From Ziziphus jujuba (Eukaryota; Streptophyta; Magnoliopsida; Rosales; Rhamnaceae): 64,000 bases of DNA. Shown one piece after another: positions 1 through 64,000 of the stretch; the first letter of the stretch is position 1; each line of letters starts with the position of its first letter. Location of the stretch: NCBI RefSeq assembly GCF_031755915.1, contig NC_083382.1:10037501-10101500 (forward strand), written 5' to 3'. The translations under genes and the position numbers were made by a program. The notes under the pieces were generated by a model. The model was not told where the DNA came from, did not search any database, and saw only the letters and a list, made by a program, of their open reading frames with translations.

Positions 1-75
1 TGTGTAAAATAATGATGCTTTTAAATTTATTTTGTAAAAATGATAATTTGAGATTGATTAATAAATTGTTTCCAT

Positions 76-124
<49 letters not shown>

Positions 125-1219
125 TGTAAATATGTTTTCCATGGAAAATATATTTCTGTAAAAATCATTTAAAATTTTGGTTTAAATTGAATTAAGAAAA
201 TTGCACTAGTTTAGCAAATTGATTAAAAATCTGATATTGGTTTAAAAAAATTTTGGTACTATGTTAAATATGCTCATTTTTACTATTATAGATGCACCAT
301 ACAATAATAATATTTTATACTGTATATTTATTGATTAGCACTTAGGTATTATTTAGTCATCCTGCGAAAGCTAAAAATGCGAGAGGATCGGTAGATATTT
401 TGCACAATAAGCATTAGATGCCCTCCTTTTAGCTTCATAATGGCAAGTTATTAATATCTATACCTTGGAATGTCAAGGTTTCCAATTGCAAATATTCCTC
501 TTTATCTCCTTGTCATGGAGTATTTGGGATGCTAAGTACCATCTGACATCACTTGGTACATGATGTGGTGACTATCGGGTAATTATGGTAAATATTTTGA
601 AAATATTTTTATTTATTTAAACTATAGTTTTAAATTGCTTAATCACCATTTTTTTTTATAAATTATCAAATTTGTTAAATTTAATATTTATTATATCATA
701 TTGTTTTATTTTATTTTATTTGATCTTAAATTTGTATTTATTTTTACGATTATATTTATCTTTATTTTTATTTTATTTGTATATACCAAATCACTATTTT
801 AATTTTTGGATAATATAAAATTATGGATTTTTGTAAAAAAATGATTTTACTATAATAATATTATTAGTAATTAGATAGATGCTACTTGCTGGGATGATTA
901 GCATTTCATTAGTTTTTTTTTTTTTTTTTTTTTTTTTGGTTTTTAAATGTCTTCCTTGTGGTTTAAGTGACTAGTGGATTTGATCATCAAAGGTACAAGC
1001 TCGTTTGTTGTTATCTTCCGTTGCTGTAGCCTAATTAGATCATTCTTCCTTCATATCTTTGTATTATTATTATTATTATATTTACATCTGTACTACTTTT
1101 GTTCTTAAATTGAATTCTTAAAATGCTCTGGTACTAAATATTAGGTGTCAAATTTCTCTAATTACTATTGTTGTTGTTTTATTAATTATTAATTTTGTGT
1201 TTGTTTCCTTTATTATTAG
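1..1219. other. AT-rich intergenic DNA, no gene seen
   Basis: I see no credible coding region. The stretch holds an AT dinucleotide run near 82-121 and a poly-T run near 912-937. The segment around 360-600 is less AT-biased but matches nothing I recognise. Confidence 0.6.
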
Positions 1220-1931
1220 TGTGAAGTCCTACATCGGTTGGAAAGGGGAACGAAGCATGGTTTATAAGCGTGTGGATATCTTTTCCTTGAAGACGCATTC
1301 CCATGAGGAAAAGTAAAACCGTAAAGGGTAGAATTGGGCTCACCACCTAGCTTCCAAAGCGAACAATATCGTTATTGGGCTTGGAAGCCCGTGCCAGTGG
1401 GATTGGTAGGTAGGGGTTGGAAGAGGATTCCCCCTAACCATTGAGACACGTTTTAAACCCTTGAGAACTGGATTGTAAGAGGATTTCCTAGGCCCAAAGA
1501 GGACAATATCTGCATGCGGGTGATCTGGGCTAGGCTGTTACAGATGGTATCAAAGCTAGTATCCGAATCGGTGTGCCAGCGAGAACGCTGGGCCCCAAGG
1601 GGGGAGGATTGTGAAGTCCCACATCGGTTGGAAATGGGAACGAAGCATGACTTATAAGCGTGTGGATACCTTTCCCTTGAAGACGTGTTCCCATGAGGGA
1701 AAGTAAAACCGTGAGGGGTAGGATTGGGCTCACCACTTAGCTTCCAAAGCGGACAATATCGTGATTGGGCCTGGAAGCCTGTGCTAGTGGGACTAGTAGG
1801 TATGGGTTGGAAGAGGATTCCCCTAACCACTGAGACGCGTTTTAAACCCTTGAGGGCTGAGTTGTAAGAGGATTTTCCAGGCCCAAAGAGGACAATATCT
1901 GCATGTAGGTGGTCTGGACTGGGCTGTTACA
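1220..1931 (+). mobile_element. TRIM-type miniature LTR retrotransposon, copy 1
   Basis: Two direct repeats of about 322 bp (1220-1542 and 1610-1931) both start TGTGAAGTCC and end CTGTTACA, the TG...CA form of LTRs. Only 67 bp lie between them. That spacer opens with GATGGTATCAAAGCTAG, close to the plant initiator Met-tRNA primer-binding site. It closes with the purine-rich GGGGGGAGGATT just before the second LTR, a polypurine tract. Flanks are ATTAG on the left and ATTAA on the right, a near-perfect 5-bp target duplication. There is no coding capacity, as expected of TRIM elements, which depend on proteins supplied by other elements. Open frames on the minus strand here are incidental. Confidence 0.88.
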
Positions 1932-2642
1932 ATTAAAGTACTGCAAATTTGTGAAAAATTTATGTTTGTGAAAAATTTATGTAGTAAAGGGGAAAGAATA
2001 AGATTGTTGTAATTGTTGGGATGTCTTTTCTGTGCAGAATTTTTTGAAATAAATTTAACCTTTAAAAGAGATGCTATTAGATTTGCTGTATAAACTTTGG
2101 ATAAAGTTTTCCCTTATCAAGGCCAGTTTAGCATTCCAATAAAAGGTCTTGGAAAAGTCCTTATATATAACTTAAAGTAAATTACTTTCTATTCATAATT
2201 ATTGTTTTCATATGCGTTCCAAATTGTTTTCTATTGCTTACTCTGTGTTTAAAGACTAACACATTGTTAGAAAGATGTTTTTCGTATTTGTAACTGTTAG
2301 TTTTGGGTGGAGTATGATATTTTTCAATATTTTGATTTTTGACGGGTTTTGCTATTTCATCTTTGTGCAGGAGAAAAAAAAACATATATATATATATATA
2401 TATATATTCAACATATGTGATTATTACATGTTTCCTTGGGAAAATAAAAGAAGTTATTGATTGATTTTATTAATCATTTTAGTTATACTTTTTCTTTAAA
2501 ATAAAATTATGTGAAGACGGTATAAAAATACATAATATTAAAATTAAGGTGAAAAATGGATATCAATGGTTAATTATGATAATTTATATATTGTAATTTG
2601 AACTGCATTACCAATTTAGAATAAATAAGTGTGTCATTGTGA
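1932..2642. other. Intergenic, AT-rich
   Basis: No gene seen. An AT microsatellite lies near 2383-2407. Short open frames here have no recognisable domains. Confidence 0.5.
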
Positions 2643-2877
2643 GAGAAAATCCCAATACCTAAACTTTATTTTATTATTATTATTTTTTTTAATGAAAAGC
2701 CTATCTTGGTTAAAAATAAAATTTACTGGTTTAAGCTGGCGTGGATCTGACTCAGCAGGAGAAAAAGAAAAATGAAAAATTTTGATTTATATATTCAGCT
2801 TTTTGTGAGTAAGTAAATTTATTTTAAATGTGATTACTACTAAAATAAACATGCAAAAGCATGTCATCCATGTCCCT

Positions 2878-2908
<31 letters not shown>

Positions 2909-3810
2909 CCATGTCCCGTGTGTATATATATATACATATATATATATGTTTCTTTCTGTTAAAAGAGAAAATCCCAATACCTAAACTTTATTTTATTTTA
3001 TTTTATTTTTTTTAATGAAAAGCCTATCTTGGTTTAAAATATAATTTGTTGGTTTAAGCTGGCGTGGATATGACTCAGCAGGAGAAAAAGAAAAATGAAA
3101 AAATTTGATTTATATGTTCAGCTTTTTGTGAGTAAGTAAATTTATTTTAAATGTGACTACCACTAAAATAAACATGCAAAAGCATGTCATCCATGTCCGG
3201 TACATATATATGTAATTGTCCATTTTGGATCCAACCCGTATGGTTTTGTCAAAACGCATTATAAGGGTAAGGTATCTACACCCTCTTTTAAGGCATTCGT
3301 CGTTCCCCTTATGTGAGATCTCACAATTCTTCTCCCTTGGGGCCCATCCTCTTTTACGCTGGAACACCGATCCGGTTCTTCTCCTTTGGGGCCCATCCTC
3401 TTTTACGCTGGAACACCGATCCGGGTACTAGCTCTGATACCATTTGTAATAGTCCAGTCTACCTGCATGCGATATTGTCCGTTTTGGGCCCAGCCTGCCC
3501 GGTTTTGTCAAAATGCATCGCAAGAAAAAGGTATCCACACCCTCTTTTAAATCATAGTTCGTTCCCCTTTTCAATCAATATGGGATATCACGTATATGTA
3601 TATATACATATATGTATATATATATATGTTTCTTTCTGTAAAAAAAAAATCCCAATACCTAAACTTGATTTTTTATTTTTTTTTTTTCAAATGAAAAGAA
3701 AATCTTGGTTAAAAATATAATTTGCTGGTTTAAGCTGGCGTGGATATGACTCAGCAAGAGAAAAAGAAAAATGAAAAACTTTGATTTATATATTCACCTT
3801 TTTGTGACAG
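2643..3810 (+). repeat. Three tandem copies of a ~300-bp unit, split by a TRIM
   Basis: A block starting AAATCCCAATACCTAAAC and running through TTAAGCTGGCGTGGAT, GACTCAGCA and the purine-rich GAGAAAAAGAAAAATG occurs three times. The copies begin near 2645, 2966 and 3647. Copies 1 and 2 continue through GCATGTCATCCATGTCC and into AT runs. Copy 2 is separated from copy 3 by the TRIM element at 3211-3590, so the duplication probably came before that insertion. I recognise no coding content. Confidence 0.8.
3211..3590 (-). mobile_element. TRIM-type LTR element, copy 2 (minus strand, rearranged)
   Basis: This is the same family as the element at 1220-1931, in reverse. The LTRs are 3211-3323 and 3445-3590. 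The left one lacks about 30 bp found in the right one (CTACCTGCATGCGATAT region). On the minus strand the internal part begins with AATGGTATCAGAGCTAG beside the 5' LTR, a good Met-tRNA primer-binding site. The internal part also carries a ~50-bp tandem duplication (about 3330-3425, each copy including CTGGAACACCGATCCGG). No clear target duplication is visible because the flanks are AT repeats. Confidence 0.8.
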
Positions 3811-5054
3811 ATAGAAAGCGGGGTACGGCAAATTAATTAACAATATATGTTGATGTTAATTAATTAATAACATATGTTGATGATTTAGTTATTGTTTTGC
3901 ATTCGACTTGATTAAGTATTTGCGGTTAAAGATAAATAAATTCTGCCAAGGCACAAATAGTGTTAACTATTTATTTATTTATTTTTAATCTCTTTGATCC
4001 ATATAAATAGTGTCATATATGTTTACGTACATAATTATGCTTTAAGCATACTCTCGTGTCCCATTAATGCCAATAAGTGAGAAGTAGAAACTGACAAAGA
4101 AAGATCATATCCTCTGCTTTCAGTGAAGTAATATCTATACATTTTGCCTTGTTAACAACGATCAACAGTAAAGGGTAAAAGCCTAAAATAGATTCAAAAA
4201 TAAATTAGTTCGTATGTGCAGAATAAGATTTTGTAAATTACTTTGACTGGTCAATAATTAGATTTTGTCAAAGTATTTAATTTTGGGAGCCATAAACGAC
4301 CAGCCAAAACTGGCTAGTAATGAAAAGCCAGACATTTTTTTTTTTTTTTTTTTTTTTTGGGGTTATCCTAGTTATCAACACTCAACAATTTGGACTAAAC
4401 CAGATTCAAAAATTATTTAGTTCGAATTCGGGCTAGCACACATAAAACCTGTTTGTAATGTGGAATTAGACTAACTATTTAAAGTCTTGGTCTAATTACA
4501 TTAGGCTAAAATTCAAAATAATCAATTGACCATAATTGTTCAATCCAATCCAAAACAGTTGCACAGCTTAAACAAGCATGTTATGGATAAAATTTCCACT
4601 CAGCTCGTATGGGTATGTAAGAGGAACCGAATCGAATTATCTCTTGATATGTTTCTCAAAAAATTCGATTCTCAAATATTCTCCCACCAACTAAAGAAGA
4701 GATCTTGGTGAAATTAACACATATGAAATCGAGCACAATTTGTTTCTTGAGAAGAGATGGGAAACATGCCCAATATCATTTGATTGAATAGCTGACCCAA
4801 CTCCTTGTTGTTTGAAGAAATCCTTTGCTTCAATTGGTATTTTTTTTCTTGAAAAGTAAACATGAGATAATAAATCCAGTCTTTTACTAAGATTCAAATA
4901 AATTATGTTTTGCCTCTAAGAATTAAAAAAAAAAAAAAAATGACCTCAAAATGTTCCACAACCTCATAAGGAAATAGTACAACCTGACGAATTTGTTGAT
5001 GGCCTAGACGAAGAGTCAACAACCTAACAAAAGCTTAGGTCTAACTCATACAAC
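3811..5054. other. Intergenic, no gene recognised
   Basis: AT-rich sequence with a poly-T run near 4336-4358. Short open frames occur near 4526-4711 (+) and 4691-4897 (-), without family signatures. The segment 4500-4900 is less biased and may be an old element remnant, but I cannot identify it. Confidence 0.4.
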
Positions 5055-5695
5055 GAGCCCAAGGACAACACCGCAAGCATCTTATATATGCCAGATATAT
5101 GTTACATTGCATCCACACATTGATCCAACTAGGCACTACCACCTAATGTAATGATCCAATCCCAAGTAGAAACTTAAAATTTGAGTTTTTTTAGTGGTTT
5201 AACCAAGTTTGACATATAAGACCCATAAGAAGCAATAAAAGTTGACTTTTTGTTAAGCCTAGAATTTGATTTTAAATTTGATACCACTGCATAGAGCTCA
5301 TCTATATGATTTTGAAAACATGTGGTACATTGACAATAGAACTATATTTTGAAAGTTATAGCCAAAACAGTGTATGTTACATTGAGCCCAAGGCCAACAC
5401 CTTAAGCGTCTTATGCCGGATATATGTTACATTGCATCCACACATTGATCCAACTAGGCACTACCACTAATGTAATGATCCAATCCCAAGTAAAAACTTA
5501 AAATTTGAGTTTTTTTAGTGGTTTGACCAAGTTTGACATATAAGGCCCATAAAAAGCGATAAAAGTTGATTTTTTGTTAAGCCTAGAATTTGATTTTAAA
5601 TTTGATACCATTGCATAGAACTTATCTATATGAGTTTGAAAACATGTGGTACGTTGAAAATAGAACTATAGTTTGAAAGTTATAGCCAAAACAGT
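5055..5695 (+). repeat. Tandem duplication, two ~320-bp copies
   Basis: GAGCCCAAGGACAACACC at 5055 recurs with few changes as GAGCCCAAGGCCAACACC at 5384. Similarity continues through TGATCCAATCCCAAGTA, TTTGACATATAAG and GTTATAGCCAAAACAGT to about 5695. The period is 329 bp. Copies differ by scattered substitutions and small indels, so the event is not recent. No coding potential is seen. Confidence 0.8.
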
Positions 5696-7511
5696 ATAGT
5701 GGTATTTTCATAAATATGGAACTCAAGATATCCAAGAATATTCAAGAATGACTCGAGACATCTCTATGAAACTCAATCCAACTAGATCTATTTCAAAAGA
5801 AATTTCACCATTTTTAAGATTTCTGTGAGAGCCCTTTGAATTTAAGTGATTTTTGAACCGAACTTTAGTCATTTTTCATGTTATCTCTGCCATCTCTTTC
5901 TCTCTCTACCTCACACTTTCTCTCTATAACTTATCATATGCAAACCTTCATATCTTGATCTATAGATCTTCATTTTAGTCATCATTGGTATCATTAGAAA
6001 GTTTGTGAAGGGAGGAGTATATTAGTATCAATCTCTCATTGGATAGTGTTCGAAGTTAGTCACAATCTAATTGGAAAATTATGGTTGGACCTATTTTTCG
6101 ATTGTCAAAATCCAGCAAGTTTTGACCACAAAGGAACCTTCCCACTGGTTTTTAACCTCCTAAATCCATTTTTAATGTTATTTAAATCTAAATATCTCTT
6201 TATTTTATCAGATCTCGAAATTTGATATACAAAGCTGATAAATTGGACTACATACTTTAGTTACATAAATTGTTTCAAGTTTACTTTGTAGAACTTGCAA
6301 AACAACAAAAAGCACTAAAAAAATCTTAGAGTATTGGTGTAGTAATACAAGTTCCCTTTTCTAAGTAAGAAATCATAGATTGTCACAATTTTTATCTATC
6401 AAGTCGTATGAAATTGATTTATTTCATATTTATCTTTTGTAGAACAACTAAGTCCCACAGTCATTGTTTTCTCATAATAATAATGATCAAGTTTATAAGT
6501 TCAAAAATACATTTTTTCTTGAATTATTACTATTTATTCCGATTGTCAAGCCTCTAAGATCTTGATCATCATCAGGCTTGATCAGTGGATAGATTCTTAT
6601 GAATTGTATCAATATGATCATCATAATTATTTTTTAAAATTTAATGTAACTAATAAACTCACCCGAGAAACAACTAAACATGATCAATCTTTAAAAAATA
6701 AAGTTTGATAATTTGTTCTCAAAATAAATAAAATTTTTTTTCTTTTTCTTTGGAAAAAAATTCTAAGAATAAAGATGAGTAAACTTTTCTAGAATATTTA
6801 AAGACTTGACTTCTCGTGAAAATCTTGTTTCTTAATGCATGATAGTAATAATTACAGATAACTCCAAACTATTTACTCTCCTTAATAAGTGAAAAGTTAA
6901 AATTTTCAAGCACCTTCATCCTATACTATGCTTTTTGGGTCCTTACCTATGTTATAATTTTAATCTTAATCATTCTTTGCAAAATCATTTAATCAATGGT
7001 CAAAATATATGATACAGCATTTAATGACACATGATCTGCACATAATCATTAAAACTAGTCACTCATGTGAAACGTACGTGATTTCTCCCTTTCTTTTAAC
7101 TTTCTCAATATAGTAAAAACAATAGAATTTTCAAAAAAATAGAGATAGAGAAGCTGCTGGGATCAAAATTTAAAGTTTTAATGGGTTTTATTTATTTATT
7201 TATTTATTTTAAAGATTATGGGTTTGCATCTTTTTTGCCTTCTGAACCTACTTTTCGTATATGAGTTTCTATGCTTTTTTTTTTTTTTTTTTTTTTGTAA
7301 ATTTTCTCTGATCTGCTATTAGGTTATTAAAAAGAAAGCTTGAGGTTTTGTGAAAAATTAAAATAAAATAATGGAAGAAAAAAAAATCAAAACTTATTGT
7401 TGAAATTGAACTGGGACTTTTTCTCATTGGGTTGGAGATGACTGTCTTATAAACTTCGATTATAAACTTCAAATCTTGTTACCGGGCCTATAATTGGCTT
7501 CTTTCTCTCTC
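5696..7511. other. Intergenic, no gene recognised
   Basis: Low-complexity AT-rich DNA up to the copia LTR. A poly-T run lies near 7276-7296. No domain-bearing open frame was found. Confidence 0.5.
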
Positions 7512-8535
7512 TGTTGTGGAATTCAGAGAACTAAGAACAAAAACAGCAAAGAACACACAACACAATTTAACGAGGTTCGGTGTGAGATCCCACATCGGTT
7601 GGAAAGGAGAACGAAGCATGGCTTATAAGCGCATGGATACCTCTCCCTTGTAGACGTGTTTTAAACCTTTGAGGGCTTGGTTGTAAGAGGATTCCCCAGA
7701 CCCAACGAGGACAATATCTACATGCAGGTGATCTGGACTGGGCTGTTACAGATGGTATGAGAGCCAGTACCCGGATCGGTGTGCCAGCGAGAATGCTGGG
7801 CCCCAGGGGGGGAGGATTATGAGATCCCACATCGGTTGGAAAGGGGAACGAAGCATGGCTTATAAGCGTGTGGATACCTTTCCCTTGCAGATGCATTTTA
7901 AAACCTTGAGGGCTGGGTTGTAAGAGGATTCCTCAGGCCCAAAGAGGATAATATCTGCATGCAGGTGATTCGGGTTGGGCTATTACATTCAGCCAAAGAA
8001 TGGCTATTACATTCAGCCAAAGAATGCCTACGTCCTCGTGCTTAGGTTCTCTGAGCTTCTACTATTTTATTATCTGTTGAGGAGATTACAAGCTTTCAGG
8101 TTCTACAATGGTGATTCACACAGAGAACACCCAAGAAAGACCAACCTGTTAGCCCCTTTACACCCTCTCTCAGTTTTGTCACAAAGTTTCACAAAGAAAC
8201 TTCAATTACCCTTATAGAACTCCTTCAGGAATTGAAACAACAAAGCAAGAACAGATCTCTCTCTCACAAACCCAGAAAAACAACTCACAAAGAAGGTTCT
8301 GCAACTTTGAATTTTCTACTCTCTATGAAGAAGAAGAAGAAGTAGTTAAAATCTGGTGTATATTAAACAGCCTTTTAACTCCCTGTTATAACCAACCTAA
8401 CCACTGCACCTGCATTGCACGTGTTTCAGTTAATTAAAACAAACTTCAAAACATTGTCGTTCCCTTTTGAAGTACTTAAACCCATCAAAGAAACGCTACC
8501 ATTCCATCCTTTTCTTTTTTTATCTGAGAGCACCA
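7512..8535 (-). repeat. Copia 3' LTR, interrupted by a TRIM
   Basis: This is the left copy of the LTR pair and the 3' LTR of the minus-strand element. It is longer than its partner because of a TRIM at 7581-7987 and a 24-bp tandem duplication at 7981-8028. It is colinear with 12731-13319 elsewhere. Confidence 0.9.
7581..7987 (+). mobile_element. TRIM-type LTR element, copy 3, nested in the copia LTR
   Basis: LTRs of ~170 bp lie at 7581-7750 and 7818-7987, starting TGTGAGATCCCACATCGG and ending TTACA. They are shorter than those of copy 1. The spacer opens with GATGGTATGAGAGCCAG (primer-binding site) and ends with a G-rich tract before the second LTR. Flanks TTCGG (7576-7580) and TTCAG (7988-7992) resemble a 5-bp target duplication. 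The undisturbed LTR at 12731 reads straight through this point, proving insertion into the copia element. The last LTR bases, the target duplication and adjacent host bases are then tandemly repeated (24 bp, 7981-8004 and 8005-8028). Confidence 0.88.
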
Positions 8536-8676
8536 GTTCAATCACTGAAGCACAGCTGAACTCTATTTCCTCAACTCTTGAGGATTAATTCCTCACATTT
8601 CTTCACCTAATCCTCAAGAGCTTAAATATAGCAGAAACTTTAAGAACCATCCTTGCAAACTTCACCTTGTTCCACA

Positions 8677-11600
8677 TTAACCTACCCCAACTCCGAGGAA
8701 GGTTTTACATGATTTAAACCTGCTCATAGGTAGGACTTTAGTTTCCATATCTATGGGATTGAGCTCAGTTGGTATTTTCTCTAGCATAAATTCTTTCCTC
8801 TGCACCATATCACGAATAAAGTTATATTTAGTCTGAATATGTTTCGATCTCTCATGAAACACAGGATTTTTGCAGAGATGTATAGCACTTTGGCTGTCTG
8901 AATAAAGCACAACAGCCTTGTTAAGCACACCAAGTTCTAATAGCATTCTCTTAATCCAAATAACTTCTTTAGCAGCTTCAGTTACTGCCATATACTCAGC
9001 CTCTGTAGTTGATAAAGCCACCACTGCTTGTAAATGTGACTTATAGCTTACACAATTTCCACAAACAATAAATGTAAAAGCAGAAATTGATTTTCACTTG
9101 TCTCGATCTCCAGCATAGTCAGCATCTATGTAACCAAGTAGCTCAACTCCATCTTGACTGCCTTTAAACAACAACCCTTCATTCATAGTGAACTTCAAGT
9201 ATCTCATGATCCACTTCACAGCATCCCAGTAACTTCTTCCATTAGACATAAACCTGCTGAGAACACTTACAGCATATGCCAAATCTGGCCTTGTACTAAT
9301 CATTAAGTACATAATTGATCTTATAGCACTAGAATATGGCACACCACTCATATCTTCTTTTTCCTATTCAGTAGCTGGACATTGATCTGCAGATAACTTG
9401 TAATGTCCACCCAATGGTACACTAGCAGGCCTTGCTTTGCTCATATTAAATTTGGAGATTACCTTCTGAATGTTAGTAGTTTGCTGAAGCTTCATCTTTC
9501 TATTCCTTTTGTCTCTAATAATTGTCATCCCCAAAATTCTCCTAGCCTACCCAAGTTCTTTCATATCAAACTCAAAACTGAGTAACTGCTTCACAGAATT
9601 AATCACCTTTACATTTGGTCGTGCCAGCAACATATCATCTACATAAAGAAGTAGATATACAACATTTACATTCATTATATCCTTAAAATACAAACAGTTG
9701 TCGAAATTACTCCTTGCAAAACTAGCCTTCAACACAAAAGTATCAAACCTCCTATACCATTGCCTTGGGGATTGCTTTAAACCATAAAGAGACTTCCTTA
9801 GCAAGCATACAAGCTCTCCACCCTTTCTAGTAACTTCATATCCCTATGGCTGCTTCATATAAATGGTTTCTTCCAAGTTTCCATGAAGAAAAGCAATTTT
9901 TACATCTAACTGCTCTAATTCCCAATCAAAATGTGTAACCAGAGAGAGCATGATTAGAATGGTGGTGTATTTAACCACAGGCGAGAAAGTTTCATTGTAG
10001 TCCACACCCTCAACCTGTGTGAACCCCTTTGCTACCAACCTTGCCTTAAACCTTACTGGATCAGACTTAGTTATAGATCCATTTGCAATCCACAATCCTT
10101 TATTTTGAAGGAGCTGAAACTAAATCCCAGGTATGATTATCATGCAGAGACTTCATTTCTTCATCCATGGCTTGTTTCCACTTCCTTGCTGCTGTAAACC
10201 CCATAGCTTCCTTATAATTCCTAGGTTCATTGTCTGAAAAAGCTATATTTTCTATTTGGTATCACTTTTCTCTTCGTCCTACCTCGAGTCAACAAATATC
10301 CAGGTGAAGCAATTGTTTTGGATGGTGAAGAAGCCTGTTGCACTTCCCTTTCATTATCCCAATTTGATTCTGTCTGCAGTGGAGTTTCATCTTGATGAAC
10401 ATCTGATTCATTATCCTTTGAGGAACCTCTTTCCTGGTGATCTGGTATATTATCTTCAAGTACAGGTAGCTTTACCTGTCTAGTCTCAGCTTGTTGCTTA
10501 TCATCAATACCTGCACTGTTAGTGATCTTGCAAGGCATAATATTTTCATTAAAAATCATATCCCTACTAACAATGACTTTAAACCCTTTACTTTCTCTAT
10601 CCCACAGTCTATAACCCTTAACCCCTTGAGGATACCCTATGAAAACATATTTCAAAGCTCTAGGTTCAAGTTTACCCTCTGATTGGTGTGCATATACTGC
10701 ACAACCAAAAACTCTCAAGTGGTCATAGTTTGGCATCTTCCCTAACCAAACAAACTCTGGTGATTGAAAATTGAGTACTGTAGATGGAGACAGATTTATA
10801 AGGTGCATAGCAGTCATAACTGCTTCACCCCAAAACAGCTTCACCCCAAAACAGCTTTGGCAGACCCAAAAAGACTAACATACACCTTACCTTGTCTAAC
10901 AAAGTTCTACTCATCCTCTCAGCAACACCATTTTGCTGAGGAGTATGTCTTACTGTTCTATGTCTCAAAATGCCTTAAGTTTTACAAAAATTATCAAACT
11001 CCATATTACAAAACTCAAGTCCATTACCAGTCCTTAAGGCCTTCACAGACCTGTTGACCTGTTTTTCAACCAATAACTTCCACTCCTGAAATCTAATAAA
11101 GGCTTCATCTTTTGTTTTTAACAAGATTACCCAGACCTTCCTAGAACAATCATCAATTATGGACATAAAGTATCTATTTCCACTTTGAGTAGAAACTTTA
11201 GCAGGGCCCCACAGATCAGCATGAATATAATCGAGCATAGACTTAGCTCTATTTGTATTTAAATTGAAACTACGTCTATGTTGCTTAACTAAGATGCAGT
11301 TTTCACAGAAGTCTAGTTTGCTTATCTGATCTTTACCAAACACATTTTGTTTATTCAAATAATACAAGTCTTTTTCACTAATATGTCCTAATCTATTATG
11401 CCATAATACAGTATTATCAATAGGAGTATGAACAGAAGTATTACAAGAATTAAAAACAGCTTCACCAAGCAAGACATATAAGCCATTTTTCTTAATACCC
11501 TTAAAAGTAACAAATGAGCCCTTTGATATTCTCATTTTTCCATTTTCAGTTTTAGAAATATAACCAGCATCATCAAGCATACCAAGAGAGATTAAATTTC

Positions 11601-11772
11601 TCCTTAAACCAGGAGTATATCTTACTGAATTAAGAGTTCTGGTGGTGCCATCATACAATTTAAACTGTACATTACCAATACCAACTACCTTGCATGAATG
11701 GTCATTCCCTAAAAGGACCTGTCCTCCCTCATACTCTTTATAGGACTGAAAGACATCAAGAACAGGACACAT
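8677..11772 (-). pseudogene. Copia pol remnant: protease region, integrase, RT, RNase H
   Basis: Reading right to left, 11772-10975 carries the end of the protease region, then the GAG-pre-integrase segment (NRLGHISEKDLYYL, ENCILVKQHRRSF) and the integrase core. DLWGP and the IDDCSRKVW segment of the core are present, but the usual TDNG reads TGNG, so a catalytic aspartate is replaced by glycine. 10844-10227 is the integrase C-terminal part. 10095-9844 and 9804-9547 are reverse transcriptase with LLLYVDDMLLA (the YVDD active site). 9351-9094 links to RNase H at 9024-8677 (ALSTTEAEYMAVTEAAKE, DSQSAIHLCKNP). Stops and frameshifts separate these blocks, so no functional polyprotein can be made. 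Confidence 0.9.
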
Positions 11773-11879
11773 ATGAAATGAGCATCCTGAGTCTAGAACC
11801 CATTCTGACTTATTTTGCTCACTGTCACAACAAGTACCCCCCCAGAATCTTCATTAGAAGAAACAACAGCAAGATCACC

Positions 11880-12641
11880 ATTTTCATAGTTCTTGCTTTT
11901 ATCATCTCTCTTTTTCTTATAACAAAACTTCATAATATGGCCTTCTTTCTTATAGTAGTAACATTTTCGACCCCTTGTTCTAGACTTAGATCTAGAGTGG
12001 TCTCAGCTCTTCCCCCTAAAGTCAATATTTCCATAATTCCTAGTGGCACTTCTACCCCGAGCACTAAGCCCTTCACTCTTTGACTCAGACTTTAATTCTA
12101 TATCCCTGGACTTTAAGGAACTGACCACTATATCCAAAGACAGAGAATTATGACCATACTTGATGGCATTCTTGACATCTCTAAAAGACTCAAGCAGAGA
12201 ATTTAACAAAATTATAGCATTATGTTCATCACTGAACGTAACTTTAAAATTAGCCAGATCCAAAATTATTCGATTAAACATGTCAAGATTAGAGTCTAAA
12301 TCCTTAGAAGTATCCATTTTAAAGCCAAAGAATTGTTCTAGTAACAAAATTCGATCTGGAAGAGACCTTACCAAATAAAGCTGTTCTAGTTTGTTCCACA
12401 TCTGAGAGATAGTTGTTATCTCGTCCACCTTCCTGAGAACACTGTTCGAGAGATGCAGGATGATTGTACTCAAAGCAATCTTGTCCATCTCCAATCTCTT
12501 GTCCTCTGGAAGATCGGTAAAGAATGACCCGTCAATGGCTTTAGCAACTTTCATATGCACGAGGACTGCCCTCATCTTCTTCCTCCATAATAGAAAATCC
12601 CCTTTGCCATTAAAGATCTCCACCTTTATTTTAGAAGCCAT
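11880..12641 (-). pseudogene. Copia gag remnant
   Basis: The open frame 12641-12003 starts MASKIKVEIFNGKGDF and shows the copia UBN2-type Gag fold (FLLWRKKMRAVLVHMKV, LYLVRSLPDRILLLEQFFG). Downstream, about 11925-11970 encodes a zinc knuckle reading CYYYKKEGHIMKFC. The second cysteine of the expected CX2CX4HX4C is a tyrosine (TAT, consistent with a G to A change from TGT). An in-frame stop separates it from the main Gag frame. Confidence 0.85.
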
Positions 12642-12716
12642 TGTTAAATCTTCAAGAAACCCAAGATTCTAAGAGTAGAATCTTTCTAAACACATTCAGA
12701 AGATTCAAGAAGGCAA

Positions 12717-12728
12717 GCTCTGATACCA
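12717..12728 (-). promoter_or_regulatory. Copia primer-binding site
   Basis: On the minus strand this reads TGGTATCAGAGC, the standard plant complement to the initiator Met-tRNA 3' end, two bases from the 5' LTR edge. Confidence 0.85.
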
Positions 12729-12730
12729 CT

Positions 12731-13319
12731 TGTTGTGGAATTCAGAGAACTAAGAACAAAAACAGCAAAGAACACATAACTCGATTTAATGAGGTTCGGC
12801 CAAAGAATGCCTACGTCCTCGTGCTCAGGTTCTCTGAGCTTCTACTATTTTATTATCTGTTGAGGAGATTATAAGCTTGCAGGTTCTACAATGGCGATTC
12901 ACATAGAGAACACCTAAGAAAGACCAACCCGTTAGCCCCTTTTACACCCTCTCTCAGATTATTCACAAAGTTTCATAAAGAAACTTCAATTACCCTTACA
13001 AAACTCTTTCAGGAATTGAAACAACAAAGACATAACAAATCTCTCTCTCACAAACCTAGAAAAACAACTCACAAAGAAGGTTCTGCAACTTTGAATTTTC
13101 TACTTTCTACGAAGAAGAAGAAGAAGTAGTTAAAATCTGGTGTATATTAAATAGCCTTTTAACTCCCTGTTATAACCAACCTAACCACTGCACCTGCATT
13201 GCACGTGTTTCAGTTAATTAAAACAAACTTCAAAACGTTGTCGTTCCCTTTTGAAGTACTTAAAGCCATCAAAGAAACGCTGCCATTCCATCCTCTTCTT
13301 TCTTTATCTGAGAGCACCA
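12731..13319 (-). repeat. Copia 5' LTR
   Basis: This is the right copy of the LTR pair, uninterrupted at 589 bp. It serves as the reference that shows where the TRIM entered the left copy. Confidence 0.9.
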
Positions 13320-13344
13320 TGAGTTAGTTTTAGTTATCAAGTCT

Positions 13345-14010
13345 CTGTAGCATTTTCATGAAAGCAAGTGCCTCACCAAACTATCAAAATCTTTGGATGA
13401 AGAACCATTGGAACTGGCTTTTTCCCCCAGTTTTTTTTACTCCATGACATTGCTTTTCATGTTCTTAGCTTTCTTTTAACTCTCTAACTAGGTTTTCTAT
13501 TTCCTTTTTCTTCACTTCATTATCAAATCTTCAATCCGATATCCCTCATTCCTTACATGAATTTCGATAGTAATTCGTAGGTTGGTCATTGGAACATCAG
13601 AAGACAAACTCTCAATGGTTGAATTCGAAGCACTATGTGTCAAGAATCCTCCAGTTGAAGGGTGATTAAGAACTTTCTCTTGTGGACACCAACTAGCAAT
13701 TAGGTCTCTTTCTTTGGTCTTAGTCCATAAATTCAGGTGGTTAAATGGCTGATTTATCAATAACCAAGTCTGGGCTAATTATCCACACAACAAGGTGGTT
13801 GCTATTTGCAAGTCAAAAAGCAAACTCCACAAGTTGTTGCGGCGACAACACCGTTGTGCTTCCAAAATTCGCATACAAACCGAATTTGGCACCTCGGTAT
13901 CAAGCCTTTGGAGGCACTCACTTTTTTCCTTGCGAAGGCCGTATTTAAGCTTCATAGGGTCTTCTTATTTGCCATTTAGAAGTTGGAGAGGGCCAATATT
14001 CACAAATGAG
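13345..14010 (-). pseudogene. UDP-glycosyltransferase (UGT85-like) pseudogene, 5'-truncated
   Basis: The minus strand carries the C-terminal half of a family-1 plant glycosyltransferase. 13760-13512 reads [20 protein letters not shown] followed by [13 protein letters not shown]. This is the PSPG sugar-donor box, although the usual HCGWNS reads HSASNS. Upstream, NIGPLQLLN (near 14000), a degraded ECLEWLD-like segment and PNSV, and a broken FVWIIRPDLVID-like segment follow the family order, in shifting frames. Downstream, about 13500-13345 keeps NLVRELKES and a degraded NGSS tail, interrupted by stops. The N-terminal acceptor-binding half is absent. The copia element starts 26 bp past the tail. 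Confidence 0.8.
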
Positions 14011-15120
14011 TGGGGATAGTGTTGGAAAAATTACACAGGAGGAAGAAATATATGTTAACAACAAACATAAATTATTAATAAACAACAAATAAATAAACAT
14101 AATTAATTAAATTATAGCCTATAAATAATGAATTAAGGCATGGATTAATGTATTGTTTTTAAGGAAGTTACACTTTCTTCTACACTAATTAACAATCTTC
14201 TCCAAAAAATATGACAATTTTCCAGGAATTTTAAATTGCAGTAATAAAACTTCTTACGAATTATTTTAGCATACTAAAATATATACTAAAATAATATATA
14301 GATGAATAGAATATATTTTTTACTGCCTCTAGCAATACACAAAAAATATTTGAAGCAAGAATTATTATTAAAGCATGAAAAACTTGTATGTTCTCAAAAA
14401 AGTAAAACAACTCTTATTTATAAATTTACAAAAATAAACGTTTTTTTGAATTCTATCCAAGTAACATGGATGATAAAAAGCAAGTATATAACAAATATAA
14501 TATTAATATAACTTTTGGTTAAACTAACGTTATAAAATAAACAATAAGTGAGAGTTTGACTTGGAAACTAAACTTTCCAACGTATAAAATATAACATATT
14601 ATTATAAAATTATAATTTTTAAATAAAAATATAACAGATAGAGCATCCAAAACATCTTTATCCAATACATAGAAGGTTAGGAATATAATTGCTGTAGCTT
14701 TATGAGCTCCATTAGTTGCTTCCAAGGAAAAATTAAAAAGAAGTCTCTTTTCAAATAACACCCAATCATAAAAAGTCTAAACAAAAGAAGTCTCTCCTTT
14801 CAAATAACACCCAATCAAAAAAAAATCTAAAAACATGAAATTCCTTTTTGTTTTCCTACTAGGAAAGATAAACCAAAGATGTAAGATTTCTATAGAATTT
14901 CCGACTCTTGCCGTAAAAGTAACGTTGGCGATCTTATATATATATATATATATATACACATTGTCTCGCTGAACAAACTATTAAACGAATCACAGCAGAA
15001 AGGAAAAAATAATAATAATATAATAATACCGAGAAGAAGATTTGTAGGAGGATCAAGAGGAAGAAGAAGGTCAATCAACAAAAGAATTCGAAGAAAAGTT
15101 AATATCGGCGGAAGAGAGAC
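14011..15120. other. Intergenic; includes SAP gene upstream region
   Basis: AT-rich with no coding signal. An AT run at about 14935-14957 lies ~165 bp before the SAP start codon and may contain its TATA element. Purine-rich leader sequence follows. Confidence 0.45.
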
Positions 15121-15549
15121 ATGGATCCGGGTCTTTGTGCAAATGGGTGTGGGTTTTATGGATCTGCAGAGAAAAGAAACTTGTGCTCCAAGTGCTACTC
15201 AATTTTTCTCAAAGACCACACGATTTCTAAATCAAAAGCAAACATTGATCTCCAACAAGAAAACGACAACACGAAACAGCCATTAATAATTCTGAAGGAA
15301 AACAATGATCAAGTCAGAGCTCATGATAATTCAGAGAAACAAACATGTGGTGATATAAAGAGGTGCAAGACCTGCAACAAGAAAGTGGGTCTGACCGGAT
15401 TCAAGTGCCGCTGTGGCGATGTTTTCTGCAGCCGCCATCGATTCCCGGAACAACACGCTTGCAAAGTCGATTACAAGTCGGCCGGCCGGCAAATTTTGGC
15501 CAAACAAAATCCGGTTTGCAAGGCTGATAAGTTGGACTACAGGGTTTAA
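15121..15549 (+). CDS. A20/AN1 zinc-finger stress-associated protein (SAP)
   Basis: This is a single-exon gene encoding 142 residues. An A20 finger near the N-terminus uses C6, C10, C22 and C25 (CANGCGFYGS, NLCSKCY). An AN1 finger near the C-terminus uses C82, C85, C96, C98, C103, H106, H112 and C114, a full CX2CX9CXCX4CX2HX5HXC set. The tail KADKLDYRV is typical. Plant SAPs of this layout act in abiotic-stress responses and can bind ubiquitin through A20; some act as E3 ligases or redox sensors. The linker (residues 27-80) is polar and low in complexity. Lack of introns is normal for the family, and the length is slightly short. The start is the first ATG after an upstream leader. The exact SAP number cannot be given. 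Confidence 0.93.
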   Translation: MDPGLCANGCGFYGSAEKRNLCSKCYSIFLKDHTISKSKANIDLQQENDNTKQPLIILKENNDQVRAHDNSEKQTCGDIKRCKTCNKKVGLTGFKCRCGDVFCSRHRFPEQHACKVDYKSAGRQILAKQNPVCKADKLDYRV

Positions 15550-16449
15550 TAAGTTTGTTTATTAGGGTGATATATGGGGTTGTCTTCTATTGGCATGCAA
15601 TTTAATTTGTTTGTATTCATTCACCAAAAAAATTTAATTTGTCTATATTGTATATAGTACTATTTTTAAAAGAAAATATTGTGTAATTTCAGAATAATAT
15701 GAAATTCCCAAATACATAGCTATAACAAAATAATTTCCTCTATTTTGAATTTTTGTTTTGTTTTCTTATTTATTTATTTATTTATATTTTTGTAATCACG
15801 CCCCTAATTTTTAGATTATAAAAATTATTGTAATCTTGAGCGATAAACTGTTCCCCCCCAAAAAAAAAAAAAAAGGACCCTTGACCAATAAATAAATATA
15901 ATATCTAAATAAATAGTCTCTTTTTTTTTTTAAGATATCAAGTAAAAGAAATTAAACTAAAAAAATTTAAAAAATATTAAAATAATAAGGAGATGATAAA
16001 ATTTAGATTCCATAAAAAACTTATTAGCTAAATTTGAATTTTCCCAGCGTATTTTACAACATGTCTCAAATTGTTCCTTGTATGTTAAAAAAGGATCATA
16101 AATTATTTCATTTTATTTTTCTTTGTTACTTTTATTTAAAAAAAAAAAAAAACAAAAACAACAATTAAAGTCCATGTTTAAAAACCGCTGCAAGTAAAAA
16201 TTAATTTTCTTAAGGCCATAGTAAATTATTATTTTATTTTATATCCAAAATTATGACACCGACTTTTGAAATATTATATTGTTTGTAACTCCAATAAACT
16301 TGATCAAAATAGTTGTAAATTTACTCTCATATAAAGTAATGAAAACTGTGAATGATTAATATCTTCAAATTCATTTCGTCAATTACATATTTAGATTTAA
16401 CTGATAAATTTTATCAAAAAAGAAAAACCCCTTAATGAGAAAAACAATA

Positions 16450-16480
<31 letters not shown>

Positions 16481-16726
16481 TTTTCAAAAAAATAACAATA
16501 TGAGAATTTTTTATTTTTTATTTTTAAATAATTTAGTGGTTTGCTGAAGAAGCTCTCCTTTCTTTTTGTTTGTGTTGAATGAAATGCCAAATCGAAAGGC
16601 GGGAAAAAAATGGTGGGGAGGAGGGAAACCCAGGGGTAAAATCGAGAATTCGAAATCAAAATCAATAACACAACAGCACTCTTCGCCCTCTCCTCCGGTG
16701 TGTACTACGCGCCGAGACAGAAAAAC
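15550..16726. other. Intergenic between SAP and GRF zinc-finger genes
   Basis: AT-rich, with poly-A runs near 15860 and 16138-16152 and an AT run at 16449-16472. The last ~100 bp are GC-richer and are probably the leader of the next gene. An open minus-strand frame at 16511-17050 is an antisense shadow of the next exon. Confidence 0.45.
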
Positions 16727-19348
16727 ATGAAGATCGAAGCCAAAAAATCCTTCATCGAAATCCAAGATGACGACGACGACGACGACGACGACTTCCTTTC
16801 TCAGGTGGCGGCGGTCGAGGCCCACGCGCTTGCCAACAAGCGCCGGAAAGTCACGCTGTCCCAAAATGCCGCCGTTCCTAATTCCCGGGCGAATCATATT
16901 CAGGCCAAAGACGACGCCATGGTCGACGGTTTGTACACAGCGGCTCTCAAAGGAAACAAAACCCTCAACTTGCAGAGCACGAGCTCTCATCCTGGAAGAA
17001 GAGTCAAGGTTGTTGCCACCGAAAACGACAACGTTTTTGGCGGTGACCATCGATCAAACGATGGCAATTCGTGCTTCAAATGCGGCAAAGTGGGACACTG
17101 GGCCCGCGATTGCGATGCTACCGGAGGAGGAGGAGGGCAGTTTGGTAATTATGTTGGTGACCCGTCGATTCCTGAGAAAACTTGTCCCTGTGGATCAGGG
17201 ACCTGTTTGGTTCTGACCGCAAATACCGAGAAGAATAGGGGTCGGAAGTTTTACAAATGCCCCATTCGACAGGTTCATTACTCGTTTTCCAGTTCCCAGA
17301 ATCACCCATACCCAATCAACCTACTTAGCTAGTAACTTTGTAGATTCTTTTGAGTATTTTTCTATACCAATGTTTTGCTTTTCCGTGCATGTTTCTGGCA
17401 AAATTGGACTTTTTCATGTTTGATAATTCATAAATAAGCTCCAAAGAAACAACCCAAATAACCGAATATGAATATCATAAAATGAACTATATGTTAGCAA
17501 GAAGTTTTGGGTTATGAACAATTTCATGGATGGATGCCTCGTTTGTATTTGTTTGGACAGGAAAATGGGGGTTGTGGCTTCTTTGAGTGGGTTGACAATG
17601 CTTCTGGAGCCAATTTCATGGCCGGTGGTGAGGCCCAAAACAATTATGCATCTGATTCTTCCTACCCTGATCTTCAATGCCCCTGTGGTGCTGGTTTTTG
17701 CCTCATCTTAACGGCAAAAACAGGCAAAAATGCTGGCCAGCAATTCTATCGGTGTCCTTTAAGCCAGGTAATAGTGATATATTTATTGAAGCTAAGGTTC
17801 TCATTCAGTTTCATGTGCATATGATGCTGTTAACCTTAAAACACTTGCATTGTTTTACCGAAAGGTTTTTCCATGTTGGAAGTGTTTTTTTTCATATGCA
17901 GTCTTCTCTTTTGTCTATGTGGGTATAAATATTTCTTTGTCGGTTTAAGTAATTTTTGTGACTTCAAAATCAGAGTCACTACACTCTTCAGTGACTTGCA
18001 CAGTGAAAGAGCTGCTGGGTTGCTTCTAGTTAGCAACTACTTAAGTCGTAGTCAGATTGGTTAATTATCGCAAGAACATGAGCTTCTTGCTTTTTCATGA
18101 CGTTGTTTGTTGTTGGCCGTTACCAAACAAGTATGGAGATTATAGTTTTGATGTGAATAGATAGAAGGTCTGAATATACTCATGTGAAGGGGAATGGAGG
18201 GGATATACTGACGAATTGATTGTGTGAATCGTATAGGAGACAACAGTAATGACATACAAAGCATCTTTCTTTGAAAATCAAAGTGAATTCTATTAACTAT
18301 GAAGAAGAGCTTACCAACTGAAGAAGTACATACCAACTTCCAAAAAACACATGGATGAAAAAGCATTTATAATTTCTTTGTCAGTATCATCCTTCTCAAG
18401 CTGAACAGAAAATGTAGCGATTCTTTTAGTTGCATCATGAAGCTTTGCAACTAGGAGAGAAGAATATTTGATAACTATGGAGATTATGACCTGAGAAACG
18501 TAATGTTTTGGATAAAATGGATCACAAAATTCTGCTCTTTTTAGTCACCCCTCACTTGGTAATTGTTAGCTGTTAGATCATTTCAATAATCTTGCCAACG
18601 GATCTCAAGTGATATCTCAAATAAACTTTTGTGTAAGAGGATTGGGTATAAGAGTTCTTGCAGAACTACTAAAAGCAGTATGTAGTTCACATATGATTTA
18701 GAAGAAAACAAAAACAAAACGCAAATGAAAATGAAATGAAAAAGTGAAGGTAAATTTGGAAGGTTAGAAGCTACAATTTGGAAAAATAAACATTTCTTTG
18801 CTGAATTCTGTGTCAACTTGCGACTTGGATTTAAAAATAAGTGTGTGATTTTCAGTTAGATTGGTACTACTTCCTGATGCAAACAAATGTTTTCTGAGAA
18901 TAATGCTTTGTTTTCTTGCCTTCTGCCCCCTTATCCCCTCAAACTTAATAAAGATGAAAGGAACTCTGCTACTGCTAGTATGTACATTTTATTGATAACT
19001 ATACCTGAATGGAGCATAAATCTTTGCTTGGTTATCAATTTTCTTACCGTATAGGGAGGTTCATGCAATTTCTTCAAGTGGTGCAATGAGTCTACTGCAT
19101 CAGCTGGTCTTCCCGTCAGTGCCTCTAAGGTCCATTATAATAATGCAAGTGATGAAAAAAACAAAAGCTACAGTGTTAGAACTGGTTCTTCCTGTTTCAA
19201 ATGTGGAAAGGAAGGGCACTGGGCGAAAGACTGTTCCATCCCTTCAATTAATTCTTCTACTGGGTTCGGAGGAAGGTCTGTTTCATTAGGAACATGTTCC
19301 AAATGTGGCAAGCCTGGTCACTGGGCAAGGGACTGTTCTTTTTGCTAG
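16727..19348 (+). CDS. GRF/CCHC zinc-finger protein, 3 exons
   Basis: Exons 16727-17272, 17561-17767 and 19055-19348 join in phase 0 at both junctions and give 348 residues. The start is the first ATG (16727), giving MKIEAKKSF. An acidic run (IQDDDDDDDDD) is followed by a basic patch ANKRRK, which suggests nuclear location. A CCHC knuckle lies at about 116-129 (CFKCGKVGHWARDC). Two GRF-type fingers follow, one starting CPCGSGTC and one CPCGAGFC, each ending in a GGCGFFEW- or GSCNFFKW-like block. Two more CCHC knuckles close the protein (CFKCGKEGHWAKDC, CSKCGKPGHWARDC). GRF fingers and zinc knuckles bind single-stranded nucleic acid; a DNA or RNA processing role is inferred, not shown. Each GRF finger is split by an intron at the same place, which points to exon duplication. 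Intron 2 (17768-19054) holds nothing else I recognise. Confidence 0.9.
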
Positions 19349-19989
19349 TCTCAGAAATTTGTGGTTTCTCTTCTTAGCCCTTTAATCAAGAAATTTGAAA
19401 GAAATACTTTGAACTCATTGGCCTGAGAACATATTTACATACTAATACCTTATTAGGCTTTGATGAAACTAACCTAGGTTTTTTGTATATATTCGGTCGG
19501 TCAGTTCCATCTGAATTTTGTTTTGCAAGTGCTGCATCCATGGTTTGATTTGTGCAAATATTCATGTCAAATTTGTGTATAAGGTGGGAAAGTTCTTTTG
19601 CATTCTAATTTTAATTCATATAACATTCCAGGCACGTTAAAGGGATTGCTAGCTTTTTCTTTCTTACTTGCTTTCTTTTCAAAAATCCTTTTTTTTCCCC
19701 GTAAGGGATAATTCCCCATACCTTTCTATACCTACCCATTCATTGAGAACAATTCATATGGCAAACATATTTTCTTAAGTTACAGAAGTATTTTCAACAA
19801 AATCGAAAATGAAGTACAACCAAACCACAGCAAAAATTTTTGGTTAATTTCTAACTTTATTCATGAATACAGGCAATCTTCAGTAAAAGATCCATGGGCT
19901 CCAAAATATTGCAGAGAAGGAAGCAACTGATGGACACAAATTTCTCTGTTTTTCATTTGGATATATATTTTTTATTTTCTTGAAGACGC
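19349..19989. other. Region between convergent genes
   Basis: This contains the 3' untranslated parts of the GRF zinc-finger gene (+) and the rhodanese gene (-). No further gene is seen. Confidence 0.5.
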
Positions 19990-20396
19990 TTAGGGTCGGA
20001 ACTTGCATGCTAATTTCAACTCTTCTGGTGGTTTATCACCTGCAAATCCACTGTCCACCCATCTGGAATAACCCCCTTCCATATTATTCACATGCTCAAA
20101 ACCCTGCATGCAATTTTCTCATTTCTCAAAGCTTTTTTCTCCAAAAATTCATGGGAAAGCAAAGTTTAAAACTGGAAAGCGAAATTCACAATATTTGAAA
20201 TCAGAAAGACCTCTGGCTGCAAGTAATGAAGGGTAAGGACGGGGGTAAACTCAGAAGAAACTTACAGCATTGAGAAGATCCACACAAGCACGAAGTGCTC
20301 TGCCTCCACTGTTGCAACCCTTTGAAAATATCAAAACAACATTTTCATCATATAAATCCCATTCCTTTCAAATCACATCCACAGCAAGAACGATTA

Positions 20397-20428
<32 letters not shown>

Positions 20429-21178
20429 TTTTGAAATGTATTACCACAACGAGGTGTTCTTCCTTCTTGCAAATTGAGGAAACTTGTTCGAGAAATTCTG
20501 GGTTTTTCACTCTCCCTGTTTATGTCAAAACCCAAAAAGCAAATTCATGATTCATATTCTGGTAGCTTTTAGTATTTGTAAACCGTGAAATCTGAAAAAC
20601 CACTTATATATATATGTTGTATTTATATAAGAAACTTTTTTTTTTTTTTTTTCCAGAAACTTATGACATTGTAACAAAGAATATCAGATAAAACTGCATA
20701 TAATACCTTCTTGGGTGATGAACATGTAAGGAACGTTTAAAGCATTTTCAATGTGACTCTTGTTGAACTCCTCAACTGACCTGTTTTAGTTAAAGCTGTG
20801 GGTTAAAAAATTTGGCATTTTGTTTTACTTTCTGCAATCTTGCTACTCATTGTTTGATCAGTAAATTTATATATATACACCAGTTGTGGTTTGTATAACT
20901 TTTTTTTTTTTTGAAACAGTGATTTTGTTACTAAAACTGTCTCTGCACACTAAAATTGAGAAAAAATAAAAATAATAATAATAATAATAAGGTTTACCTG
21001 ACATCCAAATAACGGTAATTTGATGAAGTGAGAAGACCTTTTGCAGTATAAACATCGATAGTTACAACATCTTCAGGCCTATAAACATATGAATAAAATT
21101 GTTAATTAAAATATTGTGCAAAATCTCTTTTAATAAGAACAAAAATTGATCAGAATCTTACTTATTGGTGGCAGCCAT
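19990..21178 (-). CDS. Thiosulfate sulfurtransferase/rhodanese (STR18-like), 6 exons, exon 3 frameshift
   Basis: Reading right to left, exons are 21162-21178, 20998-21078, 20707-20781, 20445-20515, 20266-20319 and 19990-20103, all with GT-AG borders. The conceptual product is ~136 residues, a single rhodanese domain starting MAATNKPEDVVTIDVYTAK. Landmarks are YRYLDVRSVEEFN, ENALNVPYMF, the active-site loop GCNSGGRALRAC (catalytic cysteine in CNSGGR) and GGYSRWVDSGFAGDKP near the end. Rhodaneses move sulfane sulfur from donors such as thiosulfate to acceptors; without an obvious transit peptide this one is probably cytosolic. Exon 3 is 75 nt where the frame needs 74. The run CAACAAAGAG gives a stop soon after, while one fewer A restores NKSHIENA. 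So this is either a pseudogene or a sequence error. The gene is convergent with the GRF gene. Confidence 0.85.
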
Positions 21179-21451
21179 TGACAAACAGAGTTTATAGCGC
21201 TTGCTTTTGTTCCGTCTTCGACTTGGTTTTGCCTCAAGAATACAGAGGAGGAGATGATACTCCAACCAAAAATTGACAAGGAGTTCATATAAATGGATTT
21301 GATAGACATGATTAAACTATAATTGAACCAATGGTTGACATTTAAAAGCTATAAATCAATAGTTGACCTTTATTTACAATAATCCCTAGATTATTTCTTA
21401 CACATAATTTGTTTATACAAATTTGATTCCTTGCCATTTACTTTGATTACT

Positions 21452-21485
<34 letters not shown>

Positions 21486-21537
21486 AGTCGGCTGCTTAGT
21501 CATCAAAGATTAATTTTTAAGGAAATTAAAAACTGAC

Positions 21538-21581
<44 letters not shown>

Positions 21582-22036
21582 AAGACTAAGAATATGAGAT
21601 GATTTTTCAAAACCCAGAAATTACGCTATTGGTATTTTGTCAAAGCTCTCGAGGAGAGATAGATAACATTTTTTTCTAATTCTTTTGTACTCCTTTCAAC
21701 GTCAACAAATTTTAGTTCTGTTCAAGCAAGCAAGGCAAGTTTAATTGATTAGCTAGTCGCCTCCAAATAGTTGGCCCCCTATATGCTTCATCCGCAAACT
21801 ACATGTTGACTGCGGTTAGAGATAATAAATTAAAATTGGTAGTAAAATAAATCAATAAATAAAATAATGATAGTCGTCCCTTTATATGTTTCATCCCTTT
21901 AAATAAATTAGTAATGAGGCCTAACACTGTAGCAAAATTGTACAACTGACGATAATACTATGAGGAACAGTTGACCAACAACGCTTAGAAGAATAGGTTG
22001 GTCGTTGCCCATATCCAGCCACCTATTTTAACAAAG

Positions 22037-22067
<31 letters not shown>

Positions 22068-22682
22068 CTGGGTACTGGGGTTTGGACCAAGTAATGTACT
22101 ACTAACTAGTGGCCAAATTCATGCATAAAAACTAAAGAATTTCATTAGATATTATATTATATATTCTTAATGATCCGGTAGTTGGTAGTTGCTAGCACAT
22201 CATGATTTTGTGATTGTTACGTTTTAGCAAACAGGCAGGCCAAATGCAAGAGGAAGAGAGTCAATGGCTTTGGCAGTCACCCAAAAAATAAAATAAAATA
22301 TTATTGCAAAAACAAAATAAATGATTTTTCGTCGACAAACACGAGGTTGGATGCATTGGCACCAAATAAACGGGAGAATTAGGCAAGAGGACTTTTCACT
22401 TACATTTTGTTTGATTAATAATATTATAAGTTATCAACTATGGGCAAATAATACTAATAGCATAGCATTGACTTCAATATCTACATCTCTTAATTATTAT
22501 GAATACATGAATATAATATATGTGATTCGATCCAGCGAAAACAATAATAATAATAATAATATATGAGAGGAAAGGGCTTGGTTGCTTCTAAGCAAAAAGA
22601 AAAAGCATTAGTGTATATGCCTTCGTATTGCCTTTTTCCTTAATTCTCTTCATCATTTCTATTCATCAATTTCTAATCGATC
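21179..22682. other. Divergent upstream region of rhodanese (-) and NIP (+) genes
   Basis: This holds the leaders of both genes and several microsatellites: GT at about 21459-21484, AT then GT at 21538-21581, AT at 22041-22066. A short upstream ORF, ATG at 22617 to TAA at 22643 (MPSYCLFP), lies 39 nt before the NIP start. No AUG-stop element of the kind known from Arabidopsis NIP5;1 was seen in the last ~120 bp. No other gene is recognised. Confidence 0.45.
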
Positions 22683-22746
22683 ATGGAATTCAAATGCGAG
22701 AGGTTGAGGAGTTTCCCTCTGATCAATCTCTCTCTCATTCGTAAGG

Positions 22747-22792
<46 letters not shown>

Positions 22793-25700
22793 ACTTATAA
22801 TTTAACATATGCAAGTTTTTCACTTTTTAAGGCACGAAAGTTTTTCACTTTTCAAGGCACTAATAAAAAATCACTACTAGAATCGCGTTGATAACTGACG
22901 CAATAAATGTGTCGCACAAAATAAATAACGACGTATCGCACGGTGTCGCCTAACGTCTTGTCGTTAAATCTATAAGACAACAAGCGACACATTATAAGAG
23001 TCGCCTATCTTTGAGTTTTTAGCGACTCATATTTACTTTTAGCGACGCATTAATAGAGTCGTTTATTTAGCGATGCATTAATAGAGTTGACTATTTAGAG
23101 ACGCATTATTAGTGTCGCCTATTTAGCGACGCATTAAAAGAGTTTACTATTTAGCGACGCATTCGTAGAGTCGTCTATTTAGTGACGCATTAATAAAGTG
23201 ACTATTTAGCGACGCATTAATAGAGTCGCCTATTTAGCGACGCATTAATAGAGTTGACTATTTAGCGACGCATTAGTAGAATTGCCTATTTAGAGACGCA
23301 TTAATAGAGTCGCCTATTTAACGACGGATCGACACTTTTAGCGACGCATTATTTCTTAATGCGTCGCCCCTTCTTTTTTTTTTTTAATTTTTTTAAATTT
23401 TGTGAAAAGTGATTAAAATAGTAAAAATATAAAAATAATTAAAATACAAAAAAATGAAAACTAGCTTCATCCAAAATAAATAGAATACAAAAATTTTAAA
23501 TAAATATTTTGTCATAACAAATTAATTATCAAATAAATTAAATATCATCTCATTGATATATTTTTACATAATTTGTAAGCTATTGTATTTTTCATAACAA
23601 ATTTAATATTAATTAAACTTCCATGAATGCATATTCATTGAGATGGAAGTTGACCTCTTGTTGACGATATTACATCCTCATACTGCATATGGAAACATTA
23701 AAAAAGTTATTAGCACTTATGCAAAATAAATAATATATTAATCATTATTAAATTTGTAATTTAGTATAAATGAAAATTTAAAAAATATTACCATTGTTCT
23801 TAAGATTTGACGAATCATATTTCTCTCCTCACAGTCATTACAAACATAGTCACTCTCACATTCATCCTCATTATCATTTTCATCGACACTTGGCAACTAT
23901 ATGACAAATGGATTGTGAGCCATCTTTGTATCTCCAAGAACATCTTCTTCAACAACCGTACGATGTTGTGGTGAAGTTAAAACAATAGACCATCTTGATT
24001 CAAGTTAATCTTCAACACAAAATACTTGTTGAACTTAGCAAAATAATGTCAAGCAATATCACAAACATAATTTCTAAAAAAGCAAGATTAATAAAACCCA
24101 ATGAACCTAAGCTGCAGTTAAAATGAAAAAAAAAAAAAAAAAACAACACACCTCATGTCAAGAAAAAAGAAACTCACCTAAACGATGGAGATAAAGAAAG
24201 AAGAAAACCAAAAAATCACGAGGGCGACAAAGAGAAATCTAGCTTCTCGGCCGACGACAATGCAGGCAAATGAAAAATGAAACCTGGAATATCTCACTCT
24301 TCAAGTCTCTCTTAGATTGCTTCCAAATCTAATATCGATTAGGTGGTGTACTTGATGTAGTTTTAAAAAAGAAAAAATGGATTTAAAGGAGCGCGTAAAA
24401 ATTTAAAAACGCACCAAAAATTTTCAAAAAATGGCAAGAACGCGCCTTTTCTCCCAATTGCATTTTTTTTCTTTGATTAAGATTTTTATTTTTCAACTAC
24501 AAATAAAAACTGAAAATATTTCTTAAAAATGCGAATCAAAATATCGAAGATTGCTGTTTATTTTTCTGTTTTTCAAGTACACCTTTATTCTTTATAAAAT
24601 TTGCATGTCTTTCAAAATTTTTGTTTTTGTTAATTGAGAGAATAGGATTTGTATTCTCTTCAAGAAGGATCGCCTGTGATGTGGTGATTTCTTGAGAGTG
24701 TAGGAGGTCTTGGGTTCAATTCTTGTTATGGTCCTATTTTGATTTTATTTTTTTTAAATGCTTAAACAAAAAAATTGAAAAAAAAAAAAGGAACAGGCGA
24801 CGCATTTGTTGAGGAATGCGTCGCCTATTCTTGTATTTGGCGACGCAATGTTTCAATAATGCGTCGCCTAACACTATATTAACCAATTTTTGCTGTATTA
24901 GTACATATAAGTGATTTGGCCTAGTGGTGTAGTGATTTCTTGAGAGTGTAGGAGGTTCTGGGTTCAATTCTTATTATGGTCCTATTTTGATTTTATTTTT
25001 TTTAAATGAAAAAAAAAAGAACAGGCGACGCATTTGTTGACTGTTCTTGTATTTGGCGACGCATTGTTTCAACAATGCGTCGCCTAACACTATATTAACC
25101 AATTTTTGCTGTATTAGTACATATAAGTGATTTGGCCTAGTGGTGTGGTGATTTCTTGAGAGTGTAAGAGGTCTTGGGTTCAATTCTTGTTATGGTCCTA
25201 TTTTGATAATTCTTGTTATGGTCCTATTTTGATTTTATTTTTTTTAAATGTTTAAACAAAAAAATTGAAAAAAAAAAAGAACAGGCGAAGCATTTGTTGA
25301 GGAATACGTCGCCTGTTCTTGTTTTTGGCGACGCATTGTTTCAATAATGCGTCGCCTAACACTATATTAGCCAATTTTTGCTGTATTAGCACATATAAGT
25401 GATTTGGCCTAGTGGTGTGGTGATTTCCTGAGAGTATATGAGGTCCTGGGTTCAATTCTTGTTATGGTCTTATTTTGATTTTATTTTTTTTAAATGTTTA
25501 AACAAAAAAATTGAAAAAAAAAAAAGAACAGGAGACGCATTTGTTGAGGAATGCGTCGCCTGTTCTTGTATTTGGCGACGCATTGTTTCAACAATGCGTC
25601 GCCTAACACTATATTAACCAATATTTGCTGTATTAGTACATATAAGCGATTTGGCCTAGTGGTGTGGTGATTTCTTGAGAGTGTAGGAGGTCCTGGTTCA

Positions 25701-28700
25701 ATTCTTGTTATAGTCCTATTTTGATTTTAATTTTTTTAAATGTTTAAACAAAAAAATTGAAAAAAAAAAAAAAAAAAAACAGGCGAACGCATTTGTTGAG
25801 GAATGCGTCGCCTATTCTTGTATTTGGCGACGTATTGTTTATTAACCAATTTTTGCTGTATTAGTATATATATGTAATTTGGCCTAGTGGTGTAGTGATT
25901 TCTTGAGAATGTAGGAGGTCTTGGGTTCAATTCTTCTTATGGTCCTATTTTGATTTTATTTTTTTTAAATGAAAAAAAAAAAGAACATTGTATTTGGCGA
26001 CGCATTGTTTCAATAATGCGTCACCTAACACTATATTAACCAATTTTTGCTTTATTAGTACATATAAGCGATTTGGCCTAGTGGTGTGGTGATTTCTTGA
26101 GAGTGTAGGAGGTCCTGGTTCAATTCTTGTTATGGTCCTATTTTGATTTTATTTTTTTTAAATGTTTAAACAAAAAAATTGAAAAAAAAAAAAGAACAGG
26201 CGACGCATTTGTTGAGGAATACGTCGCCTGTTCTTGTATGTGGCGACGCATTGTTTCAATAATGTGTCGCCTAACACTATATTAGCCAATTTTTGTTGCT
26301 GTATTAGTACATATAAGCGATTTGGCCTAGTGGTGTGGTGATTTCTTGAGAGTGTAGGAGGTCCTGGGTTCAATTCTTTTTATGGTCCTATTTTGATTTT
26401 ATTTTTTTTAAATGTTTAAACAAAAAAATTGAAAAAAAAAAAGAACAGGCGACGCATTTGTTGAGGAATACGTCGCCTGTTCTTGTATGTGGCAACGCAT
26501 TGTTTCAATAATGCGTCGCCTAACACTATATTAGCCAATTTTTGATGTATTAGCACATATAAGTGATTTGGCCTAGTGGTGTGGTGATTTCCTGAGAGTG
26601 TATGAGGTCTTGGGTTCAATTCTTGTTATGGTCCTATTTTGATTTTATTTTTTTTAAATATTTAAACAAAAAAATTGAAAACAAAAAAAAAAGAACAGGT
26701 GACGCATTTGCGTTGCCTAACACTATATTAACCAATTTTTGCTTTATTAGTACATATAAGCGATTTGGCCTAGTGGTGTGGTGATTTCTTGAGAGTGTAG
26801 GAGGTCTTGGGTTCAATTCTTGTTATGGTCCTATTTTGATTTTATTTTTTTTAAATGTTTAAACAAAAAAATTGAAAAAAAAAAAAAAGAACAGGCGACG
26901 CATTTGTTGAGGAATGCGTCGCCTATTCTTGTATTTGGCGACGCATTGTTTCAATAATACGTCGCCTAACACTATATTAGACAATTTTTGCTGTATTAGT
27001 ACATATAAGTGATTTGGCCTAGTGGTGTGGTGATTTCTTGAGAGTGTAGGAGGTTCTGGGTTCAATTCTTGTTATACAAATGCGTCGCCTGTTCTTGTAT
27101 TTGGCGACACATTGTTTCAATAATGCGTCGCCTAACACTATATTAACCAATTTTTGCTGTATTAATACGTATAAGTGATTTGGCCTAGTGGTGTGGTGAT
27201 TTCTTGAGAGTGTAGGAGGTCCTGGGTTCAATTCTTGTTATAGTCCTATTTTGATTTTTTTTTAAATGTTTAAACAAAAAAATTGAAAAAAAAGAAAAAA
27301 GAACAGGCGACGTATTTTTTTTTTTTAAATGTTTAAACAAAAAAATTGAAAAAAAAAAAAAGAACAGGCGACGTATTTGTTGAGGAATGCGTCGCCTGTT
27401 CTTGTATTTGGCGACGCATTGTTTGAATAATGCGTCGCCTAACACTATATTAACCAATTTTTGCTGTATTAATACATATAAGTGATTTGGCCTAGTGGTG
27501 TGGTGATTTCTTGAGAGTGTAGGAGGTCCTGGGTTCAATTCTTTTTATGGTCTTTTTGATTTTTTTTTTTAAATGTTTAAACAAAAAAATTGGAAAAAAA
27601 AAAAAAGAACAGGCGACGCATTTTTTGAAGAATGGGTCGCCTGTTCTTGTATTTGGCGACGCATTGTTTCAATAATGCGTCGCCTAACACTATATTAACC
27701 AATTTTTGCTGTATCAGTATATATAAGTCATTTGGCCTAGTGGTGCGGTGATTTCTTGAGAATGTAGGAGGTTCTGGGTTCAATTCTTGTTATGGTCCTA
27801 TTTTAATTTTATTTTTTTTTAAATGTTTGAATAAAAAAATTGAAAAAAAAAGAATAGGCGACGCATTTGTTGAAGAATGCGTCGCCTGTTCTTGTATTTG
27901 GCGACGCATTCTTTAAGTAATTGGTCGCCTAACATTATATTAAGTAGTTTTTGTTGCATTTGTACATACAAGTTATTTGAGTTGATGGTGTGGTGATTTC
28001 TTGAGAGTGTAAGAGGGTCTGGGTTAAATTCTTGTTATGGTCCTATTTTGATTTTATTAAAAAATAAAAAAAAAATAGTGAAGAGAGAACAGGCGACGCA
28101 CAATCTTATTGGTGCGTCGCTTGTTAACTATATATATATATATATAAAAACCTCAATTTTGGTGCACTAATATTTTTATTGATTGTTATTATTAAAATAA
28201 AATTATATTGATTAAAAGATCTAAGAAAAATTAAGTGAAAAGAGAACAGGCGACGCACAATCTTACTAGTGGGTCGCCTGTTACACGTATAACAAAAAAA
28301 AAAAAAAAAACCAATCTCAGTTATGTTGCTCTAATATCTTTATGGGTTATTTGTTGTTAAATTAAAATTAGATTAATTAAAAGAACTAAAAAAAAAAAGT
28401 GGAGGAGAGAACAGGCGACGCACAATCTATATAGTACGTCGTATATTTATTGAATTTTTACTGACTCATTAACCTCAGAGTCGCGGTTTTGTTTTTTCAG
28501 ACGTGTTTGTTTCGTAGCGTCGCTAAATAAGTGCCGCTAGATATCAATTTTCGCGTAGTGAATTTATCCTCCCTCCAAAGAAAAAAAAAAAAAAAAGATA
28601 CGAATTTAATACCTATCTATTTGGGATGGATGCATTTAACACTTTAACTTGGTGCTTCTCAATACAATCTTCTTTACCTTAAAAAACATAAATAAATAAA

Positions 28701-29571
28701 AATTATTCACAAAAAATATGAGCTGAAAAAGTTGAAAAATTGTAAAAGTTACCTCATAAAATTTTACTTGTTTCATTTAATTTGTCTATGAAGAAGTGAG
28801 GTTCAAAAGTCATACATTAAATTTGTGCAAAACAAATATAACTATATATATTTGAATGCCATTAAAAGTATCATAAATAGTAACGCTTAGTATAACAGAA
28901 TTATATTTTATATCTATACGTATGTGTGTGTATATATATTTATATATGCCAAAATCTAGCTATGACCTTCAAAAATTAAATTTTTTCATTCAAACTCTCA
29001 GCATTTGCATGTATATGGCAGCTTGGAGCAGAATTTGTAGGTACATTCATCATGGTGTTTTCGGCAGTAGCAGCACCCATTGTGAACCAAAAGCACAATG
29101 GAGCAGAAACCCTGATTGGCAATGCAACAGCCGCGGGTCTGGCAGTGATGGTGGTGATATTATCCACCGGACACATCTCCGGAGCACACCTAAACCCGTC
29201 TGGCATTCGCTTCGTTCCGGCACTTCCCGTGGTCGCAGGTTCCGGCTTACATAGCAGTCCAGGTTTCGGCATCCATCTCCGCATCTTTCGCTCTCAAAGC
29301 TGTTTTTCATCCTTTCATGTCAGGTGGAGTTACTGTTCCAACCGTAAGCTATGGCCAAGCTTTTTCTCTAGAGTTCGTAATCACCTTCATTCTCATGTTC
29401 ACCATCACAGCCGTCGCCACTGACACACGTGCGGTAATATATGCTCATGCACTAATATTATCAATCACAATCACATCTATCAATTTTTTTTTTTCTTTCT
29501 TTTTTTGGGATAAGATATCAATCTATATTTCTTTTAAGCAACTGAGTTATGTCAAATTGATTGTCCCTTCT

Positions 29572-29604
<33 letters not shown>

Positions 29605-30701
29605 GGTTGTTTGGGCGTTATATTTAGATTGATCACCTAATACTTATGCATGTAGATAATTTTTTATGGACTATATATTCTGGAATTACAATTTAAAAAA
29701 AATTATATATCTATATTATATATATCCTATAAAAGAAAAAAAGTGAGTACCACGTGTCATTATATTATCATTTTAATTCTCTTCAAAATTATCTTCTTCC
29801 TTTTTTAATTAAATTTATATATCTATATTTATGATTTTACCTTTTATAGTTGTATCCAAATATTTATAAAATTAATTCTTGTTTTGAAATAAATTTAAAA
29901 ATATATATATTTTTTAAAAATATCGATAACCATGTATTGAACACAACAAAATAATGATACATTATTATACTCATGAAATTGCAAACTCATTCTATTATAA
30001 TAGTATAATATTTTTATTGTATTATATATGTTTTCTTATTTTTACATATAATAGATTTCAGTTTAGGAATGAAGGAATAAAAAATATTTTTTTGTTATTA
30101 TAATATTTTTATGACATAAAATGTATTTGTATATATATTGTTTGCTTAATTAAACATATGTTAAATATTTTTACATATATAAATATTGTTATGAAAATTA
30201 ATAAAGATATCTTTTTATTTAAACATAAAAAATATAATATAATTGTTAAACATAACAAAGTAAGATTTATTTTTATATATAATAGATTTACTTTTAGGGA
30301 TGAAAAAAAAAATGTTTATTATTATAATATTATATATCATAAATATATTTGCATATATATTGTTCCTTAATTAAACTTATTTTAAATATTTTTAGATATA
30401 CAAATATGGTTATATAGAAATTTATAAGGATATCTTTTTATTTGGATATAAAAAAACATAATAATATAAATAACAATTGTTAAACATAGTAAAATAAGAT
30501 TTATATTCAAAACAAATTACTTAATTTTATTTTATTTACCAATTAATATATATTTTTATTATTATATTATAATATTATATAATTGATTGAAAAAGTATGA
30601 GATTTTTAACCTTTTATGGTTGTATAAAAAATATATATAAAATAAATTTTTGTTTTGAAAAAATTTAAAATAGACATACACTTTTTTTTATTAATATTGA
30701 T

Positions 30702-30733
<32 letters not shown>

Positions 30734-33147
30734 TGACACGTGCCATTACATGAATATTTAAGTTTCCCTCCAAAAATATTTAAAAAAATCATTAATTATT
30801 ACTAGGTTGTCAAACAGTTATAATGAAATTTTATCATATCAAATATGTATATATTTAATTTTATTTATTTTTGGTAAAATTGACTGTAAAATTAATAGAA
30901 TGAATGTTTGATTATGAATATTTTATATAGAAAATCGATTGATATTGTATATATTTGATTTTATTTAGTCTTGGTAAAATTGATTGTGAAAATAATGGAA
31001 TAAATATTTGATTATAGACATTCCATATAGAAAATCAATTGATATATATATATATATAATATTTTATATAACAATTATTATGATAAGATTATTTATAATC
31101 ATTTAGGTAAGCATTATATGAAAAATAATAAAGATATACATAATTTTTCCATTAAGAGTTACATGATTTAAATTTGAATTTCACCTGTGAAAAAAATTAA
31201 ATAGGTAAATATTTTTTAGTTTGAATTCCATAAATAATTTAGCTTATAAAGTAAAAATATGTTTATAAGATAAATAATAATAATAATAACAATAATAATT
31301 AAATTATATTATGTGTATTTAATATATAGAAATTAATTGTTTACCATGAATAAAAAAATATATTTGAATTTGACTTAAATTATATAAATATATTTGAATT
31401 TAAATTTTATAGATGAAAAAAATTAGATATGAAAATTCCATAAAAGAAAAAAAAATTATATAGGTAACATTCTTGAATTTGAATTGTATAATTGAATAGT
31501 ATTATATGTAAAGGTCAAATTTATAATTCTTAACAAATTTTTATAATATCGATTAAAATAAAAATCCAAATATACTTATTAACAATAAAATTTTTAAATA
31601 AATTTTCAAATATAATTAATTATTATAAATTATTTTTAAAATTATTTATTATGATTACATATACCGTACATCGCATAATGATGGATGCTAGTATATATAT
31701 ATATATATATATAGTTTTGGCTTTGAAAAAAATGAAAGTAATTAATTTGTCTTACCTTGTTATCTTCATCTCAATTTAACAATTTCACTCTAAGGAAATA
31801 TCGTTTAAGTGGTTAATTAATTAAAATCAAAAAATAAATATATTTAATGTTGGAATTGTTTATATATTATTTAATGAATTAGGAATTATATATTGCTTTT
31901 TTTTTTTTTTTTGGGTTTGATAAACTATTTTCGTATTGCTTGATAATTATTCAAAATTAATTTGTTAGACTTCAAATTAAGCACATGATTTTTTCTGTAA
32001 CTATCCCATAAAAATATACTTTTTATAGTATACATGATTCTGATTGATATCTTCGACAGGTAGGGGAACTGGCGGGTATAGCAATTGGAGCTACAGTTTT
32101 GCTTAACATTCTGGTGGCAGGGTAAGTGACTTTTGTTTTTTTTTTCCAAACTGTATTTCGTCTTTCTCAACCTTAAAGATTTTATAGTTTAGACTTTTAA
32201 TTTTTTTTCTCAATCTTTTTAGTTTACTGCAATATGGCTTTGCTTGATTTTTGATTGCATGGCTTAACAATCAATCTCATATTATTGACATTAAATTATA
32301 TTTATTTTTAAATTAGAAAGTACTAAAATACAAAATTTAAAAGGAAACAATTGAGATTAAAACTACATTAATATTAAATAAGAAAATACCAAAAAAAAAC
32401 TGTTTTTTCAAAATCATTTTAAAACTTTACAATTTAATATATTTTAATTTGTGATTTGATATAATTTAATATGTCATGTGACGCACAAAATGGTTAATTT
32501 TTGTAAGTCAAAGGTAAAAAAAATCCAAGTTGTAACAAATTAAGAAAATTAGGATCTAAATTAGTAAATCAAAAAATTAAAAGCCAATTTCAAAACTCTC
32601 AAAATTAAGCAATTAATATTTTTTTCCCTACAATTTTCTTGCTTAAATTTGTTTGTGAAGGATTTAAACTTATTGGAATTTTATTAGGAACACAACTGGG
32701 GGTTCAATGAATCCAGTGAGAAGCCTGGGTCCAGCAATAGCAGCTGGGAATTATAAAGGATTGTGGATATACATTGTGGCTCCAACTCTTGGGGCTTTAG
32801 CCGGTACAGCTGCCTACACAGCAGTCAAACTCCCTCAAAAACATCCCAACCTCCAGGTTTCAAATGCTTCTGCAACTTCCTCCAATTATTCCACTACCAT
32901 ATCACTCTAATTAATATTATATTCTTTATATTTTCATGGTTTTTTTTTTAATTTTTTGTTTTTAGTTTTTTATTTTTTCTTTTCTTTTTATGTTGCAATA
33001 ATAAAGATTCAAATTTAAAATCATTGTCTAAAAGGCTGTCTTGCATTTATATTCATGCTTTTAGAATTAGAAAAGTAATGTCTTTATTATATGCATTTTT
33101 AATATATGTAGGTTCGTGATGAGCCTGATGATGGGGGTGATTTGTGA
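22683..33147 (+). CDS. NIP-type aquaporin (NIP5;1-like boric acid channel), 5 exons, 8-nt deletion in exon 2
   Basis: Exons are 22683-22745, 29022-29433, 32060-32121, 32688-32856 and 33112-33147. Exon 1 encodes only 21 residues ending LSLIRK, joined to LGAEFVGTF, the family's first membrane helix. Exon 2 covers IVNQKHNGAETLIGNA, GHISGAHLNPS (first half-helix), MSGGVTVPTV and TDTRA. Exon 3 starts VGELAGIAIGATV. Exon 4 carries GGSMNPVRSLGPA, the second motif. NPS plus NPV is the NIP5;1 combination; that protein takes up boric acid at the plasma membrane. Exon 2 is 412 nt where phase demands a multiple of 3. Just after AACCCGTCTG the family's VTI codons are missing 8 nt and the frame is lost, resuming as AFASFRHFPW. 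As sequenced it is non-functional. The N-terminus is far shorter than in Arabidopsis NIP5;1. Introns 1 and 2 hold transposons. Confidence 0.88.
22748..22788 (+). repeat. CT microsatellite beside the NIP exon 1 splice donor
   Basis: A TC/CT run begins within a few bases of the 5' splice site of intron 1. It is a simple repeat. Confidence 0.85.
22900..23365. repeat. CACTA left subterminal repeats, ~28-bp period
   Basis: About a dozen degenerate copies of TTTAGCGACGCATTAATAG alternate with AGTCGCCTA, spaced 27-29 bp. The last one (AGCGACGCATTATTTCTTAA then TGCGTCGCC) is an inverted pair. Subterminal arrays bind transposase-complex proteins in well-studied CACTA elements; binding here is inferred. 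Confidence 0.85.
23640..24030 (-). pseudogene. Remnant of CACTA TNP2-associated (DUF4216-like) C-terminus
   Basis: On the minus strand about 24028-23792 reads QVFCVED, stop, LESRWSIVLTSPQHRTVVEE, DVLGDTKMAHNPFVI, stop, LPSVDENDNEDE and then QILRTM before a GT donor. After an intron, a TGCAG acceptor leads to YEDVISSTRGQLPSQ and a stop near 23640. VED...RW.VVL is the pattern of the domain that follows TNP2 transposases in plant CACTA elements. Two in-frame stops make it a relic. The main transposase is missing. Confidence 0.6.
24670..28440. repeat. Array of ~15 units with tRNA-like A/B boxes and paired hairpins
   Basis: A ~190-270-bp unit recurs, marked by TGATTTGGCCTAGTGGTG at about 24913, 25128, 25398, 25645, 25874, 26068, 26317, 26565, 26760, 27009, 27176, 27481 and 27724. 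Degenerate copies sit near 24676 and 27972. TGGCCTAGTGG fits the Pol III A box TRGYNNARNNG exactly. GGTTCAATTC about 33 nt later fits the B box. A T-rich and A-rich block follows. Next come two hairpins: AACAGGCGACGCATT paired with AATGCGTCGCCTGTT, and GGCGACGCATT paired with AATGCGTCGCC. Three hairpin-only units end the array (about 28088, 28244, 28408). Minus-strand open frames of ~60-80 codons recur in each unit but are by-products of the repeat. Confidence 0.88.
29710..31691 (+). mobile_element. Probable degraded Helitron in NIP intron 2
   Basis: The left edge TCTATATTATATATATCC, followed by AAAAGTGAGTACCACGTGTC, resembles plant Helitron 5' ends. The right edge has CCGTACATCGCATAATGATG, a worn version of the 3' hairpin, and then GCTAGT, with CTAG at 31688-31691. 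The insertion lies between A and T, as Helitrons prefer. The ~2 kb inside is extremely AT-rich and has no Rep/helicase. It includes a worn ~220-bp duplication (about 30150-30300 and 30375-30500). The call rests on termini only. Confidence 0.5.
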
Positions 33148-33322
33148 ACTCTTGCCCTACAACGTACAAATAGTACTAGTCATCTGATAAGCAACTCAAG
33201 AGAGAGCCTCTTAATTTCCATTTCACTAAGGTAATTCCATGACCATCTTCACTAGGTTTTATGATTATTATTATTATTATTATTAAAGTATAGAAAGATT
33301 ATTATCTTATTGATGATGTGTG

Positions 33323-33366
<44 letters not shown>

Positions 33367-34057
33367 TCTGGTGATGTTATTAATTAATTGATTGATTGCA
33401 GGTCACATAATAAGATGATCAGCTGGTGATAATTGATGTGCTAAGGGGAATCTGTTTGTCCTACTGTAGAAAGCATAAATTTAACCTTCAGATTCTGAGT
33501 CCGATCACGTAAAGAGATATATTAAAAAGAAAATTTTCTGTCCTCTAATTTGACATATGTTACTTTTCTCTTGCTCTGATTCCTTTATTTTTTGTAGCTT
33601 ATTTGCTTAATAATCATGAAAAGTTTTGGCCCAAAAAAAAAAAATTATAATCATGAAAAGTAAAGGACATGTACTAGTTAAAATTTTTTAAAACCATATT
33701 TTTTGCTTGAATGTAATAATTGTCTTAATTTATGAAGTCGATTTTTCGATTGCAAAAGCTTATTCATCAGACTCTGCTACTTTAAGTCTCTAAACAAGAG
33801 TAAAAACTATATCATCACCATGCCCTTCCAGATCGATCTGACAAGAACCTCATAAATATAAGTAAATATGTAAAGAAATTAGTGACACCAAAAATACAGT
33901 TGTTTTCAATTGGTTGTAAGTGTTAATTAAAGGATCAATTATGTATACACGAGGGGATCCATGCATATCGATAAACTAATAATATACTAATTACATTAGG
34001 AAATAGTAAATAATCTAGACTATTTCTTAAGTTGATTTAAATTGTTGTATAAAAATA

Positions 34058-34102
<45 letters not shown>

Positions 34103-34283
34103 AGAAAAACATGAAATGAATGCATAATAAAGCGAACAAATCAGGCATGCAGACCACACCACCATCCCACAAAGTTCGAAAATTGTGCAAAAAACCATGA
34201 CTATATATCATCATAGCCATGCCGTTCAGGTAAACCCATCAATTATATTCTGAGCCATGCACTATCCAAATTATTCTTTCCGA
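33148..34283. other. NIP 3' flank and intergenic
   Basis: This contains 3' flanking sequence of the NIP gene, an AT run at about 33327-33358 and another at 34061-34092. No gene is seen. Confidence 0.45.
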
Positions 34284-34293
34284 GACAAACCAA
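34284..34293 (+). repeat. MULE target site duplication, left copy
   Basis: GACAAACCAA lies directly outside the left terminal inverted repeat and is repeated exactly at 49726-49735. Confidence 0.9.
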
Positions 34294-34392
34294 GGGGAAT
34301 TTGGCCCAATACCCTCATAGGGACGAGGTTAACGATTTTTGCCCTCTCATTTGATATCTTTTTTTTTTCTACCCTTCAATATCTATTTTAAC
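34294..34392 (+). repeat. MULE left terminal inverted repeat
   Basis: Starts GGGGAATTTGG and includes CCCTCATAGGGACGAGGTTA. Similarity with the right end fades after about 95-100 bp, near ACCCTTCAAT. Confidence 0.88.
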
Positions 34393-34939
34393 CTTAAAAC
34401 AAAAATAAAAAATTACTTACATATCCTGTTATATTTTAAACAAAACAAAAATCTACTTTTTCTTAACAAAGTTGTTTTTACACGAATACACACAAATACA
34501 AAAAACCAAAGTTGCTGTGGAAAAGCCAAACAAAAGTTCATCTCATCTCAGCACTGTCCGAGGTAATTGGTTGAATATTTTTGTTTATTTGTTACCGTGG
34601 GACCGGTGTGGGTTTGTTTTTGTGTAGATTTTTAGCCTTGCCATGACCGGTGTGGATTTGTTTTTGTGTTTATTTGTTATCTTGCCGTGAACCTGTGTGC
34701 ATTTTTATTTTTATTTTTTGTGTTTATTTGTTGCCTTACCGTTAGATACTTACAAATTTAGTACAATGAGACACTGAAACTTGTGATTTGTGTTTAGTGT
34801 TTAGAACTGGTTAAAAATGTGGAATTTTTGAAGATTTAAGTTTTTGTATGGAAGTGATTATAACCTAAGTTTTAGGTTAGATTGATATTGGGTATTAGTA
34901 GAAAATGAAGAGAGGAAAAAAATGGGACCGGTTCAGGCG

Positions 34940-35023
34940 GGTTCGGGTCAACCCGAACAAAGGTTGAAGATGGATCGAACGACATGTCGTCTGGGATGAA
35001 CGACACCCAGACGACACGTCGTT
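34940..35023. repeat. Two hairpins in the MULE left subterminal region
   Basis: GTTCGGGT then ACCCGAAC (34940-34957) is a perfect 8-bp stem with a 2-nt loop. AACGACATGTCGTCTGGG (34978-34995) pairs with CCCAGACGACACGTCGTT (35006-35023), with 1 mismatch in 18. Confidence 0.8.
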
Positions 35024-35029
35024 TTTACT

Positions 35030-35115
35030 TTTTTTGGGCTCCATCGACATCCCTGAGTAGGGAAATCAATGAATTTGATGAAGAATAATGTTAGTTTGTA
35101 ATAAAAAAACATAAA

Positions 35116-35156
<41 letters not shown>

Positions 35157-36359
35157 ACAACTTAGGGATATAAGGATTTTTACCCTGATCGAAGTTTAAA
35201 TCCTTAAGCTAAAGGTGTTATCTCACTAGTGCATGATACTCAAACTCTGTCTAGAAAACAGCTTTTATGGGTTGAAAAGAAGAATTTTTTTAAAAACGTA
35301 CTTGACCCTTAGGAAACTAATTATATTTCTTTTTGGATTTGTATACAAATAAAATAAATATAAAGTGAATGATTTGTATAGCATATATAGGTTTCGGTAG
35401 GTTTGAGCTTTTATAACCAAATCAGGTTAAACACAAGCAGTATGGGGAAGAGATGTAGCTACATCAGTTGACATACTCATCTAGAAGAGGTGGACATGTT
35501 GCAGTCCAGCTTAACCTATATGTTCATATTATAGTCTGCAACTTTCTGTGCATATTTCTTAGACATATATTGTATGGTAAGAAATAATTAAATATAACAT
35601 GAATATGATATGTATATATACAGTCTAAGGGCTGCTTTTGATTGGCTTATAACAATCTGTTTGTTGCGTAGCTTCTATGTAGTCTTCCACCTCTATACTT
35701 CACTTTCTTGTTTTTCTATTTTGGGTAAATTGACTACTTCCTCTCCAGTCATTTCAATATTTCACTTTATCTGCTTCTGCATGTAGCATCATAATTGGCC
35801 ACAATTGTGGGTTGCTCTATTAAAACCCCACTTTAGACTATAGCTACATTAGAAATCTTAGTTGCTTTTCAGACCTTCTTTTTTCTTTTAAGTTTTTTCT
35901 TCTTCCTTTTTGCTAGGGTAATTTATTACTAAAAATCAGTACTTGGAGATAAGAGAAAAATACTTTATGATTAATTAGAATTGAAGTTGAGAATTCCAGA
36001 GTTAGTACTTTCTAAAGGTATAGATATATATATATAGAAAGAGAGAGAGAGAAGATCAGTGCATAAAATTTTAGGTACATGGTTAGCTAGAAGCAAACAC
36101 GCAAACACTTTATCCCCAAAAAAGAAAAAAAAATTAAAGAAGAAGAAGATAGAAAGATTTAGAAGTAAACACACTGCTATACAGTAAATATTCAGTAAAT
36201 GTTTTGTAGATGGCACACACAATATCCTTAGGAAGAGAGCGTATGAAATTGAGGATTGCGGATATTTATATATGTATGTATACATAGTTGACAATGTCGT
36301 TAAAGGTAGATAAAAGTTAATTAATGTTGTCAATGTACATTTGTAGGTTGTACTTTATA
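35030..36359. other. MULE internal non-coding stretch
   Basis: AT-rich, with AT repeats near 35121-35151 and an AG run at 36038-36052. It ends with the upstream part of the Ulp1 gene. No other feature is seen. Confidence 0.4.
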
Positions 36360-39300
36360 ATGGCACCAAAAAGGAACTTGCGACTTCAACCGAAGAAGGG
36401 AGTTAAGAAGGTGGAAAGTAAAAGACGCGGTGGTAGCACAGCAGCACCCGACTCTAAGCGTCAACAAACTACTAGGCAGAAATCCAAAGCTGAGACGGAA
36501 AGCGCCAAACTTCGAGGGCACGTTCCACTTTCCTTTCCCCCATCTGACATGGTAAGTTTTATATTCATTTATGTTGTTTTGTGCGGTAAATGATAAGACA
36601 TCTGTCAGTATTTATTCATGAATGTGAAAACACAAGAAAAACTTCACCCTATCGGGCCATCGGTAATTGCCGATAGGCCATCGAGATTTTTTTTAGTTCA
36701 TTGTAGGTTGATTACCGATGGTTACATCGGTAATTACCACTTGTGCAAAAATGTGAACTCATATGTCTTAAGATTTAGTTGGAAATTATTATTATAAAGT
36801 TAGGGTGGAAAAATAGGGTATGATTAAATCGTTGATGTCAGTTCCATTTATGTAATTCATTTTGCAGCCCATCGATGCTCCAAAGGAATGGATCTTTCAG
36901 GGTGCCGATATATTTAAAGTTAGGGCACATTCATTCAGGAATCCAATAGAAGCGAACAAAGTAATTACAAGTGTCCTCACAAGTGAGCAGTTGGAAAAGT
37001 ATAGACAAACATGTTTTGGACACTTACTTGAAATGAAGAACCTCCGATTCTCTGGTCAGGTAGTGCATCACCTGCTTTGCAGACAAGTTGTGTCCAACAA
37101 TCTAGAAGTACTGGAGTTTAACTTCGGCGGATCTGGAGTGCGATTTACGAAGTGGGAATTCGCACTCATTAATGGCTTAAAGTTTTGTAGGTACCCTTCG
37201 ATGTATGATATGCAAATTTCCAAAGGAAAGGAGCTGCTCACGAGGTTGCTAGATGACAGGACTGACTTGAAACCGCCCGAACTGGAACGACTATTCAAGG
37301 GTACACTTTTTGTGGATGATTGGGATGATGTAAGAATTACGTTACTATATTTCTTAGTTCATGGTGTACTCGGAATGGATCCGAAGGTTCAAATAAATAG
37401 AAAATTCATTGATTTAGTTGCTGATATCGAGGTATTTAATTCCTACCCTTGGGGCATTCTGAGCTACAAGGAGACAATCAACTCATTCCACAATGCATTC
37501 CAGCATAGAGGACGTGCAGTAAAGAATAAATCACAGTATTATGACCTAAAAGGTTTTCCATTGGCGTTTCAGGTACGGTAATATATTTAATACATATAGC
37601 GTTTACTTAAAAATTATATTTAATAACCTATAATTTATATTTTGTAGTTGTGGGGGTTTGAAGCAATCCCTGATTTTGGTAACCAATTTGCTGACCGGTG
37701 GGAAATCCGTTGTCCGAGGATCCTTGGATGGCATGCTACAAGTCAACCGAATCATTTTGCTGTCCATAATTGGTTCACCTCAAATAGCAATGTCAGGCAA
37801 ATTTTTTTTAGACTACATGGTACGACTACATTCAAGTTACATTACCATAGTCAGTTTCCAAATTTATTTTTTTTTCCTTTTTTCATTTCATGTAGTATGT
37901 TGTGCACTGGAGGTTAGATGCTACTGATGAGGAGAAGACTATGGATTACTGGCGAACAATAGCAGTTAACATACATGAAGTTTGCTACACGTCACCTCCA
38001 CTTGTAGCACCAATAGTTGGCGCTAAAGATGTTGGCGCTAAAGATGCGTCCAAAGCTTAGGAGCATTCTAGTGGTCCTCCAGATGCTAATTTCAGGGTAT
38101 GCAATTGTTACTTGCATGCAAATTTGTATTTCATATGTTTTACTAATATATGTTGACTTATGTTTTGGATATTGATATTGATTAGCTTGCTTGCTTGGAG
38201 GCAAAATTTGATGAATTAAATAAAGAGATGGCAGCGTTAAGAAAGATGTTTAGTTCTGTTATTGACCAACAAAAGCATCAGGTATCATTTAGACAACTTA
38301 GTATACTTTAGTGTTTCAGCATTATTAAATTATATATTGTAATTCAGCAATTATTTGTTGTTAGAGTTTGGGAACTGCAAAATAACCATTGTGTTTTGCA
38401 GGCCGAACATCATATGCACAGCCATTCACCGTCATCTTCGGTTCGACCATCATCCCCTGTGGCACCGTCATTCGGAGAGCAAGCCGAAGAATTTGATGCA
38501 CCCATAGACGGTTCCAATGGTAGGAAGGAGGATGATGATTGTACTACACCATTTGAGCCTATCGTACCTGGAGGACCCTATGTGGAGGATTCCTGGGCTT
38601 TGGTGCCATATCGGCCTTTGCATTTCGGGTGGGATATCGATGCTTCAGCTGACAGTCCATATCATGACCAATCAGCTGAGATTGAGGTGGAAGATTTGAC
38701 ACATAACGTTGGTGATACAAGCCGATTCGGTAGAGTTTACCACCAGTCACATCACGTCATCTCTCCTTACACCGACCCGTGTAAAAAGAAGGTCAAATTT
38801 AATCTTAATCGACATATTGATGCATTGAAGGAGAGGGCGTTCGATGAGTGGTATAGGGTGGCATTGAAGGAAGCAACCGTGTGTACATCTTATATGACGG
38901 TGGGAAAGAAATTTTTTGCTGAGCTACTTACCTCTGAAGGATGGTTGAATTCCGATGTCAGTTATATGCTTTATGTTCATGTAAAATCATTGTGTTCCTA
39001 CGTTTGGAATGATGTTTTATTTATCACCTCGCACTTGTTACTTATTTCCTTTAATGTGGTTTTGCAGCATACTGACACTATTTTGTATTTCATACAAAAA
39101 AGGCGGTTTGAGAATGAGAAGATGTTCATCAACACCTGTGCCATATTAGACGTGTTATTTTGGGTAAGATGATGGGATGTTACTGCGTTGCTTAATGTTA
39201 TATTGATGGTATTTTATATTGTATATATTTCATTATTTGGCAGTCATCCATCAAAAGGGCGTTATCCCATATGGAGGGCATCTCGTAGCACATATTCATG

Positions 39301-39970
39301 TGATGCGACCCTTTGTAGCTATGTGCATGGGAAGTTACCCAAACCTAGCATGCCGTGGCGGATATGTGATTATGTAAGTCCCTACATATATTTAAAAAAA
39401 TTCTCACTAAGTTTCCCATTTTGTGGATAATGAGGTTATGTTCTAATTTGCAGGTGTACATCCCTGTCAACAATGGAGACGCACATTGGTTGGCAGCATG
39501 TGTGGACTTGAAGGCCCGACATATTGATTTATACGATCCAAATATGGGAAATAAATATGTCCAGAATAAAGACTTGAACAATGCGGAATGCCATAAGTAT
39601 ATACTGCCTTACCTATTGAGGGATGGGGGATATTACGAGAAGAATCCAAACGTGCCTCCCACTTTAGATCCATTCACGATGACCATGATCACAGATGCAC
39701 CCCGCCAAGATAATGGGTATGAATGTGTTGTCATTTCAAACAACTTCTATTGCTGCTATTTTATTGTGGTTACGTGTGGAAATACATGTGGTTAGTTTTC
39801 ATTAATGCTAATCATCAATGCTATTCTGCAGGGGTGATTGTGGCGTCTACGCTTTGAAATTTATTGAATACAAGAGTAGTGAGGAGAATCCTTCATTTGG
39901 CCCCCAAGACATTATGTTTTTTAGAAAAAAATATGCTGTTGATTTGTACTTTAATAAACTTTCAATGTAG
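36360..39970 (+). pseudogene. DUF1985-Ulp1-like cysteine protease gene carried by the MULE
   Basis: Clear exons are 36360-36551 (MAPKRNLRLQPKKG, a basic N-terminus), 36868-37572 (PIDAPKEW...FPLAFQ), 37648 to ~37820, ~37897-38099, ~38187-38282 (a coiled-coil LEAKFDELNKEMAALRKMF), 38402-38956, 39068-39163, ~39245-39375, ~39455-39717 and 39830-39970. Exon 2 is a DUF1985 domain, common in plant MULE Ulp1 genes. The C-terminus is a C48 (SUMO/ubiquitin-like protease) domain with its catalytic set visible: His in GDAHWLAAC, Asp in IDLYDP, Gln in PRQDNG and Cys in GDCGVY. An in-frame TAG at 38058 and phase breaks near 37.8 and 39.2 kb suggest decay. MULE Ulp1 proteins have no proven role in transposition. 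Confidence 0.8.
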
Positions 39971-40279
39971 ATCATATATTTAATGTTATGACACTCTATA
40001 CTAATGTTATCTTAACATGCTGAACCTATCTTTAGTAATGATAACCGTTGAAAAAAAAAAAGAGAGAAAAGAAGACCCTCGGTTGTGGTAAAAATTAAAG
40101 CAAAGAAGATTATCGATGGTGCATCGATAATTCCCGATTCACCATCGGTAATTACAGAAACGCTTTTCGTAATATGAATTAACATTTTTTTTTCCTCCAA
40201 ATACTCAGCTAATAGGGTGTTTTCGGCAATAACATGTAAATTATACATTCATCAATGCCCCCAAATGTTCCGAAAACGT

Positions 40280-42080
40280 TCTCCAATTGGCAAAAATATT
40301 TAATTACCATAGGTTTCTTCGGTAATTACCGAAACCCCTATGGTAATCACATTTTACCAATTTTTTAGACCCCACAAGTCCCCTTACGTGTGTTAAATGA
40401 AAAACCATGCAACATATGGATTCTAAAATTATCCTAAGGAGAGAAAATCCCTAAATTGCTTAAAAATTTCTCAAATTGGCCAAAAAAATACGATAACTGT
40501 AGACCTTCGGTAATTCCCGATGAAACCCTCGGTAACCAACATATACCCTCTGGAAAAATTACCGAAAGTTTCATCGGTAATTACCGAAACCCCTATGGTA
40601 ATCACATTTTACCAATTTTTTGGGCCCCACAAGTCCCCTTACGTGTGTTAAATGAAAAACCATGCAACATATGGATTCTAAAATTATCCTAAGGAGAGAA
40701 AATCCCTAAATTGCTTAAAAATTTCTCAAATTGGCCAAAAAAATACAATAACTGTAGACCTTTGGTAATTTCCGATGAAACCCTCGGTAACCAACATATA
40801 CCCTCTGGAAAAATTACCGAAGGTTTCATCGGTAATTACCGAAACCCCTATGGTAATCACATTTTACCAATTTTTTGGGCCCCACAAGTCCCCTTACGTG
40901 TGTTAAATGAAAAACCATGCAACATATGGATTCTAAAATTATCCTAAGGAGAGAAAAATCCCAAAATCTTTGAAAAAGTTCTCAAATTGGCCAAAAAATT
41001 ACGATGACTGTAGACATTCGGCAATTACCGATGAAAGCGTCGATAACCAACCTATACCCGCTGGAAAAGTTACCGAAGGTTTCATCGGGAATTACCGAAG
41101 GTCTACAGTCATCGTATTTTTTTGGCTAATTTGAGAACTTTTTCAGAGATTTTGGGATTTTCTCTCCTTAGGATAATTTTAGAATCCATATTTTGCATGT
41201 TTTTGCATTTAACACACATTATGGGACTTGTGGGGTCCATAACATTTGTAAAATGTAATTACCACTGGGGTTTGGTAATTACCGATGACACCTACGGTAA
41301 TTTTTCTAGAGGGTATATGTTGGTTACCGAGGGTTTCATCGGGGATTACCGAAAGTCTATAGTCATTGTAATTTTTTGGCTAATTTGAGAAATGTTTAAG
41401 CAATTTTGGGGTTTTCTCTCCTTAGGATAATTTTAGAATCCATATGTTGCATGGTTTTTCATTTAACACACGTAAGGGGACTTGTGGGGCCCAAAAAATT
41501 GGTAAAATGTGATTACCATAGGGGTTTCGGTAATTACCAACGAAACCTTCGGTAATTTTTCTAGAAGGTATATGTTGGTTACCGAGGGTTTCATCAAGAA
41601 TTACCGAAGGTCTACAGTCATCGTATTTTTTTGGCCAATTTGAGAAATTTTTAAGCAATTTAGGGATTTTCTCTCCTTAGGATAATTTTAGAATCCATAT
41701 TTTGCATGTTTTTGCATTTAACACACATTATGGGACTTGTGGGGTCCATAACATTTGTAAAATGTGATTATCACTGGGGTTTTGGTAATTACCGATGACA
41801 CCTACAGTAATTTTTCTAGAGGGTATATGTTGGTTACCGAGGGTTTCATCGGGAATTACCGAAGGTCTACAGTCATCATAATTTTTTGGCCAATTTGAGA
41901 AATGTTTAAGCAATTTTGGGATTTTCTCTCCTTAGGATAATTTTATAATCCATATGTTGCATGTTTTTTCATTTAACACACGTAAGGGGACTTGTGGGGC
42001 CCAAAAAATTGGTAAAATATGATTGCCATACGGGTTTCGATAATTACCGACGAAACCTTCGGTAATTTTTAAAGCAAAAA
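40280..42080. repeat. Direct-then-inverted repeat array inside the MULE
   Basis: A ~255-bp unit containing CCCCACAAGTCCC, ATGCAACATATGGATTC, AATTATCCTAAGGAGAGAAAA and several GGTAATTACCGA-type motifs appears about three times forward (40300-41060). It then appears about four times in reverse (41090-42080), the switch being near 41060-41100. Copies are 85-95% alike by eye. The same short motif also occurs in the Ulp1 gene (36640-36740) and at 40105-40160. The array lies between the 3' ends of two convergent genes. Open frames here are by-products of the repeat. Confidence 0.85.
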
Positions 42081-42543
42081 CAAATTGAACGTTGTCATTT
42101 TTTAATGCCATTTGATCGCTTACTTTGTCAGAATTTATCATTAATAATGGTACATTTAGCATGTTATTGGTTGGAACACACATGATTGAAGTTGTTGGAT
42201 GGAATTGTGGTGATTCTTTTACGACGATGTACAAATGTCAATTACCGACGATGCATCTATCATTACCATTGGGCAGTAATATCATCCATGCAATAGTAAG
42301 AAACATACAAACAACTGAACCAAAAACTGAACACAGAATGATATGTTATCAAAACAATACAACAGATGAATTTGACAACAAAAGAACACATAAAACTAAC
42401 GTCTATTATGCCAAAACACATGTTATGCGGTTGAGCAACTAATTGCATTCCTGACTACATTGCATACACACGCATACCGCATAACATGGCCCCATTGTCT
42501 GAATATAGCATCGCGCGATTGATGGGCCTTCTGTTCAGTGGTG

Positions 42544-45219
42544 CTATTGGTTGGTGGTGCTATCAAGAGGTACGGCGGAAGAGCATGATCGGCTGCTGTG
42601 ACCAACCTGTTTGCACCTCCCACATCTATATTGATGACGCTCCTCTCCTTGAGATTGAATCCTCTTCTTTCTCGGTCTTCCTGACTGTTTGCCAATTTGA
42701 GGTGGAAGTACAACCTGGTTTATGACATCATCTGGAGCATGCCACTGACATTTATCTCCAAGCGGATATATGGTTTCCGAATATGCATCACGGAGTGAGT
42801 CAACTGAGTAATACGCCGAGCAAAGGAAATATGGAGAAATATGTTTGATGCTTACATGCTGCAATTGCATGGACACAAGGAAATCCATCAATGTCAAATT
42901 CCTTGCATGAGCACGTCTTATTTTCTAAGTTAACAACTCCAACGAACATGCCATGGCCAACAACTTGAAACTCATATAAGTTCATTGGCATAACACGTAA
43001 GCCTCTGCCATTATTTGAGCGCTCCTGCATGATTTTTTCCAACCAATTAGTAACAGGATTTGCATTGCAGCTGCGTTAGTTCGACGTTCATACCACCACC
43101 TTTGCAAGACATCACGAATGTGATCTAGTAATGGCAAAACAGGTTTATCCCTCGCATCAATAAGCACAGAGTTCGTGCTCTCTGCAATGTTAGTTGTCAT
43201 TATGTTGTATCTATTGCCCGAAAAATGTGATCTAGCCCATTTTGAAGGACTTGTATCCTTTAGATATTGTACAGCTTCAATACTAACCCCTTCTAAAAGC
43301 TGCATGGCCTTATCAAAATCCTCAACAATATATGCTCTAGCTGCATCATTAAAAGTTGATATAATCGCATTGACATGACCTTTAAACTTCTTAGCATGTA
43401 AATTTGTACCAAGATAATATGTGCAGTGGCCATGGTGATTATTAGGGAAAACTGTATGTATTGCCTTTGCAATGCTCTTGTGTCTATCCGATATAAAAGC
43501 TGTATTCAGATCATCCCCAAATGCTTCTTTAAAGCTCTCAAAAAATCACGTGTAAGCTACATCCGTCTCCCCAGGGCCTATTCCATAAGCAAGTGGATAA
43601 ATTTGATTGTTCCCATCTAAACATGATGCAATATATAACAAACCTCTATATCTATTCTTCAGTGTAGTTCCATCGACAGCTACGACTCTCCGCATATGCT
43701 GAAACCCTCTAATGCTAGCTCTAAGTGCCATGAAAAAATATAAAAATATGTTTTGATTGTCAGTTTCAATTCGAATAAACGTGGTCGGATTTTTGCTCTT
43801 CAAAACGTGACTCCATAAAGGAAGTTTTGCATATGAATCTTCTGGCGTGTCCCATAAACCTGATAGTGCAACTTTCTTAACGGCCCATGCTTTGTTGTAG
43901 CTCATGTTTACTCTATAATTAGAGCGAATGTCATGCACGATATCTCGAGGTTTGTATTGCCTTGAAATCCCATCAAACATTGGCTGGATGATGTCTCCGA
44001 TAACTGAACTTGTTGCTTGATGATGATCCATTTTCATGATATTTAAAGAGCAAATATGCTCATCCTTGAAGGCCCTAATCATGAAGGCCTCTGTATTATC
44101 ACCATGCAGTTTGGTAGCACGCATTCGCCACATGCAATTGTTGTTTGCACATACAACCTCATATCGGACTCTATCTGACTTTTTGACCTTGAATTCAAAA
44201 TTTCTTCTTAGTGCATAAAGACTAATCTTCTTCTGTAGCGCATTCTTACTCGCAGAGATTTGGTTTATTCGAATGATTTCATGGGCATTGACGGATGAGA
44301 AGCGATGGTTAACCCTAAGTTCAGCCATGGTTGCGGTAGAATCCTATCGAATGTCCAAATGGTTTTCGGTGCAAGGAGAGGCAAGCACATCATCATTCAC
44401 ATTATCAATTGGACTACTACCATAAGGAGACTCACCATGTCGACTATCACCAGCTGAAAGTTCCGAATGTTGGGTTCAACAAATGTCTCATAACCCATCT
44501 TCACTACGATCAGTGTTGACCTCAACCTCAAATTGTTCATCTTGATCATAATCATGTCCACGATATTCATTCATATCATTAATGTCGAAGCGCTCATTAT
44601 CATGATCATGTTCCACAGATTGCACATTGTTTTCACAAATTTGATTTTCAGAGAATCCAGCTTGAGTTTCCGGCACATGAAGTTCGGTCGCTGGGGACTG
44701 CATGTCAGCATCAGAGGTACAAGTAGCTGTCTTGGGAACTACAGATAATGGGGCAGTAGTCATAAATCCTGAACTTGTAGGTATCCTATTCACAACACAT
44801 CCAGCAGTATTAATACTCTGTGGAACCCTGGATAACACATCAACAATAAGTGGAGATCTGTCTTGAGGTCTGTGTGAACTATACTCTTCTATAAAACTTT
44901 GTAGGTCTTCATCATTTTCCACAACGTACGGCTCACATGACAAACACACATGGTATATGAACTTGAAGATTAATTGATGTTGTGTAGAATCTAAGTTGAG
45001 AGTGTTGTAGACAACATCTTCAAGTTCTGCCAACGTACAATTCCTTTTGATACGTATAATCTTCGTTCTTTGACGTTGGTATCTCCAGGTACCTTCAGAA
45101 CATACACTCCATGTTCCATCGTAGAACAGTAAAACTGAAATTTGTGACATTGAGCACAAAGTGTTTACCAATTCAAAACATACTAAGTATCTACTTGTCA
45201 CAAGCTTGTGGTAATTCAT
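42544..45219 (-). pseudogene. MURA-type Mutator transposase, decayed
   Basis: 45219-44488 is an N-terminal region with SQISVLLFYDGTW and an acidic linker. 44328-43546 begins MAELRVNHRFSSVNAHE, with the MuDR DNA-binding domain (FEFKVKKSDRVRYEVVCA) and the start of the transposase core (RVVAVDGTTLKNRYRG, first catalytic Asp). The next block has FISDRHKSIAKAI (second Asp) and HGHCTYYL. A SWIM finger follows (CSCKEFDIDGFPCVHAIAAC), then a CCHC knuckle (CGRCKQVGHSSRSC). Breaks: three stops in the 44.33-44.51 kb linker, TGA in place of a conserved Trp at 43546-43548, and single-base frameshifts near 43045 and 42840. No intact transposase can be made. It is convergent with the Ulp1 gene. Confidence 0.9.
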
Positions 45220-46000
45220 GAGGTCGTATGACTAAAAATAATTGCAATCATAGAATCTTTGCTGGAAGGTTTAACTATAATCCTGAAGCAAAAGTAATGA
45301 AAAAATACAAATGCATTTTCAGTAAATGAGTACAGAAAATGAGCCAAACAATTATGTTATTAACGCCTAGTGGAATAGCATTTTAAATGCAAATGAATAG
45401 AATAGCATTTTAAATACAAATACAAATGCATTTTCAGTAAATGAGTAAAGATAAAATACAAATGCATTTTATGTAAATGAGTACAAATGCTGTTTAAATG
45501 TTGCATATTAACACCTAGTAGAATAGCTACTCTTGACAGACATAGTGGATCAAGTAGATTAAGATGTCAAATCTGTGGCACATGTGCTAAATCATAACAT
45601 AACGTTAGCTTGAATGGATGCAATGTTAACAATGTGGTGTTCTGTGGATTATTTTGTTAAACATCATAAATATAGTTACATTTAGCATGTCATTCATTTA
45701 CAATAACATTAGAGAAGTGGACAAATTCGATTGTCCAATCGGTTTGCTTTTAGAAAATGGAAAAATTAACTATTCCGATGGAACCACCGTTAAATTTTCC
45801 AACAAGCAAGTGTTTCATAATTACTGATGGACCGCATGTAACAAACAAAGGTTGTAATTTTTAAATGGAACTCTCCGAACCATTTATGGATTGTTTTACA
45901 TAAAATAGCACCAATATAGAACTTGCACTTATATATCATGTCAAAACGTGACAAACAATGAATCCAATATAAGGAAAAAATGTATACATATCTGTACACA

Positions 46001-46039
<39 letters not shown>

Positions 46040-46884
46040 CCACATACCAGGTAATCTTTAACTCTGATTTGCAGAAACGTACAATTTAATTACACCCTTT
46101 TGAAGTGTATGGGCTCCACAATGAAGATTTTCAGTCTTGTTGTTATCACTAATGTTGGGGGTATGCAGGGAGAGTGAACTGAACTGAAGATAGTATTGTG
46201 TTTTCTGCAATGTTCGTCAATGCAAAGAAAGGCTAAAAGGTACACAACCAACAAAAGAGAAAGAGAGAGGAAGACACACAGTATTCATTTAATGTGGTAG
46301 CAGGGAGAGTAAGAGAGAGGGATAGAAGTTAATGAGGGTAGATGAGAAATGAGAGATGGTAAAAAAAATTGTTTTAATATTTTCCACTTTATTCGACAAT
46401 TAATGAGAAATGAGGGTAGATGAGAAATGGGAAACTGTTACATTTATTTTACACTTTCATATCCATTTATTTAAATAGTTTCCACAAGTGCACAATTAAT
46501 TCCCTCCTAACAACTCTCATTTGGACATACTACCATGGAGCCGTTCATGTAAAAGTGATTGGAAGAAGCTTGCAAGTTGGGAATCACATTTTACAATCTA
46601 AAACTAACTACATTTCAATGCATACCATTCAAACAAGTTCTAATGGTCAGAAACTAGAGAGTCAATATTTGAGAACTCAATTACCATCCATTTAAATTAT
46701 CATCCTTCTTATTTATTGCTTTTCCACATATCAAATAATATGGAGAATTTAATAATGAAATTGAATCCTTACACATCATATTGACAAGAGAATCATGTAC
46801 AAAAACTAAAAACAAAATCTGAATTAGCAAGAGGAAATTGTACAAGTGTTTTATGAATAAAAACTAGAGAATATTACAACTTCT
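45220..46884. other. MULE internal non-coding stretch
   Basis: AT-rich, with an AT run at about 46008-46031. It probably contains MURA upstream sequence. I see no gene. Confidence 0.4.
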
Positions 46885-47066
46885 AGAGAATATTACAGCT
46901 CCTACAAAAGCCTTTGTTGGTATCAATCCCGAATTGACCCAATGTTCCCCATCAATGTCAAAATCTCGAACACCAACTGGCACCACAATTGGTATAATGC
47001 CAAACTTTAATGACAGCATTAAAAGCATACGGGGCACCTCCACTAAAACGGAGACCAATTTGATAC
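46885..47066 (-). pseudogene. Captured fragment of an SMP-domain (NTMC2-type) gene
   Basis: After an AG acceptor the minus strand reads YQIGLRFSGGAP and, one base out of frame, RMLLMLSLKFGIIPIVVPVG then RDFDIDGEHWV and GLIPTKAFVGAV. This resembles the SMP lipid-binding domain of plant extended-synaptotagmin-like C2 proteins. Those work at membrane contact sites. Only one exon is present and it carries a 1-nt insertion. The family call comes from recognition, not a search. Confidence 0.55.
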
Positions 47067-47663
47067 CTGGATGAAATCAAACGAAATATTTGCAGTTAGT
47101 TACAATATTTAGCATACAAGTTTCAAAGAAAATAATTATTGTAAATAATTAAGGAAAATTACAAAAGCATTTTGTTTTAAATCTCAACCTAAAAAAATGA
47201 CTAACTTTTTTTAATACTTGACAAAAAAGCATCTCTAATTTAATAAAATAAGGGATTCTCTCAAAAAAAATTTAAAATAAATATAATGAGAACTGAAGAC
47301 CTTAGCTGTCCTCATATGCGATAAATGCTATATGCAAACTGTGAAGAGTAGAATTATTGGTCTAGACATCAACAAAGGAAGAAAAATATCACAAAACGAG
47401 TCATTATCAAACTGTCTTGTAAGTAGTAAGTATGCAAGTGGATATGTTGTCCCGAAGATTGAATTGGATAATCAAAATAATTAAGTCTTCCATCTAAAGA
47501 TCCTATTTCCATTCACTGACTTCATATCAGAAATTCTAAGGAAATTTCAGAAATCATGAAAGCAACAAAATATCTAAAATGTCTATAAAACAGATGAATC
47601 AGAAATGGAAAGGCTTGAAATTGTCACAGCAATTAAACATCAACCATGGTAGTCAAGGATCAC

Positions 47664-48552
47664 CTGCTGACAACACGATTAACTGTTGGTTGAACAAATA
47701 TATGAACCCTGCAAAAAGCAAGTAGTTGTCAATAAGCAAAAAATACTATCTAGTTTACATGAAAAGGAAACTCCATATGAATGATAAACTTTCTAAGTAC
47801 CATTTTCCAGGGAATCATGAAAAGGAAACTCCATATGAATGATAAACTTCCTATGTACTTTCATGATTTTCTTCATTTGGAAAATTCTCCTTCCCTGTAT
47901 CAGACTTCTTATCTGCAGAAACCTATATGAACAACATAAAATAAAAGTGAAAAATATAATGAGCACTGGGAAATAAAAACCACCATAGCTAAATAGATTA
48001 CCCTCGGTAGAAATGGAGGTTTCTGTTAACGTATAGAATGTGCAACCATGGAGTTTAAACAGTAAATTTCCCTTATGATTCTCATGTTGATAATGAAGTA
48101 AATGCAATATCTGACAGTTTGCATTAAACATTACGGAAAACAAGAATTATACATAACAACAATAACTGATAACAACTAAAACAGTTATATTTAATCATCA
48201 ACAGCAATTATAGTAATAAAATAACTATAACTACAATTATATTAAAACACAAATAAGCGTGCAGACAATTAAATTTAATAAATAAGCAGCATTCAATAAT
48301 GGAAAACACACAAGACCCAAAAAAATAATAATAATATAAAACACACAATTACCATTTTTAGAATAACCTCCACAGCACCTTTGCCATCACCAAGAGCTCC
48401 ATCTATTTCATCAATCACCTAGAGAAAAAGTAGTAACTTGTTTCTTCTGCATACATTCTAGAATAAGAAGGGTAACCATAAAAAATAATACCAACTAAGC
48501 ACTTTGGCCTCGAGTCAACAGTGACAGAGTTCATCTGCACTACATCAAGAAA
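47664..48552 (-). pseudogene. Captured exons of CTF18 (clamp-loader AAA ATPase)
   Basis: Exons on the minus strand are 48496-48552 (FLDVVQMNSVTVDSRPKCL), 48353-48418 (VIDEIDGALGDGKGAVEVIL, containing the Walker B DEID), 47922 down to ~47845 (VSADKKSDTGKENFPNEE) and 47664-47708 (VHIFVQPTVNRVVSR). They are in the order of the CTF18 protein, which loads PCNA and supports sister-chromatid cohesion. The exon between the third and fourth (sensor region) is missing. A ~40-bp direct repeat (47759 and 47817) sits there. This is a piece of a gene lacking both ends, inside the MULE. Confidence 0.8.
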
Positions 48553-48775
48553 CTAAAATGTTGTATAAAGTAACCTATAACACAAAGCAATACATTGTAA
48601 TAGCTAGGGGAAAAAAAAAAAGAAAAAAAAAACGCAAAGTAACTTTATACAAAATTTCCAATCTTGAAAGAATCTAATAGTCAGCAGATAAGAATTAATG
48701 CAGATCCATGTGAAAAAAAAACAAAAACGAAAAAAAAAAAAAAAAAAGAAGAAGCATATATATACAAATATATAC

Positions 48776-49346
48776 ATCAGGGACCAAACCCATGGATTTC
48801 ATTTGGTCAGAAAAGTAGAAAGCGTCCTGCAAGCAAGAGCTTTTCATGGTTCCAACAATGAAAGAATGGAATGTATCCCTAGTTGCCTGTACTCCATCTA
48901 GCATCATATCATCATACACATCTCTCAGCAAGAAATGCCTACCACCACCGTTATTAAAAAAAAAAAAAAAAAAAAAAAAAGAACACAACTTTCACAATTT
49001 CTCCCAAAAAAAAAAAATCCCAAAACCACAAAAAGAAAATCAAAATTAGAATCTACCTTCTCTGCGCGGTGAGAGAACCAATAACAGTGTTATACTCAGA
49101 GACATTGCTTGCGTAGTTCCTCCTTGCGTATTCCTCTATTGAAACTGCACTGAAGTATCGCCGTCCCACCTCTCGCAGCAGTGAATTACGTTGCCCTGAA
49201 TTATAACAATCTAAAATATATTATTTATTTAAAAAAAAAAACTATTTCATTATTAGCGAAACGAGTAAGAAAATGTCTGGGGAAAAACTTAAGAATTTGA
49301 AAATGGAGAGGAGAAGATTACCAGTGATTGATCGAATGAGCCTCAT
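48776..49346 (-). pseudogene. Captured 5' end of a PPR gene, open from its ATG
   Basis: Exons 49322-49346 (MRLIRSITG), 49057-49195 (QRNSLLREVGRRYFSAVSIE, then SNVSEYNTVIGSLTAQR) and 48776-48938 (FLLRDVYDDMMLDGVQ, TRDTFHSFIVGTMK, DQMKSMGLVPD) total 327 nt, exactly 109 open codons. The start resembles a mitochondrial presequence, and the rest is pentatricopeptide repeat sequence of the mitochondrial PPR class. The gene is cut after GLVPD. The first exon lies ~280 bp from the MULE right terminal repeat, so native promoter DNA may have been captured too. Confidence 0.72.
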
Positions 49347-49627
49347 GCTTTCCTACTTTGCTGTTGCCTACCTATTGCTTCTGTTTCTGCTCCTAGGGCT
49401 CTCTAAAACCCTGCAGTTTTCTCTCCGAGTCGCCTCTTCACCATTCCTTCAAAACGCACAGTTTCCAAGCTTACAATCCGGCCGATGCGAAAGGAAACAG
49501 AGGACCCCTAATGGGCTGGATATTGATTATAAGGAGAAGAGAAAAGTCGAATAAAGAAAAGAAAGAAAAAAACATAGAAAAAAAAAATAAATAAAAATAT
49601 TTAATTTGGATATAAGAGTATTTTGGG

Positions 49628-49725
49628 ATTATCAAAAATTGAAAGGGTAGAAAAAAGAAAAATATTAAATGAGAGGCCAAAAATCATTAACCTCGTCCCT
49701 ATGAGGGTATTGGACCAAATTCCCC
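49628..49725 (-). repeat. MULE right terminal inverted repeat
   Basis: Reverse complement of 34294-34392 with about ten differences. Ends ...CCAAATTCCCC directly before the target duplication. Confidence 0.88.
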
Positions 49726-49735
49726 GACAAACCAA
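49726..49735 (+). repeat. MULE target site duplication, right copy
   Basis: GACAAACCAA, identical to 34284-34293. Confidence 0.9.
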
Positions 49736-50939
49736 CAACTGCCAAATTTCGTTTACTTTATAGGCCCTTTTTGTTCAAACCTAGCCCAAGCCCTCTTCAT
49801 ATAAATACCCTTAAGCCCAAGCTGCAGCCCCATAGTCCAAAACAAACAAGCTCCACAATTAAAAAACACCGTGAAATCCTTCGTTCCAGTTTTTCTCCTT
49901 TTATCAGTAACCCAGTGTTGTGCCGGCCCGGTGCATGCTCCCCAAGGAACATCTTGGAAAACTTTTCCTCTGCATGACCTTTGAATCATAACCATTACTA
50001 GTTCACATCTTTACGAGTTTCATCCATAATAATGATAGGAAAACATTCACAGTTTGAGACTCAGGATCTGAATCTAAATTCAGAAGTATACATAACTATA
50101 CATAATGCAAATTTTGCAAGTGCTCTTCTATTGGTAGGTAAAAAGCATTTGAAAATACACATTATAATACGTTACGCAACCATGTATTCTTCTTTCAAAC
50201 CTAAAATCTAGATTTCAACAAGCCTGTACAGTAATCCTATTTACAAAGAAACATATGGTATAAGGCCATGCATGGTTCAAAATGAGTGTAAGGGGGCCAT
50301 GATCAAGGTACTGTGCATCATGCTTCACAAAGCCAAAAGCTGATCAACAGCACACATAAAACACACCTGATGGAAATTTTGATAGCAAATTAGAGCTCTT
50401 GACACTGTAGGGAATATTAAGATATTGAATCGTCAACATTTTAGCATAAATGCCATTAAATATCCCCCATTTCGGCCTATAATCCAAGTGAAACAAATTA
50501 GCACAGGGCAATTCATGCCTTTTTCCATCATGCATGCACATATTATTGTCCTATGTTCACAAGCTCCAGATGTTGTAACATTGAAGTTATTAGGAATTTC
50601 GTATTTGCACCTGCAAATATGAAAATCATCAGCTACACAATTAGTATATTATAATAAAGTACACTAAATTCTACAATACAAAAATACTAAATTCTACAAT
50701 ACAAAAAACATATTCTCTTTCTTTTTATTGTTATTAGGTACCATCTTTTTAAAATTTTTTAAGTATTAATGGATTATTCCTGAGCTTTTACCAAATCAGA
50801 CTTCATTGCACTCGAAAAACTAAACAAACAAGGCAGATTTTCAAAATCACTACAGCATCTTTTTAACTACAAATTTCAAAACTTACGTTTTGGCTTTCTG
50901 CAGTAGATATTCCTAAAATTTTTGATAGGCAAGCACCTG
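49736..50939. other. Intergenic, FANCD2 3' flank
   Basis: ATATAAATACC near 49799 looks like a plant TATA element, but no gene could be built from the short open frames after it. 50100-50900 probably includes FANCD2 3' flanking sequence. Confidence 0.4.
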
Positions 50940-53928
50940 TTATTCCATTTCTTTCTCCTCTTCACTAGCAACAGTTACAAGTGGATTTTCATTGACTTCC
51001 AGCATATCTTCACCAGTATTGTCGTCTTGATCATTTGCATAAGCCTGGGAGCTGACCACCTGCCCTGTTAAGTCTTTATGTTTTAGATTGCCTGTCAAAA
51101 CAAGAGATGAATAGTTTATACCAACAAATTTTAAGTTTTCAAAATTGATGGTAAGTTAAGATTGTAGATATCATTTATAAGTATGTAAAGAGATAGATAT
51201 ATAGATAAATAAAAACATATTATTATAGTATAGATACCTACCCATCCAGAAAGTGCATCCGCTTGATGTTTCATGGAGAAGAGCCTTGACATGGAATAAA
51301 AAGCGTTCCATAGATCTCTTTGTAGCAGGAATTTTGCTAGTTATAACAGTTCGTTTCAAGCCCTTCCAGAAATATAGGAAAAATATCAAGAAGATGATAT
51401 ATCAATCGGAAAAATAAACATAAAAAGAACTATACTGACCTTGGCTTCAGAACATAAGGTCTGTATTGTTCTTGTAGCCTTTTGCAGCTCTTTCACCTGA
51501 TTCATTACAGAAAAGGCATAAGGCTATCTTCAACTATAAGATTTATTTGATATATCAAAACTTACCATTTGGAGTATACACTTGTTATGCACTTCAAAGT
51601 GAGTCTTCAAGAAGTCAAAAACTGGAAAAGCAGATAATAATATCATCACCTCAGACAATTATATCTTAAATCACCTTACAAGTGAAAAGTTCTGCATATA
51701 CCTTTCAAGAAGGTATCAACAAACTTCCCACCATACTTGACAGCCATGGCATGCACAGTAACCTATTCCATCATGTTGACATGTAATATTAACTGGCTTC
51801 AACAACATTTAAGATTGAAAAGAATAAAAAATAAAAAATAGAAAGTATAATTAAATTAAATAAAGAAAAATTAAGAACATTATTATAAACATTGCTTGAA
51901 AAACTCAGAAATGCAGTCTAAATACCTTGTCATATGTCCTGCACAGGCTAACTAATGATACCACCACATTCACATACTGCTGTAGGTTCACCAGTATTTC
52001 ATCTACAGAGTCATGCTGAGCACCAGCCCTGGGCTTCCGAAGGTGGACAACTTCCTTAGCCTAAGAGAGAAATTAGTATCAGTGCTTGTTTTTTTGACCC
52101 AATGGCTTTCCACTAGAATAGCTGAGATATTTAGACTACATATGAATCTTGAGCTCACCAATCTATTAAGCACGGCCAGATTCCTTTCATGCTGCACATA
52201 ATACCACTTCCATAAAGATCTCCAACAAGAAATAGTATCACTAAATTTAATTGCAGGACAATTTAAGATGCCTTACCAGTACCCTATACCATACAATAAA
52301 TGTTGCAGCACTTAAAGTCGGAAAACCATGATAATCTTCTTCTTCCATTCCTTTGCATGAAGAAGCCTAATACAGAAAGGTTACAAGGCATAGTATTTCA
52401 ACCTGGTTAAAGCACTATGGAATAGTAGGTTTGCAATTAATAAAGTACATTCCTCCCAAGCCAAAAATCAAGGCATAGTCTTCCCTCTTTATAAGCAAGT
52501 TATAAATCGGGTTCTCTCTAACCTCATTGCCAATGATCCAATACCAGGCATGATATTAGTAATATGGGAAAAGGATAGCTAAATTCCATTTTCCAAACAG
52601 CTGAGTATTCCAAGCTTAAAGAAGAGAAATAGGCATGCACCTGAGGCAGAATAGAGCAGGCCAGCTCATCCAGCAATGCAGAAGTGGAATCACTATTTTC
52701 CAAGTAAATGCACAGTATCTTCTGTACTACTTCTCCCTGCAGTCATTTAAAAGCTAAAGATTATACATGCATGCATGCAAATCACAATTAGTATCTAGAT
52801 AATTTTTCCTAATTCATAGTGAAGTAAAAGAATTAGAGCTAGAGATAGAGGTAGTCTCACTTTGCTCCTCCAACCGTTCTCGAGATTTTCACCATCCCAT
52901 TTATGCCTCAAAAGCTTCTGAGCAGATGTTTCAAGCTTCTTTTTCAAGATAGGAACTGCCCCCTCAACAAAACCCGAGTTCATGTGGTTACCATTTCCCT
53001 CCAGCATAACAAGGAAAGTTTGGACCGAGGTCACAATTGATTCTAAAGTGAAAAGAGATTCTGAGGCCAGCATGAAGGAGAAAGAACATGCTGCAGGTTC
53101 CAGATATGGTTTCAGAGCTAGTTAAGATAAATGGAACTATGAATGCCATAAAACACCACCACGCAGAAGGATAGAAAACATACCAGCGTCCAAGACACCT
53201 TCAACAAACAAATAAGCACCAAAATATAAATACTCTATGGTCCCAGGAGATAGATTCAGCTGCATGCCTGAAAAGATATCATCCGGTATATTGATAGGTT
53301 GGAAGGCTTCAAGTAGGTATGAGAGAATTGCTTTGTCCATCTGAATATCAGGAAGGTTTATTATCTGCATTCAAGAATTAGAATGAAAAGAATTAGTAGT
53401 TTTGAATTATAATTTTGCTGTAATAATAATCTGGATAGGATTTTGGAGTGGACTGGAAAGAGAAATTTCACCTTACAAAAACAATGAAGTATTTCTTTAA
53501 AGACCGAAGTAGAAACTGCTGATGTTGAAAGTACTAGATTTGGTATATCTGGGTTCCCAGCTGAAATAGATTGAATTTTCCAATGTTCTTGACAAATTTC
53601 ATCACCTTCAGAGAAATATTTGCATAATCAGGGAAAATCAAAATTCTATTTGTCTAAGGCAAAACTAAAAATTTAGATCCATGTATCTAACCTCCTTTAA
53701 GTAAACAAAAAGCAGTATCAAAATGCTTCCTAAGACTTGGAAATAGTGGCCTGATTTCGCTCAAGAATTCACCCACTGTCATCGGGGTGAACCTGATTGA
53801 AGCACTCATGCATCTTCCTGGGAATTGTTTCCCAGGAGGAGTAAAGCAATCCAGCTTGTGGTGAAGATCACGCAGAAGGTACAGAAATAGCGGTAACTGC
53901 ATCCATCAAAAAAAAAAAAAAAAAAAAG

Positions 53929-53963
<35 letters not shown>

Positions 53964-56900
53964 ATATCCAATTTGCAAATTGGTCATGAGTAAAAATTGA
54001 ATCATCAACCACAATCAATGTCAAACAACTAGTTACCTCAGCAGCAGAATCAGGACAGCAAGAATCTTGACACTGCATCAGCAAAGGAAAATTTGAGAAT
54101 AAGTGAATTATGTGAATTCATTGATCCTGCATCTAATAGTATGAACATGCATATGGATATTATTATATCAAATTCTACATGGAAACACCAAGAAACGATG
54201 GTTATGTGTTAGCATAAATATACATACCTTTGAAAAAGTCAAAATGGAAAAGCATTGGACCAGGATATGCCTGAATTTGTGTCTATGAGCTTCAAGAGCC
54301 TTGGCAACTGCAGAGATTTCTACGACCACTTGCTCATCAGAGCCACAGGGATGCTGCTGTGATGGCTCAACAGAGTTGGCCTTAGAAGTTAAATCAGAAG
54401 AATTCCCATTTGGCATCTCTTGGCTTGTTGAAGCTCCTGGTTTCTTCAACACATCCAATATTGTGGGCTGCCGGAGTTTTCCTTTACTATCTGAACTTGT
54501 CAATGCATTTGAAATCTTTTTACGTTTTCTCTTACTGTCTGATAAGGCATCATCATGAGTTTTCTTATGGACATTTTTCTTCTCCACATGACCCACTTGA
54601 GGTTGTTTTAAGAGAACCGATCCACAGTGATCCACATAAAGATGGAGCTCAGGAAGAGATAGAGCACACCGTTGAAGAAAGTAGTTCAATAGGCTTTCCA
54701 GAAATCTACATTTAAAATTTTCAAACTGAGATGGATAACATTTATTATGACAAGTAATCAAATAAGTTTTTCATACAAAAATTAAAAACTAAACTTGAAC
54801 TATAAGTCTCTCTTTTACAATGGCTGGACTGTGGTAATGCAGGACTGCCGGTCAAGGCCCTTAAACGCAGGCAAAATTATTTTGGTCTGCAATCCATACT
54901 CAGAAAGGAAAGTAAGCCTAGAGCTGGAAAAAAAATTTGGGCTCAGAGGTTTCGTATGCAATATTAAATGATGCACAGGCCATAGCTCACTCAATACCAT
55001 ACAAATATCTACCTTATACAATAAATACCTATTAAGAAGTGTTGGAATTGCTTATTTGGTAGCACTTAAGAGCAGTGGTCTTAAAAACACTTGCATGAAG
55101 AAGTATTTCTTTTGTTCCTCCAAACTAAAACAATACTCACTGCCAAACCTAGTATGTTCTTTACAACCCCCCTCCCCCTCCCCCTCCCCCTTCCCCCCGG
55201 CCTGACAGATTTCACAATCATAACACACCACTGTATGCAAGTAATGACCATTTTCTTCAAGATAAACTTTTGTAAAGGTTGCAGCTCATTAACATCAACA
55301 AATCAAATACCCAAGTTATAGGTGACAAAAACCATATTTGACTTTCTAGAGAGGATTACTTCACAATGTTTTAATGTATAAAACGTAAACGATGGTTTAA
55401 AAATTTTGCATTTCTTAAGAAATTAGTAGAATAAAAGAACATACACAAGGTTCCTTAATCGCTTCAGTAGCTTCGCAATTATATCATCTTTTGTAGCCTG
55501 ACTTGTAAGTTCAAATCTTCCAGCAACTTGAGTACAGAAGGCATTGAGCTACACAAGTCATCAAAGAATTAACAACCCACAATTACTAAGAAACAATTTT
55601 GAGATATAGACCCACCTCAATCACGAAGGTGTCAATCTGAAATTGTCATCACTTACTAGTTCATGTATCCAGTTAAAAGCATAGTAGAGAGAGAGGCCCA
55701 TAATCTGTTTCTGCTTCCCCGTTAAGGACTTCCATCCAGCTCCAAAAAAATACTAGTAAAACATAATACAGATATAATTATATATGTCAGCCCAAAGTTC
55801 ATGCATAATAGCATATACAGGTAACGTGTGTGTATACATTAACTTAATCTGACCTTAGAGGAAGGAAGGTGCAAAGGACAGCCAAGTAGTGCATCAATTC
55901 CACCAAGAGATCCTTGATTTGTCATCCTTTCAACCTGAAATTTGATGGAAAATCCAACTTTATCAAATAACTTCAAATTATATTCATAACTTAAGGAACA
56001 TGGACTTACAGTAGATAGTAAAAGGAAGTTAGCAGGAAGAACTTGTAAAGAACTGGACCTGCACATGGTGAAATTTCAACATTGGCAATAAGAAACGTGG
56101 AGACAAGTTTAAACAATGGTATGATAAAAGAACAAATGAGTAAAACAATACTGCAAGGAAGAAGAAGTCAGTGGCAATATGCTAAGACAAATGGGTGATA
56201 TATCACCATCCAAGTTCATCCAAAGTTCCCCTGTAAAAAGAAGATGAGAACCTTTAATTGTTGGCCTAGCTTAATTTCACATACGACACTTTGAGAAAAT
56301 AATATCAGAAAGCAGGAAGGCAAGTTTCACCAAATACTAACCTTCTAAACCACAATACAAGTCCTTAACAGGCAATTTCCCACCATCAAGATCAGATAGA
56401 AATATGGATTCAAACTCTCCTACATGTTTCCCAACCCTACAATAAAAGAGTCAGGAATTTTAAAGCATAATTAGTTGCACTCACCAAATTGAACAGGACA
56501 TTTAAAAAAAAGAAAAAAAAAATCAACTTACCATTCCATGATTATTGGATGAAGAGTTTTAGAGTCCATCATTACTGTCATTTCATCATAAAATGTTATC
56601 AATGATAAGGGCAACTGTTTACAGGAGTCCAAGGACATTTTCAAGAGTTCCAAAGCCTCCTCAGAGTTTGATTTCTGCAGAAATGGCCTTCAGAAATTAT
56701 TGAGGGCATCCTAAACTAAAGAATTGTTATTCAAACATGATATACAAGAAAACAGCAAAATATATATACATATATATATATATATAACCTAACAGAATAT
56801 TTCCAATTATGTTCTAGAAAAAATAAAACAACATGCAAATATAGTTGATTATTATTGACTATTAGTGACACCCTAAGCATAGTAGTACCTAGAAACAGAA

Positions 56901-59900
56901 AATATTGAATTGCTATTTTTTTCATTTCTTTTCCAAACCAGGCACTATATAAGAAAAATATAAATTCTAGAATGAAAGAAAAAGAGTGAACACTAATTTT
57001 TAGCCAACAACACAGTTTGGGGGTTGAGAATAACCATGCACTCTAGAATGGTTCCATGCTTTTTAATATGCAGAAATGCACTCTAGAATGGTTCCAATGC
57101 TTATTATTACAGCAGATATATATATATATATATATATTTTTAATCAGATTAGAAAGTTAGTAACAATCAGCTCAGCTTAGAGAAGAACCTCCATGAACAC
57201 TTGCTGCACAAGGAAAAACTTCCCAAGAATCATGTCAAAATATTGATATACCTTATTGACTTATCACTAAGAGCTATGCCTTTTGCTGAGTCATCACAAT
57301 ATTCAGAAAGTTGCTTCTGTAAAGGAGTTAAAACTTTCTTATAAGTTTCTGAGAAAACAAACTACTGATCTTTTATTAATTAAAAAGGATAAAATTCATA
57401 AGGAAGAGTATTTAGAATTTTATCCACCTTAAGTTTCAATACTTATTAGTTATCCCTTGATAGTTGAAACACTGCTGATGGTTCTTAAATACTCCCAAGT
57501 AATCAGCGAAAAGACACTGAACATCAGAATATGCAGGTTTAAATATAGTTTTTAGTGCTTTTGGAAAATGGTGCTTTCTTTTTGCTGTATAAATTACAGA
57601 TGTATTCACTGTATCAAGATCTCCCTGTCCCATATCCATGACAATGTTTCACAGCCTTTCCTTACTACCTTTTGTTCCCGATATGATCAAACTTTTATCT
57701 GAGATAATCCATTCTCTTTTACCATATTTAGATAACACATTGTGAGGGTAATTTATGCATGATCCACATTTAAACCCCTAAAGCAACCCAATCAAGAACC
57801 TGATTTAATCTTCACCTATATCACACATATAAGATACTATTGGCAATACAAGGATCCAACTTTGCCTCAATCCAATATACAAAAGTTAGCCATAATTTAA
57901 TATATAAAAGCAAATAACACCGAATCTTGTTAATTAATTATTGAAAAGATACAAGGTATACTACCTGAGACAAGGATGAACAGCTGATACTATTTGCATC
58001 CCCAAGACCAGAAACTATCTTTAGAGTTCCTATAAGGCCCATCTTCTTGTACTTGAGTTCTGGATGGCTTACCTACTCAAGGAGAGTGGAAAGAATGTAG
58101 TTTCATCATTAGAAATTTAATTTAGCCCAATATAATTTGGTTAATATTAATTATAGAACATTTATAAGAAAAAGAAACTCGATGACTCTTGGTACCTGTT
58201 TCCGGACTATCAGAAAAAGTTCATTTGCAAAGGAAGATCCATATGAATCTGCATTAGTTCGAACCAACAATGCCAGATGACTGAAAACCTCATAAACCTG
58301 CAGCATGGTAAAGCCATTGAGAGTGGAAAATCGAACGTTTTATGGTGCTTAGAGTAAAACAGAAATAGACCATGCTACCTTATGCAGATTCTCAACATTA
58401 AATCCCTCCAAGTAATCTAAGATCCCTGGATTGTAAAATATAAAAAGCATCAATATATATATATATCTGCGAGGAACACACATCTATATACACATGAATT
58501 AAGAACAAAAAGCAGTACCACTAATGTGAGAAGAAAGAGGAATCAATTCTTGAGCATACTTTGAGGCTAGCAAAGACATGGTCTCTAAAGCAGAACTCAC
58601 AATGTAACTAACACCAGATCCAACATTAGTAACAAGTGAACCAAGAACCTACACAAAAACCATAGCTAAGAGCTCCTAAGTACATTTTCTTTGACTTGTC
58701 AACAAAACAATAAAAGAAGTAGTTATTTCAAGCCACTAACTTCCTGTCTTGAGTAAGAGTCATCAAATTCGTTGAACAGACAGGTATACATGTGAATGCC
58801 AAACTCTCTGGCTTCCTTTTCTTTGCAAGCCAACAGGTATTCAGATAGAGATATAAATGATGGAAAATAATCCTGATGGATTAAGATAAACAGTCAGTTT
58901 CAAATTCATATTGGAATTGTAATTTGGTGTATAAGATATTCTCAAGCTACCTGTGCCAAGTCCTTGTGTCCGCAAATACACTGATCAAACATAGCTGGCT
59001 GAATACAACTTTCCATAATCTTCTTCTTGAACATTTTCTCAACGTTCTTTTGCGGGGACTCACCATTCATGTGAATGAGCATAAGTAACCATATGTCTAT
59101 CACTTTGTGATCCCGAGGTTTCTGAAGACAGTTCAATTCTTTCAGAATCTCCTGACATAGTGTCTAAAAACGAAATCAAATAGAAAAATAGTTACAAAAA
59201 CAAAATTTTAAATACAAACTTCTTAAATTTGAAGATAGTAAATAAGACGAACTTACATTCTTAAACCGAAGACTGGATCTCAATGCCTCGAGAATAGAAG
59301 CCTCTGTGCTTTTCGAATGTGACTTGCCTTTGAGTTTACTTTGTTGCATTGCACGAGAATTTGATACACCAACAAATTTCAACTGCTCACGAATATGAGA
59401 GATAATTCTTCGAACATTTGCCGGTGTTGCCGAAAGAAGCAGAAACCTAAGCAGATGTGGCATGTGCTCTTCATCAACTGTTCTGATGCATGACAATGCT
59501 ATAGTGGTTACCTTCAAATAAACAAATTCAAAAAATCATTTTCAAATTACAAATATATTATGAACTATCATAATCTCACTTTATCTTTCATTTGATTAAA
59601 TTCCAATCAAGTTCAAATCAATTTTCTTTTGTTTCTTATGTTCTCAAAACGTTTTCAAACAACAAAGAAAAGACAAAGTGCAAAACCTGTTCTTGCAACT
59701 GATCATCCAGATTAAGGTTGGAAAAGGAATCGAGAACCGTCACAGCTATACTAGAATCCTCTTGAAGCATTTGTTCAAGGGATTCAACCACTGTTTTATT
59801 GTTTTGATCGCCGATGATCTCCGGCAACGATCCGATAATCTCTTTCTTCAAGTGGAGAGGACAAATGGAAAGCACTTGCATCAATTTATCAGTGAAGGCA

Positions 59901-60575
59901 TTAGGATCGACAACGAAATCAAGCCACCGGAAATGGTTGATGATAAGCCTGGGAACATCGTCTTCCAGAGTCAAAGATGTTCCAGAATCTTCATGGAAAT
60001 ACTCTGGAAGTTTCTCGAGAAGCATATTCAGAAGGTCTAGTTGGATAGAAGGGACCAGCAATAGGTTTCGGGCTAAGCTCTCGCTCCTCGTGGAACCAAA
60101 ACCATCGCCTTTTGCAGGAGTGAGTACCCTAAAAAAAATAATAATAATAATAATATAATAAAATAAAATCATGCATTTTCTTGGCAAATTTTCCCGGGAA
60201 TCAAACAGGAAATGAGAGAGAAATTGACCTGCGGAGGTTTCTGGGGGACTGAAGGTAGGAGGAAAAGCCGGCGAGGAATTCGGAGCGAAGCGCAGTGGCA
60301 TTATCCGAATAGGAAAAGGAATGTTGGAGATGGCGACGGAGCTTGTGGAGGTCGGCGGGAAGGCATGGTGGACCAGAGGGATTGATGAGTGTGCAACCCG
60401 CTTCGGCCAAAACAGCGACCATCTTCTCGGTTTCGGTGGTGGTGGCTCCTATTACGGCGTCGGTTTGTGGAGCACTGCTGCTGGTGGTGGATTTGGATGT
60501 TTTGTTGGGAGCTAATGGAGGGACGAACGAAGATGGTCTTTTCCGTGAAGGAATTTGGTGGTGGAGGAGTACCAT
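50940..60575 (-). CDS. FANCD2: FANCD2 (Fanconi anaemia group D2) homologue, ~32 exons
   Basis: The start is the first ATG in frame (60575, MVLLHHQIPSRKRPSSF). Early exons are 60229-60575, 59687-60128, 59257-59511, 58951-59163, 58741-58872, 58519-58648, 58379-58425, 58196-58297 and 57965-58072. These join in phase. Others include 57252-57316, 56532-56681, 55445-55548 and 54228-54706. The last, 50940 to ~51094, ends EEEKEME. Landmarks are LARNLLLVPSIQLDLLNMLL, RLIINHFRWLDFVV, GPIGTLK-like GLIGTLKIVSG, AGWKSLTGKQKQ, NWIHEL joined to LNAFCTQVAGRFELT, LVFLESLLN, LPELHLYVDHCGSVL and FLYLLRDLHHKL. FANCD2 pairs with FANCI, is monoubiquitinated and protects DNA at interstrand crosslinks and in meiosis; nuclear. 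The frame between exons 10 and 11 is unresolved, so a small exon may be missing there. No stops were found in the exons I read. Confidence 0.93.
55167..55198 (-). repeat. G-quadruplex motif in a FANCD2 intron
   Basis: On the plus strand this is five C-runs of 6, 5, 5, 5 and 6 separated by one or two T. The minus (sense) strand therefore has five G-runs with 1-2-nt loops. It sits in the intron between exons 54228-54706 and 55445-55548. Confidence 0.85.
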
Positions 60576-60660
60576 CTTGGTCCGCAGGAAAAACAAAGCT
60601 TCTCCACGACGTCGTATTGGTTTTTGCCGCTATGGTTTAGCCGAGAACTCTGCTACTGAA

Positions 60661-60706
60661 CGAGAGAGAGAGAGAGACATAGAGAGAGAGAGAGAGCGAG
60701 AGAGAA
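60661..60706. repeat. GA-rich microsatellite in FANCD2 upstream region
   Basis: Two GAGAGA runs interrupted by CATAG, ~90-130 bp upstream of the FANCD2 start; on the sense strand this is a CT-rich leader or promoter tract. Confidence 0.8.
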
Positions 60707-60720
60707 CAGTAGGAGAAACG

Positions 60721-60747
60721 GCGCCAAATTTTTATTTGATTTGGCGG
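60721..60747. promoter_or_regulatory. Two E2F-type sites upstream of FANCD2
   Basis: GCGCCAAA (60721-60728) is the complement of TTTGGCGC, an exact fit to the E2F consensus TTTSGCGC. TTTGGCGG (60740-60747) fits TTTSGCGS in the other direction. They lie 146-172 bp upstream of the start codon. E2F control fits an S-phase DNA-repair gene; binding is inferred. Confidence 0.65.
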
Positions 60748-62775
60748 TGGAGGATTTTCTAATTTTTAGCATTTACTTTATTTGGAAAAAAATCTATTAT
60801 ATAAAAATAAAATAAAATAAAAACAGAAACAAAACCCTGGATAGTTATAAATTTTTTTTACTGTTCTAAAAGGGGGTAGGATGTTGGAAGCCGATAAAGT
60901 TAAGTCTTAAATTTTATGAGCTCAGGTATATTTATGCGAAATTATATATAAAAAGATATTTTATAATTATATTAATATTTTAATTATTATAAAGTTACTA
61001 AATAAATAAAATAATTTATATATTAAATGTCAAAATATATATAAATTTATATTATTTTTATATGGGTAATAAATATGAATTAACATATAATTTATCATAA
61101 TATATTTATAAAAATTTATGTTTTCAATAATAGATTAGTTTTAAAATATATATATTGTAAACCTATAATTACATAAGAATTCTTAGATTAATACATACTT
61201 TAACTATTATCATAATCTAACTCTTATCTAATTCTTTATTTGACTCAAATTTAATATTTACATCGTCATCCAACTCATCTTCCATGTCATTCGATACAAA
61301 ATTATTTTCTTCGGGCTTCCTAGTTTCAACTTGAGTATTTCTAAAACTTTTTTAAATGGTAACATATCATTCTCCATCTCATCATCATTTTTATTATCAT
61401 CATAATCTTCGACAATCTATGATTGTGCAATACTGATATCACTTATTAGTAGTCTCTAATTCCTTTTTTTATTTAATTTTTTCCTTTTTTTGTTAAATTT
61501 TCTCTCTAATTTCTTAATGCTTATACATTATGATTTCTTTTTTCTTTTTTTTGTTTAAGAAAAAAAAAACTTAATCTTTAAAAAGTTTTCATTTGGAAAC
61601 AATATTTTTTATTTTTATTTTTGAATTTTTTATGAATTGTTTTTTAACAATTTTTAAAATATAATCTTAGAAGAAAAAAAAACTTTAAACAAAAAGGTTA
61701 GCACCTTTTAGCGCCTAAGCACGTATTAACCGGTCAACACAATGTTGATTATTTTTTTCTAAAACTTGTTACTGTGTAAGGCGTTATCTAAAAGCATCAC
61801 GTCTAGACGACGTTTTTTTTCGCCTTTTAGAATACTGATTTTTTTTTAAACTTTTAATAGATGATTTGTTTAAAATAAATAATTAAATATTGAATTAAAT
61901 AGTCTGAATACATTAACATTACATATGTATCAAATTTATGAATAATCTAAAAAATTAACAACAAATTTTCATTAACGAACTACAAGGTTAAATAATTGAT
62001 TAAAAATCTATTAAATATCATTAAATAAATAAAATAATATTATATATAAAAAATAATGATAAAAGTTAAGGTTAATTTGTCCGATAAACGGTGGAATAAA
62101 ATATATATTTTAAAATTTTAATATTATTTTATTTAGTTGAATTTTTAAAATTTGATTAATTTATTCCCATAAAATTGCAATTTTTCAAAATAAAATATTC
62201 ATACTTTTTATTAAAAAACTCAAACTATTCCTTAAAATAAGAAATAAATAGAAAAACACACTTTAAGTTTTTTTTTTTTTTTTAAAGCTTTGGAATTTTT
62301 TATTTTTTATTTTTTTACTCTTCATACTTTATTTTTGCATTTTTCTTGTTATTATTCTATTCAATGTTATATTTGATTATTTTTACCAAATTTATAAAAT
62401 AGAAATAACTATTGTATTCTTAAAAATTATCAATTTTGCCTTTTAAAGAATAATCATTCTGTGAACTAAACTTATCATAATTATTTCATCTCAAATTTGA
62501 TAAGGATTATATTATAAAAAACTCAAAAATTTATTTGTAAGCAAATATGTATATATATATATATATATATAATAAGCTCTCAATGTAATAAATTATTTTC
62601 TTCCACAATTTTTTAAATAAATAATTGGCAAATATTACATTTCGCAAGTTTCAAATTGTTAGGAAATTATTTATTAAGCTATTTATTTATTTATTATAAT
62701 TTCTATATTTACATCCGTTTCTTTCTCTCGTGTGGAATATACGTATCGAATAATTAGGCATCCTTTCGAACGCAG
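60748..62775. other. AT-rich intergenic DNA
   Basis: No gene seen. The short stretch near 61700-61850 (AGCGCCTAAGCACG, CGTCTAGACGACG, TTCGCCTTTTAG) is less AT-rich and may be an old element. An AT run lies at 62549-62571. Confidence 0.45.
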
Positions 62776-62993
62776 GGATTTGAGGTCAAACGGCGTCGCT
62801 TTTAACTCTCTATTGTATCCCAAAGAGGAAAGCTGCTCCTTTTGGGAGCTCTAAGCTAAAGAGACAAACCGCAATCCTTAGCGCCCCACTCAAGTGGCTT
62901 GGTGGCGATCACTGTTAACCGTGTTTGGGTTCCAAGAAAAGTAGAAGCATTGTGGTTTCCACTCCATCAAACACCCATTTGGCTCAATTTCAG
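62776..62993 (+). other. Possible 5' untranslated exon of a gene running off the right edge
   Basis: A GC-richer block (AAACGGCGTCGC, TTAGCGCCCCACTC) ends TTCAG followed by GTCAG, a good splice donor, and then a T-rich intron-like tract. No ATG opens a frame here. The last ~1 kb of the window is AT-rich and shows no recognisable exon. Confidence 0.35.
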
Positions 62994-64000
62994 GTCAGTT
63001 CATTTTTTTCCCCTTTTTTTTTTTGGCTAAGAAATCAGAATATCCATGAACCATGTTTTTGTTTCTTCGTTCTCTTGGAAACCAAACAATATCGGATGGA
63101 AAAGTGGTTCATCTCGGTTGCCCAGTTAAGACTTTTGTTTTGGTTTCTGGGTTTGTCTTTTTTGGTAACATGGATATAGAAATTTTACTCAGTTACTCCG
63201 ATATATGAAATACAAAAGAATTCAGGTCATATGGGATTTGGTATCTTTAATGAGTCCAAATTTTTCTACTAAATGCCGATATTAATCAATTTCCATCTAA
63301 ATCATCCGAAAGAAAATAAATATATATATTTATATATAAATTGTATTTATTCAAAACTATGGACTTGGTACTATTTTGTAATCTGGAGTGGTCATGTGTG
63401 TTTGGTTGTAGCGTTGCTATTGGAATTTTATACTATAGTTCTTCTTTTCTTCGAATTTTTTGGATTGGTGGAAACCTGCTAGGAGAGTTGAAAGTAGACA
63501 GCTACATGTATCCAGTGATTTTGTATGCTGTTTTGAGAAACAAAGAAGTTTAATATTTATCCCATTTTGCTTTCTTTGGTGTGAAAATAATTTTTTAAAA
63601 AAAAAAAAAGAGGAGGAAAAATTAGATTAAATCTTATCATGACATCATCTCTTTGCAATATAAGTTCATTTTTGTTTGTTAAATTTGTCATGATTACTTG
63701 AATAGATCTATATGGATTTAGCAAACTTGCTCAATTAGAATTTCTGAAGATGGAAACCTGGATAATTTGTCAATGGTCTTTCTACTACCGGGTCTTGAAA
63801 GATTTAGTTAGGTGGAAACATTGTGTGTCTGCTAACGAATTGGGCATAAATTATGAAGAGATCTATTCTGCTTTCATAAATCTTTGTTGACTTTTATTTT
63901 AAGGAATGTTCTATCTTAATAAATGTAGGTTTTTCCATATTCTTAAGCTTTCCTGTTTTCATTATTGTTTGTAAATGCTTTCCTTTTTGTCTATCTTCAT

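Follow-up and report, generated by a model that had tools for sequence, protein, structure and literature searches.

The window analysed here, a stretch of 64,000 nucleotides from Ziziphus jujuba (NC_083382.1, positions 10,037,501 to 10,101,500), contains a MuDR-type Mutator-like element (MULE) of 15,432 bp (34294-49725), which lies between terminal inverted repeats (TIRs) and a perfect 10-bp target-site duplication. It carries a DUF1985-Ulp1 gene, a MURA transposase pseudogene, a head-to-head repeat array and fragments of host genes (Table 1).

Table 1. Features of the MULE in the jujube window. Exon limits are predicted and were set by comparison with relatives.
Feature	Position	Strand	Basis or remark
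Left target-site duplication GACAAACCAA	34284..34293		direct flank of left TIR
Left terminal inverted repeat	34294..34376	+	end-to-end comparison; same end at other copies
DUF1985 + Peptidase_C48 (Ulp1) gene, VANC/KIU type	36360..39970	+	Pfam, relatives, VANC21 homology
DUF1985-Ulp1 exons 1-5	36360-36551, 36868-37572, 37648-37791, 37896-38099, ~38180-38280	+	relatives
DUF1985-Ulp1 exons 6-10	38402-38956, 39068-39163, 39244-39373, 39454-39716, 39832-39970	+	relatives
Motif cluster in intron 1, three TCGGTAAT	36657..36739		motif search; recurs in other copies
Head-to-head array, 255-bp units with palindromic motif TCGGTAATTACCGA	40105..42070		folds as a hairpin; also in other copies
MURA transposase pseudogene (PB1-like, DBD_Tnp_Mut, MULE, SWIM, weak CCHC)	42544..45150	-	Pfam, frame analysis
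MURA in-frame stops	44490-44488, 44478-44476, 44346-44344, 43548-43546	-	upstream of and inside core
Captured fragment, tricalbin-3 / NTMC2T5-type gene	46894..47068	-	database search
Captured fragment resembling CTF18 exons	47670..48418	-	translation; putative identity
Captured exons of a pentatricopeptide-repeat (PPR) gene	48698..49204	-	searches
Right terminal inverted repeat	49643..49725	-	end-to-end comparison; same end at other copies
Right target-site duplication GACAAACCAA	49726..49735		direct flank of right TIR

The two TIRs are identical at 77 of 83 bases in an ungapped alignment, and the combination of long TIRs with a target duplication of 8-11 bp is that of MuDR-type MULEs. On both strands of the window, GACAAACCAA occurs at the two edges of the element and at no third place; at this base composition, two given places would share 10 bases by chance with a probability of 2.8e-6. 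When the duplication is joined to the 11 outermost bases of the left TIR, the resulting string is found once in the genome (393.8 Mb), at this locus. An earlier sequence-only reading had proposed inverted ends and identical flanks as the limits of the element, with a perfect 10-bp duplication, and both proposals hold. From the duplication, we infer the empty site, that is, the host sequence without the element. Allowing up to 4 substitutions, the 20 outermost bases of the left or the right end match two places in the whole window, which are the element ends themselves, indicating that these ends are not two separate MITEs, a possibility that the sequence-only reading had raised against itself. 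Separate MITEs were therefore rejected on the basis of the two sole end matches and the shared duplication, and neither of the two outcomes that the sequence-only reading had listed as refuting it came up. With the same architecture recurring on other chromosomes and no finding in favour, there is next to no probability that the ends are unrelated MITE insertions or that the unit is an artefact of the assembly.

Within the Ulp1 gene, Pfam detected DUF1985 (E 1.3e-21) and Peptidase_C48 (E 1e-15). The gene is broken twice, by a stop at 38058-38060 and by a frame change in exon 8 (39244-39373), but despite the broken frame the catalytic H, D, Q and C of the Ulp1 (C48) domain are all kept. At first, MURA was taken to be dead and the Ulp1 gene beside it intact, an assumption that had to be dropped after comparison with relatives revealed the stop and the frame change. 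The DUF1985 part matched VANC21 (PDB 9lnj/9lnk) with E 4.2e-20 when a profile of eight relatives was used; single sequences gave 3.8e-6 for the jujube relative P0003 and 0.0085 for the window exon alone. Judged by these sequence matches, the DUF1985 part and VANC21, an anti-silencing protein of an Arabidopsis transposon, are homologous, which refines the sequence-only reading of the Ulp1 gene: it is also decayed and, by homology, VANC-related. DUF287, the second domain of the VANC proteins shown in Figure 5 of PMC5735166, was detected neither in three pieces of the window gene nor in the relatives P0001 and P0002; the jujube gene has the Ulp1 domain instead. A structure predicted for P0002 from 8 sequences was unusable (mean pLDDT 38).

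Alternatively, the Ulp1-type gene might be a passenger, a host gene caught by the MULE that has no anti-silencing function. The broken window copy fits this idea, as does the term transduplicated ULP sequences, by which such genes are described in a grapevine paper (PMC2528002). We consider it clearly unlikely, because DUF1985 is one of the domains of VANC and its sequence matches that of VANC21, and because the gene, the motif described below and MURA remain together in the copies read.

The sequence-only reading was right in calling the transposase decayed: it has four in-frame stops and two frame changes that flank the region of the SWIM motif. Its Pfam domains were detected as separate pieces (DBD_Tnp_Mut 3.1e-9, MULE 8.8e-7, SWIM 6.7e-11), so that the MULE/DDE core, the Mu DNA-binding domain and the zinc finger of a MURA are all present in a protein that is not intact. 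The decayed sequence still contains AVDGT, ISDRH and NIAES, which we take to be the carriers of the transposase D, D and E. A C48 domain with its catalytic residues next to MURA and inside TIRs is the arrangement of ULP1-carrying TIR-MULEs. Towards the right end, three host gene fragments had been proposed from sequence alone. Searches verified the tricalbin-3 and PPR fragments; the third is putatively CTF18-like, and searches with its longest piece returned no match.

The element belongs to a family with further copies in the jujube genome. A protein search of this genome yielded at least 204 exon matches, from the 56 of 1786 candidates that were scored. The other copies described here are a sample of loci read to varying extent and do not amount to a genome-wide count. 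At 10 other loci whose outer parts were read, at least one end was present in all 10 and both ends in five, and a sixth locus holds a 35-base remnant on the right; the copies with the same ends that the sequence-only reading had suggested looking for thus exist. Among the five copies with both ends, two have an exact 9-bp duplication, two match at 8 of 9 bases, and one (C10, 1.59 Mb) has none. The target duplication of the family is probably 9 bp, and one of the ten duplicated bases in the window may therefore be due to chance. As far as they were read, copies elsewhere have the same ends, Ulp1-type gene, array, MURA and captured fragments. The array and the fragments are consequently not peculiar to the window copy, in agreement with the earlier view that all these parts form one mobile unit. 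No description of this family in jujube was found in the literature, judged by titles and the beginnings of abstracts.

The non-coding DNA of the element is marked by a short motif, TCGGTAAT. All 25 occurrences in the window lie inside the element and none in the window's flanks, and there are also none in 5,136 bp of coding exons. Intron 1 carries the motif in 26 of 29 copies and lacks it in three. In the array, whose palindromic structure holds up, full units occupy 40302-42070, with a diverged unit on the left, and the arms fold back on each other into a hairpin of about 1.8 kb. An array was found in all five further copies that were read, with 13-33 motifs each and a varying number of units. 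Around other copies, the left flanks of eight (14,238 bp) contain no motif and the right flanks of eight (45,764 bp) a single one, beside the C7 copy and outside the element. One copy of a divergent subfamily, with gene DNA 76-79% identical, has 14 motifs in 3 kb within a different repeat with a period of 499; in this copy, the motif has outlived the turnover of the surrounding repeat. Across 38 aligned units, conservation was 0.950 in the motif columns versus 0.923 in the rest, a difference that is not significant (equalled by 32 of 254 circular shifts). Same-strand half-sites were also seen at spacings of 22, 45 and 67 bp, to which we give no weight.

A nested origin of the array, as a foldback or CACTA-like transposon unrelated to the DUF1985-Ulp1 gene, was first taken seriously. 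The 10-bp direct repeat TTAAAGCAAA is present at both array edges in the window (null P 0.062), and some 6 kb away from the MULE lies a CACTA-type element that likewise consists of repeats of about 245 bp with a palindromic motif. The other copies led us to reject this origin: in all four in which the left edge was read, TTAAAGCAAA is single, at that edge, with the array present. Moreover, the position of the array is the same in all five copies read, with differing unit numbers, and the motif occurs in intron 1 too. None of 16 CACTA end pairs around the array combines a matching inverted repeat with a 3-bp duplication; in one pair GTG is shared, yet the ends have just the CACTG core in common. 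The array hence has no termini of its own with a target duplication, and a nested transposon is very improbable.

The array could also be bound by the transposase or be a target of host silencing, instead of serving the Ulp1-type protein as its target. Other DNA transposons have repeats to which the transposase binds, and a hairpin of about 1.8 kb would suit a source of small RNAs. However, the DUF1985 gene has the motif in its first intron too, the motif survives repeat turnover in the one divergent copy, and its placement agrees with that of VANC targets. We regard such a role in place of an anti-silencing target as rather unlikely, although the two are compatible and the array could be both.

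VANC proteins contain DUF1985; the short motifs to which they bind lie in non-coding DNA, introns included, and the targets form fast-changing tandem repeats (Hosaka 2017, PMC5735166). In the window and in the copies read, TCGGTAAT is likewise concentrated in the non-coding DNA of its own family, in intron 1 and in repeats that turn over, which is the pattern described for the Arabidopsis VANC targets. The VANDAL/VANC systems (VANC21, VANC6) thus resemble the jujube family in DUF1985 homology, in motif placement and in repeat turnover. They differ from it in the motif itself (YAGTATTAY and AGTTGTCC/AC in Arabidopsis), in the Ulp1 domain, present in jujube, and in DUF287, undetected there; the function in jujube is predicted. 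Furthermore, VANDAL21 motifs all have one orientation (Hosaka 2017, PMC5735166), whereas the jujube motif is palindromic and its arms are inverted. According to a review (PMC13317346, citing Sasaki 2022 EMBO J), the Ulp1 domain has been conserved among eudicots, and VANC genes that bear it recognise motifs of the family to which they belong.

A MURA-type transposase together with a C48 (Ulp1) gene is shared with KI/Kaonashi of Arabidopsis, CUMULE of melon and Mutavine of grapevine. In KI, the Ulp1 gene and MURA have opposite orientation as well, and CUMULE and Mutavine exist in versions with TIRs, as in the jujube family. Kaonashi, in contrast, is without TIRs, while the jujube family has TIRs of about 83 bp, shared captured fragments and the head-to-head motif array, and it thus falls outside the KI-MULEs as strictly defined. 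Pack-MULEs, too, have host gene fragments between their TIRs, and captured gene pieces, with mention of PPR genes, are described for grapevine transposons (PMC2528002). Unlike a strict Pack-MULE, which has no transposase, the jujube element still possesses a decayed MURA and accessory genes.

The reading we favour, and consider probable, is a ULP/VANC-type TIR-MULE, one copy of a large family that carries its own putative anti-silencing target. A MURA-type transposase, from this copy before its decay or from a relative, would have cut at the TIRs and inserted the element with a duplication of 9-10 bp. The DUF1985-Ulp1 protein would act as an anti-silencing factor of the VANC/KIU type, binding TCGGTAAT half-sites, whose complete form is a palindrome, both in the array and in the cluster of intron 1, and stripping DNA methylation from the copies that bear the motif. 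Both the binding and the demethylation are inferred. With methylation removed from motif-bearing copies, those with dead genes, the window copy included, could be de-repressed and moved in trans. An ancestor would have captured the host gene fragments that now lie towards the right end, and these would have been amplified along with the family. We count against this reading the slight difference in conservation between motif columns and the rest of the units, the inverted motif arms, the three of 29 copies without a motif in intron 1, the undetected DUF287, the missing duplication of C10 and the motif in the C7 flank.

A more specific version can be offered tentatively. The jujube family might be a VANC-type system whose palindromic target TCGGTAATTACCGA sits in a kb-scale inverted array that de-represses copies with dead or living genes; when transcribed through, the same array might also form a hairpin that feeds the small-RNA silencing of the host. 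If so, attack and counter-attack would take place on one sequence, the anti-silencing target being the small-RNA source.

New here is a VANC21-related DUF1985 together with a candidate target motif in a jujube MULE family. Arabidopsis is the plant in which sequence-specific anti-silencing was elucidated. A large multicopy fruit-tree family with a recognisable VANC domain and a candidate motif allows a direct test of protein-motif co-evolution, of the role of the Ulp1 domain and of the persistence of copies without working genes, and a motif this short and explicit lends itself to a binding assay. CpG depletion, confounded by age and by the CpG of the motif itself, is suggestive as a trace of past methylation: the observed/expected ratio is 0.65 in the element, 0.85 in the array, 0.16 in the neighbouring copia, and 0.63 and 0.43 in the flanks.

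The MULE, an element of the MuDR type, is bounded by terminal inverted repeats (TIRs) that agree at 77 of 83 bases, and GACAAACCAA flanks both of its ends, occurring in the whole window at those two places only. The ends and the target duplication claimed by the sequence-only reading are confirmed. The insertion site appears to lie between genes, and host sequence with a single duplication would presumably remain once the element is removed. The window occupies C4:10037501-10101500 of the jujube genome (393,829,984 bases, 14 contigs). A protein search of this genome yielded at least 204 exon matches, a lower bound because only 56 of the 1786 candidates were scored. Other copies with the same ends, for which a search had been suggested, were indeed found: sampling of the outer pieces of 10 other copies revealed at least one end in all of them and both ends in five, and a sixth copy still has 35 bases of its right end. 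The both-ended copies measure 14.3-19.3 kb; two carry exact 9-bp duplications (TTAAGAAAA and AGCCGCATA), two match at 8 of 9 bases and one is without a duplication.

Features of the element and its surroundings (window positions)
Feature	Position	Strand	Remarks
Aquaporin (MIP) gene, last exon found	32668-32910		left of element
MULE element	34294-49725		15,432 bp; bounded by inverted repeats
Array of 255-bp units, two inverted arms	40302-42070		diverged unit on left
Tricalbin-3 fragment	46894-47068	minus	protein search
PPR protein exons	48.7-49.2 kb	minus	domain and protein searches
FancD2 gene, N-terminal part	59.6-60.4 kb	minus	right of element

The Ulp1-type gene of the element encodes a DUF1985 domain (E 1.3e-21) and a Peptidase_C48 domain (E 1e-15), both detected by Pfam in the window's own exons. 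Ten exons were placed with the help of relatives; for this protein and for the transposase alike, the closest relatives come from Ziziphus jujuba. The catalytic residues H, D, Q and C occupy the SENP1 positions in a relative and in the window, and the window's gene is broken by one stop and one frame change. Comparison of the DUF1985 part with the Arabidopsis anti-silencing protein VANC21 (PDB 9lnj, 9lnk) gave an E-value of 0.0085 for the window exon alone, 3.8e-6 for the relative P0003 and 4.2e-20 for a profile of eight relatives. Hosaka 2017 (PMC5735166) names two VANC domains, DUF1985 among them.

Minus-strand pieces of the transposase pseudogene MURA match DBD_Tnp_Mut, MULE and SWIM (Pfam). 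Its decay, already noted earlier, consists of four stops in frame 0 (44490, 44478, 44346 and 43548) and loss of the frame around the SWIM motif. The public MURA relative P0009 has a core that is open throughout. The part matching it contains 1-5 stops in each of six other genomic copies, so that, judging from these copies, transposase decay is common in the family.

Regarding the three host gene fragments reported in the element, searches supported tricalbin-3 and PPR, whereas the third, a piece at 47.7-48.4 kb, is a putative CTF18-like fragment. All three lie on the minus strand, as does MURA. For the tricalbin-3 fragment, 351 of 371 candidates match at E<=0.001; its identity to tricalbin-3 of jujube is 84.8% across 46 residues. 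The right pieces of 10 copies contain tricalbin-like DNA in at least six cases and CTF18-like and PPR-like DNA in at least four each, these being lower bounds because the right pieces begin at a fixed distance. This DNA is 88-97% identical to that of the window. With the fragments thus shared between copies, their capture most likely preceded the spread of the family.

The inverted arms of 255-bp units, together with the presence of the array in all five other copies in which this interval was read, confirm a palindromic array inside the mobile unit. Full units per arm number 3+3 in the window, 3+6, 3+2, 3+4 and 4+4 in other copies and 0+3 in the cut copy. Fold prediction gave a single hairpin of -1220 kcal/mol, which, if transcribed, may serve as a source of small RNAs. 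A 10-bp direct repeat, TTAAAGCAAA, occurs twice in the window copy at the array edges (40095-40104 and 42069-42078). As a mark of a nested insertion of the array it was rejected, because it is single in 4/4 other copies read at the array's left edge; the doubling looks like chance.

The motif TCGGTAAT is found 25 times in the window, always within the element: 20 times in the array, three times in intron 1 of the Ulp1-type gene and once each to the left and right of the array, against an expectation of 0.34 for the part of the element beyond the array. None lies in the coding exons (5,136 bp) or in the window flanks. The five other copies contain 33, 21, 28, 31 and 13 motifs, the last read from a start within the array (its gene side was seen at locus L015). 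Outside the elements, the right flanks of eight copies (45,764 bp) hold one motif and the left flanks of eight (14,238 bp) hold none. Among 29 copies, namely the best matches retrieved that include exons 1 and 2, 26 have the motif in intron 1; one of the loci retrieved is another piece of the same gene. P0002, another relative of the Ulp1-type protein, represents a subfamily. One of its copies, with gene DNA 76-79% identical, has 14 motifs in the 3,000 bp past the gene; they lie on a repeat with a period of 499, whose likeness to the 255-bp unit is confined to stretches of 24-90 bases. Judging from this one copy, TCGGTAAT is kept while the repeat scaffold turns over.

VANC systems have been described in Arabidopsis. 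According to Hosaka 2017 (PMC5735166), VANC proteins bind short motifs crowded in the non-coding DNA of their own family, introns included, the targets being fast-changing tandem repeats, and induce methylation loss across the whole element; the review PMC13317346 describes Ulp1-bearing VANC genes acting alike on their own families. Because the jujube family shares the domain, motif placement, family concentration and repeat turnover with these systems, we infer by analogy that its DUF1985-Ulp1 protein would bind TCGGTAAT sites and lift the silencing of family copies, presumably by demethylation. Dead-gene copies with intact ends and array, like that of the window, could then move in trans. 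Counted against this anti-silencing role are motif columns whose conservation barely exceeds that of the other columns in the 255-bp unit, the inverted array (that of Arabidopsis VANDAL21 is not inverted), no DUF287 match in the window gene pieces or in the relatives P0001 and P0002, and three of 29 copies without the intron motif. MULEs that bear ULP genes, some with TIRs and some without, have been described in Arabidopsis, melon, rice and grapevine (PMC2528002); the jujube family combines TIRs and host fragments with a Ulp1 gene of the VANC type and an array that is inverted and target-like.

The window also contains other elements. A CACTA-type element (22872-28560) has CACTAC ends with AAT on each side, and its interior consists largely of tandem repeats of ~245 bp that bear the motif GGCGACGCATT/AATGCGTCGCC; all 39 window occurrences of GCGACGCATT lie inside it. 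Remains of a Copia-type retrotransposon (8677-12668; Pol_BBD, gag_pre-integrs and rve in Pfam) show strong CpG depletion, with an observed/expected ratio of 0.16 versus 0.65 in the MULE. A tandem repeat at 5055-5695 comprises two copies of 324 bp.
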